Positions 1-64,000 of a DNA stretch of 64,000 nucleotides are shown piece by piece. Origin of the DNA: Lunularia cruciata (Eukaryota > Streptophyta > Marchantiopsida > Lunulariales > Lunulariaceae); NCBI GenBank assembly GCA_948567375.1, contig OX419756.1:73360333-73424332 (forward strand). The letters run 5' to 3'. The notes beneath the pieces are model-generated. The model made no database searches, had not been told where the DNA came from, and saw only the letters and a program-made list of their open reading frames with translations. A program made the translations under genes and the position numbers. Within the stretch, counting starts at the first letter, position 1. Every line of letters starts with the position of its first letter.

Positions 1-1
1 G

Positions 2-1459
2 GAGGATGATATGGGTAACAGCGAGGTAGGGCACAATGCTCTCGGAGCAGGGCGGATTTTTGAGCAAGGGGCCGGGCTTGTAGACACTGCTCTAGCTACC
101 GGGAAGCTGTTCCAAGGTGCAGGATTTGCCCATCTCAAAGAATCCTTCCCCAACAATACACTTCATCTTATAGGGTTGTTGAGCGATGGGGGTGTGCACT
201 CGAGGCTGGATCAGCTTCAGCTTCTGATTAAGGGATCATATGAAAACGGGGCGAAGAAAATTCGAGTCCACATTTTGACTGATGGAAGAGATGTCTTAGA
301 TGGATCCAGTTTGGGATTCGTGGAGGACTTGGAGAAAACCCTGAAGGAGGTCCGTGATCAAGGCGGTGATGCTTTGATTGCATCAGGAGGAGGCCGCATG
401 GAGGTGACCATGGACCGGTATGAGAATGACTGGGGTGTGGTGAAGAGAGGTTGGGATGCCCAGGTTTTGGGTGAGGCACCTCATAAATTCAAGAGTGCTA
501 CTGAAGCTCTGAAGACTTTGAAGGCCAAGGATCCCAAGTTGAACGACCAGTACTACCCCCCTTTTGTTGTGGTCGATGATGAAGGTAAGGCTGTTGGACC
601 TATTGTGGATGGAGATGCTGTCGTGACCTTCAATTTTAGGGCAGATCGTATGGTGATGCTTGCCAAGGCTCTGGAGTATGAGAACTTTGACAGCTTTGAC
701 AGGGTAAGAGTGCCAAAGATCAAGTATGCTGGTATGTTGCAATATGATGGAGAGTTGAAGCTTCCAAGTCATTATTTGGTTTCCCCACCCGAGATTGGTC
801 GGACTTCTGGAGAGTACATGGTCAAGAATGGCATCAGTACTTTCGCCTGCAGTGAAACTGTGAAATTTGGACACGTTACATTCTTTTGGAACGGAAATAG
901 ATCTGGCCAATTCAGCCAAGAGCTTGAGGAGTATGTTGAGATCCCTAGTGATTCAGGAATCACATTTAATGTAGCTCCCGAGATGAAAGCAATCCTGATT
1001 GCTGAGAGAGCAAGGGAGGCAATTTTGAGCGGAAAGTTTGACACTGTCCGTGTGAATTTACCCAACGGAGACATGGTTGGACACACGGGAGATTTCCACG
1101 CGACTGTTCATGCGTGTGCAACTGCTGACAAGGCAGTGAAGATTATTCTTGATGCCATCGAGGAAGTAGGTGGCATGTACTTGGTGACAGCAGATCACGG
1201 AAATGCAGAGGATATGGTGAAAAGGAACCCAAAGACAGCAAAACCAATTTTGGACAAGAACGGACAGCTTCAAATTCTTACCTCCCACACCTGTGCACCT
1301 GTGCCCATTGCCATTGGAGGCCCAGGACTGCCCAAGAACGTGCGTTTCAGGAAGGATCTTCCAAATGCAGGGTTGGCAAATGTTGCAGCAACGACTCTGA
1401 ATCTCTTGGGTTTTGAAGCTCCGGCAGATTATGAGCCTTCCATGGTAGAGGCGGTATAG
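2..1459 (+). CDS. iPGAM: 2,3-bisphosphoglycerate-independent phosphoglycerate mutase, 3' part
   Basis: Interconverts 3- and 2-phosphoglycerate in cytosolic glycolysis. It is a metal-dependent enzyme of the alkaline-phosphatase superfamily. The reading frame is already open at base 2 (Glu-Asp-Asp before MGNSEVGH), so the Met at 11 is internal and the N terminus, about 75 residues by comparison with plant iPGAM of about 560, lies upstream. Visible family motifs: the phospho-acceptor serine in MGNSEVGH, LTDGRDVLDGSS near 280-310, the sugar-phosphate region FNFRADRMVM near 630-660, GDMVGHTGD near 1070-1095, and the metal-binding TADHGNAEDM near 1185-1217. The frame ends naturally in EPSMVEAV. More than 1.45 kb is coded without an intron, whereas angiosperm genes of this family are multi-exonic as I recall. 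It converges on RPS15. Identity is secure; only the start is missing. Confidence 0.97.
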   Translation, partial: EDDMGNSEVGHNALGAGRIFEQGAGLVDTALATGKLFQGAGFAHLKESFPNNTLHLIGLLSDGGVHSRLDQLQLLIKGSYENGAKKIRVHILTDGRDVLDGSSLGFVEDLEKTLKEVRDQGGDALIASGGGRMEVTMDRYENDWGVVKRGWDAQVLGEAPHKFKSATEALKTLKAKDPKLNDQYYPPFVVVDDEGKAVGPIVDGDAVVTFNFRADRMVMLAKALEYENFDSFDRVRVPKIKYAGMLQYDGELKLPSHYLVSPPEIGRTSGEYMVKNGISTFACSETVKFGHVTFFWNGNRSGQFSQELEEYVEIPSDSGITFNVAPEMKAILIAERAREAILSGKFDTVRVNLPNGDMVGHTGDFHATVHACATADKAVKIILDAIEEVGGMYLVTADHGNAEDMVKRNPKTAKPILDKNGQLQILTSHTCAPVPIAIGGPGLPKNVRFRKDLPNAGLANVAATTLNLLGFEAPADYEPSMVEAV

Positions 1460-4046
1460 AGATTGCTGTAGAAAGTTTCTCGAGACTGCCGCCTGCAACG
1501 GCTGCCTTCCCACGGACTCGGCATATATCGATTAGTATATATTTATTCGTGGAACTCATGTGAGCTACATACATATATGAAGATATTAGTTCCCAGCTCG
1601 CTCATACTTACGTCAGTAGTTCCTCGATCGTAGTCGGTTGCCACAAGTTAGGATTCACATTCCATCTTTTTGCAATTTGATGGATGAAGATGTTACTTGA
1701 CAGAAGCAAGCGGCAGCCTTGGACAACAGGTGGCCACGTAGTACCCAACCAATTGTGTGCCATGGCCGATTCTGTCACGGGTTCACCATATGTAAAGAGA
1801 GTCTTTCAAGAACACTCTGATGCAAGAAGAGTCCGTGAGATCTTCGAATTTGTTCACAGCTTGTAGAGTTTGAATGCTGAAAGAGTTTCACGTTTTGAAT
1901 TAGCTCTACAGGAGACGGGTCTGTCTCCTGTAGAACTAATTAGTTTGTGTGCACAGTGGTTTAGCCTTCAGAGATTAGCTTGACCTTGAGCTCCCGGCTA
2001 AATCATTATCTATACTATCTTTTAAGCGATCTTTGACCAACCAATATTAGCGTAGGGACTGCTCATCATTCTGAAGGAGACTTTAGCTGATGCCCAATAA
2101 CCATCTAAAAGTTGCTGAATGTTAATCAGATAAACAGATTTATGAACGGAGAGTATGGTCGGAAAATGGGAAATGGAGCAAACTGCGGTTGAAATGAAGC
2201 CACCGTCTGACGAGCGGCTTTGTTTTACGGATCTGCGACTACGAGTAACTTTCTGATTTACATCTGCAGGTTGATGCTAAAACCGAGTCTGGATACTGGA
2301 CCTTTGGGGATTCAGTCTGAAGGAATCCAAGATAAGAATCTATTAGGAATAAAATCAGGGTAGATTCTGCGACCTTTCGACCCACTTCTTTACATAAGTC
2401 ACCAATGTTCACACACAGAAGTCTCTTGGAGATGATATGCAATGGTTCGGTACCGGCTACAAACATGTCTTGCCTATGATAGATAGAGACACTGGGTCAT
2501 GGTGGAGAGGGAATGAGACTCAGAACCTGTACCTCTGGACTCCAGCTTCAACTGCTTATCTTGCATATACACCTCCTTGGATCCTATTAATTCACTCGAA
2601 CACTAAAGAGAATTCTGAAGCATAGACAGGCTTTCGAACAACGATGATGAACTTAGATTTATGTTCTGAACCTGCATATCGTTACCAAGATCATAACTGA
2701 GACTATTCTGCTTTACTGTTTTGATATTCATGTGAAGGACATTTGTCAACAGTGAACAATTTCATGAGCCGGAGTCCGTAGGACACATGAACAGGTTCTT
2801 TTGGTTGTGAACACGTTTGCCAGATACAGATCGAGTGGTAGTCCAGATGCACCTCCATACAGGAAGAACAAGAGCTTGAAGGAACATTCTTCTGTAACGG
2901 TTGTTTCATTCTACTACCCTTCTTACTTGATTGGTCTGGTGACAAGACTCCTTTCCCTGCTGGTGCGTTCCAACAGCATACAATCCTCTTCCTTCAACTA
3001 CCCTTATCTCGTGTTTGTCCGAGGGATGGCTCGGATGCCGTGAGTCTCGGCTCATGTGTTTGCTGTGTGTGACGCGTTTCAACAATGGCAGATAACGAAG
3101 TGTACTTAAAGTTGGTGGCAAGGCAGTTGTTGCGTCCTCGTAACTGACGTTCCAACTGTCTGTCACTAGTGTGAATTGCCTTGGAACATACTAATTAATT
3201 AGTTAATATTCTCAGTTAATGGTGGATGTTAGAGTGCTCCACTGTCCCGCCGATTTGTTTCCTGATCGTCTCTTTCATCACGTAGAAGTCGTTTGATTTG
3301 CCGGGGTTTAGGTTTTACATCAGGAGGTCTCCTCAGAATTCAGGAAAGGGATCGATTAGGGAAGTAGACATTGCTTAGAGAGAGTCCACCAGCATTGCCC
3401 CCCGATTGCCAGACCGGCCGGATACCATAAAGCGGAAGAGACATGGACCCATATGCTAACCACAGTTCCAAGAATCTGCAGTATCCTTCGCTCCAATCAT
3501 GATGAAAGACTGGGACTCGACTCGCGCTGATTGAAGTAGGACAATTTCGCCGTCCAAGAACCTCCATTAAAATGTCGGTACCCTTGGGGTCAGATCTAAA
3601 CCGATGGACCCTAAATAAGCAATCAACGAGTAGAGGCATGCGTACTCAAACTTTAGCTCCTTGGTGTCCCGACTTGCACACGATCCAACAGGCACGAATC
3701 ATAGGCGAGTCTCATCTTGTGTGTGAGACTATGTTTACATAAACTAATAGTGGAGATGGAGGATTTCGAGCTGAGAGTTCATTGAAGCCTTTACTTCCAT
3801 ATGACTGATATGTAATAATACGAAACATTCCCATACAAGGCGACATGGAATCCAGATCCAGGAAACCCCAATAAGGAAGAACACTAGGTACTTGAATATG
3901 GAAACAGTCAAAAATTATGTCCCAAACTGAGTACATTTTGTAGGAAACGGGGGCCGCTGTTGGGCATAACATGTGAAGGCCAATACTCTTCAATTACATC
4001 AATTTCAAGGCCGAACATAAATTTCGTTACATAGTGGCCTGTAACT
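1460..4046. other. Intergenic region between convergent iPGAM and RPS15
   Basis: This stretch has normal CpG content, unlike the transposon block beyond 5.3 kb. It should hold the 3' UTRs of both genes. The short open frames in it have no recognisable domain. The only structure seen is the hairpin at 1898-1941. Confidence 0.6.
1898..1941. repeat. Long hairpin, 19-bp arms, 6-nt loop
   Basis: Left arm 1898-1916 and right arm 1923-1941 are reverse complements with one mismatch (C at 1904). The loop is GGGTCT. It lies about 440 bp past the iPGAM stop, so it may be in the 3' UTR or just beyond. The right arm contains a TGTCTC hexamer, the auxin-response core, which may be chance. Confidence 0.85.
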
Positions 4047-4948
<902 letters not shown>

Positions 4949-5052
4949 GTTCAAATTCAGCGTGTTGCAGCTCGCAGTGCGGCAGGAACGCGAGGTCAAG
5001 TTGAATGAGCAAGAAGGTGCGGGCTGTGCTAGTCGGAACTCTAAAGGATGAG

Positions 5053-5204
5053 TTAGGGCTTCGGCGCTCTGTTTTATGAAAGTGCCTACGACTCCCTGCG
5101 CTCTTCTCAGGGTTTCGGGATCGCAGTCAACCACTGTCCCGCGCCGCGACCACGCAGTGAACTGTACGGTACATACGCACTCGGTACTCGGAACTGTACG
5201 GTAC
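5053..5204 (-). promoter_or_regulatory. Probable RPS15 upstream region with telo-box-like and GTAC motifs
   Basis: On the minus strand, AGCCCTAA (5053-5060) and AAACCCT (5109-5115) resemble the telo-box typical of plant ribosomal-protein promoters. Further upstream a 14-bp direct repeat GAACTGTACGGTAC occurs at 5159-5172 and 5191-5204, and this stretch holds five GTAC cores in 41 bp. GTAC is the core bound by SBP/SPL factors and copper-response regulators. Motif presence is seen; function is inferred. Confidence 0.45.
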
Positions 5205-5289
5205 TACTGCAATCGTAAAACGTCCCGAAAGGACACTTAGTGCTAGGAACTCCGCATAGGACCAACTACCGTAGTTGGGTGACACATTA

Positions 5290-7361
5290 GACCATGGCCA
5301 GCTGCTAAATATGTACATATTACAACTTGCAATCAATATATAATATGTACATAACAATAACTTGTAATAAATATGTAAATATTACAACTTACAACAGTTT
5401 GATTTGAAATAGTTTATTTTTAACTAAAATTTGGTTTTCGATCATTGTCTTATTAACTGTTATGTATTTTTCCAAGTAAATTGCTATAAAACTTATGAAA
5501 ATTCACTTAGACATAAAACGTAGACCTCAAATTCCTTTTTAGATGTCTAAGTTCGTTCTTATATAAGAGATGAACGTCTATCATTTTTTTTAAATTTGAT
5601 AAGGTAAACATTGTAGTCGATAACTCTTTTAGAGACTAAATGGGACATATGATATCAGGGATTTTTATGAAAATTATACTGTAAAAGATTAAATGTAAGC
5701 TTTAGCATTAAAATGAGTAATAATTAATTTATCATTAAGAATTAACAATATCATTTTTCACTTTTATATTATTATTTTTGCTCAATTTTACTATATAAAA
5801 ATAGCTTGAAATATTTAGTGAATATATACATTTTTTAAGGAAGGTTGTTTAGATAAATAATAAGTCTTGTAGGTTGGTAATCAATTGAAAATAATTTATT
5901 TTGTATTTTGGAAAGATAAAAAACTATAAAATTTAAGGTAGTTTTGTCATATGATTTATAATATTAAATCAATTGTAAAGTTTTATATAATTTAAAATTT
6001 TACTAATCTATCCATACAATAAGTCTATTTTACTTATATGCTATCATATGTTTGATTTATATGTTGCCTACGGTACTTTTCTTCAAAGTAATATATAAAA
6101 TTTATTGTTCATACAACATTACATAATATAATATGGAAGAATAAAATATGAAGAAGGCAATGTTTTTATAAAAGAAGAACCTTTTCATAATAAATCTTAT
6201 ATTAAGAATAAAAGCAAGTTTTAAAATCTCAACCTAGTTACGTTCTAAGTTTATGATTATTACTTAGTAATATAAAAGTGTGAAATATTTTAAGAATATT
6301 TTCTACTCAAAATTGTAGTAATATTGCATGTTATATTTCCAATGACCTTGCAAATAATAGCTCCAAATATGCCACAATATCATTAATTGTATTAGATTTG
6401 TACATACTATTGACTTATTGTGTTGAAAAATAAGCCTTCCCTTCTTTTTTGTAGTATTTGGAGTTATTACATAAATATTCGAGGAATTGTCAAAAATACA
6501 CCTAACAAGTTTGTATATTATAAATGTACCCCAAATAATTTGATACTTACAAAAGTAGCTTTGGAGTTGATCAATCCTTCATGTTGGCTCAAAGGGCTGG
6601 TTTGTTGAATTGGTATGTGGAAGGTGGACCATGTTGAGTTTTGGGGTTCCATAGGTGGTACTAACTTGGTACACTTCTATGAGCGACCAAGAAGTGTACC
6701 TAGTCCTTCATACTTGTCTATGTGTGACTTTTGCTAGATTGAATTCAAATTCAAGCTCAAGTAGACAACAGAGAGCAATATTGAGGACTAAGTGACTAAG
6801 AAATTGAGACAATATGGAGGACTAAGTGAATGAAATATTGAGATAAGGAATAGGGAGAGAGAGGAGAAAAAGATGGAGGAGGAGCATAGAGGAATTCATT
6901 TGATTCAATATGGTGAAGAATATCTAGGTGAAGAATTTATGTTATACAAATGTTGATGCAAGGATATTTATATTTGTACTTATTTTGTAAAATCAAAGTA
7001 GTGTTGGATTTATACTCTCTTGTTGATGGTTATATTTCAATGTAACTCAACATTAACCTAGCTTCAAGAACCAATGTAACTTACATCAAAATGTTTAGGC
7101 TTCTTTAAGTGTCATTGACCTCCTAAACCAATGCATTAGAGGAATGTGCATAACATAATTTATAACTTTTGTGTACTTAGAACTTGACTTTTGCATATGG
7201 AGTTGATAACTTTATTACTCATATTACTTTTGAATCTTAATTTTCATTTGGATTAGTTTTCACATAAACTTACCAAGGAACTTTGTTTGATGGGCAATGC
7301 TTGCATAGATCAAATCTTAATTTATCCAATGTATGATAGGTCAAGCTAGAAGCTACGGAAG
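5290..7361. other. AT-rich intergenic DNA at the edge of the transposon block
   Basis: Strongly AT-rich with almost no CpG. There is no coding similarity. It contains short imperfect repeats around 5300-5395 (variants of AAATATGTA and TTACAACTT) and a near-duplicate of about 35 bp around 6778-6850. Probably old, unrecognisable transposon sequence. Confidence 0.5.
6664..6704. repeat. Inverted repeat, 15-bp arms
   Basis: Arms 6664-6678 and 6690-6704 are reverse complements with one mismatch, around an 11-nt loop. No flanking target duplication was found, so a foldback transposon is not supported. Confidence 0.7.
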
Positions 7362-7470
7362 TGTAATACCTTTAGCTAGACAGATTATCTAGAGGTGGAA
7401 ATTGGCCTGCTTGGTATTGTAGGGATTTTATATATGATGGTCTAAGAGATCATACAAAAGTGTCACCAGA

Positions 7471-7866
7471 AGAATACCTCCATTAATAGGGTAGAGGCTA
7501 AAAATACCTTGAAAACTTTAGAGCCAATTTTGGAGGTCTAAAGAAAGGAATTAGGCCTCAAAAAATAGAAAACCTTGCCTTGGGAGAAAAATAAGTGCTT
7601 TCTTCCCACTTGTTTATCTTGTCAAGATTTTTCTACTGGTACCTCATCCATAATTTTTTGAGCTTCGTACAAGAATACTTCCATTAATAAGGTAGAGGCC
7701 AAAAACACCTTGAAAACTTTAGAGCTAATTTTGGAGGTCTAAATACAGGAATTAGGCATAAAAAAATAGAGAATCCCTCCCTTTGAAGACAAACCATTGC
7801 TTTCTCCCCCTTTTTTATCTTGTCAAGATTTTTATGATGGTACCTCAATTTGAGCTTCCTACAAGA
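7471..7866 (+). repeat. Tandem duplication inside T1 copy 1
   Basis: A segment of about 200 bp beginning AGAATAC(C/T)TCCATTAATA is present twice in tandem (starts 7471 and 7672). The two units have diverged clearly. The other two T1 copies carry it once. Confidence 0.85.
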
Positions 7867-7986
7867 AAATTCCCCAAAGATTCCCTTTGATCAAACTTGT
7901 TTGACCAACTAGATAAGACAAAGATCAGCATGTCACCAATCCATATAGATAATCTAAGGGTGGAGCTTGCTAACATATCACCAAAG

Positions 7987-8026
7987 AGCAAAGAGGATGC
8001 CCTTTTGTGAGGGCATCCTCTTTGCT
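7987..8026. repeat. Perfect 16-bp hairpin inside T1 copy 1
   Basis: Arms 7987-8002 and 8011-8026 are exact reverse complements around TTTTGTGA. The corresponding place in T1 copies 2 and 3 lacks the palindrome. Confidence 0.9.
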
Positions 8027-8130
8027 ATGTAATAAAGACAAGGTACTCCTTTGGAGCATTAGAGGAATTAAACCTTGTGTTTCTTCTCTTATGTTTTTCT
8101 TGGGGTTTCTCTTGTCCTTGGAACATTATA

Positions 8131-9343
8131 GGAAGGCATTTATATTCAATTACACTCTTTGCAACTTCAAAATAGGTCTACTTGAGCTTCACTAAGGTAA
8201 ATGTTATTGTTTCAAAATACCTACTCATGTTGTACATAAATGAAGCTGATTTTTATAGGTGTTGAATAACATGTTTCATATGATTAGAAGGTTATGCACT
8301 TTTCAAAGAACTGAAAGACATTTGCATAAGAGATTGAAAATTATAGATATTGAGTGGAAAAAGATTGTGGTAAAGAATCACTCACCTTCTATTCAACAAA
8401 GAAGGTGATTCAAACCTAGGTTGTGGCCATTTTGCTTGGTTGATGTGATGTGTTTCTTGTTTATGTTTGAAGACTCGTTGTAAGAGGAATCTCAAGTGCT
8501 TAAGCAAACACAAATCACCCAAAAGGATATAAAGTCAAAGTTTTATGCAAATATGGGAAAATGCAATCTTTTGAGTGACTTTCAATAGACTGATATGATG
8601 TAGCTTTACTTGAAACTATTAGATATGTTGATAGATAGAGTAACTAATATCTCTTTGCATTTTGGTTGACTTGTATGATGGTTGATCTTCCAAAGCAAAG
8701 GGTACAGGTTTTGTCCTACCTCTCACTCACAATCTCAATAGCAATCTGGACAAATTAAGTACATAATAGAGAATGGGAGCAATTATCTTGAACCTTGAGC
8801 CCAATGTTAGGCTTGTGCAAGGCACAAGAAACAAAAATCCAAGGGACTTAAAAACAAAATTATAATAGTATGCAATCAATGTGCATTTTAAGCAAAAGGT
8901 AAATCCATGTAAGTACAAAATAGTTCAATCATGTAGGTGCAACACTTGTATAGTTTATTACATATGATCTTTAACACTTGCTCATGCATGTTTTGTCTTT
9001 CTTGTAGCTTATCAAGGCTGATAAAGCATGCTATAGAGTATGTTGCACTTCTTATGCTTGCAATTGGAAAATTTACATTGCAATTATGCACGATTCAATG
9101 GCATTCACAAACCAAACCATCCATGATATTCACACATGTGGATGTACAAACCACCTTGCAAACCACCAAGCCAATTTAACTTGAATTTCACATTATATTT
9201 TCCACATAAGCTTTACAACACACCAAAGGAAGTTCAACATGACATCCAACATGAACACAATATTCTCGTGCCTTCATCATATCTAGCATGGAAAGCAGAT
9301 GGTCCTTCTTACAATCCATGGTTTCTATGAGGAAGGTGCTAAC
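8131..9343. other. CpG-poor sequence without recognisable genes
   Basis: No coding similarity or LTR termini were found. The short open frames look like chance frames in AT-rich DNA. Confidence 0.5.
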
Positions 9344-10227
9344 TGTGGAATCTTATTACTAGAATTCCCTACAAGATAATTATCATGAGAATTTTGAAGA
9401 GTAAGTACAAGATAGATCTTATATGGGAGTGTAGAAGTGTAAGTACAAGACATATCTTCACATTATGGAACTCTACTTATGGGAGTGAATAGAAAGATAG
9501 GTCCCACTAGGACTCATATCTATGTGAATATATATACAAATGAGACATGACTTGTTTTTTTGGAAGCATCTTTGCAAGGGCTTTCCATAGACACCAAGTC
9601 CATGGAAAAAAACTTTATAAAAGTAATTATGCTCACTTGAAGTTTAGGACAAACGTGTCTTGCATGAGCTATGGGATTCCCAATGCAAGAGCTCAAGGAG
9701 TTGTAGGCATTAGGCTTGTAAGCATGGTTCAAAGACCTACAATAATGGCTTCTATGGGCATGGCTCTAGGACCTACATGAAGGCCACAAGACTATGGGAC
9801 ATGCAAGAAAGCTACTCGCATGACACTCACTTGTGGAACTTAGTGAGGTGACGTGTATCTTATTCTACTAGACAATCTAGGTTTAGATATGAGATCAATC
9901 TACACCACATGTTTCAAGAACTAGATAAGGGTCTCCAAGTGCAAGTGTATAAATATGTGTAGAGTTGGCAATCAAAAGTGACTTTGATAGCTATTGTCTT
10001 ATAATTCTTGATCAAAAATTCAAGAATAAAACAAAAATCATGTACAATTATGGATGTAGGCAGACATTGGCCAAACCATATGAAATTTAGCATGATTTTT
10101 AGGATTTCTATGATTTGTATGCATGCTTTTCTTGACCAGATTAATGAATAATTTCTACTCCATCACATAGTTATAATTGGATTCTTGTTACTCTCTCAAA
10201 TTCCTAATTGCAAATTTTCTCCTAACA
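9344..10227 (+). mobile_element. 5' LTR of Copia element C2
   Basis: About 884 bp, beginning TGTGGAATCTTATTAC and ending CCTAACA, directly followed by a primer-binding site. The first 370 bp recur as the 3' LTR at 19767-20143. TG...CA ends and position next to the PBS define the limits. Confidence 0.82.
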
Positions 10228-10229
10228 AG

Positions 10230-10241
10230 TGGTATTAGAGC
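10230..10241 (+). promoter_or_regulatory. Copia primer-binding site (initiator-tRNA-Met type)
   Basis: TGGTATTAGAGC lies two bases after the LTR end and matches the TGGTATCAGAGC signal complementary to initiator tRNA-Met used by plant Copia elements, with one C-to-T change. Confidence 0.85.
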
Positions 10242-12370
10242 CTTGGTCTTTGGAGAGAGAAAAGGACAATGGTATAAGATACAAAAGTTAAATTTGAAAA
10301 GTTCAATGGCAAGGATCTTGGATTTTGGAAGGTGTAGATTGAAGACTATTTGTACTAGAAGAAGGTACACTACCTCTTGAGGCAAAAAAGCCAAAAAAGA
10401 TAGAAGAAGTTGAGTGGGAACTTCTAGATTCACAACCCTTGGGTGTGGTCAGATTGACATTGGCAAGAAATATTGGATATAACATTGTCCACAAGAAGCA
10501 CACTCACAACTTGATTAAGGCATTGTCAAATATGTATGAAAAACCTTTAGCCTCAAAAAAGGTATTCTTGATTTGCCAATTAGTGAACACAATGATGAAA
10601 GAAGGAGCAGAAGTTCATGACCACGTGAATGATTTCAACACTAGAATCTTTGAAGATAAAATTCAATGATGGAGTTCAAGCATTGTTGTTATTATCTTCA
10701 CTATCTAATAGTTGGGGAGCAATAAACACAATAGTGAGTAGTTCCTCAAGATCAAGTGCTCTCAAGTCTGAGAGTAAATGAGATTTGATTTTCAATGAAG
10801 ACATTCACATACTTCACAAAAGTCTTTAGAATCATCAAGTGTGGTGTTATTTGCTTAGAGTAGAGGTAGAAAACTGCAGCAAGGTTAGAGTCAAAGAAAT
10901 GGTAGATCAAAGTCAAGAAAGAGAAATGAGTCAATATGCCACAAGGAAGTATGCAAAAAAATTTTGTGCTAGAATTGTAACAAGCTAAGTCACTTTGGGA
11001 ATAAGTGTAAAATTCCAAAGAAGAAGGAGAACCCAGTGAACATAGTATTAAAACAAGAAGATGCTCTTATTTGCTAGTGGATTGTCCCATAGAATCTTAG
11101 ATGATAGATTTTGGTGAATCTGGGGTGATAGATTATGGTGCATCATTTTGCTCTACTCCATGTAAAGAGTTGATGCATAACTCTGTTGCAAGAAACCTTG
11201 GAAAGGTTCACCTTGCTGATGATAAACCCTTTTTTGTCAAAGGAAAAGGCAATGTGAACTTGAAGACCTCTCAAGGGTCAATATGCACATTGACAAATGT
11301 CAAATATGTCCCTTAATTGAAGAGGAATTTGATTTCCATAGGTCAATTCGATGAGGAAGGATATCAAACATCCTTTGAAAGCAAGTGGTGGAAGGTCACT
11401 TGGGAAAACCTGATTTTGGCATAAGGATAGAAGGTTGGAACCTTGTATATTACAGGAAACTCCAACCATCTAATGATAATTGTAGATGAAATTAGTCCTT
11501 TGAACTTATGGCACCAAAGACTTGGTCACATGAGTGAGAATGGTATGAAGGAGTTAGTTGCCAATGGGAGGCACCCAAAGTTGAAGATTTTTGAAATTTT
11601 AGCAAACCCTTTATTTTAGGAAATGAAAATTGAGTTACTTTCACTAAGGTCACAAGAGCACCATAAGCATGAAAGCTAGAGTTGATACATACAAATGTGT
11701 ATATGGCTTGACTTTAGTTGAGACTCATGGAAGATCTTACTACTATGTCACCTTTAGATTATGGTTCTACCAAGAACGTATGGATTTATTTTCTAAAAAA
11801 TAAATCAGATGAAAATAAATCAGATTTTCAAGCAATGGAGATCTAAAGTTGAAAACCAGTCAAGTTTGAAGATCAAGTGCTTGAAATAAAATAATAGTAG
11901 AGAGTATAATAACAATGAGTTAAAATAGTATTGTGCAAAGAATAGGATCAAAATAATCAAAAAAATTCTTGAGACAACACAAAAAAATGGTGTGGCCAAA
12001 TGCTCAATGAGAGAGAAAGATGCATGAGACTACAAGAAAATGTGCAAATGCAATAAGCACAATGACAAAACTCATAAATCAAGGATGCTTATTCCCTAGG
12101 GATTCAAGGTCCTTGAGGAAGAATGGTAGCAAAGAAGGTGAATCTCTTGCACTTTATAAATTTCAGTCATTGTCTTATATGCAAGGATTCAAGATGGCGA
12201 TAGGGATATTACTAGAGAATTATAGATATTTATGAGCGATATTACTAGAGAATTATACCAAATCTAGTCATATCTACAACTGATTTGAGGAGATCTACTA
12301 TATTGCAAGGACCAATAGTGAGATATTTCCTATCTATGTATTGCTTACTCTTGACAAAAAAGGCAAACTT
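10242..12370 (+). pseudogene. Copia C2 gag-protease-integrase remnant
   Basis: First part of the C2 polyprotein, broken by many stops and frameshifts. In order: gag beginning near 10285 (KFEKFNGKDLGFWK-like); a CCHC zinc knuckle near 10968-11015 with one codon changed to TAG; an aspartic protease near 11101-11316 whose active-site triad reads DYGA instead of DSGA; the GAG-pre-integrase segment near 11480-11560 (LNLWHQRLGHMSE-like); and an integrase core near 11720-12040 ending in a decayed GVAE-like motif. The reverse transcriptase and RNase H continue after the C1 insertion, at 17721-18180 and 18640-19740. No function remains. Confidence 0.82.
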
Positions 12371-12379
12371 GAGTGCTAC

Positions 12380-12543
12380 TCATGAGTATTGACCACTCAA
12401 GATATCTAGTCACTTTAATACTAAGCCTTGCGATTGAACATATCTAGACAAGTGACTGTCACTATCCTCACTGCATGTTTCATCAATCAAGTTTGATCTT
12501 GCTCTTGATCAGTCAAGTCAATGATAACAAGCCAAAAATAACT
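12380..12543 (-). repeat. 3' LTR of C1, partial
   Basis: Matches the first part of the 5' LTR (17550-17720) over about 165 bp and then stops. The remainder is deleted. Confidence 0.75.
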
Positions 12544-13183
12544 ATCTCCACCTTTTGCTTGTATCCACCATATCATCCCAACATTGAATGTTGAGCAAGT
12601 TCATGCATAACTTGAACTTCTCAACAAGAACATGTTTAGTCAATATATCAATTATGTTTACCTCTATGCTAATCTTTTGCAAATTGATCTCACCATTTGT
12701 CACAACTTTTGTGATAAAATGATGTCTCAAATCAATATGCTTTGTTCTTGAATGATATACTTGATTCTTGGCCAAGTGAATAGCACTTTGGCTATCACAA
12801 AAAAGTGTGGACTTCATGTTAGGGAGTCCTACATCCTTTGGCTAATCTTTGTAGCCATATTGCCTCTTTGGTAGCTTCAGTTGTTGCCATATATTCTGCC
12901 TCTATAGTAGAAAGAGCAACAATAGATTGGAGAGTAGACTTCCAACTTATTGCACCACCAACAAGTGTTAAAAAAAATCCTTTTATAGACCTTTTATCCA
13001 AGTCTTTGGCAAAATCAGAATCTACATACCCTAAAATTACTCCTTCTTGGTCCTTCTCCACATCAAAGGTAATTCTAATATTTATTGTCCCTTTCAAGTA
13101 ACAAAGTATCCACTTCACTTGTTGTTACCTTGGATTTGCCATGTATCTACTCATTATACTCACAACATATGAGATGTTTGGTT
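12544..13183 (-). pseudogene. Copia C1 RNase H and C terminus
   Basis: Encodes the Copia RNase H region: YVDSDFAKDLDKR, the SWKSTLQSIVALSTIEAEYMA motif, DSQSAIHLAKN and HIDLRHHFI, ending before the LTR. Residues around the T2 insertion show that the frame continued from the reverse transcriptase at 13879. Two open frames (13118-12819 and 12817-12542) are separated by a frameshift. Confidence 0.88.
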
Positions 13184-13873
13184 TGTAACACCTATTTGTG
13201 CATGTGTGTGGTATTGTGATATTTAGCTTGGTATTACAAGTACTTGAGAGATATTATTTATATAAAGATAAAGGAAGGTTTTACATCAGACATGATTAGC
13301 TAAAGTTATTCATAGCTAAGATAGAGTGGATTTTACTTTAGAGGAAGTGGAAAAGATGAGCACCATTATTTTGGATTCTAGTGTGTTGAATTGGTATTAT
13401 TCCTAGGTGTTTGGCTTTGAGGAAAGAGTTGAGAACTCTTGGGTCCGCAAACCTTTTTGTTTTGGATTCTTCTATAGTCCAAGGATAGCCCATGTGAAGG
13501 AATCCTTGACTTAGTGGCTGGGTCAAGATAAGATCACATGCTAGGAGAATATGCCCATGTGAATGGATATTCATCTCTACTTTTTGACTTTACTTGACTT
13601 TTATTCTAGTAACTTGAGTTACTATAGTAATTAGTAACTTTGGTGTGTAACTATTTCACAAGTATATAAACAAGGGGTGAAGAGGTACTCATCATCCTTT
13701 CATTTGCAACTATCTCTCTCATTTGAGTTCTTTAGTGAGCAATGTCTTGAGTCTCGGAGTGTTAGCCTTGGAGGAGTAAGATGGAGTTGGGGTTCCTTGC
13801 CTTCTTAGTCCATGGTGTGCTACCATAATAGCCATCAGAGGTTCATCCTGAGTGAGAGATAGGCCGGCTCACA
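13184..13873 (+). mobile_element. Solo LTR, family T2, copy A
   Basis: 690 bp, beginning TGTAACACC and ending GGCTCACA, with a TATA-like TATATAAACAAGG near 13660. It interrupts the C1 frame between ...YTRP and NISYVV. The right flank is GGTCT (13874-13878) and the left flank a decayed GGTT, consistent with a 5-bp duplication of the Copia sequence GGTCT. A second copy lies at 30145-30821 in reverse orientation. Confidence 0.85.
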
Positions 13874-13878
13874 GGTCT

Positions 13879-15114
13879 AGTGTAGACCATAACATACATT
13901 AAACTCCCAACAACACTAGCATAAGGAATATTTGACATTACTTTTCCTCCTCATTTGATGGATATTGCTCTGATGATATCCAAAAATGACTTGCCATTTG
14001 AGTGTTAATTGTTTTGCATTCTCCATGCTAAACCAAGCAAGTAATTTTTCCAAATATCTCCGTTGAGATATGCATAACTTTCTCTTGCTCCTGTCCTAGT
14101 GGATTTCAATCTCAAGCACCCTCTTTGAAGAACCCAAGTCCTTCATATCAAACTCCTTACCAAGTTGTGCTTTCAATTTCTCCACCTCAACCATATCTTC
14201 CACAACAATCAACATATCATCCACATATAGTACTAAGATGATTAAATCAAATACTCTAGGTCCATGTAGCTTCTTGAGGTACACAAAACAATCTGATTCA
14301 CTTCTATTATATCCATGCTTCAACATGAAAGCATCAAATTTCATGTACCAAAGTCTTGGACTTTGCTTTAGTCCATATAAAGACCGTTGTAACCTACAAA
14401 CCAGGTTCTGGTTCCTTGGTACTACAAAACCTTCAAGTTGATGCATGTAAGTATCCTCCTCCAATTCTCCATGTATAAAATCAGTTGTAACATCTAGTTG
14501 CTCCAACTCCAAGTTATGCAATGCAATTATTGCCAATAGTGCAGGAATTGAAGAGATTTTTACCAGTGGTGAAAAAATCTCATTGAAGTCAATACCTTCT
14601 TTTTGGCTATAACCCTTTGCTACATGCCTTGCTTTATATCAATCTCCACCAGATTTTGGAATATCCATCTACAACCAATTGCCTTCTTTACTATAGGTAA
14701 TTTCTCAAGTATCCAAGTTTGGTTTTTGGCCAAAGACTTCATCTCCTCTTCCATTGCACAATGCCACTTTTGACACTCTTGATCTTGCATTGTCTCTTCA
14801 TATGAAGAAGGCTCACCATTCTCTATAAGAAGAGCATAAGCTACAAATGAATCATCAAATCTCTTTGAAGGCCTTTTATCCCTATTTGGATATGTACAAT
14901 AATGAATCACTTCTGGACTTTTCTCTTCTAATGGTTCACTTGGTAGATCTACAAGAGGTGAGATGTCTTCATTTCCAAGATCAATATCTATCTTAACAAA
15001 ATTTGATTGAGTTTGTTTTTTCTTTTCATTTGCTATAGTATTAGTCTTCATCATGCTAGTCTCATCAAAAACTACATCCCTACTCACAACAGGACAAACT
15101 TTTTTGGATCCCAT
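13879..15114 (-). pseudogene. Copia C1 reverse transcriptase
   Basis: Reading on the minus strand: a linker with PSKRFDDSFVAYALL and the pre-RT helix (AMEEEMKSLAKNQTW, GCRWIF) at 15114-14620, then the polymerase core at 14536-14096 with QLDVTTDFIHGELEED, SLYGLKQSPRLWY and the catalytic LYVDDMLIV. The YVDD box is intact, but stops and a frameshift break the polyprotein. Confidence 0.9.
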
Positions 15115-15960
15115 AATCTATATCCCTTTGTATCCCTCTCATATCCCAAGAATATACATTTTCTACATCTAGGATCTAACTTTGTCCTTTTTTCTTGTTG
15201 AATATGAACATAAGCTATGAATCCAAACACTCTAAGTGAAGAGTAATCAAAATGCTGACCTGTCCATTTTTCGATAGATGTCTTACACTCATACCGGTAG
15301 AGGGAGAAATGTTTACCAAATGACAAGCCGTATTTATAGCTTTTGCCCAAAAACTCTTCTCCAATCTGATGTTGCTTAACATACTTTTTGCTTTCTCCAA
15401 GAGTGTATGATTTATCCACTCTGCCATACCATTTCTTTGAGGGGTACCCGATATGGTAAAGTGATTATTTATCCCTTCACTCTTACAATATCTATCAAAC
15501 TCTCCAGATTTATAGTCTTCACCATTATTAGATCTCAAACACTCCACTTTCCTTCTAGTTTGTTTCTCCATCATCACCTTCCATTGTACAAAGATAGAGA
15601 AGACCTCTGATTTTTTCATGGTGTAGACCCATACTCTCCTAGAGCAATCATCAACCAAAGATACAAAATATAATGCTCTAGATTTTGAAGCTATAGGTGC
15701 ATGGCTCCAAACATCAAAATGTGCATAGTCTAAAATTCCCTTTGTGCAATGAACTCCTATGGAAAAGCTTACATTTTTTTGCTTTCCTATTACACTAGCT
15801 TATAGAATTTTAACTTACAACTATTAAGGCACTTTAGAAGTTGTTGCTTGGACAATTCACTTAAACTGCTTTCACTCATATGCCCCAAATGTAGGTGCCA
15901 TAGCCATAACTAAGTAAGATCTTTGGGATCTTCATTTTTAGAAATAGTACTTGCCACTCT
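15084..15960 (-). pseudogene. Copia C1 integrase
   Basis: Minus-strand frames at 15658-15215 and 15419-15084 carry the integrase core: VDDCSRRVWVYTMK, the RSNNGEDY box where families usually have SDNGGEY, GTPQRNGMAEWINHTLLEKA, and the C-terminal segment SLRVFGFIAYVHI and KCIFLGYE. Decayed by frameshifts. Confidence 0.87.
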
Positions 15961-15969
15961 TGCAATAAT

Positions 15970-17180
15970 GGTCTATCCAACAAGCTCATAAAGATTTCCT
16001 ACTATCTTGCTCTTCATTACAACCAATGCTCCTTTTGATAACTTGAGTGTTCTATTTTTTGCTCCCCACCTCCAACCATTTGAGTCCAAAGTGCATAGTG
16101 ATATCAAATTCTTCCTTAACTCATGAACATGCCTCACATCAGCAAGAGTCCTCACAATACCATCAAACATCTTAATGCATATTGTACGAATTCCAATAGC
16201 TTTACAAGTCCTATTGTTCCCCATTATTACAGATCGTCCATTGAATGGTTTGTACTCATGAAACCTTATTTGGACACACATAGTAAGAGCAACCTAAGTC
16301 CAATATGCATGACTCCTCAAATTGATCTTTGTCTTGGGTAGCACATAGAACATCATCCACAACACCAGATGACTCAAAAATACTTGCTTGATCTGAAAAT
16401 TGACCCTTATCCTTGTTGGACTCAAGCCTCTTGTTGTTAAAATCTTTCTTAAAATTTCCAACCTTCCCACAAATCCAGCACTTGCCTTTGAAACCTTTGG
16501 TTCTAGTCTTGGATCTTGATTTACTCTTGAATATGATCTCTTTTTCTTGTCCTTCCTCTGATAAATAGAGCCTTTGAACTTGTCTTTTATTAATTGGGTC
16601 TTTTTTGCATCTCATTGGAAAATAATGTTTAAATGAACTCCTCACAATTTATATCATCCTTCACATCTAGAAGATTTTATGGCCAGATGCTCATATAATG
16701 GAGAAAGTGAAGTCAATAACAACAATGCCTTATCCTCCTCTTCTAACTTAACCTCTATGCTCATCAACTCACAAATGATTTTGTTGAAAGCATTGAGGTG
16801 CTCCATAATACTTTGGCCTTCCTTCATCTGCAACATATACAACTTTTGTTTAAGAAATAGTCTATTTGTCAATGACTTGGTCATATAAAGATTCTCTAGT
16901 TTGGCCCATAGTTTTGGTGCAGATTCCTCATTCATAACATTGTATAGCACTTTGCCAACAAGGTTCAACCAAATAGTGCTAATAGCTTTGAGTCAGCATC
17001 TTCATCTTCCTCATCCTCATCACTTTTGTCCTCTTTTCTCTTCTTTAATGCTCTATGCCGTCCTTGCTAGACAAGAAGATCCTTCATCTTCAATTGCCAA
17101 AGTCCAAAATTGTTTTTCCCATCAAACTTCTTCATTACAAATTAAGCATTTGATATGGATATCACCCTTGTGATTTCTTT
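15970..17180 (-). pseudogene. Copia C1 gag and protease
   Basis: Minus-strand frames at 16968-16654 (UBN2-type gag, NEESAPKLWAKLENLYMTKS), 16645-16256 (zinc knuckle CWICGKVGNFKKDF, in which His and the last Cys are replaced, and protease start ILDLGCSYYVCPN) and 16281-15973 (protease C-terminal half, VRHVHELRKNLISL). The order and spacing are standard for Copia. Confidence 0.87.
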
Positions 17181-17269
17181 GTTGTGGACTTGCTTCTAGA
17201 CCCACTTCATTACACCTTCAAATCTCAAGACCTTCTTTAGGACCAACTAAGCTATGATACTAATTTTTT

Positions 17270-17422
17270 GAAAATACAATCACTAAGACCTCTTGCAATA
17301 GCACTTCATAAAGCCCATTAAATATAAATCAGAGGAAAATAGGAAATAATGTGGTTCACTCCTTGTCTTGGAAGCTACCTCCACGGCTAAAATAGGCTCA
17401 CACCAGCCTTCAAACCATTATT

Positions 17423-17484
<62 letters not shown>

Positions 17485-17720
17485 TCCAACAAATAGAGAT
17501 AGTCCCTCAACACTTCATCTGACTGAACTCCTAAATATTGACTTTCATGCCTTCATGAGTATTGACCATTCAAGATATCTAGTCACTTTAAAAATCAGCC
17601 TTAGTAATGATTGAACATATCTAGACAAGTGATTGTCCTTGTACTCACTGCATGTTTCATCAATTGAGTTTGCTCTTGCTCTTGATCAGTCAAGTCACTA
17701 ATAACAAGCCAAACATAACA
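17270..17720 (-). repeat. 5' LTR of C1
   Basis: Starts (minus strand) TGTTATGTTTGGC at 17720 and ends near 17270, just before a PBS-like TTAGTATCATAGC (17251-17263, minus). The lower limit is good to a few bases. It contains a long (AT)n tract. Confidence 0.75.
17427..17483. repeat. (AT)n microsatellite, about 28 units
   Basis: Uninterrupted AT dinucleotides inside the C1 5' LTR. The matching part of the 3' LTR is missing. Confidence 0.97.
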
Positions 17721-18182
17721 GTGGGAGCTTGCAACAAAGGAAGAGATGTAATCTATAGAAAGGAATGAGACTTTGTCATTGACCAAGTTGCCAAAGGGAA
17801 AGAAGGCATTGTAGAACAAATGGGTGTACAAAATCATAGAAGAACATGATGGAAGCAAGCAGTACAAGGCTAGACTTGTGTGAAAGCACAAGTATTTTTA
17901 CAAATCATAGGTATAGACTACAATGAGATTTTCTCTTCTATAGTTAAGATGTCCACCAATAGATTGGTCTTAGGTCTTGTCATTGCATAGAATTTGCATC
18001 TAGAGCATCTACATATAAAACCAATGTTTCTACATGGAGACCTTGAGGAGGATGTCTATATGGCATAACTTGAAGGATTTTGAATCACAAACAAAGAGGA
18101 CTTGGTTTGCAAGTTGAAGAATAGTCTTTCTGGTTTGAAATAGGCTCTTTGATGGTGGTACTTGAAGTTTGATGGCTTTATA
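17721..18182 (+). pseudogene. Copia C2 reverse transcriptase, first part
   Basis: Resumes the C2 polyprotein after the C1 insertion: NETLSLTKLPKGKKAL, then KWVYKI, EEHDGSKQYKARLV, a decayed LDVKTAFLHG region and LKNSLSGLK, with several stops. It breaks off at LKFDGFI, where the mitochondrial insert begins. Confidence 0.82.
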
Positions 18183-18640
18183 GCCAATCATCATTTTCGT
18201 CTTTCGGCCAGATACTATGAAAAGTAGAGTGTATGTCTACCATCCAATCGCTGACTCGAAGTAATTGGTCAATCTTCTGTATTGATGGCGATCGATCATG
18301 GTATTCATAGCATTTTTTGGGCCAAATCCCAACTTCATTTCTCTGTTTTACTGTATTGTCGTTAATACGCCTGATCAACTTGACAGATGGTATTGCCCCA
18401 AGGCCTTGATGTCTTGATTGGCTAAGTCGATCCAGAAAAAATATATGAATGAATGTCCTTTTAGGAAAATGATGAATAATACACCTACCGAGACGAAAGC
18501 CACTAAAAATTATTATTATTATTTTTTGCCGCTGGCTCTTGGCTGGTTGTTGTTCGCACCATCTACGTTGCATCTGGTGGGTAAGTCTAAAGGGTGGTCA
18601 AGATCTTTGTACTTATTAGATAATAGGTTAGTGGTTACAT
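18183..18640 (-). pseudogene. rps3: Mitochondrial DNA insert (NUMT) with rps3 fragment
   Basis: The minus-strand frame at 18573-18178 contains, from about 18501, [20 protein letters not shown] followed by [40 protein letters not shown] and [10 protein letters not shown]. This is the central part of plant mitochondrial ribosomal protein S3 (uS3m). It sits inside the reverse transcriptase of C2: LKFDGFI lies before it, and the YVDDMLV box resumes after it near 18700. The fragment lacks both ends of the gene, so it is a nuclear copy of mitochondrial DNA. The frame is open over about 105 codons and CpG is more frequent than in the surrounding transposon, which suggests a late arrival. The exact right border (18575-18640) is uncertain; the part upstream of SGFRLG was not identified and may be mitochondrial intron or spacer. 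Confidence 0.85.
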
Positions 18641-19740
18641 TAAATACAAAATGGACCATTGTTGATACATTAAGTCATTTGCTAATTCATACATTGTCTT
18701 GCTACTTTATGTTGATGATATGTTGGTTTTGGATCCAACATGACAAAATTCAACAAGCTAAAGTGCCAATTGTTTGATGTGCTTGAAATGAAAGATCTAG
18801 GTCTTTCATAGTAGATACTTGGAATAAGGATTACAAGTATCTATTATGGATCTACTAAGTATCTACAAGTATCTACTAGGATTACAAGAGATAGGTTTGT
18901 AGGTACTTTAAAGCTATCTCAAGAGAAATACATCAAGAAATTGACGGAGAGATTTGATCTTCAAAATACTACAATTCAAACCACTCCCTTGGGAAGTCAC
19001 TTTAAACTCTCCAAGCAGCAATCACAAAGAACTAATCTAGATAGAGAGTACATGAGTAGAGTACCCTATGCATCAGCAATTGGTAGTTTGATGTATGCTA
19101 TAGTATGCATTAGGTTAGAAATTGCTCATGTTGTGGGAGTTGTTAGTAGATTCATATCAAACCCAAGAAGAGAGCATTGGGAAGCAATGCAATGGTTGTT
19201 ATATTACTTGAAAGGTACATTTGATAAAGCACTTTGTTTCAAGGAACTAGATATGATTTTAGAAGGCTTCATTGATGCAAATTTGGGAGGAGATTTGGAT
19301 GATCTAAAGAGTACTATAGGATATGTGTTGACTTTGGGTCGTACTGCAATTAGTTGAATGTCTTGTTTGTAGAAGAGTGTTGCTCTTTCTACCACAAAGG
19401 TTGAGTATATGGCCATCTCAAAGGCTAGCAAGGAGATTATCTAGTTGAAAAGTCTACGGTAGAGCTAGGCAAGAAATGAGATGGCAATTTACTACGTAGT
19501 GATAGCCAAAGTGCTATCAATCTTAAATAGAATCTTGTATTTCATGCCAAGACAAAGCATATTCAATTGCGGTATCTTTTTCATTTGTGAATTGATAGAT
19601 TGTGGAGTATTGACTTTGGCGAAGATTGAAAGAGTAAACAATCCATAGATATGTTTACCAAGGTAATCATAATTGAGAAGCTCAAGGAATGCATAGTTGT
19701 AGTTGGACTTTAAAATTAAATTCTTTGCAAAGAGTAATGT
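18640..19740 (+). pseudogene. Copia C2 reverse transcriptase end and RNase H
   Basis: After the NUMT: a decayed finger region, the LLLYVDDMLVLDP box near 18690-18735, MTERFDLQNTT onward (18941-19357) with PYASAIGSLMYAIVC, VVSRFISNPRREHWEA and LLYYLKGT, then RNase H segments with stops (VALSTTKVEYMA near 19380, a decayed DSQSAI near 19500, KHIQLRY-like near 19555) and the C terminus near 19690. Confidence 0.87.
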
Positions 19741-19750
19741 TAGACTACAA

Positions 19751-20143
19751 GTGGAAGATTGTTAATTGTGGAATCTAATTATTACTAGAATGCTCTATAA
19801 AAATAATTATCACAAGAATTTTGAAGAGTCAGTTTGGGATAAATGTTCTACAAGAGTATAAAAGTGTAAGTACGGGACAAATCTTCACATTATAAGATTC
19901 TATTTATAGGAGTGAGAAAAAAGGCAATTCATGTTGAGACCCATATTAATAAAGATGAAAAAAGATGAAAATGAGGCATATCTTATCTTGTTGGAAGCTT
20001 TTTCTCAAGAGTTTTCCATAGACACAAAGATCATGGAAAAAAGGTCTAAAAAAGAAGTTATGCTTACTTGAAGTTCAAGATAAATATGTCTTGTAGGAGC
20101 TATGGGATTCCATTGTGGGAGCTACAGGTAGCAAGTTTGTAGG
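19751..20143 (+). mobile_element. C2 polypurine tract and truncated 3' LTR
   Basis: GTGGAAGATTGTTAA (19751-19765) resembles the Copia polypurine tract. The LTR starts TGTGGAATC at 19767 and matches the 5' LTR for about 375 bp, then is cut by LTR T3. Confidence 0.8.
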
Positions 20144-20550
20144 TGTAAAAGACCAAGACCAAGCAGAGAAATAGGAGGATGAAGATCACATTGGGACATT
20201 TGAGTATGGAAAAACTTTGAATGCCTAGCATGAGCGTTGGCTTTGGTATTTACAGAAAGCATACACGGCTCTTGAGAAGCTTGTCAAGAAGCTTTCTTGA
20301 GCTGCCTTCTTGGAGTGCAAGCCAAGTTAACCAAGAAGCTTCCTTCTAGAAGTCGCCTACTCATCATCCTTTCATTTGTGATTATCTCTCTCATTGAGGT
20401 CTCTAGTGAGCAATGTTTTGTGTCTTGGATGTGCCTTGGAGTTCTAGCCATGGAGGAGTGTGATGGAGTTGGGGTTCCATGCCTTCTTAATCCATGATGC
20501 ACTACCTTAATATGAGAGGTTCATCTTGAGTGAGAGATAAGTCAGCTCAA
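20144..20550 (+). mobile_element. LTR, family T3, at the C2/G2 junction
   Basis: Begins TGTAAAAGACC. Its 3' 200 bp (from about 20365) match the 3' part of T2, including the GATGGAGTTGGGGTTCC block. Its first 220 bp match, inverted, the segment at 24591-24836. Left neighbour is the C2 LTR and right neighbour is Gypsy G2, so it is not a simple insertion into one element. Confidence 0.65.
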
Positions 20551-20656
20551 AGGTCAGCTTTGCCAAGCCTTGGCAATGGCACTAAATCCTTTAACATATC
20601 AACAATGGAAGTTTTCCAACCTAAGGAATGCTTGTACTCTTCTCACATCCGTAAGA

Positions 20657-21250
20657 TGTAATACCATTAGCTAGACATATTATCTAGAGGTGAAATTTAC
20701 TTTAGTAATATCTAGAAGGATGTTATATATGATGGACTAAGTAGATCAAATAAATGTGTCACCAAAAGAGTACTTCCACTAATAAGGCATGAACCAAAAA
20801 CACCTTGAAAACTATAGAGCCAATTTTGGAAGCCTAAATGGAGGAATTAAGCCTTGAAAATGAAAGGATTCCTATTCTTTGGAAGAAGAGGTTTGCCTTC
20901 TCTCTCTCCCCCAGTACCTATTTGCCTCATTGAGACCTTTCTAATGATATCTCATCCATGCAATTCTAAGCTCCATATAAGAAGATTCCCTCTAGTGAAA
21001 CTTGTCTCACCAACTAGAATGACAAGAACCGACATGTCACCAATCTATAGAACTAATCTAAGGGTGGATCTTGCTGACATATCAACAATCCCTATATCTG
21101 ATCCAAGGGTGGAGCTTCCTTTGAAGGAAATTCCTTTTCTAAATAATAAAGACAATGTGCTTTGTTGGGACATTGGAGTATTAAGTGTGAAGCTTTGTGT
21201 TTTTTCTCTTGTATTTCTCTTGAAAGTTTTCTTATCCTTGGAATATTACA
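20657..21250 (+). mobile_element. Solo LTR, family T1, copy 2
   Basis: 594 bp, TGTAATACC...ATTACA with perfect 6-bp terminal inverted repeats. It is nested in the reverse-transcriptase region of G2: sequence on both sides aligns to 32280-32440 of G1. The flanks TAAGA and TACAC do not match, so the target duplication has been lost or the junction rearranged. Confidence 0.85.
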
Positions 21251-24200
21251 TACACTAAGTTATATGTGAAATAAACTCCACCTTGGTCCATTGAACACCA
21301 AGTCCATCAAGAATTTACACTTTTCAAGAATTAATTTGAGTCCATGAGATCTCAATCTCTCAAACACCTTCCACAAATATCTCTTGTGCTCCTCCATAGT
21401 AGTTTTATGGACCAAAATGTCATCAATATAGCACCAAGCAAACCAATCCTACTAGGATCATTTCTATGACTCTTTGGAACTTGGCAAGAGCATTCTTTTA
21501 CTCAAATATTAAGAACTTCCATTGATATAATACATCCTTGTTGTGATGATCAATAGCCCAAAATATTATATTGGACTTATCATCCTATTTGATTGGCATT
21601 ATGATATCTTGCTCAAAGATCCAAAGTACTAAAAACCTTTGCATACCCAATCACATCAAAGATCTCATGTGATGTAGGCATTGCATATTGATTAGCCCTA
21701 CTCTATTGGTTGATAGGATGGTAATCTCCACACCATCTGCCTATTTGTATGATTGCCATGCATACCCTTCTTGGTTGGCATCACTATAGTTGAATCATCC
21801 TCTCCAAATGAAATATCTATCAAAGTAACCTCAAAAAAGGTCTCTACTCTAGCTCTAAATTAAGACTCTCTTCATATTACTATATCTTTGGGGACTTCAA
21901 CTTTTTTTTGTATCACTAGTCAACTCAATCCACATACTATGTCTTTTTAGAGCACCCAAATTCTTCATATTGAAGGCAAAATGTGATAACCCATGAGCTA
22001 TAAAATAAGGGTGTTATGGGTTTAATAAATTAACAACTCGTATAGCTCCTCAAGAACCTCAAACCTCTTTGTCTTTCCTCTCATGTAAGCTTAGATCCAA
22101 TGTCTATCTCCCAAGTATCCTCTATAACTGATGTAGGAATGGAAGATGCACTAACTAGTTGCTAAGCCAAGCCCTTAGGAATAGTAATGTCATGCTCCTA
22201 ACCACTAGAGTCTCCAACCTTAGAGTAAAATTTTTCTTTGTTTTGGCTATAAGCTCCACATGTCCTCTAGTTGCATCCTATGTAGACCAATGGTGCAACC
22301 AAAGTAGACCAAGCTCACCTAGATGTACCCCAAGTATACCACTCTTACTAGTAGTCATTGATTGTATCCCACAAATACCATGCGCACTTGGTCTATCACC
22401 CTTAACGTGTGCTTGAATTGTCTTAATAGGTACAAAGCTCACAAATGTCTTAGAGGTGATACCTATCAAGCATATCCTACATTGCTCAACCAATCCAAGG
22501 CTCACAATCTAGGTCAAATAGTTTAGGTCCATAGCCTGATCTAACACCTAATGCTTGGATGCTTCTAACATTATTGAAATGGCGATAATACTAGTACAAA
22601 AACCCATCACTTGCTCTCTCTCTCATTGGCATTGGGCTCCACTAATTGCTACAATTATGAGTCCCAAACAAGTCCATGACCTCTCTCTCACAAAGCATGG
22701 GAGCTTTGGCACGTCATGAGTGTGTGTAAAGCGGCTTCGAGCTTGTACTACATTTCTAATCATTGCACCAAATGCATTTATCTATGTTATTCCACACATA
22801 AAGTCAAGGGCATCTTTATATCAAAAACATAAAATGTGGAAGCCTTAGTGCTTGAATTTAATCTCCTTTGAGCTATAGCCATGCTAGCCAATCTTTGCTC
22901 CAATTTCTCAATCCATGTAACCATGGTTGTATCACAAGCAAAGGCAAGTACCTCTACCATGTGTATGTCCTTTATTGCCACCTCTACCACCTCATCTTTC
23001 ATGACCTATAGCTCCTCTATCACTTGCCATAGTAGCCGTACTACTCCATGATTTTGAATGGAGGTCAAAACATCAATCACTAATATGACTAAATCTATGG
23101 CAATGATCACATTGCCTCTAAGATAGCTATGATACTCCAGAGGTATCATACCCACTACCTTGGAAGCACTCTCTCTTGTGGTGAGGTCCACTACAACTCT
23201 AACAAACAACTCTACCATCCATTGGCTATTTTTTGCTAAAAAATGAGGGTAAAGATCTAGGTGCACTAGATTCTCCATTTGCTCTATAATATCAAGGTTG
23301 TCCAGTCTACACTCAAGAGCCAACATTATGTGGGGCACTCTACTAGACTTTAGAAGAAGTAATATTTATAGATGAAATCATTCTACCAAATCAAGATTGA
23401 CTACTCTTTCCTCCACCATGCTGAGCTCAATGTGCTTAGTTGAACCAAAAACCACTACTAAGGTTGATGAGGTAGCCTACTATAACAACGTAGCATCACA
23501 TACTCTACATCATAACTCATTGTCCAATATCCCATATCAAAATTAGACTGCATATGCCTCAATAACTCCTTGAGTGAAACTAATCAACCATCTTTATATG
23601 TATATGCCTCACATAAGCTCTCTTTAGCCTTTTTGCTAGAACTTATATAAGCTCTTTAGCTTGTTAGTCCGCACTCCTTAGTAGTTCTATCTCAAGCATT
23701 AGAAGAACTCCACCATAGGATTATACCTTGGTATTGCATCACCTCTTATAGGAGTACCTCCACTCATAGTAGCACCATCACCAACTAGTGCACCTCCATT
23801 GGATACACCAATGCTAATAGAGTTAGAACTTGTAGGTATTGGGAATCTACTTGTAGAAATTGAGATCAAAGTGATGGAGATACTATTCATAAACTAATAT
23901 TGTCTCCATAGCTCAATCTTCTTCCAAGTGATCTTTCTTGAACTCATGGTAATCATCCATTGGTAGATCCGCAAGTGTTAGAACAACCCTTTTCATGCCA
24001 TGAAGGGTGTGAACAAAGTCAAGTTTTGCATTTATTGCAAATCATACCAACTATCAATTCCTTGATGAAATCATCCAACTCAATGGTATTGACTATACCA
24101 CCATAGTGCTTTGGGCCATTGGAGCTCTATAAATCTCGTCCATATCCCACAATATTAGTGTAGACCTACTAGTGTACTCTCAATTGAATCAATGCTCATG

Positions 24201-24429
24201 TCAAACTACCAAATACAATCAATCTCCTCCTTTATTGGGATTTGAGATATGGGTTGATACCAATCATCACTTTGTGTAAAACTCTTTTATACTACAATAA
24301 AATCTTCTCTAGAATTACCACAAAACTCTATTATGACAATGTATTCCAAATTACAACTATAACCACCAAGAACCACCCACTACTATAACTCTAACTATGA
24401 TAACTATAACAATATGAGTTTAGCAACAA

Positions 24430-24836
24430 AGTAAGTTAGGGCTAAAAAAGTAGCAAATAGGCCAAATTAACATAGAATATTCCAATAGTATCTAGAAAGC
24501 TTCTTGGGAAGCTTCCTAGCTTGCTTAGCTTACACCCCAAGTAAGTAGCTTCTAAAAGCTTCCAACTAGCTTAGCTTGCAAGCCAAGTAGGCGGCTTCTA
24601 GAAGGAAGCTTCTCGGTTAACTTCGCTTGCACTCCAAGAAAAAGGCTCAAGGAAACTTCTTGAGAGGCTTCTCAAGAGCCATGTATGCTCCTTATAAATA
24701 CCAAAACTGAAGATCATGCTAGGAATTCAAAGTGTACCAACATTCAAGTGTATCAACATTCAAGTGTACCAACATTCAAGTGTCCCAATGTGATATTCCA
24801 TTCTCCTATTTCTCTCCTCAATCGTGGTCTTTTAAA
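24430..24836 (-). mobile_element. T3-like LTR inserted in the G2 leader
   Basis: Absent from the aligned part of G1 (37560-37620). On the minus strand it starts with a decayed TGTAAAAGACC and shares about 240 bp with 20144-20365. It has a TATA-like GGTATTTATAAGG and three tandem copies of about 18 bp (ACTTGAATGTTGGTACAC type, near 24735-24785). The far border is approximate. Confidence 0.6.
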
Positions 24837-25264
24837 ATAACTACATTAAGAGGAAGAGCAACCTATAACTTGTCATCATAACATGCACTTTCACAATATG
24901 TAAGCAATCACTTCCTACCTCATTGGAGAGAAATATAGATAATCTAACAAATCATCACTCCAATCTCACTATTGAGAGCATGATAGAGCACCAACACTCT
25001 AAATATTAGTGCTTTCATACAAACACAGTGCAAAAATAAGAAGTATAAAATAGAGGGGTCCAATCACAAAAAATCTAAACAATAACACTCCATCTCACAA
25101 ATCAAAATTAAACTAACTTTATCACCATTTGATATTTGATATTTGATATAATAAGAGTATTTATCTACTCCTATGTTACCAAGAGCAATACAAATAAATG
25201 TCCTCTCCTAGCCAAAGCTACTTGAGTATATATGTATAAATCTCCCAGTCATTATGGAAACAAG

Positions 25265-25341
25265 TGAGGGTGGACTAATTGGCTAGGGTACACGTCTAAG
25301 AACCAAAAATTTGGAGTTCAAATCCTATTGTACATAATCTT
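25265..25341 (+). other. tRNA-like segment in G2 leader
   Basis: Counterpart of 38024-38097. It has an A-box-like GGACTAATTGGCTAGGG and a good B-box-like GAGTTCAAATCC. It lies antisense to the element. No convincing full cloverleaf, so it is not called as a tRNA gene. Confidence 0.5.
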
Positions 25342-26289
25342 GAAGGGGTGAGTGGATTTTACAAAACAACTATCAAAAACTCAAATAAGCTAGCTAGCTT
25401 CACACCAACAAGCTAGCTTGTTGGCCCTTCTAGGCCTTTGTAGCCTTTCTAACCCATAGTCCTATGCCTCCAAGCCTCTAAATGTTGAATTTTAGCCAAA
25501 TAAGATCTCTCTTCTTGCTAATTCAAACACTCTCTAAATCTAGCTTAATTTTACCAACTCAAGCACAAGGTAGGAGCAAACCTCTACCAAATTTGATTAA
25601 ACTTGGACAACCTCCAACTTTGGACAACCTTTGCTATAGTTGGTTGACTTCCAAATCTATTGCTAATTGTCAATCCAAATCCCTAATTTGAGGAGATGGG
25701 TTCTCAAATTTGCCTTCAAATTTTCAACTCAAAATCCTCAACTGCCAATTTGATCTCTTATTCTCAAATTGACCTCTTTGATCAACAAAACTGAACACCC
25801 ACTCCTCAATTTAACCTCAAATTCAACAAATTTTGGTAGTGCTTCCACATTGTTTGCCCCATTCCATACACAATCCATACAACTGAAACTTAATTCAAGT
25901 AATGATGATCACAAATACTAGCAACTTTACCAAGCTTGGAGATACCACCAACATCCTCAATTTCTACATCCAATTTTCCCTTGACTTCTTGACCATACTC
26001 AAGAACTTGGAGGCTTAACACGAGAGAAGTGAGCTCTTTAGAGCCTCACGTCAAAGGTATACCCATTTTCTTGACTTAGATCTATAGCTCTAATTGCATT
26101 ATTGATGGCTCTTTTGACAATGCAAATGGTGCAAGTGACAATAGGTCCAATAATGTAATTAATAGCCCTAACACAAAATCTAACCGCCACTAAGTAATTT
26201 CTAAGCAACTACTAATATAATTGTGACCACCAAGACTATCACCCCAACATCCAAGCAAATTAAATTAAAATTGCAAATGTCATGATAGT

Positions 26290-26690
26290 TTATATATAGA
26301 CCTTCAATTTGTTGATTTCATCTATGTAATTATGTATATTTACAACAAAATGCACAGAAAACACTTGATGTGACTACAATAGCACTATCTTGAGAGTTCA
26401 TGATGTTTTGCCTTCCAAAGTCCTCATGTTGGAAGGATGTAATGGTGTTTTTTTGGAAGGGTCATGTATGTAATTTTGCACCATGTCACCTCCTCAACAT
26501 TGATGGCACTATGGTCCTAAGCTTGATAGTTGTTTGTCCATGCTTGTGGTGTATATTATATGGCTCTTTTGGTGGAGTTGCTATTATATTGGTGTGTGAT
26601 AGTTATTTGAGAGGATGGCATATGGCATGTTTGACTCCTTCCTTCACGGTGGCTCTTCAAGTATACTGGCTATGTCTTAGATGTACTTGA
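26290..26690 (+). pseudogene. Gypsy G3: integrase C terminus with PHD-type finger
   Basis: A fragment of the same Gypsy family as G1, in opposite orientation, abutting the 5' LTR of G2. It covers the integrase C-terminal segment (NYVYLQQ near 26335), the APCHLLNIDGTM linker near 26480 and a PHD-like finger near 26535-26687. The second and fourth metal ligands are Tyr; the CD, RGWHMAC and CLRC positions are kept. The frame ends at TGA 26688-26690. One stop and a frameshift lie upstream. Confidence 0.8.
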
Positions 26691-26931
26691 TCTATAGCTA
26701 GTTTACTCTTTATGTGATATAGATTGAAAACAAATGACTAATGATGGAGGTCAATAGCACATGGTATCTTGATCTGTGTTCACCATAAGGTATATCACAT
26801 ACTTGGAGTTATAGCGACCTAATCTCTAGCTAGGGAGGCAATTATGGCACTCTAGAATTCATGTATGAGTTGTGCTTCTATAATGTATGATATTGACAAC
26901 AATGTATGTTGTATAGAAATGCATATATGCA

Positions 26932-27380
26932 TGATAATTGCTATGAAATTTGCAATGCCAAAGCTAGTTGCTTTGATGTTGGAGTGTTAGTCTTGGTAGT
27001 CACAATTATACCAATAATTGCTCAGACTACTTAATGACAGCCAGATTTTATAATAGTGCTACTAATCAAACCATTGGAGCTACCATTAGTTACACCATTA
27101 ATTACATTAATTATTTGCAATATTAGATGGACCATCAATGGCATTGTTAGGGTTGGAGTGCCAGGTCAAGTCCAAAAGGGTATGCCTCAAAGTGGAGCTC
27201 CAAAGAACTCACTTCTTTGATTTTGAGCCCATAAGCTCTTGGCTATGATAGATAGAGGTCAATAAGCATCACTTGGAATCTCTTAGCTAGAGTGTGCATG
27301 GCTTGATTGAGTAAGTGCACATTTTTTATAATATTGAGTTGAGTGATTGAGTTATGATCCGAGTTAAATGTGGGAATTGA
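26932..27380 (+). repeat. 3' LTR of Gypsy G3
   Basis: Aligns with the reverse complement of the G1 5' LTR (38791-39230), for instance over the CTCTTAGCTAGAGTG block near 27280. Between the polyprotein stop and this LTR are about 240 bp of non-coding DNA, also seen after the G1 stop. The right end is approximate. Confidence 0.7.
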
Positions 27381-29220
27381 ACTGATTGTTGTGGTACTTT
27401 GGAGTTCATGTATGAATTTTGTATGAGTTGTGCTTCTATTGTATGATGTTGTCAAAAATGTATGTTATGTAGCAGTATATACTATGTAGCAATGTGTATA
27501 TGATTGCTATACATGACACTACCAAGTATGATGCTCTCATTACATAATACAAGAATATTCTTCAAAAGCTAAGATTAACATGATGGAAAGGGATGAAAGT
27601 CCTTTATGAAGCAATTATTTCTAAGTCATCAAGATAGAATAGGTGTAATGGAAACCATTGATTCTCTAGCTGAATTATAGTTTCTCTACACAAATTTGTT
27701 CAAATATAAAAAGAAACTTAGGAAGAGGCAGCCAAAGCTCTCTGTTCAACATGAATCCAACTCTCACCTCCCTCTCTTTGTGTAGTCATAGAACTTAATT
27801 GGTGCAAATGCTTGTCTATCAAACAAAGTTCCTCAAGAGCAAGAAGGAGAATCACAATCACCATTGAGATTAGGAATAAGATGAAATTAAAGATTGGAAT
27901 CTACTAAATTCTATCAATCAATGCACCTTGCACATTTCATTATAAAACCCAAACTCATTGGCATGCTTATATAAAGTCCTATTCTTTGTCTTTTGTACCT
28001 GTGTAAGACTTGATTGATGCAAGCATTGCATGTCAAACAAAGTTCCAAATAGTTAACTTGAAAACTAATCCAAATAAAAGTAGAGACTTAATGCAATATG
28101 AGTTCCATGTACCCGGTGCAAGTAGTAGGTTAACATGTAACATTCTTATATGTTCTTATAGTTTGAGGTACTAAAGTTGCAGTTTGAGGCACTTTGTGTT
28201 ATCCACTAGAGCTTGATTGAATTCAATAAAGCAAAAAGCCACATAGAGGAATGCATGAGCAACCAAGTACCCTTCTTGGTTGTCCACGGAAGGTACCAAG
28301 GTGATATGACTCTTGGAACCTCAAAGCCTGACAAAATATGCCCTCCCTACCCCACAAACCAATGCCAAGGCTCAAAAGATTCCAAGGCTATTTTTATAAA
28401 TTTCAAATCATTTGGCATATGGTTACAATATATGCATTTGTCATGGGAATTTTTGCAAAATCCTCTAAATGTTATCATAAGTACTAATAAAATTAGAGTC
28501 ATTCTCATTATCTTCATATAGATAATTCAATTAACTGATAAATAATAATTTACTATATATATGTTTATATTTATCTACATGTAAAAATTTAATTATATTT
28601 AAACCATACAAAATTGAAAATTTAATCTATTTTTAAATCTATTCATTCTCTCTTATCCACTATATTTATTCTAATACATACCAAAATTGTCATAATTATT
28701 TATTTATTTTTATCATATTTGTTTTATATTTTCCTTCTTTGAGTACTTTAAAGTTTTAAAAAATATTATTTATGCTTATATATAATATTATGGATAAAAT
28801 AATTTATAAAAAAATTATAATGGTATAAATATTCTGAAATTAAAATTTTAAAAAATATAAAAAATGGTTAAATTAAATATAAAAATAAATGGTTACATTA
28901 AATCAAATTAAATCATTTAAATCCAATTTATTATTATGCAACTCAAGAATTTGTCTCTTTCATATATATAGATATACCAGCTAAGACATCTAAATTTCTT
29001 AATTGATATTTAGATGATATTTCTATTGATATATAATTGATGTTATTTAAGTGTCTTAATAAAATTATAAATCAAATAATAATATTTTTGCTGCAAAATT
29101 AGTAAATAAATATTAAACTATTGGATATTTTACAAAATCAATAAACATATCCAAATGTGTTAGCAACGAATATGCTTTAGATAGAATAAATTTAATGTGT
29201 GACTATTCTTAGTAGACTTT
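27380..29220. other. Unassigned, AT-rich from 28500
   Basis: The first 120 bp resemble the region between Gypsy polyprotein stop and 3' LTR (compare 26836-26935). After that nothing was recognised. 28500-29200 is extremely AT-rich and has no CpG to speak of. Confidence 0.5.
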
Positions 29221-29501
29221 GTTGTGCGTATATACATCGCTACACAATATACATCGCTACACAACATCTTACACTATAGAAGCACAATTCACACATAAGT
29301 CATACATAGACTCTAAAGTGCCACAATCGCCCTCTCCTTCTCTTGATTGGCGGTTAGGCCCTCTAACTCTAGATAGCCATCTACTCCAAGTATATGGTAT
29401 ATACTATGATGGGCAAAGATCAGAAGGCCGGGTGCTATATAGCCCCATCGTTAGTTGCCTATCTACAATCTATACCATATAAAGAATGAACTAGCTATAG
29501 G

Positions 29502-30144
29502 TCAAGTACATCTAGGACATAACCACTACCCCTGAGGAGCCACCATGAGGGGAGGATTCATACATGCCATATGTCATCCTCTCGAATAACTATCATGCAC
29601 TAGCATAGTAGCAGCTCCACCAAAAGAGCTACATAACGTACACCTAAAGCATGCACATACAAGTGCCAATCTTGGGTCCATAGTACCATCAATGTTTAGG
29701 AAGTGATAGGGTGCACAATTGCGCATATGATCCTTCCAAACAACACCATCACGTCCTTCTAACACAAGGACTCCACATGGCAAAACCTCATGCACTCTCA
29801 AGATAGTGTGGCCTATCAAAACATCAAGTGTCATTGGTGCCATCTGTTGTAGATATACATAGTCACCTGGATGAATCAACGGATTGAGGATCTATAACCT
29901 CCTCATCAAATGGTAGCATAGAGTAAGGTATCTCTATGCTAAGCAATCACCAAGTTCTCAAAGGCCTTCGGCATCACTTTGAAAGATCTCTACCCATTGA
30001 GAACATGCGCTCATCCATACATCTTGATCATCCAAGTCCAAAACTACCGTAGCATCTCAATGAATGGCTACAAGTAAATCTAGATCTCATCCATAGAGTA
30101 GAAAGTAAGGAGAGAAGGATGCTAAAGAGAATTGCCGACTGAAC
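29502..30144 (-). pseudogene. G1 integrase C terminus fused to PHD-type zinc finger
   Basis: Continues the integrase after the T2 insertion. Seen in order (minus): decayed linker, HPGDYVYLQQMAP (29873-29835), HTILRVHEVLPCGVLVLEGR, the NCAPYHFLNIDGTMDP linker, then a finger whose spacing is CxxC, 11 residues, CDxC-like with the two ligands replaced by His and Tyr, RG, a TGA where Trp is expected, HMAC, 14 positions including one TAG, CPRC and the stop. This is the PHD-finger pattern, a domain that usually reads histone H3 tails. It occupies the place where chromoviruses carry a chromodomain. Role in targeting integration is inference. Confidence 0.8.
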
Positions 30145-30821
30145 TGTGAGCCGGCCTGTCTCTCACTCAGGATGAACCTCTGATGGCTATTATGGTAGCG
30201 CACCATGGACTAAGAAGGCAAGGAACCCAACTCCATCATACTCCTCCAAGGCTAACACTCCAAGACTCAAGACATTGCTCACTAGAGAACTCAATGAGAG
30301 AGATAGTTGCAAATGAAAGGATGATGAGTACCTCCTCACCCCTTGTTTATATACTTGTGAAATAGTTAAGTACCAAAGTTACTAATTACTGGGGTAACTC
30401 AAAAAGTTAAGTTAAGTCAAAAAGTAGAAAGGAATCTCCATTCACATGTGCATATTCCCCTAAGCATGTGATCTTATCTTGACCCAACCACTAAGTCAAG
30501 GATTCCTTCACATGAGCGATCTTTGGACTATAGAAGAATCCAAAACAAAAAGGCTTGCGGGCCCAAGAGTTTTCAACTCTTTCCTCAAAGCCAAATACTT
30601 AGGAATAATACCAAGTCAACACACTAGAATCCAAAATAGTGGTGCTCATCTTTTCCACTTCCTCTAAAGTAAAGTCCCCTCTATCTTAGCTATGACTAAC
30701 TCTAGCTAATCATGACTAATGTAGAACCATCCTTTATCTCTATATAAATAATATATCTCAAGTACTTGTAATACCAAGCTAAATATCACAATACCACACA
30801 CATGCACTAATGGGTGTTACA
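30145..30821 (-). mobile_element. Solo LTR, family T2, copy B
   Basis: 677 bp, closely similar to 13184-13873, starting TGTAACACC at 30821 and ending CTCACA at 30145. It splits the G1 integrase at a conserved GYRFS-like motif. GAAC lies on both sides (30141-30144 and 30822-30825), a 4-bp candidate target duplication. Confidence 0.87.
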
Positions 30822-31430
30822 GAACCGGTAGCCCATGGCCAACCAAGGTAATTGGAGATCCTAATCTCCCAAGTGTCCTCTCTGCAAACCATACTTTTGC
30901 AATCCTCTCTTCAACATCTAAACCACTCTCTCTTCTAAGCCATCTTCCTCAAGGTGATCTTGGGATGTAGTACAATGATCAATCAAAGCCTTGGCACACA
31001 AGACCTGAAACTCCTCCAAGAACTCTATACCCTAATTAGTCAAAACCTCAGTTGGTGCACCAAAATGACTAAGAACTCGATCCAGGAATGAGTAAGTTGT
31101 CCCTTCACTAAACTTGTCAAGATGTGCCACCAACTCAATCCACTTGGAGAACTGCTCCACAATCACCAAAACATACCAATGATGTCTCACAGTCAGCGGT
31201 AAAGGTCTAGCAAAGTCTAAACTCTAGCGGTAACCCAATCCCATGATAGGTAATGGGTGTAATTGTGGCAAAGGAGCATTGAATGATGCTCTAACTTGGT
31301 CACAAACCACACATCTGGTAAAATAATTGTTGTGCCTTGGTCTGCATACCGTGCCACCAATAATGACTCTAGAGTAAGCTATATGCATGCTTTACTCCAA
31401 AATGTCTTAGCTCTTGATGAGCATGACGGA
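30822..31430 (-). pseudogene. G1 integrase, zinc-binding and core domains
   Basis: The HHCC zinc finger is intact: HQELRH ... CVVC (31415-31293, minus). The core follows with HHWYVLVIVEQFSKWIELVAH and FGAPTEVLTN. Stops occur in several places. The frame leads into the T2 insertion at LAMGYRF. Confidence 0.83.
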
Positions 31431-31849
31431 TCAATTGTGGTCTCTAAGATGGAAGTGGTACTACTCGCACTCTACCATCCTCCCATACACGCCAAAGGTG
31501 TCATCCCTCCAATTTGAATTGTCTGGCTCACTTAAGGATACAATCTCTCTCCTTGGCCCCAATTGTGCCACCCACAAGACCAGTGCAAAGATAGTCCATC
31601 AGTAAGATGTCATCATGAATGTCTCGCTAAACTGTACCAATATCTTCACTCTTTGGATATGTGACCTCAATAACTCCTCCTATATGCATTGAGAGAGATA
31701 ACACCAAAGCCTCAAAAAATGTATAAAGAAAGGCAGATGCATGCAAACCTAGAACTATCTCCTCATCTGTCTCACCATGCCAACGTGCTCCGGTCTGATC
31801 TTGCGGATGGGACATGGGTTTCTACTCAACCCATTTGTATCATGGTTCA

Positions 31850-32280
31850 CCACTTTGGGTTTGAATAATCGTGAAATCATACTCTTGTAAAATCAGAGCC
31901 CATCATGCAAGCTTCCCTGAAAGCTTGTTGGACTCCATCAACCACTTCAGCGGCTGATGATTAGTGATGAGAGTGAAAAGGTTACCAAATAGGTAACATC
32001 AAAAATGTGTTATTGCCCAAACTGCTACCAAGCACTCTCCCTCATATGAACTATACTTCACCTCCGGTGAATTGTTGGGATGACTAGCATAGGCCACCAC
32101 AAACTTCTTCCCCTCATCATCATGTTGGGTGAGCATTGCTCCAAGCCCCAACATACTCCAATTAGTATGAACTTGAAATGGTCGTCCTTTGATTGGTCTC
32201 CTCAAAATAGGAGCAGATGTCAACCTCTCCTTGAGCTCTACAAAAGCTCTCTCCTGCTCATCTCCCCAACACCACTCCTA
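31850..32280 (-). pseudogene. G1 RNase H
   Basis: The 32223-31999 frame has HTNWSMLGLGAMLTQ, VVAYASHPNNSPEVKYSSYE and ECLVAVWAITHF, the Ty3/Gypsy RNase H start; it continues with decayed TDHQPLKWL-like sequence near 31950. Confidence 0.85.
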
Positions 32281-32427
32281 TGTAAGCTTGGTCAGCTTTG
32301 TCAAGGCCTTGGCAATGGCACTAAATCCTCTAACATAGTGGCAGTAAAAGTTTGCCAACCCAAGGAATGCTTGCACTTTGCTCACATCCATGGGCCAAGG
32401 AATACGTGCAATATCTTCCACCTTGGT

Positions 32428-32965
32428 TTACTGAACACCAAGTCCTCCAGAGTAGATAGTGTGACCCAAATACTCAACTTGCTCATAGAAGAACCTACAA
32501 TTCCCAAGATGTAATTTGAGTCCATGAGATCTCAACCTCTCAAACACCTCCAACAATTGTCTCTCATGCTCTTCCACAATAGTGTTATAGACTAAAATGT
32601 CATCAATATAGTACCAAGCAAAATCCAATCTAGCTAGTATCCTATCCATGACCCTTTGGAACTCGGCAAGAGCATTCTTCAACCCAAACAATAAGAACCT
32701 CCACTGATATAACACATCTTTTCCGTGAGGATCAATAGCCAAGAATTTTGTCTTGGACTTGTCCTCCTCTTTGATTGGCAATTGATGATATCCTACTTGA
32801 AGATCCAAAATATTGAAGACCTTTGCATGCCCAATTGCATCAAAAATCTCCTCTTGTGTAAGCATGGCATACCGATCAGCCCTAATCTATTGGTTGATAG
32901 GACGGTAATTTTCACACATCCACCTATTTGTGTAGTTGCAATGCATATCCTTCTGGGTTGGCATC
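32428..32965 (-). pseudogene. G1 reverse transcriptase
   Basis: The 32865-32428 frame carries LDLQVGYHQLPIKEED, KTKFLAIDPHG, the FLLFGLKNALAEFQRVMD block, the catalytic YIDDILVY and the HGLKLHLGNCRFF/VEYLGH thumb. Sequence upstream to about 32965 extends the fingers. The catalytic box is intact, but the N-terminal part is interrupted. Confidence 0.9.
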
Positions 32966-35229
32966 ACTATAGCTAATACATACTCTTTATGTGAGATCTC
33001 CACCAAACCAACCTCAAAAATTTACTCCAACTTTGAATCAATGTCTTCTCCATGTCACTATAGCAATAAGGATGTCAAAAAACTGGTGTATTGCTGGTCA
33101 GCTCAATCCATATACTAGGTCCTTTTAGATCATCCAAACCCTTCATACTAAAGGCAAAATAACTTGTGTAGCTCCTCAAGAACCTCCAAACTCTCAGTCT
33201 TTCCTCTCCTATAAACTTGGGTCCAAGAGTTTTGGCTCCCAAGTATCCTCTATAACTATAGTAGGAGTGGAAGACGTGCTAACTGGTTGCTACACTGGCC
33301 CCTTGGGAGCAATAGTGTCATGCCCTCGACTACTAGAGGTCCCAATCTTTTTGTGAAAAAGCTCCCTCTGATCTGGCTGCAAGATCTATACGTCCTCTAG
33401 CTGCATCCCAAATAGACCAAGGATGTAATCCAAGTAGACCATGCTCACTTGGATTGACTCCAAGTAGACCACTCTCCCTAATAGCCACTAGATGCATCCC
33501 AATAATACCTTGTCCACTTGGTCCATTTCCCCCAGCATGTACCTAAATCATCTTGATAGGCACAAGGCTCACAAGTGTCAGAGTGGTGATGCCTATCAAG
33601 CACATCCCATGTTGCTCTGCCAAGCCAAGGCTCACAATCTAGGTCAAATAGTTCAAGTCCATAGCTTGACCTAACACCTGACGCTCGGATGCCTCTAACA
33701 CTACTAAAATAGAGGTAATACTAGTGCAAAAACCCATTACCCACTCTCTCTCATCAACATTGGGCTCCACCAACTGCTGTAACTATGAGTCACAAACCAA
33801 TCCAAGTCCTCCCTCTTGAAAAGCATGAGAGCTTGGGAAACTCATGAGTGTGGGAAATGTAGCTCTAGGCTGTCCAACTAGGTTCATTATTGCCATAGGT
33901 GACCTATCAGCCACTACCACCATCTGAGACTGATGCCCAACATCCAAGATGTCATGAACAAGGATGTGGTCAAGTCATTGAATCCCATCATAAGCACATT
34001 GTAAAACCTCCCTAGGTAAGAGGTTTGTCTACCAAAGACAAAGACGATGAGCTCGTGATCCTACTTTGGCTGCATCTAACAATACAACAAGTCCCATCCA
34101 AGAATGGATTTGATGTGTACTTGCCACCACTCGGATACAAGAATCACCCATCACAGGAATGTTCTCAAGAATGTAAGCTAGAGAAACAGATTGATGAACT
34201 TGGAGATGTTGTAGTATCCGTAACATCTCCCAAAACACACCAGAATAAGGATCTTGAAGACCCAAACCTTGGCCAACACGTGTATGTCCCTAACATGGCC
34301 ATCCAAAAATCACCAAGTGAATAGGCCTATGTCTTTCCAAGTCATGCGCCCATAGTAAGGAAATGTCTACTAGTAGGGCCTTTTGGTAACCTTTGACTAC
34401 TGACATCAATAATAACTCATGATATTGGTAGGCCAAGTGTGCCACATGATGTAGAGAGACTTGTCTAGCAGTCTCATCTCTCTCCACATAGAAGTAACAT
34501 TGTACTTGTATGCCTAGCTGTAATATTGCAGCTAGTCTGATGCTCATCCCATCGAACAACTCCAATAGACATACTCTCTCTACTAGATACTACCAAGAAA
34601 TGAATGTGGTATCCAGAGGTATCAAAGTAATCAACTATGGAGGCTCATCCTCACACTCATCTCCTGATGGTAAGAAGGCTCTACTCCAAGCCTATTGCAC
34701 CGACTGATCTGCATGCTATTGCAATGCCTCCTCTGAACTCCACAATGGAACATCCAAGGTGGATGGAACAATCCTACTTGTACTCCAAATTTGAGTGATC
34801 TCCTCTGGTACTTGAGTATCCTATGCATGGGCATTCCCCTCCAACAAGTCACCAGGCCAAGTAACTACACCACTAAAAGCTGAAACTGATGTTGCCATGG
34901 TCTTGGACTATAGTGAGCCAAGACTGCCACTACTAAAGCGTATTGGTAGGCAACATACCGGTCCCTCACTAGACTACCAACCTGGTCTATAGGAGGTTGT
35001 CTCCTCCCAATAGTCAATGTTGAAACCCATGGGGGTATAACATTGCTCCTCCAACTAGCACATCATATGACTCAGCTATTGTCGCAATAGCTTGAGCTCT
35101 CACCACCAAGCTATCAGTCGGATGATCAAGCTTAACCTAGATAACAAGCTCTCCACGTGTGATGTATTATGTTGAACCACCACCTAAAGATGTTTGGATC
35201 TAAAATGGATGCCTCTCTACATCGGTCTT

Positions 35230-35330
35230 TTGTAACTCCAGACCGACACTATAGCCTTCCCCAACATAAGGGGTTGTGCACCAAAGTCTAACAAGACTCT
35301 CTATGGTGTATAGACCTTCCCCAAAGGTCC
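35230..35330 (-). pseudogene. G1 aspartic protease remnant
   Basis: Minus-strand RVLLDFGAQPLMLGKA near 35310-35260 matches the retroviral-type aspartic protease start LLDSGA, with Ser changed to Phe. The rest is degraded. Confidence 0.6.
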
Positions 35331-35899
35331 CACCAAATGAAAAATCCCCCTTTGGTTATCCAATAGGACAACACTAGGTGTGACCTGCACTCTCTCAAAG
35401 GCCAATCTGGCTGGTAACTCCTCCAATGTAGCCGTTATTGTTTGCCATAAACCACTGGTTGTTGAACAGATCCAATGCTCCTCAACCAAGCCAACTCCAC
35501 TATCAACCACCTCTACTCTAGTAGTAGGAACCACATTATCCCTACTCTCACAAAGCGTGGCAACCAACCAAAAAATTGGGGTTGGGTCAATTCCTAATAT
35601 AAACATATCATTGGCTAAAAATAAAGGGCACCGCATAATCAACTAGGCCGCCCCTAACATCATACTAGACTCAATTTGTGTAGTAGCAGGTGGCTGACTA
35701 GCAGGTAGTATATCATGCACTCCATCACCACCTACCACACTTGCATTGGGATGTCTAAGAGCTATAGATCTTATCTGCAATGCCTCAGATAGCATGAAAG
35801 ATTGGGGAAGTCTGACCTGTCTCCCAACCTCTCTTCTTTGTGGGTCCAACTCCATTAATGCTCCTCTAGGCTCTGGAGCACATATTGCATTCCTAGTCA

Positions 35900-37519
35900 T
35901 TGCTATAGATACATCCACCTATGTTGCTCCGCTCTATTGCCATCATATGAGGTGGAAGCCTTAGCACCCAAAGTTTTCACAATCTGATCTCCTTTGAGCA
36001 ATGACCATACTAGCCAATCTCTACTCCAACTGCTCAATCCGAGTAACCATATCTATATTAGAAATAAAGGCAAGTATTGCACCTCTACTAGGTATAGATC
36101 CTCTACCACCACCTCTACCACCTTGTCCTCCATCAATTGAAGCTCCTCTACTACCTTCCATAGTAGCCCTACCACTCCGTAATTCTAAGTGTATGTCAAA
36201 GCACCGGTCACTAGTGTGACCAAATCTATGGTAATGCTCACACTGCCTCTATGCTAGCTGTAATGGTATTAGTTCTACTGCCCTAAGTACACTCTCTCCT
36301 ATGGTGAGGTCCACCACAAGTCCAACAAGCAACACCACTACTCACTGGCTGATGCTGCCCCAAAAATGAAGGTAAGGGTCTAGCTCCACTAGGCCTCCAC
36401 TTGCTCCATAAGATCTGGATTATTCACCATATCCTTGAAAACCAACTGGGCGTGATGCACTCTAGAAAAAGTAACAATTGTGGATGAGGTCTCTCTACCA
36501 AATCCCGATGTCACCACTCTCTCTTCCACCATGTTGAGCTCAATACGTTAAGCTAAACCAAAGACCACTGCCAAAGTAGGCAAAGTAGCCTATAACAACG
36601 TAGCATCACGAACTCTACATTGCAACTCCTTGTCCAATATCCCATACCAAAATTGGATTGTTTGGGCCTTAGTAACTCCTTGAGTGAAATTGATCAACCG
36701 CCTCATGCAAGTGTATGCCTCACATAGGCTCTTTCCAACCTCCCGCTAGAACTCTTGCAAGTTCCTCAGCTTGTCAATCCGCACTCCCTGGTAGTTTTGC
36801 CTCAAACATCGGAAGAACTCAACCATGGGGTTAAACCCCAATACCACACCACCTCCTATAGTAGTACCTCCACTCATAGTAGCACTATCTCCAGCTAGTG
36901 CACCTCCACTAGCTCCACCAACACTACTTGAGCTAGAACTTGTGGGTATAGCCAATCTACTCTTGGCAACTAAGCCTGACGTGATGGAGACATAGTTTGG
37001 AGACCAATATTGTCTTTATAACTCAATCTCCTCCAAATGAGCTCTCTTAAACTCATGATAGTCATCCATCGATGGACCCTCCAAATGTTGAAACAACCCT
37101 TTCCATGCCATGAAAGGTGTAAACAAAGTTGAGTTTCACATCTGTTGTAGATCATACCAACTATCAAACTCTTGGATGAAATCATCCAACTTAATGGTAC
37201 CCACTATACCAAAGTAATGCCTATGGCCTTTGGAGGCCCCATAAATCTTGTTCATATCCCACAACAATGGTGCAGACACACCAAGTGCACTCTCAATTGA
37301 ATCAACTCCTATGTCAAACTCCAACTTAGAGTCAATCCCCTTCCTCATTGGGACCAAAGATACAAGCTGATACCAAGCGCTACTCCAAGTAATGTAATAC
37401 CCACTATGTACTACAAGACTAACTCCTTTGGAATCCCCAAAGAACTCCGTCGTAACAAAGTAATCACAACTACAACCACAAACCGGAACCACAAGTACCT
37501 TACCAAGTGCCAACACCAA
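35900..37519 (-). pseudogene. G1 gag with zinc knuckle
   Basis: Frames at 37519-37136, 37185-36970 and 36955-36746 and beyond form a decayed gag. Recognisable: WYDLQQM/MAWKGLFQH, a Ser/Gly/Ala-rich segment (SSSSSVGGASGGALAG), RRLINFTQGVTKAQTIQFWY near 36690-36630, and a CCHC knuckle CWTCGGPHHRREC near 36335-36297. Several stops. Confidence 0.75.
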
Positions 37520-37524
37520 CTAAG

Positions 37525-37567
37525 CACCACCAAGTGCCAATATCCACAAAATTGGCACTTGGTGGTG
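37525..37567. repeat. Perfect 17-bp hairpin near the G1 gag start
   Basis: Arms 37525-37541 and 37551-37567 are exact reverse complements around ATCCACAAA. It lies immediately upstream (minus strand) of the gag frame. Confidence 0.92.
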
Positions 37568-38023
37568 GTGTACCCACAAATATAACTAACTAAGATAACT
37601 ACACTAAGTGAAAGGGTAACCTATAACCTGCCATCACAACATGCACTCTCAATGTCTGTAGATCATCACTTCCTACATCATCAGAGAGAAAAAAAGGTAG
37701 TCTAATTGTTCATCACTCCAGCCTCACTATCGAGAAGCACACTAGAGCACCAATGCTCAAAAGTCAGGGCACTTCACACAAACGTGGTGCACAAATAGGA
37801 AGCATAGAATGGAGGGGGTCCAATCACAAGAAATCTAAACAAAAACACTCTATCTCCTAAAGCAAAATGGGACTAACTCTGCCACCATTTGGCATTTGAC
37901 ATAAGAGAAATTTGTATCTACATCCTAAGCTACCAGGATCACCAAGAATGGGATCAAACTGCCTCTCCTAACCAAAGCTACAAGTGTATAAATAATAGTG
38001 GGCCAGTCACTAGGACAACAAGT

Positions 38024-38097
38024 GAGGGTGGACGAGTTGGCTAGGGCACCAGTCTAAGAACAAGAGATCTAAGCGTCAAACCCTATTGCGCACAATC
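38024..38097 (+). other. tRNA-Leu-like segment in the G1 leader, antisense to the element
   Basis: Plus strand reads GTGGACGAGTTGGCTAGGGC then ACCAGTCTAAGAAC, very like the D-arm and anticodon region of plant tRNA-Leu, followed after about 20 bp by GCGTCAAACCC, a B-box with one base missing. The counterpart in G2 is at 25265-25341. It may be a pol III promoter, a SINE head captured by the family, or chance. Confidence 0.5.
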
Positions 38098-38790
38098 TAG
38101 CAGGATGGGCAGATTTTGCCAAACAATGACCAAGATTTACTCTAAACTAGCTAGCTTCACGCCAACAAGATGGCTTGTTGGGCCTTCATAGCCTCTCATA
38201 GCCCATAGCCCTATGCCTCAAAGCCTCTAAATGCCCAAATGAGGCCTTTCTTCTTACCACTTTGAACCTCTGCCAACTTTGAGACTCTTCTAAATCTAGC
38301 AAAACTCATCCAAATCCAAATCAAAATCTGACATAAACTCCATCAAAAATCTGATGTAAACCCTAAATTTGGTCCACCGCCAAATCCTCTACTAACTCTC
38401 CACCCAAGCCAAACTAAATTAACAAGTTTTTCCAAATCACAAATTCACAAGAATAGGTTCCCAACTCCACCTTCAATTTTACTTTTTGAGCCCAACTTGC
38501 AACAAATTGGTCCTGCCTTCACCTTTTGAGCTCAAAATTACAACCACTATTCAAAAATTGCTCATTCTTTGCTCAAAAACTGCTCCTTCATTGCTCAAAA
38601 ACTGGCCAATGCTTCCACACACCGTCTGCCTTACTGCCAAATCTGCATCAAGCAACGAGCTTTTGCACACCAATGAAAATTTGAACTTTGATTGAGCTAC
38701 CAACGATCCATTGCACTTGGAGATACCACCAACACCTGTAGTTTCTACACCCAATTTTCCCTAGACTTCACTTCTCTGATGTAATCAGAT

Positions 38791-39230
38791 TGTTTACAAC
38801 TCTCAAATCAACTCAACTTAGATGAGTACTTGATTTGTCACTCTAGATTGCCAACAACTAGGCACTAATTACAGTCAAACCACACCCACTCTAGCTAAGA
38901 GAATCAAGGTGATGCTCACCGGCCTCTGTCCACCATAGCCAAGAACTCAAAGCCTCAACATCGGAGAAGTGAGCTCCTTGGAGTTGCACTTTGAAAGTAT
39001 ACCCTTGGACTTGAGCTAGGTCTAAAATCCTAATGGTCTTGCTGATGGCGCACTCGACGGTGCAAATGGTACAAAGTGACGATGGGAGCCCCACCGTGAA
39101 GTCAGTACCCCAAACACAAAATCTGACCGTCAGAAAGTAGTCTATGGGAAAGTGTTGAATACCACTAACTACTATTGCTACAACTCCAATGTACAAGCAA
39201 ATTAGATGCAACACTACAAATGGGGTGACA
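38791..39230 (-). repeat. 5' LTR of Gypsy G1
   Basis: Begins (minus) TGTCACCCC at 39230. The G2 and G3 LTRs align with it. The proposed end TTGTAAACA at 38791 rests on where G3 similarity stops, so it is approximate. Confidence 0.6.
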
Positions 39231-41160
39231 ACTTATAAGATGTAAGTATTCATTTGTCAAAAGTTTAATATTTGATACAAAATATTTTAAACATATATAT
39301 ATTGTATCCAAACATACTTATCTAATTCATTACATACCAAGTCAACAGATAAAGATGACACTTTTTAGCTCTTGTTTTTTTGTTCAAGTAGCTACTTCAA
39401 GTTGCAATGACTTTTTATTATCATCCATCTAATATCACTAGACCTTCATATTATGATGCAAATAGCTAATAATGATTGAGATCATATAATCAAAAATAAA
39501 TACAAGTATGGGGGGTTAACATCATTGATTTAATAAATACATATTTAATATATTTTTTATAAATATATAAAGATGTGTTCCATTTATATGTTCCACAAAC
39601 TCCAACTCCAACTCCAATTTGAGTGTGCAAACCTTCAATTAAGTTTTAAACCAAAATGTTAGAATAATTACAGCTAAAAAATTGAAGGATAACCATAACC
39701 ATCTAAGTTATTAGCATTCAATATATATAGCTAGTGATGGTTATGAAGTGATTATAAAGAACCTATGATGTGATTTAAGTATTAATTCTGCATAATTTAG
39801 AATCTGATTTTAGTATACAATTCTTTCTTGTTATGGTTTCCAATATTTAAGAAACATTTTTTTTTAGTAATAATATCTACTTATGAGAAATAATTTTTTA
39901 ATGATATTCCTCTTATCTCTAAGATTATTCATATTTTACAGAAGAAAATTATAATTCTACAAAGACTTAATATATCTAGCTAGAACACTTCATATTTAAT
40001 TTTAAGTTTCTTGACCTGTGCTAAAAACGATTTCCAACCGAGTTAAATTACTAACCTTAACTTTTCAAGATAATTATTGTATATCATTAAAATAATTCAT
40101 GATGTAGAAGGTGGTATTTGTTTCTGTATAGAACATGATTAGTTATAATAAACCTTAAATATATATAAATTTTTTAAAATATTGTAATATAAACAAGGTT
40201 CCTTTTATACTGAATATTTTGACTTGATTCAAAATGTATTCAATAGAAGATAACTAAATTTATAAATAAATAAATAAATAAATAAATAAAAACATTCATT
40301 TTTATATTAATGTATTAATTAACTTTTAGGTTATCTTTTTAAGCACTCGATGAATTCAGTAAAATATCATCAAACATTCAAATCTATGACTCTAAATAAT
40401 AATAAGAGAAACTTTTACCTTGTTAAAAGAAAAAACCGATTCCTTTACGTCCTAAGGATGTAAGTAGATGTATACTAAGAAATATGATTACCGATGATAA
40501 TAAAGAGTATAACACTAAATATGATAATATTTTTTTAAATTTCAAGGGTTAATTGAATAGACTGAACTCAGTATTTTATCTAAACATATAAAATTGTAAG
40601 CTTTTTCCTCATTTATCTATAAGGTGATTTTATAAATATATAAGGAGCATTCAAGTGGCGTCTCTTATTATACTTCACTTTAATGTAATTCACGTATACA
40701 AGTTTAATATTTATAATTAATCAAATCATTAACTTAAATAGATATGGAGACATGGTTACTTAGCGTTTATTAATCATGATTAGATGATAATTATAATTAT
40801 GATTATGATGAGAGCCTTTTCGCTTAACATGGGTAAAGCATGTTTATATGCTTCGATTTATACCCAAGTGCTCTCACGAACATATGAAAACACCAGTAAT
40901 AGTAATAAATTATATATTTATAAATAAATAAATAAGAGTGATAAAATGGAGAAGCGCATTTCTAACTAAATTACATAAATTATTGTAAGTAAGTCTCAAT
41001 TATGATATTAGAATTATGCTCATTTTCTAATTCTATTGATAGTTATTCATGTGTATTCTTGTCGTGTACGTGTTTGGAAAGAATATCCCTCTTATAAGGA
41101 TATCCTTAGATAAGAATATCTTTCACAAATATCCTTAAGAAAGCGGAAAAGACAAAAGTT
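39231..41160. other. AT-rich intergenic DNA
   Basis: No coding similarity; CpG nearly absent until about 41150, where the PTPA upstream region begins. It includes a (TAAA)n tract of about 27 bp at 40264-40290. Confidence 0.55.
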
Positions 41161-41201
41161 TTGAAGATTACTTTCTCCGAGCACCAAGTGCCACGCAACT
41201 A

Positions 41202-41232
41202 CACGTCAGCACCGGGCAAAAGTAACACGTCA
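41202..41232 (+). promoter_or_regulatory. Paired CACGTCA sites upstream of PTPA
   Basis: CACGTCA occurs at 41202-41208 and 41226-41232, 24 bp apart, about 730-760 bp before the PTPA start. The ACGT core is bound by plant bZIP factors. Function is inferred. Confidence 0.35.
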
Positions 41233-41751
41233 TGATGACCGCTCCCACGCTGGCGATAGATAATTCAAAGACTGCAGTCGAAGGGGAGGGACTGTCGAAA
41301 CTCGCAATGAACACCAGTGGAACTTTAGGTTTAAGGAAGGAATGCGAGCGAGTCGGCCGTGAAGGAATGGGAAAGGGAACGAAGGGAATCGAAGGAGCAC
41401 ATCTGGTTCGATGAGTAGTGAGGATGCAATTACGGAATAGCACTGTTGCCGCTGATGCTTGGACTCTTGAGATAATCAGATTCTACTAGGAGTCGGAGTG
41501 TTGGCGAACGGACTTAAACTTTTCAGTAGAGAAGGTCGTATCGTTGATCTTGGACGACGAATTCCCACGGAATGCTGATTTGAGCGGGAATCGCAGTTTG
41601 CAGATTTTGTTCTAGTGGCCTGATTGCAGGAAATTAGGGATTGGAGGATGGTTTTGAAGTTATTTAGGGGGAGCTTTCATTGTGGTGATGGTTGAGTCGA
41701 AGCGCGCAGTTTGAGCGAGGAAATTCGGAGGTGGAAGTGTTGGAAACACAG

Positions 41752-41888
<137 letters not shown>

Positions 41889-41959
41889 GTGAACGAGAGG
41901 ATGAATGTCGGGGAGCCCCGAGCTCGTCGACGAAGGAAGTAGGGGAAGAACCAGGGATC

Positions 41960-43072
41960 ATGGATCGTTATGGAAATAGCAATCAAGCTGGAGGCGGAGG
42001 AGGTGGTTACAGTGCAGTTGGAGGACTTGGAGCTTGGCCAGGTGCACCTTTTAGCGGGAGAATCAGGGCACCATCTCCTTCTCCCGTGCAAACCATGCCG
42101 CCGGGATCCGCCATGACTTTGGCAGCGCTGGCTCCAGTTCCGCAAGCTCGACCAGTTCCCGTTCTACAGCCTCCCTATGCCTTTGTGGTACCCCGCAAGA
42201 GAATCAATTCGCCCGCGGACATTGAAAGGTTTCATCAATCCGAAGCGGGAAAGACTTTCTTAGGCTTCATCGTAGGGCTTAGTGATTCTGTTAAGGGAAT
42301 GAGGCTCTCTGATTACTGCAGGGAGTCTCCTCTCATTATGTCTATAGTAGGAATTTTGGGGAGGATGAGTGAGTGGGTGGATGAAATACCCCCGAGGCAG
42401 CAGCCTGCGAGGTATGGAAATCTAGCTTTTAGGGACTGGCAAGCTCGGCTGGAACTTCAGGGTCCCAATCTCGTTAAGCAGATTCTTCCGGAGCCTCTTC
42501 AAGAGGCGGTAGTGGAGTTGTTTCCATATTTTCAAGATAGCTTCGGTAATGCAACTAGAATAGATTACGGCACTGGCCACGAGGTGAATTTTGCCGCATG
42601 GTTGTTTTGCTTGGCACGTCTAGGGTTGATCAAGCAGGACGATTATCAAGCAGTCGTTCTCCGCGTGTTTGTGCAATATCTCGATCTTTTGAGGAAGCTT
42701 CAGACAACGTATTGGCTCGAACCTGCTGGTTCACATGGTGTTTGGGGTCTGGATGACTACCATTTCCTGCCTTTCATATTCGGGTCAGCACAGTTGGTGG
42801 ATCACAAGTACATGAAGCCGAAGTCCATACATAACCAAGATATCCTTGACCACTTCTCGAAGGAGTATCTGTACCTTGGGTGCATTGAATTTGTGAAGAA
42901 GGTGAAGAAAGGCCCTTTGGCAGAACACTCACCCATGATCGATGATATTAGTGGGGTTCCCTCGTGGTCAAAGGTAAATGGGGGCATGCTTAAAATGTTC
43001 AAAGCAGAGGTACTTGAGAAAGTGCCTATTATGCAACATTTTATTTTTGGATCGCTCATACCATGGTCTTAG
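41960..43072 (+). CDS. PTPA: Serine/threonine-protein phosphatase 2A activator (PTPA)
   Basis: PP2A chaperone and peptidyl-prolyl isomerase that helps load metal and activate the PP2A catalytic subunit in cytosol and nucleus. From Met at 41960 the protein has 370 residues, against about 390 in Arabidopsis. An N-terminal Gly/Pro-rich extension (1-75) precedes the PTPA fold (about 80-370). Family signatures: RINSPADIERFHQSEAGKTF (81-100), PPRQQPARYGN (144-154), the catalytic loop FGNATRIDYGTGHE (195-208) and VWGLDDYHFLPFIFGSAQL (261-279). The same frame is open upstream to 41711 through the (GA)n tract, which would add an Arg-Glu run; MDRYGNSN is preferred because it begins non-repetitive coding sequence. 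No intron is present. It converges on TIC236. Confidence 0.95.
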   Translation: MDRYGNSNQAGGGGGGYSAVGGLGAWPGAPFSGRIRAPSPSPVQTMPPGSAMTLAALAPVPQARPVPVLQPPYAFVVPRKRINSPADIERFHQSEAGKTFLGFIVGLSDSVKGMRLSDYCRESPLIMSIVGILGRMSEWVDEIPPRQQPARYGNLAFRDWQARLELQGPNLVKQILPEPLQEAVVELFPYFQDSFGNATRIDYGTGHEVNFAAWLFCLARLGLIKQDDYQAVVLRVFVQYLDLLRKLQTTYWLEPAGSHGVWGLDDYHFLPFIFGSAQLVDHKYMKPKSIHNQDILDHFSKEYLYLGCIEFVKKVKKGPLAEHSPMIDDISGVPSWSKVNGGMLKMFKAEVLEKVPIMQHFIFGSLIPWS

Positions 43073-45231
43073 AATGAAGTAAATTACTCATTATGGTATT
43101 ACGTCTTTTGATTCTTTTGATTGTTCTCTACTTCTCTTTGATTCCCGTGATCGTGGGTGCCGGTGTGTACAATGCACAATGCCATGTTCTGTAAATTATT
43201 GTCATCTTTTACTTAGGTCCGATCTCTTCGATAGTAGTAGGTAATGACTTGGGCTGTCAGTGACGTGACAGCCGCAACGATGATGGGGGGCGTAATGAAG
43301 AAGTGCAAATTTGGAGCTTCTTGTTTTGTAAAGCATTTTCCTTTCTGGAGGGTGATGGTGTTTTTGACGAATGAAGCCTTTTATATAAAGTACTAGATGA
43401 AGTGTTTACAGTCCAGAGATTCCCCAGGCTCCCTGATGAAGCTAAACTCACGATTGCCGAAGACTGATTGAGGATCTATTGAGGATTTTGTGAGGACGTG
43501 GTGGCAGATTTTCCCGCTGAACACGACTCACCTAGCTAGTACGCGTTTGGAGTTGTGCTTTGTCTATCTTTGTGGTCTCTACACCTTATGTAGCGACTCC
43601 TTCTCCATTGCTCACACTTCCTAACTGGAGCCTGGAAATTGCTGGATTGGAAGTGCCGTGCTACACTCCTTTAGGTGTCCGATGTCTCTTCGTAGCCTCT
43701 GTTTGTTGTTGGTTTTAATGATGAGGATTGAACATAGGGTGATGACACTGATGAGTATGTCCGATCGAACTTGAATGCAGCACGGATTTTGACCATTCGT
43801 GCGCCATTTGGTTCTCGATCTCCTTAACAGTAAAGGATACGAGTTGATGACGATTACCTACGAGGAGGGTCCCTAGAAATGAACAGCCGACGGTCGAGTT
43901 GGGGTCGACGTTCCTTTCATTCATTGTTCACATGAATTGAGCATCGTCCACCTACCGGTGTGAGAATGAGTGCCGCTGATGTAAATTATTTAGAGTAGCA
44001 ATAGCTATTGTGCTCCTGCTGTCAATGGAGACGCTTCAAAGTACTTGTACTAGTTTCATCTCGAATGGCCTGGCGGCGGATACCGCGGATACTGTGTTCG
44101 AGTAGTACCTCTTCAGTCAAATATTCCCCCTAACCCTGATACCTCGGAAAGAGTTCCAGGCACGCCACGTTTACTCTAATGAGTTGCGAGTTGCGAATCC
44201 AAGAAATTTGTCCTATTTATCCCTCGCTAGTACAATTGTACAACGAAGTTTTGCACAATTCACTATCTGCGCTGCATCGCATATTTTTGGGAGGTGAAAT
44301 CTGCGGAAATTACGGAGAAGGATGTAAAGTCGTGGTGTGCCAGTGAAAAGTGAGCAGTCCAGTGCGAATTGATGCTCATTACAAGCCAGCTGGACTACTG
44401 TCATACGTTGGGGAAATAACTGGGTCAGAAAATCGCACGATCTTGCGGCAGCTACACATCAATGCGGAAGTCCCAAGCGAAACACAAAGCGCATTAGTTC
44501 TTGCCACGACTATCCCAGAAGTTAGAAAAGACTTCCTCTCTACGAAGAGAGATACTCACAGAACTTCTCATAAAGATAGGCAAGAGCTTTAGGGATATAA
44601 TCACAGAACTTGTCATACACAGCTCGTACACTAGAGGCACAATGACTTCAATCATTTTGCACCAATGACCCAACCAATGCGCAAGTTGTCGAGTGTCACG
44701 TACTCAGAATGCCTTTGGTAGTAAGTTCCAATCGCTTGAATAAATATCATGGTACAAAATACCCAGTTTTGAGGATGAAAAACTGGGCACTGTAGCGACC
44801 GCTTACATGTGCTGAAAATTACCCCAGAACTACGGCAAATTTCGGTTAGTCATCGAAGTCTCAGTACAAAGTCACCCGGCTTAGTGGCAGGTGACGTCAA
44901 TCTAGTATGGCGGAAGGGCATTGAAAAGATAAACTGTAGGACCTCGTCCAATCGAGCCATGTACACTAAAGTTTCTGGTGACCCTAAAAAGGTGCGAATC
45001 CTATCGAGAGATTCAGTTGCAAAGTCAAGTTAATTGACAGAGTTGGGAATTGAGTGGTAGGGTAGTTTTCAAGGAGAATACTCAAACTTGATAGTGGGAC
45101 AAAAAATGTGTAGGATATATACCCCAAAAGACAGAGCCGTTCTTTCGAGGCCTACCGATCTATTATACGTACAACGAGGGGGGAGGGGTCATATCTAGGA
45201 GGAAGAAAAATCACAAAGTCTGTACAATAGA
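43073..45231. other. Intergenic region between convergent PTPA and TIC236
   Basis: Normal CpG content and no transposon similarity. It should contain both 3' UTRs. No conserved coding segment found among its short frames. Confidence 0.6.
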
Positions 45232-48200
45232 TTAATTTTGGGATGTGGCAGAATATTCAAAAAGCAACCGGTTGTCTACTGAAGGAATAGAGGAAAACAA
45301 TAATCGCAGTTTGCTATTCAGTTGATACAACAGAGTCCATTGCGTGGCCATTTCGGACTCCTTCAACTGTCGCACTACTGACGCCTGCGAGGCCGCTGAA
45401 ATCCAGTCAGTTATAAACACTCAAAGTAGTGTGGTTAATCAAAACTGCAATAAATTAGTACGCATGAATGAGATCACAAGCTGCGATCATGCAATGTGTT
45501 TATCTGCGTAACATCCTCACGGCTATCATCCAGAGAAAAAACTTTTCAAATTACGGTTGAGAACAGTTACCTGCAAATGCTTACCCAGCTGCACTTCAAC
45601 TTCTGCTCCAAATGACAGATTGGCAAGAGATTTGAAAGGATCTGTGGTCGGATCCAAGGAAAGTAGGTTGGGGATTTGAGGGGCTGATACTAGGCGCCAT
45701 CGAGCCTGCCCAAACTCTCCCTTGGTTTCGATCCGGGGCATCAGAGTCTCCACTGTTGCAGCAGCAAGTTTCTTAAATGCAAGCTGCCCATCACCTTCTA
45801 GGAGAGACTCTGCAAGTTGGCTCTCGAACACTCGTGCAGCCTGGAGTGTCCATATGAAAGGTGGTAAAAATCCAGACGAAGCAAATTAAGTGCACGAGTA
45901 TGCGCAGGTCCGCATCAATTTCTACCATAACTTGCTCAAACGTTTATATTCCAGACAAATTCCTTCTAACGTGTAAATCCCGCAGCAGAAGGCAACACGG
46001 AGCAAGACAAGCTGTCCGTGTTGTTGCTCCAGGGAAGCAGCACGAAGAGAATGAAAAGAGTTCTAAAATCCAAGGGGGAAAATATCTGGAGCTAACAGTG
46101 GGAAACTCAACCAATTTTCACGTATTTAACAACTACTCGAGCAAGCCAAAACTGCTTTCAAGTGAATAACAGTTCATGGCTATCTTGTGAGGTAAAATCT
46201 CAGCCACGATGACAGCATCGTCTTACCTAGCTGGCTCAAGGAACTGAACAATGAATCCACATGAAACAGGTCCAAGTGAAAGCTAGAGAATAGGTAAACA
46301 CGCGCAGTCAATACCTCCATGCGTGTTAAGGCGTCTTGTTCTCCTGAGCGTGTAGAGCTGACAACTATGTTGTCCTGCCAATTTCTAGCTCGCCCTTGCA
46401 CTTTTAGCTGCCAGTCCGCACCAATCAAGGCCAAATCCAAGCTAGGGTCTAGACCTTGCTCCGGCTCAAATTTTGCCCTGTTTGGATGATCCTTGTTCAG
46501 CCTCACCTGCAATACGTCTGGTCTAAGTTCTGATACGCGAAAACGTTCCATCCTTCCATGATCTGTTTATACCAGCCAGCGACTGAGGACGCTAAAATTA
46601 TTTGCAAACCATCACTCGTTCCAAGTCAATCCTTCTCATATTGATGTAGGCAAGGAATTTGTAAGAACATACCTGGGTGGCGACCAGATTGACATCACCA
46701 TTTTCGAAAGTTAAGGTGCCCCTCGGCCTTACACGAAGAGGATCCGCGTATCCATTTAGTTCCAATTCTCCACTGACGGCAAAGTTGAGGATAAGTGGAT
46801 AAACCATCCTCAATTCTGGACCCAATACAAGTTTTAAACCGCGTAGTCGAACGTCTATAGGTAAGGGACCGATGCTCTTTCCATCTTTTACATCTTCTGG
46901 AGTCAACATAAACGAAAGGTTGATTTAGTTTCACCTCAGAAGAGAGCTGCACAATTCATATGAAGGTGTTCTTTGATAACCAAAAGAATAAACAACACGT
47001 ACCTGGGGCTTGGCTGACAAGCTGCTCTGGTAGGGGAAATATATCAGCACCGTAACGAGCAACACTTGATGCAGCAGCCATCCAACTGTATCCTCCTCCT
47101 GGTGGACTGCTAGATATAGTTGAAGGCGGGGCACTATTGCCCTTCTCTTGCGAAAGGTATGCTTCGCCATGACTGAGCTTTATCATACCCGTCACTTCTG
47201 GTTCAAGTAGAGTACCCATCAGTCGCACTTGAGTGTTTACCTGGCCACTAATATCCGACAGAAAATTTTTACTCAGAACAACACTTAGCAAATCCGCTCT
47301 CTGCGTACGCCATGCGAGGCATACAAGACAATTAATCTTGGGAAACTGCATTTATCATGCCTATGGGCAGGCGTTGTCAAATTGAAAGAAATCCAAAACG
47401 ACGAGTTGACTACTCTTGACTAAGTTACTGGCAAGTAGTTGATAAATGTTACAAGTTGATAGACGTAGAGTTACCTGAAAGAATTCTTGGCCCGCACTTC
47501 TAGATGTTCAGTCTTCACTTCGATGGCATCTCCGTTCGTAAAAATACCAGCTTCCTTGAGAGGCAACTGGCCCTTGACTTCCACTAGACCCCTACGTCCA
47601 ACTCGCCCTTCTAACCCTTCGACAAAAAGCTGGTTATTCTTTACACGAATAGTGCCCCCCATGTTCGATAAGGGTCGCGGAAGGACCGGAGACGATATAG
47701 CAACCTTGTGGAAAACGGCGGTCCCATCTGCAGTTGGCTGTTGGGCAGTACCTCTGACCTAAAGAGGAACCAAGAGAAAATCAGAATACGCTAAATTCGT
47801 TGAACTTTCCAAGTTTGGATGCAATACCATTACCGGCGCACCATGGTTGAGAGTTTTGCACGCTGAATGTACAGGGAGCGTAGAGATAATTTCGCATCCC
47901 CGTGGAATTTGAGGTTTTCCCCTTTCTCCAGACTGCAATGTCATCAAGCTATGTCCATATTGGAGTGAGCGTAACTTAAGCTGGCAAAAAGTCAAGGAGG
48001 TATTCTTAAAAACTGATATGAGCCCCTATAGAGTGATGGAGTACAGAACCCGTCGTATACAACCCGGTTCCATCATACCCACGTCTGACCAGACTTAATT
48101 CTGACATTTGAAAGTAACGTAGTAAGAACTTTCACAACTGTCAGCTACATAAAGAGGTAAGCATACATTTGCCCGCAGACAAGGATTGGTACCATTGTCA

Positions 48201-51200
48201 CTTTTATAATTATCTAAGTCTAGAATGGTGCAATACATATGTGCCTGCAGGCAAGGGTTATGCGAGCAAGTGTAGCCTTGAGGAAAGCAGCGTCTTGCAT
48301 CATCACTATTGGTGATGTAAGCCCATATATGTGATGTGCTCCATAGATTTAAAAACATCTTCTTGACAACGGTCATGATAAATCACTTAAAAGGCCTGAC
48401 ACGGACAGCTTGGACCACAAGATGAGGAACTAGCAATACCTGCAACTTGATATCTGCATTGCCTTGAAGCCAATGAAAGCCTGGAGATATTGCTGTAAGC
48501 AACATCATGCCTCCGTCTTTGACCGCTGCATCCACTTGCACTGCTCCGCTTTCAAGAACCTCTCCATCCAAGGACTTCAAGCTTTCTGCAAGACGCACTT
48601 CCCATCCTTCTTCTCCTCCCTTTTCAACACTTTCACTTTTCTCATCATCTTCGTCATCTTTTCTGTCACGATTCCTTTCCCTTCCCCAACCTCTTGTTCT
48701 GCTGCGCTTTTCCTTATCTCTTTCTTGCTCTTCCACTTCATGCTCCTCAAGTCCGCCTGGGCCCATAGGCAAGCTTCCGCGGACTCGTACATGCCCAGTT
48801 TGCGCGACTGGTTCTAGCACTGCATTAAACGCTAGCCGGTTGGCTGAGGTTATTGAGGCGGCCATTTCTGCCTTTCCCAGGCTGATACCTCCGACAGCTC
48901 CGTCTAATAGCCTGATTTGAACGTCACATTGGGGCTTGGCTAAGTGACCCCGCAAATCACCTTCCATATACAGCACACCTTTAATTGGAGTACTGTACGG
49001 TCGCGTGGAAGGAGATAAGAAGGGTTCAGGGGTTGATGACTGAATAGCATGCATTAAAGGTGGAACGAGATCAACGGGGAAGTTCAACACAGCAAAGTGA
49101 AGATTAGGTTTTGGTCCCAGAAGTGTTCCATCTGCATGCAATGTGGCAGTGTCTTTTTGAATGAAGAATTTCTCAAGCCGAAGTCCATCAGTGTTGCAAT
49201 AATCTCCAATCGCTATTACTCTTTTGGTTTTATAGGCTCCCCATTCCCATTCTTCGCCACGAAGATCAAAGTCAGCCTGCGCCAACAAGAGAGGAGCAAT
49301 CAGCGAAGACATCTTCCATACGGAACTTAAGATCTGAGGGGACCAGCCTTCCCCCGTAAGAAAGAATTTTGTTACTGAAGAAGATTCGAAGTCTGGAACA
49401 ATGAATAAATGTCGTATACTGTACGTCGACGCTGAACACTTACATATGTGTCCCCATCTCCCCCACCACTTGCCTCAAGAGTCCCATGCCATCCACCTCT
49501 CAACTCTGCCAAACCGGGGAGTGGAATGGACTCAGGAGTGCCCTCTGGCGTTGACATTCCTTTACTCCGTCGTAGGTACTGAATTAACAACGTCAATCGT
49601 CAAGAACGAGTTGGATTTATGGTTCAAGACAATACTTCAACTTTGCAAAATCTACTGCGTATACAAATATCCTACACAACTGGTCAACAAACATCTCCAA
49701 GTTCTGATTAGACACATGGGTTTATATCCTCAATGAGTTGACTTGAAACAGGGGACTGAATGGCTTATCAGGCGAAGCAAAAGAGTCAACTACATTCACA
49801 ACAATAAGATCAGTAAGAGCGCAACTGCAGCAAACAACGCGACAAAGGTTCATCAGCAATCTATCTTTAGAGTGACTCTCATCCGCAGTCGAAAAGATCG
49901 CCTTACCTCAAGATGCTCTTTGAGATTTTCCGCAGAAAACCCCACTGCTGATACACTTTGCAGGAACAACTCCTGGAAAGGTTGAGCACTCAAGCATTAG
50001 GAAAACCATGACTTTCAGCTCACATCCATCTATATTCCGTAAGGAATGTCACTTGTTACTTCCAAACAACCAGTGTCTTTGAACCCCTAATAAGTGGTCA
50101 GAAGGTGGTTGGTCAAGACAGTCACCCATCTCGACCTGCTGCAACAGTCTACCAAAACTAGTGTCTGGCTTTGACACAGGGAGATCAGGATAAATCGACG
50201 TGAACGAGGTACCTTGTACGAAATATAGATCTACACGACTATCACAGCAGCCTTATGATAAAACATCATTCGAGGGAAAGAAGGATTCACCTTGGACCTC
50301 GATACAACTGCCGGATCACTACTCCTCGAAAGCAACCGGGCAACTGGAAGCATATCAGACACTTCAGCTCTTGGCACGTCTAGTCTCAAACGCCAGCGTC
50401 CCATAGAGGTGATCATGTTCCCCAAATGCCCTGCCATTGCTTTCTCCCACATTCTTTCCTCCTTTCCCTTCTCTATGACTGTTCGATCGCGTAAGCCAGG
50501 AAGAACGTACTCGCCCTGCATCTCGTATCTACTATTTGCTTGCTCTAGTAGCAACTTGTCTAAAGTGATCTGCGATTGATCCAGGCAAGACCATAAGAAT
50601 CTGACATGAAGTCCGGATGTTTACAACCGCACTTTCGAAGAATGTACGAATGTGCTAAAGGTATGATAGATGGCGGCTAAGAATGCCAAAAGCTGTGTAC
50701 AGGGGAGGAAAAGTACCACATCACCGGACCATCGAGCAGTGATATCGAGCGATTCTCCTTGCACACCACTGCAACGAGGACGACGAACTGATAAATTCCC
50801 TTGTCCTCTCCTCTTTTGGAAATTGAGGGCGAGCTCTGCCTGTTTCAGAAACAACAGAAAATTCGGACTTCTAAATTGCAAATTAAGAGTATAGACCACA
50901 CAGGCGAATCCGAATTCTAAAGTGGGGTAAAATACAGCCACGAATTATTTACAAGTACAGCTGTAAACACAGCGGCTTGATTGTACATCCCACGGACATC
51001 ATGGCTCTACACTTCAGTAGTAACATTGATCATCTTAAGTGTACTGAAAGAGAGCGTGCCCGATAATTATTGTGAGAGGTGCGTGGATGCAAGAGCTAGA
51101 CAAGGAGCTCACCTTTTGGACAGCACCTCGCAGTGAGGCAAGTTCCAGCTCATCTAGCTGCAGATTACGTATCTGCGTATACAGACTCTGGGAGTTAAAA

Positions 51201-54200
51201 TAAGAGTTCAAAACTTCAATGTGGAGCAGTGCCATGATATAATACGTTAAACGGAAAGAGTAACAAATTGTCTAAACAAAGAAAACTGGTGGTTGCGAGC
51301 AGGCTTAGCAAACCTCGACTCTTGCTGAGTGCCCCGGTTGAAAGTGCAGGTCAGTGCGAAGCTGACCCCTCAATAACGAGAATGAGGCTCCCTCTCTGAA
51401 TGCTTCAAAGAACGAGTCTGGAACAGAATCACCACCGACGGAACCCCTTTTTACAAGGACATGTAAATGTTCATCTGGCCTCCCCGTTGTGTGTACCTGG
51501 AAAAAACGCCAAGATCAATGACTATCTTATTCCAAACAGCTCCTATTGAAGTCAACATTTTCTAGAAAGATGATCGGCTGGACATTGTTCTACTGGGAAC
51601 CATACGTCGTAGCACAACTCTGACTACTCTCTTTGAGTCAAAGATGGAAGTTGCATCACCGCTGAATGCAATATATTATCTACTAAGATTGGACAGCGGG
51701 TGCACGGTCAAGATTTGCTATCCACCATGGTTTTCTTCACCCTAGGTTTACAAGAGAAAAGAGTGCAATTTACCTTGAAGCTAGTAGGAGATACTTCCAG
51801 AGATCCATTTAGCTGAGGAGCCACTAATAGCTGATTAAGTTTCACTCCAGACAATGATATGTCACCAACTAGACCCGGTATGCCATTTCCTGGATGAGAC
51901 GCTGCTTCCTCTTCAAATCCAGACGACTTTCCTAAGTCAACCTCCTGGTGATCTGATTTTGGCACATGGCCGTTAAACTTGACTTTGCCTGTGACTTTCA
52001 TATGCGAAGTAGGTGCAAGAGGGGATCTCAAAGGAGACATCCCCATGACATCAAATCCCCTAAGTCGTAGATCTAGATCAAGACCTTCAATGGTAGGTGG
52101 TGGAGCAGGCTTGAATTCATAGGTCTTGCTCTTCGAAAGCGGAGGGTGCAGAGTGTGTAACTTAGATGAAAGGTCATATGTGGAAGCAGACGAGTTAAGT
52201 ACTATCGCTTCACGGGAAATATGCACATCACCATGAGCCCCACTGAACGAGCCTTGCGCTTCTGGCGTATTCCATTTGATGTCGAAGACCCTGGAGAAAA
52301 CACTTACTATGATCAGAGACGAATGTCGGACATCAGGTAGTGCTTATAAGGACTAGTGTCTGATTCTTGATTAAACATGATGCAGCTACGCATCGTTTTA
52401 AGAGAAGGGTGAATACAAGCTGCTCAAAAACTGCTATAGCAACAAAACTTCACGTAATTTGTGGGAGCTAACACAACACCAATATACAAGAAAACAAGCT
52501 CAACAGCTGAGACCTGCGTTACCCTCAGACTGCAGTTAGTACGAACTGACGGGGCAAGCCCAGTAAGAATCATGTGGTTTCTACTTGTGATTGTGTCCGC
52601 AGATTATTTTCAAATGCAACGGCGGGATATTTACAATCTGAGAAAAGTGTGCCGGAAGAAAGAGCACAAAATCCTTACGGCATAAGAATGGAGCCGCAAA
52701 TTTTCACTTCGTTATGCATTGTTCCAAACGTAGAAGAAGGAATTTCAACTCCGGCTGGGATATAAAACCGCAACAATTGATCTGTAGATACTTGTCCAGA
52801 ACAATCAATGTTCACTGCTGATGGGTCCAGCTCTCCCTGTTCAATCATGGGAGAAAAGTAAAAGTTATTCTAGGGAACCGTACGCTAGTCTCTTAGAGAA
52901 GTAAATGTTATGTCTCCTGGAGATAGTTTGTACCCATTGCTTGAACGAGTTAGTCTGTACAATTAACGGCCATGGTAACACCTACCTGGATTAGATCTGA
53001 ACTTCTGATTGAGCGTTAAACTCAACGGAGATAAATATGAAATCTTGTCATACAATTACGGCAAAACTCATCAAACGAGAACTGATTCGCAACTCAGATT
53101 TTACTCACTTCTGGACATATCCACAAATTTCCACCGCCACGCATCTCGCCTCCACCAACAGGAACAGCCTTGACTCCATACAACTCAGCCATCTGCACAG
53201 GAAGCCTCAAGTTAGATTACACTGCAGAGAGAGTAATTTGTATGGGCTATGACTATTTCTCCATATTATAAGGAGATTTAGACTGGAAAAGATGTACTCA
53301 GTTAAGGCAACAAGAGAACCCAAGGCCTAACGGCAGATGGAACTTGGATTACGATACTTGAACATTACAAGGACCAGTGCTCGTCATCATGATGTCTAAT
53401 TAGGAGCAAGGTGTTCCTAGTTGGAGATATCAGCTTACACAGTTGTCGGTATTAAAGGTGAAGCTTGCAGACGCAGATGTGAATGGTATGCGATCATAAG
53501 CAGCAACAGCACCCACGGCCACATTATTTTTGATTGCTTCTGAAGCGGTTGTACTTGGAGCATCAAAGACTAACGGTAGGTGCTTCCCTGATACCTCTGC
53601 AGTGCCCTCAAAGATAGGAGCATCCAGCGGACCTCGGCAATGTACCACTGCTTTCAATGCCCCTGCCAGCTGTATTATTCAGAAAGTTGAAAGTCCAAGC
53701 AGGAAGTGCTTAACGGAGTCAGTGTGGAGAGATGAAGGCTTCAACCAAACAGTCATAGAAAATTTAAGCACCCTAAGATATAAAAGCATCTGATCAGGTT
53801 TTCCGTCTAGTTTAATGAAGTACAAATCCGTTACAGATAGAGTTGGCGTCAACAAAGAGGCTATGTGAGACTTCAGATTAATTGATGTTCTTAGTCATGT
53901 GCTCAAGTTCATTTAAAATCAAGAACAAATGTTACTCCATTACAACAAAAGAATCCCGAAAACTGACTCATCCATTTCATCATTATCTAATAAGAACACG
54001 TAGTATGCCGTTTCCTATTTGAGTCCCAAACTACTAAGGGTAGACCTAATTAAGTCGGGTCAGGTAGGCAGAGTACGTTTGAATAACTCTTACCGGAAAT
54101 GGAGGAGGTTGTGCCTTGAGCGTTCTCATGAGAGCGTTGGCTTCCACACCAGATACCTGTTGACATGAAATGCACGCGGAAAAAATTGTTCATCACGGGG

Positions 54201-57200
54201 TGACATATTGCAAAGGCCCATTAAAGCGACTCAACTCTAGAGCGAGAAGAATCTCCACCGCACGAAAGAATTTCAACAGTTTACCAGTTCGGATAAGACC
54301 ACCTCTAACCGAAGAAAACGTACGTCAATGGATAGAGGACGTCTTCTGGAGCGTCTATAACAAACCTGGCAACTAAGACGATATTCTCCATCTTCAGGGT
54401 TCAAATCCATATCCCCAGAGACTTGCAAGGGTATTGCACCATACAAGCCTGAAGTATTATGAAAGAACAAACGTTGTCCTTGGAAGAAAAGGGTTCCATT
54501 TACTCCCTGCATGACAAAAGAAAATCAAGCTGTTGTAAAGTTTCCCTGTTTTACAAGTCGAGCTAGCAAATGAGATAATCTCTCAGCCGTGAACAGCGCC
54601 TAAGAGGTAGGGAGTTCCATAATACATGCCCATGATCCCTATCAAGCATTTGAGCACGTTCACTTCAAGCTCTAAAAAGTCTTCCCGGTATGTGGAGCTG
54701 GAGACCAGCACTTGCAATGTGGAGATATTCCTCTCCTTTTGCAGCAGACAAAACTACCATAGCATGCAGTCCTCTACTCTGTTCACAGGTCAAATACCTT
54801 GAAGGGAGCAGGAGCATCCCATATCGCAAAATCAAGTCCTTTAACGTCCACACGACCCCCAAAGCTAGGAAACTGATCATCTTTCAGCATCCATGCATGG
54901 ACCTAATCAACACACCACAAAAGAGGATTTGATTTAGTCGTCTAAGCGAAATGTTGATACTTTTCCCTGACCGTTATCAAGTCAGTAAAATTTTGATACA
55001 AGATAATACGAATAAGAACTACCTGGATGTCAGGAGGGCAAGGTTACACATTCTAGGATACAAGAGCCAATACTTGTATTGGGCATGGAGTACGCATCAG
55101 CTCAGATTTTGAAGTGCTCAGCGAATATTTCAGGGAGATTCAAAGAAGAAAAAGACGAGGAAGAGGAGTAACACGTAACCGTCAAGTAAACGTCGTAACG
55201 TGCCTAGTTTGGAAACAAACAAGATTGCCCTTCGTTGACTAGTTGAGTAACTGCAAGATGCTCAACGGATAGAAAAAGCGGACTACTTCTATCAAGCATC
55301 CAATAAATCAAGTCGAGTTTAGATGGTCAGAGGCAAAATGCGTAGAAGCTACGAAATCTCACCTCCCCACTTGCCCTCCCCCCTGTCCAGTCCAAAGGCA
55401 CCTCTAGCAGCTTCTCAAACAACTGCGAGTGTACATAATCAACGTCTGAGTTAGAATGGGGTCTCTTACTGCAGCAGGACATCAATCACTCTGAAGCTGC
55501 ATTTGCGGTCCACCTAACTCCATAACTCCAGCAATTCTTCGAATAAGACTTTCGTCGCCTGACAGCTCAACCGATGTCGAGTGCAATTGAGAATTGCAGG
55601 AAATAACGACATGCAGCTAAAGCGACTTGAATAACAGAAGAGTTTGCAGTGAGAAACGTCAGCTGACCGGAGCATATAGATTGCGACCTCTGACTTTCAG
55701 ATGCCACTCTCCCTTTGAGAGATCCACAGCTACTTTCACAAAAATCTTTCCTCCATCACCCTTAGCATTATCCGTTCTCCATTCTTTGGGACTCCCAGTC
55801 ACGCGAACATTGATCTGGTCATAACTACTACCAAACTTTACAACTCCCGCTACTTTCTCCATAATCCTGTCATCCAGCTCAAGAAAGTCAGGGAGCACCA
55901 TGTGATCGATATAATTAAATGTAATAATGGTGTATGGATCCCAACGTCCTTCGAGAAAAGATACTACTTAAGTCCAAATTCTACGGATATCCAAATGGTG
56001 ACGACTTGCGTATGTCCAGGTTAAGTTCGCGAAAGGTTTCATTCTTCCAGTAATGTATTTTGTTGTTAGCATATCTGTAAAGCATTCAAAGGTTGTGGAG
56101 TCCGAGTATGTCTGAGACACAGACGCAAGAACTCTAGTGATAAAACATCTAACATTCTATATCATACCGGGGCTCACGATCTCCATATGCGAGCAGCATG
56201 AGGCTTCCCTCCTTGAAATATACAGAGTTAAGAGCTACTGGAGTCCACCGCCGAGAATCCACACTCTCATTTGAAGGTGGTTCGTTGCCCGTCATATGAA
56301 TATCGGACTCCTCTCTGCTCAGAGAATTTCCGGAGAATTTACTCGGGAACGCCGCATCATTATGGTGCGACGATGAGTGAGGTTTATCTCCAGAAGCCTC
56401 TTTACCGAGCGAATTGCTAGTTTCTCTGTATGGTTCTTTGAAGCTCATTCTTTCATTTTGGTAGTCCTCTACAGAAGGTGGCCCCTCGCTGAACTCTTTT
56501 GTGTCAGCACCTAAAGGTTGCTCTGTCACCTGTGTGCAATCAGGAGCTCCTGCATCTGTAGCATTCTCAAAGTCGTATAACTCAGTGGAACTGTTGCTGA
56601 GAGCTTGGGCTTTGTATATTTCAGCAACATCGGCAGATGTCTGAAGCGGATTCACGTCTCCGTATACCCGTTCACTACGGCTTTCCACTGACTGGATGTC
56701 TCTGGAATCCACCACTTGCTGAGCGCCAGAGTTCATGCCCTTAGCAGGGTGTGATCCAGAAGTCCATGCAGTTCCATTCTGGCCCTTGATTGCTTCCTGA
56801 TGTTCTCGAACGGCCTGCACAAGTAGCTCCTTCACTGATTCTGCTATTACAGATGAGGATCCCTCCTCACTGCTTGGATCCTTATGATAAGTCCCCTGAT
56901 CTTTAATTGTCTCCGATCCCTTTCGTCCAGAATCTGTATGAGAAGCACGTGCTTTATCTCCACCTACACTCCTTTTGCCCAGTGGTTTACGCCATTGCTG
57001 CCTGCCATGCATTCGTCTGAAGTTTACTTGGTCTATCTGAGCCTTCTGCTTCCACAAAGAATGCTCTACGTGTAACAATGGCTTATTCAAGAGCACTCCA
57101 ACTCTTTCTTCGTTTCTTCTCGGTTCCCTAGCGCCCCAGGCAGTAGAGAGCGACATGGGAGGTAGGGAAGGGCGATTACCATGTGAGAAGATACCTTCAT

Positions 57201-58746
57201 AGCCTTCAAAACGCGTACGATCAGTATGAACATGTGGATCGGATGTGGGTGGTTTGTTCTCGTACTGGACCGAAGATGCGAGTTGTCCTTTATCATTCAC
57301 AGCAATTTGCGTCAATCCGTCCTGCCTTGGAGGCTTTACAGAGTTCATATCTCTGAAGTGCTCGGAACCGCCGGATTCCTGACCTCTCTTTCCTGGGGAT
57401 TGACCTCTGTCTAATTTTTCGAAAAAGGCTCGAGCTGCTGAAGCGCTCCGCTCAAGATTCTTCTTCTGTAATGCCATCTTCGTCAACCCTTGAATCCCTT
57501 GGCGGGTCCATCTTCGAAGCACTCTACGCTTCAATGGCCTCAGCATGTTCACATCCATCCAAATTTTAACTCCGACGACACTATTCCTCCACTCGTTCAG
57601 GCTGCTCAGTTCTTCACTCTCATTCAATCTCTCCTCCACATGTTGTCCCGCTTTAATTCCATCCACCTCACCCAGATAATTGGAACTTGTGTCTATACTC
57701 TCCTCGCTTTCAGACTCTTCTAACTCCACTTGCTGGTCCTTGGTCTTCTCGACCGTGGATTGCAATTTTAATTTTCCGAGTATATTTGGCTTCGTGGTGG
57801 TGGCAGTTCTCTTCATATCTCCTTCCACGACAGTTTTGACATGCTTGTACCCGCTGATTGCCGCTTGTTTGGCAGCTTCACTCCTGGTGATCACGAATTT
57901 GTCCCCCAGTTCCTCTCTGAACAGTCGTCTCACCTTCGTTCTCGAGTCAAGGTTGGGTTCATAGCTGTTCCGAATTCTATCCTTCTCATCTGATGTGACC
58001 GGAATTCCAAGCCAGGTCCAATCCTCTTTCTGTGCCACAAGCAGGTGAGGTTGAGCTAATACAGCGTCCACAACAAGCTGACCTCTACGAAGACTCGCCA
58101 GAGGAAGAACTCTGATTTCCACACCTGGAATCTCCCCGCATGAGAATTCGTCCTTGTGCGTACCGACTGTACAAGGGCCCAGCGTTAGCCCTAGTGGAGA
58201 CAGACTCTGCACTCTTCCCAATTCAATTTCTCGGCCAAAATACTGGCCAACCATGGCTGCCACTGGTGGCAAGAATGTAGTCTCAATATAAGCTTGAGCT
58301 TTGGCCTGGCCGTAGAGAGCGCCACCACCCATCAAAACCACTGCAGCGACCCAAGCGGATTTTTGCAAAAGATTTGTGCTCTGTCTTTGGACCCAGGAGT
58401 GCCTAACTGTGGCATTCTCTGCACCATTCTGAGATTCCTGTTCAGAGGAGTGGGGATCCTTCTCCCCCCACTTGCGTCCATTAATAAAGAAGCGGGTAAA
58501 TGCCTGGCTCCGGTGGTTGTAAGAAGGCCGGGAAGGGATCGATGAACCTCCTTTCACAAGTGAAGAAAAAGAAGTGGAAGAATCTCCAATCATAAATGGT
58601 TTCTGAAACTTCTCCCATCTCGGCTGCTGCCATTTGGCAGAGCCTACGTCCCGAAACTGGCTTGTATTTCCCTTGCTCAAATTCACACAACACTGGGATG
58701 ACAGCATCAAATTTGAGCTGCTGCCAAGGGATGCCGTAGCTTGCAT
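45232..58746 (-). CDS. TIC236: TIC236, TamB-like protein of the chloroplast envelope, 23 exons
   Basis: Inner-envelope protein of plastids that bridges the TOC and TIC complexes during protein import; homologous to bacterial TamB. Exons (minus): 58746-56168, 55866-55668, 55422-55363, 54902-54798, 54506-54366, 54156-54094, 53669-53439, 53192-53109, 52836-52679, 52290-51774, 51496-51314, 51172-51113, 50839-50717, 50569-50291, 49972-49907, 49578-49444, 49276-48440, 47758-47475, 47271-47003, 46896-46673, 46506-46315, 45840-45571, 45384-45232. All junctions are GT-AG and the 7,212 nt stay in one frame (2,403 residues; Arabidopsis about 2,170). Exon 1 encodes a Ser-rich transit-peptide-like N terminus, a membrane segment near 131-147 (AWVAAVVLMGGGALYG) and a long polar region. 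Conserved landmarks: GPLDAPIFEG, GLDLDLRLRGFD, LDELELASLRG, GEYVLPGLRDR, LHADGTLLGPK, LLTAISPGFHWLQGNADIKL, IKLSHGEAYL, GLKLVLGPELR, NFAVSGELEL, FGQARWRLV and the C-terminal LLFEYSATSQN. The junction 47475/47271 is the least certain. Confidence 0.95.
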
Positions 58747-60470
58747 CCTGCATAATTACCTAGCAAAACCCTATTCCTTTAGCAAATCCGAAATTCCGCT
58801 TCCCCTGCTCCAAAGTCCGACCGAACTCCCGTTTCCTCAAGTTCTGCTCAGTCCAAAAGCCGAGCGATACATCTTCTCACTACCTACATTTCAATTCACA
58901 ATGCCTCCTCCGGAAATGGACATTCATAATAAATTCCCCATCCTTTCGTCCCCTGACATCCTTTCTCCGCATCCTCCAAGCTCCATGTAGCTAATCAATT
59001 CCCAAAAGTTCTGTTCTATGTGATTGGCGTGCGGGCTCGGCTGCTCTCAGCTACAAATTTTACTACCAAGAGTGCGAATTTGGTCGCGAGCGATTACAAA
59101 ACCCCGATGGAAAAATGGAATAAACTAGTGCAAAATTATATACTCATGAAGTCCCCGGAACCACAAACGCACGACCGACTGTACCAACGAATCTGCCACA
59201 CGGGAGCGGAGTGCCGTAGAACCACCACCGGACGCAAGAAGGGAGACTAGTCTTTTCTCCCCATGGCCACGAGTTCTATCATAGGCGAACAGTCCAAGTC
59301 GCGATTTTTTGTCCCGGGACGTCACGCTCCATTCAAAGAGCTTTGGCTCCCGAATGGCTTTGTTCGTTGTCCCGAGCCGTACTGCCCAAGTACTGGGAGA
59401 TAGGGGCCCCTGTGAAAACCCAATCGGAGGCTCGGTAACTGTGGGTCTAGGTGACCAACCTCAGACCGTAAGACCCTGCCGCGACGCAATAAGCAAAGCA
59501 TTATTTATATCGGGAGATCCTATTGGAGCAGGCACCACGCCTTCAGTCCTCAAAGAGGAGCGACCATAGTGTTTGCTAATCAACGCGACACGATGAGTTT
59601 CGTCCTTGCCATAAGTCAAGTTCGCCGAGGCCGACAGCCTCCCTTCCCATCCTTCATTTTTCCTACGCGGTCGCCTTTTTCCCCTGACCGACTTGCATGG
59701 TACTCGCTACTTCGACCTGCCGTGCGGGAAATCGAGCTCTCCACCTATTGGGACCGCGACTCCAGGCATCCGCCGCGGCCCGGCGTACGAGGTGAAATAG
59801 GTTACTTTCCTGCAGTCAACCTCCTGCTCTTTAAGCGCACGGGCAACGTTGACTGTGCATCTGAACTTTGTCGGGGACTCTTTTCCTATGACGTGGTGGA
59901 TTCTGATAAAACCTAGGATCGCGTTTTCTTTGTCTAGAAGTGCTTCTCAAGTTGCATTCCATCCGGCAAATTTGTCGTTTCTTGGCATCGCACATACATT
60001 TCTTCGGCAGTCTCGCTTGTCACGGTCACCGGGATTTACTCTGCGGCTGACGAAAACGCAGATTTGGCGACGTACGATAAACGTAAACTAACCGGTGATT
60101 ACCGACTCCTCTTAATGACAAGAAGACAAGACCACAAGAAGAAAAACATTAAAATAACATCATGTATTACTCACATCACTACGATCAATCATGGCTAGCA
60201 TTCAGAAATCAAAATAGTAAAAGTATCAAGAAGCTTTTATTGACCGCATAGCTCGCCTTGTAGCCTACACTACCACTGAAGACCTTTAAGATCCGGTTAT
60301 TTTGTCGCTCCTGATCACTTCCCCAATTTGAGGCGGTTAGTGAGGACCCTTGGATTCAATGTTAACTGCTGTAAAACGCGAAATATGTCCCATGGAAACG
60401 CAGCTTTAGGAGGGAAGGAAGAAGAATTGTGATTTTATTTAGTTATTTATTTTTAGGAAGGATTTTAGCT
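58747..60470. other. TIC236 upstream region, CpG-rich, no gene recognised
   Basis: 58747-58990 should include the TIC236 leader and promoter. 59000-60100 is GC- and CpG-rich for this window and holds three open frames of 76-115 codons on the plus strand, but none shows a known domain, and composition alone could leave such frames open. The boundary with transposon-like sequence is near 60400-60500. Confidence 0.5.
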
Positions 60471-60594
60471 CCAATCTCGAAGTGTGCATAAACTTTATAT
60501 GAACATATTGATGGGAGTGTTTAGTTGCTCAAGCGAGTCGCAATCTGAAGTGATTTGAGATTAATTATCCATGTCCTTGTATATACCGGAGACT

Positions 60595-60700
60595 ACCTCA
60601 CCCACTCCATGATGAGGCTAGGTAGACTTTTTGCCTACCACTTGACCACCTCACCCACTCCATGATGAGGCTAGGTAGACTTTTTGCCTCCCACTTGACC
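60595..60700 (+). repeat. 53-bp tandem duplication
   Basis: Units 60595-60647 and 60648-60700 are identical except for one base (A/C in CCT(A/C)CCACTTG). Such near-identity points to a recent event. Confidence 0.95.
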
Positions 60701-60949
60701 GTTTGGCTCATGATCCCTTGGACAAGTTAGTTTGTTTCTATTCCTTTCACTCTTTCGATGATGTCTTCATTATGCTAGAGTGGACATGCGGGGCATAGAG
60801 AGGTGATTGCTAGATTTCATCAATTCCAAACGGGAGATTGTGCAGTCATTCAGGATGAGTCTATTAGGGCTACACATTTTAGGAGACAAGTTTTAGCACA
60901 TGATACCACAGAGTCCACTCGATTATGACGGTATATGACAATGGGTCAG

Positions 60950-61712
60950 GCGGGAGAGTTTAGTAGAGCAGCATGAGCGCTACACCCTTTGTATATGGCT
61001 AGTCTTACTAATGAGACTATCTCTTCCCTACACTCACTACATCTTATAGCATTAGAGTGACAACAATTAGAGGTATTAGATTATCATCTTGAGCAGCTTT
61101 CATGTCTTTATAGTTCACTTTTTGCAAAAGCATTGTGCACTGCATCTCGTCGTTCCTCAAGAAGCTTGTCAGGGATGGTATATGAGCACCTTAGAGATTA
61201 CTTTTAGGCAGATGATCCTTCTAGTGGTTTTATTGAGTTGTTTTAGGTGGTTGTAGTAGTAGCGAGAGAAGACATTCTTTTATCTATTAGTCGGGTGTTA
61301 GGTGCTAATCGACTTCTCTTGATGGAGAAGAACAAAGGGTATTAAACAAATTGCTTTTGGAGAGAATTTTTTGCAATTGTCCTTCAGCATTGTTCTCATT
61401 GTCGACAACACCTAAGTCCACATCAATTTAAAGTAGCTACACTTGGAGGATGTGAGGTTATATCTCTATCGACAACACCTAAGTCCACATCAATTTGGAG
61501 TAGCTATACTTGGAGGATGTGAGGTTATATCTCTAGGCATTAAAGCACTGCTAGATATCCATCAGGAGTGGATTATTCTAATAGTGGATGTTGAGAATGC
61601 TTTTAATGGTGTCTCACGAGCCTCCATCTTTAGAGAGCTTAGGGAGGCTAATGGATCCTTTGCGAGTCTTTCCTTTTGTGCGGTCTTTTTATGGCTCTCT
61701 TGCTTCCCTTTA
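60950..61712 (+). pseudogene. LINE reverse transcriptase, N-terminal half
   Basis: Segments in order: GEFSRAA and MASLTNETISSLHSLH (60955-61050), DPSSGFIELF near 61220, GANRLLLMEKNKG near 61303-61340, CRQHLSPHQFGVA near 61404, GGCEVISLGIKALLDIHQEW near 61514-61570, and catalytic motif A, VDVENAFNGVSR (61585-61620). The arrangement is that of the HQFGV/VDV-NAFN reverse transcriptases common in green plants and algae. The frame is interrupted exactly at the T1 insertion. Confidence 0.82.
61402..61535 (+). repeat. 67-bp tandem duplication inside the LINE reverse transcriptase
   Basis: Units 61402-61468 and 61469-61535 differ at a few bases. As 67 is not a multiple of three, it shifts the reading frame. 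Confidence 0.9.
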
Positions 61713-62294
61713 TGTAATACAAATAGCTAGACATATGATCTAGAGGTGAAATTTGGTTTGGTAATATTTGGAAAGATGTTATACATGATGGACTAAATAG
61801 ATCAGAAATAGGTATCACAAAAGGGTACTTCTAATAGGGCAGAAACCAAAATATATTAGAAATCTCTAGAGGCAATTTTGAGAACTTAAATGGATAAATT
61901 AAGCCCTGAAATGTGTAGAATCCTCTCCCATGAAAGAAAAGGCTGGCCTGTCTTCCTTCCCTATTTGTCTCATCAATAGCTTTCCAATGGTACCTCACCC
62001 ATATGATTTGGAGATTCTTACAACAAGATTCCTTAAGGATTCCCTCCCGTCAACACTAGTTTGACCAACCAAATGAGACCAAAACCAACATATCGCCCAA
62101 GCATGCATCTAATATGAGGGTGTAGATCAATGACATGTCACAAATCCATGTATTCGATCCAAGGATTATGCTTACGTGGAGTGTCTCTGCTTTGCTATAT
62201 AATAAAGCCAAGGTGCTCCTTTGCAGCATCAGAGTTTGAGTGTGAAACTTGTATTTTCTCTTCTTTGTTTCTCTACTATCCTCGTAACATTACA
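61713..62294 (+). mobile_element. Solo LTR, family T1, copy 3, with perfect target duplication
   Basis: 582 bp, TGTAATAC...ATTACA. CTTTA flanks it on both sides (61708-61712 and 62295-62299). Removing it with one CTTTA rejoins the LINE frame between the motif-A and motif-B halves, so it is a clean insertion. Confidence 0.93.
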
Positions 62295-63300
62295 CTTTAC
62301 TACTAGCACGGTTTTTCACAAGAGATAATCACCATCTTGGAGTCAACTATTGGTACACATTAGGGAGATCCTTTGGGGGGACACTTATTTGCCATGGCTC
62401 ACTTTAGAGCTCTCTTATCTACTATTTTAGCCATGCTAGGTTGTGTATTTCCCTCCTTGGCAAATGATACACACATCATGGGCCCTATAGATCAGATTTG
62501 GCAACCCTTTGACCTCTTGACTATTGAGCTACATCTAGTAGGCTTGAGAGTCAAGATGTCAAAGTGCAGGGCATGGTCTCCTTAAGGTATCTCTCCACAC
62601 CTTGAGCTTCAAGAGGGGTGTATCACATTTACAAATGTGCTACGTGTTCTTGGAATGTCAATAGGATTTAAGGATTTTGTCACATGCTTCTTAGACGTTG
62701 CCCTTGCATAGGATGTTCTCCATGTGGATGAGCTTTTGTTACTAGGAGATCTGCAAGTGACATTGGTATACTCTCCTCTAGTATTGCTCGTTGACTGACT
62801 TACCTCATCCGTATAGTTCTCCCCTCCTTGTCCTTCCTATCACATTTGAGAGCCTTTGATAGGAGGATTATGGGAGCCTTTGGTAATATTATTGGACCAT
62901 GGACATTTGGGTGTGTGACAGGGGATTTGGCACATAGACAAATGGCTTTGCCAATCTCGTGTGGAGGAGTTGGCTTGCTATCTATGGAAGATACGACACC
63001 TATAATATTTTTGGGTAGTTGAGCTCTCTTGGCACCCCTACTTTCCTCTCATTTTGTGGTTGTTGATAGGCCAATTTTGGAGACTTATATGATAGAGGTG
63101 GAGGAGGGATCCTTTTCTCTCCAAATGTTATTGCAACAAACAAGAGATAATTTATCCACACGAGCACTCGAGGACTTTCCACCTTTTGCTTTACTATCAT
63201 AAGATTGGACTACATGTTTATAGTCTTCCTTGATAGAGCAACAATGTGAGCATATGCTACATTCTCTCTTAGTTGACTCGTCCATTCCTTAGGCTACTAG
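62295..63300 (+). pseudogene. LINE reverse transcriptase, C-terminal half and thumb
   Basis: Resumes with motif B (QGDPLGGHLFAMAHFRALL, decayed at its first codons, near 62360-62415), motif C reading ANDTHI near 62461 where families have ADDTH, so one catalytic Asp is Asn, then VGLRVKMSKCRAWSP, a decayed VLRVLGMSIG segment, PSFLSHLRAFDRRIMGAFG (62830-62890) and the ALPISCGGVGLLSMED motif (62944-62990). Confidence 0.8.
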
Positions 63301-63906
63301 AGCTTGTCTTCCCTCTTGCTCCGACAAGGGTGCATGCTCTTGGATCCTAGCTCGATCGTGCACCAGGGCATTCTGACTCGCACCAACTACTTTATGTATA
63401 ATGATGAGTTTTGTTTAGGTTTGGTCCACCCATCTGCATCTTCATTACTCACTTGTGAGTGTGGTTCTACACTAGATGCAGCAGTAGTCCATATGACATG
63501 ATGTCCTTTTGGAGGACAGAGGATAGCTACACATGATGCTATTAGAGACATAGTGTTTGCTATGGCACGAAAGAGCGGATATTTGGCTTGGGGGGAGTGT
63601 TCGTATGCTTTGTAGACAACACATGTCAGGGTAAACTTATAATTGATCTAAGATGATCAAGTGACAGAAGCGGATGTTGTGGTTACAAACCTTGGGCAAG
63701 ATACAATTTTGGTGGGAGTGATTACCCATCCCCTTGGATGGACGGCAAGTGCAACAGTAGGTTGCAAGGTATCCAAGTATAGGGGCATGCAGCGAGGTCA
63801 CTTCTTTGTTCCTCTAGCCTTGGAGTTATATGAAGCGATGGACATAGTGTTAGACACATTGGTTAGGGAGTACATGAGAGCTTATCATGTTAGGTGCCCA
63901 GGGTAG
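63300..63906 (+). pseudogene. LINE C terminus: Cys/His knuckle and restriction-like endonuclease-like domain
   Basis: Near 63448-63500 CECGSTLDAAVVHMT with a following Cys forms a C-x-C ... H ... C knuckle, then GGQRIATHDAIRDIV-like sequence (to 63570). The open frame 63661-63906 reads EADVVVTN, then ILVGVITHPL, CKVSKYRGM and FFVPLALEL. In R2/CRE-type LINEs the endonuclease has the same order: zinc knuckle, RPD, a D/E-containing strand and KxxKY. Catalytic residues are partly changed here. Assignment is by pattern only. Confidence 0.6.
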
Positions 63907-64000
63907 CACTCTCATTCTTATACTTTGTAGTATATTTTAGACAACATATGTCCATTGCTCTACAGAGTGCAATGGCGGTTGAAATTCAAAGGAGAGCAAT

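Follow-up and report, generated by a model that had tools for sequence, protein, structure and literature searches.

The finger at the end of a decayed integrase

Does a plant Ty3/Gypsy polyprotein end in a zinc finger of the PHD type and, if it does, what would such a finger do there? The question arises in a stretch of 64,000 nucleotides from Lunularia cruciata (the window), where an initial annotation held that the integrase C terminus of one element copy, G1, runs directly into a PHD-type finger and then stops. The features concerned are as follows.

29502–29504, minus strand: Pol stop codon of G1, one residue past the last zinc ligand
29508–29642, minus strand: PHD finger of G1, with ligands 3 and 4 mutated and two internal stops
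29643–30144, minus strand: C-terminal part of the G1 integrase leading into the PHD finger, frameshifted farther upstream
30145–30821, minus strand: TG..CA insert of 677 bp, solo-LTR-like and of another family, within the G1 integrase; duplication GTTC

The final part of the integrase and the finger do share a single frame. Read on the minus strand from 29642 to 29508, the finger has the arrangement CTLC-x11-HDSY-x4-HMAC-x14-CPRC, followed by one Thr and the stop, and the translation of the Pol end closes with FRCTLCSSFGGAATMLVHDSYSRG, stop, HMACMNPPLMVAPQG, stop, WLCPRCT, stop. With the internal stops entered as X, the PHD profile PF00628 matches over its full length (1–47 of 47; E = 8.1e-7, 29.4 bits against a Pfam cut-off of 24). 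Six of the eight zinc ligands are left, ligand 3 having changed from C to H and ligand 4 from C to Y. This is a genuine PHD finger within a dead, decayed copy. The PHD spacing that had been read from the letters stands. The CDx(C) and RGWH elements of that reading belong to the unbroken form, which occurs in other copies of the family. Position 30144, the end point in the annotation, is the border of the 677-bp insert that splits the G1 integrase. A relative of this solo-LTR-like repeat lies in the opposite orientation at 13184–13877 of the window.

Taken as a whole, G1 spans 10 kb and is a decayed member of a Ty3/Gypsy lineage that is very abundant. Its other parts are listed here.

30822–33289, minus strand: reverse transcriptase (RT), RNase H (RH) and integrase (IN) core
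33284–33292, minus strand: TAG CAA CCA, an instance of the leaky-stop signal UAG CAR YYA, in frame at the junction of the two ORFs
33290–37540, minus strand: first ORF, with Gag zinc knuckles, protease and DNMT3-like methyltransferase
about 34550–33530 (estimated), minus strand: DNMT3-like methyltransferase
38783–39230, minus strand: repeat A (A1), the 5' end
29220–29327, minus strand: repeat B, the 3' end

A 458-codon frame (41696–43072, plus strand), some 2.5 kb away from the G1 5' end, holds a complete PTPA domain (PF03095, E = 9.5e-127), with a long GA repeat ahead of the domain. The window also carries a Copia-type reverse transcriptase fragment (14096–14638, minus strand; PF07727, E = 2.6e-49) and an 868-codon open frame with no Pfam match at E 0.01 (56149–58755, minus strand).

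The finger within the L. cruciata family

We searched the 565.8-Mb assembly (74 contigs) with the G1 tail and scored the best 150 of 8842 first-look candidates, all of which matched at E ≤ 3.8e-47. With a query that began at the integrase core and took in the rest of Pol, every one of the 115 scored matches extended to position 352–353 of 353, through the finger; these 115 are the best-scored part of 33546 first-look candidates, a sample that may lack fingerless copies if these are worn or distant. The frame is exactly 1037 codons long, with no stop inside the match, in 20 of the 115. Growth of the L. cruciata genome (580-Mb assembly) by Ty3/Gypsy bursts has been reported (PMC9985172).

Forty tail stretches were collected which, given two identities (L016 = L040 and L024 = L039), represent 38 distinct copies including that of the window. 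All eight ligands of the C4HC3 set are present in 22 of them, and retention of ligands 1 to 8 runs 38, 38, 36, 23, 38, 38, 38 and 38. Loss of ligand 4 (15 of 38) is partly a selection effect, because L001–L030 were ranked against a query having Tyr there. Among L031–L040, chosen by frame length, nine of ten have the complete set; the exception, L031, lost ligand 4 despite a full 1037-codon frame. Two genome copies, L031 and L032, were scanned with PF00628, and both exceed the Pfam threshold.

A second tail in the window, G3, had been annotated as sharing the same end, and it does: it matches Pol residues 907–1037 of L032 at 53.7%, and is decayed as well.

26295–26690, plus strand: G3 integrase C terminus and PHD finger (finger about 26550–26684)
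26861–27482, plus strand: G3 repeat B1, a stretch at the expected place of A2, and B2
20552–26232, minus strand: 5' part of a family copy (A1 to RT), orientation opposite to the G3 tail
22164–22156, minus strand: TAG CAA CTA leaky-stop signal (counted as G3), within the 20552–26232 copy

No match to A2 was found in the G3 stretch between B1 and B2. Used as a genome query, the G3 tail found itself and, at 62–72%, another 149 matches (150 of 7931 first-look candidates scored). Three of these, compared by eye (C1:44735730, C12:29078391 and C8:21574675), are copies also found with the G1 tail; a separate subfamily behind G3 was rejected on this comparison, and we take G3 for a decayed copy belonging to the G1 family.

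Assignment to Ty3/Gypsy, also part of the initial reading, is borne out by the RT, whose best match among solved structures is Ty3 (E = 4.7e-100), and by the domain order that characterizes the group, RT–RH–IN with a DDE core (rve), in L031, L032 and L048, the last being a relative from outside this genome. A GPY/F motif was not recognizable in the integrase C terminus by eye. Neither the chromodomain (PF00385) nor a tyrosine recombinase gave a match at E ≤ 0.1 in these three elements; a chromodomain misread as a PHD finger was rejected on the same searches. NCBIfam profiles gave weak transposase, RT and dcm-type matches, all below their cut-offs.

Conservation in a distant relative

In GTDB contigs the search pattern matched 28 times, and one relative was confirmed: L048 (CADCWO010000201.1, 9285 bp), a metagenome-derived contig binned as an uncultured Synechococcales cyanobacterium. 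Because such a retrotransposon is unlikely in a cyanobacterium, we take L048 as eukaryotic: it is probably a eukaryotic-type contig in a cyanobacterial bin, contaminating the GTDB species genome. Its isolate code presumably points to desert soil crust. IMG/VR yielded no relatives by Pol protein or by DNMT, and an alignment of Pol gave 179 stretches that fit a pattern, none of which was confirmed. L048 has identical 127-base ends and closes as a circle of 9158, which would be expected from assembly of an A-coding-B-A-B element or from a real circle.

The Pol proteins of L048 and L032 are 65% identical from end to end. The L048 finger matches PF00628 at E = 4.3e-10 and lacks none of the eight ligands; 29 of its 45 residues are identical in L032 (dN 0.41; dS not computable, owing to saturation), and the fourfold third positions of the two elements agree at 54 of 201, about chance (the sum over ten segments, with some residues left out). 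Positions between ligands are conserved too, in GAATML, RGWHMAC and PPL. In conservation the finger falls below the integrase core (82 of 101 identical) and comes close to the RT (115 of 170), with the RH–IN linker at 50 of 113. Since ligands and other residues are retained at synonymous saturation, the finger appears to have been kept by selection over a long time.

A captured host exon that drifts without function would accord with the loss of a ligand in the window copy and 15 others of the 38. We nevertheless hold this to be very improbable, given the eight of eight ligands and 29 residues common to L032 and L048 and the passage of all 115 scored matches through the finger. A chance fusion or one-copy artefact was rejected from the family counts and the L048 finger, in keeping with the annotation's view of the finger as a family trait. 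Relatives without the Cys/His pattern and absence of a profile match had been named at the outset as counter-evidence; the relatives keep the pattern and match PF00628.

A methyltransferase upstream of a leaky-stop signal

Three features go beyond the initial annotation: a cytosine methyltransferase, a leaky stop of the form UAG CAR YYA and repeats laid out as A-coding-B-A-B. In L032, a D-S-G protease motif and two zinc knuckles can be recognized by eye in the ORF upstream of Pol (L032:839–4267); in L048, an aspartyl protease match (E = 7.8e-4) lies below its Pfam cut-off. The cytosine methyltransferase profile PF00145 matches across L031, L032 and L048 with E values of 1.5e-7, 7.3e-7 and 6.8e-12 (the first in L032, the last in L048), and among solved structures the domain comes nearest to DNMT3A chains (best E = 3.7e-7). 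The motifs GWPCQGH and ENVP are common to the L032 and L048 domains. The upstream ORF encodes a DNMT3-like cytosine methyltransferase. The domain is stop-free in seven of ten copies (L036 being aligned over 328 of 345 residues only) and broken in L037, L038 and L040.

The two ORFs lie in one frame and are divided by UAG CAR YYA in all 13 copies inspected. The signal is spelled TAG CAG CCA in ten of ten genome copies, with CAA CCA after the TAG in G1, CAA CTA in G3 and CAA TCA in L048. Outside the window it was placed in two elements.

L032:4265–4273: leaky-stop signal
L048:3489–3497: leaky-stop signal

This context has been reported as essential for readthrough of the tobacco mosaic virus (TMV) stop in plants (PMC2754532). 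That one degenerate motif occurs in four spellings speaks for selection on readthrough.

Repeats, ends and a putative self-priming site

The two identical LTRs usual in Ty3/Gypsy are not what this family has. A repeat A of about 449 bp stands at the element start and a repeat B of about 108 bp at its end, the 3' side being B-A-B, so that the layout is A-coding-B-A-B. Upstream stretches were taken for seven of the ten long copies; six are complete, and the seventh (L033/L043) is rearranged and was excluded from the analysis of ends. In all six complete copies no B lies beside A1, the ends are TG..CA, and a 4-bp duplication flanks the element (CTTG, GAGG, AGTT, AAGG, GCCC and CCAC). Comparing A1 with A2 within each copy gives 3 to 11 differences over about 447 bases, plus a 9-base gap in one pair. 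G1 has a target duplication, AAGT (39231–39234 and 29216–29219), and a single B, with no A2 and no second B; its 3' end is what recombination between B repeats would leave.

Directly after A1, each of the six complete copies (L041, L042 and L044–L047) has 15–16 nucleotides complementary to about positions 258–272 of A, and the longest complement in 300 shuffles of the L042 stretch was 10. The decayed G1 has only nine complementary bases, at another offset. A 13-base complement in L048 (7239–7251 with 7415–7427) is an unshuffled observation in a region where the end of A is not independently placed and other inverted pairs lie nearby. In self-priming of the Tf1 type, the primer site after the 5' repeat is complementary to the element's own 5' RNA, and the complement after A1 looks like a putative site of this kind. 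If so, B + A would act as the functional LTR, of which the integrated form would be a circular permutation. The B/A junction of L048 is CACGACAGCTGTCACG (7048–7063); the same 16 letters are found in four of the six complete copies (L031, L032, L036 and L037), and L034 and L035 are each one letter off.

Possible role of the finger

The closest solved relatives of the finger among the matches listed are fingers of CHD4, KMT2C/D, PHF12, KDM5A/B, PHF21A, DPF and UHRF1, and plant ATXR5 also appears in the list; no ING or BPTF finger is among the best 60 of 97 and 60 of 82 PDB matches. Several of these relatives bind H3 without K4 methylation. As the family finger is nearer CHD4, KDM5, PHF21A, KMT2C/D and UHRF1 than readers of K4me3 such as ING or BPTF, silent (K4-unmethylated) chromatin is a first guess at the target, with K4-unmethylated H3 as the possible ligand. 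The guess is a weak one, because the acidic residues that several K4me0 readers (AIRE, PHF21A) have just before the first Cys are absent here. Readers of K4me3 have a Trp two residues before the ligand His; the family finger has Gly at this cage position. A single-sequence AlphaFold model of the L048 integrase C terminus and finger was discarded (mean pLDDT 36.9).

PHD folds are also used for other contacts, and with the K4me0 acidic residues and the K4me3 cage Trp both missing, the finger might instead be a zinc module for integrase multimerization, nucleic acid or another host protein. We regard this as unlikely: the 60 listed of 97 PDB matches are chromatin or nuclear proteins by name, many of these neighbours bind H3, and the residues between ligands are held in L048.

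Judging from sequence, we lean somewhat towards a histone-reading role as the explanation that best covers the whole. A minority of ribosomes would read through the UAG, giving little integrase–PHD and much Gag–DNMT. On the integrase of the pre-integration complex, the finger would bind the histone H3 tail and tether insertion to nucleosomes of a given state, much as the chromodomain does in chromoviruses, and the DNMT would probably methylate the new cDNA.

A different division of labour would have the finger serve the DNMT in place of the integrase, reader and writer being cut from one polyprotein and acting together on the cDNA or on the chromatin that surrounds new copies, so that inserts come to resemble host DNA. 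DNMT3A, whose ADD domain works with the catalytic domain, offers the model; the methyltransferase here is DNMT3-like, and L031, L032 and L048, the three elements scanned, each carry both modules. DNMTs of Symbiodinium DIRS-type elements are reported to methylate CG de novo in yeast, but that of a Klebsormidium element did not, a result that its authors called inconclusive (PMC5890265). Because the PHD finger and the DNMT also lie far apart, in separate ORFs with a stop between them, we consider this arrangement improbable.

Returning to the integrase-tethering reading, a fuller and more speculative version of it, which we doubt, would see in this two-genome lineage a split kit: the PHD finger would pick nucleosomes by H3 state, the Gag-borne DNMT3 would methylate the cDNA, each copy would thereby settle in silent chromatin and become part of it, and the DDE integrase would use the palindromic B/A junction of a circle. 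Such use of the circular junction would explain how DIRS-like repeats go with retrovirus-like ends.

One abundant element carrying both PHD and DNMT may read as well as write host chromatin, and a DNMT in the same element would link target choice to silencing. Chromatin reading would not be unique to the PHD lineage, since chromodomain matches abound in the same genome (150 of 150 scored were over the cut-off, from 13449 first-look candidates). For one of these (C10:26473191, within L044), the 5' end of a PHD copy is about 2.8 kb away. A second, unrelated reader at the chromodomain position would offer a natural setting in which to compare two targeting systems within the same nucleus.

Comparison with known systems

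Chromoviruses, in which a chromatin-reading chromodomain is fused to the integrase C terminus, are the textbook case of target choice through chromatin. They share the RT–RH–IN order and have duplications of 4 or 5 bp (PMC6317226). The family described here has a PHD finger in place of the chromodomain, split direct repeats in place of two LTRs, and a DNMT in addition. According to the accessible text of that plant survey, eight domain types are named for its 8453 Ty3/gypsy and 5410 copia elements, none of them PHD or methyltransferase, and elements of unexpected domain order were dropped (PMC6317226). The A-coding-B-A-B repeats may explain an escape from surveys based on paired LTRs.

DIRS elements use a tyrosine recombinase and make no target duplication. 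The present family differs from them in its DDE integrase, its 4-bp target duplication and the lack of a tyrosine recombinase match. DIRS-like retrotransposons with tyrosine recombinases are likewise described as A-coding-B-A-B, some with methyltransferases (PMC5890265). The nearest published relative, compared by description, is KnitGypsy-Dnmt3 of Klebsormidium nitens (de Mendoza et al. 2018, PMC5890265), likewise a Gypsy-type element with a Dnmt3-related methyltransferase, and the sole fitting paper that we found on DNMT-bearing Gypsy in plants within the accessible open-licence PMC literature. The paper equates its repeats with those of DIRS, for which it gives A-coding-B-A-B, the layout found here as well. 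Its DNMT lies in the Pol ORF (PMC5890265), whereas ours is upstream of an in-frame UAG that is possibly read through. Nowhere does the main text of that paper mention PHD, and the set of domains is described there as typical of Gypsy (PMC5890265). A PHD finger may be present there and unnamed.

A PHD finger in a retrotransposon is familiar from CR1-type elements, yet these are non-LTR. Algal database entries combining integrase and PHD may exist. In the open-licence PMC literature, as far as its accessible text goes, we found no description of a PHD finger in a Ty3/Gypsy element, in agreement with the initial annotation, which gave none for plants; the sole mention of PHD in PMC3286476 is a host gene name. 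A precedent is Ginger1-9_HM of Hydra, whose transposase resembles a Gypsy integrase and carries a PHD motif in its C-terminal part; unlike the present family, it is a DNA transposon, has terminal inverted repeats and includes a Ulp1 protease domain (PMC2836005). Measured against the accessible literature, a DNMT-bearing Gypsy element with DIRS-like repeats and a PHD motif behind a Gypsy-like integrase, as in Ginger1-9_HM, were already known; a PHD finger on a Ty3/Gypsy integrase appears to be new.
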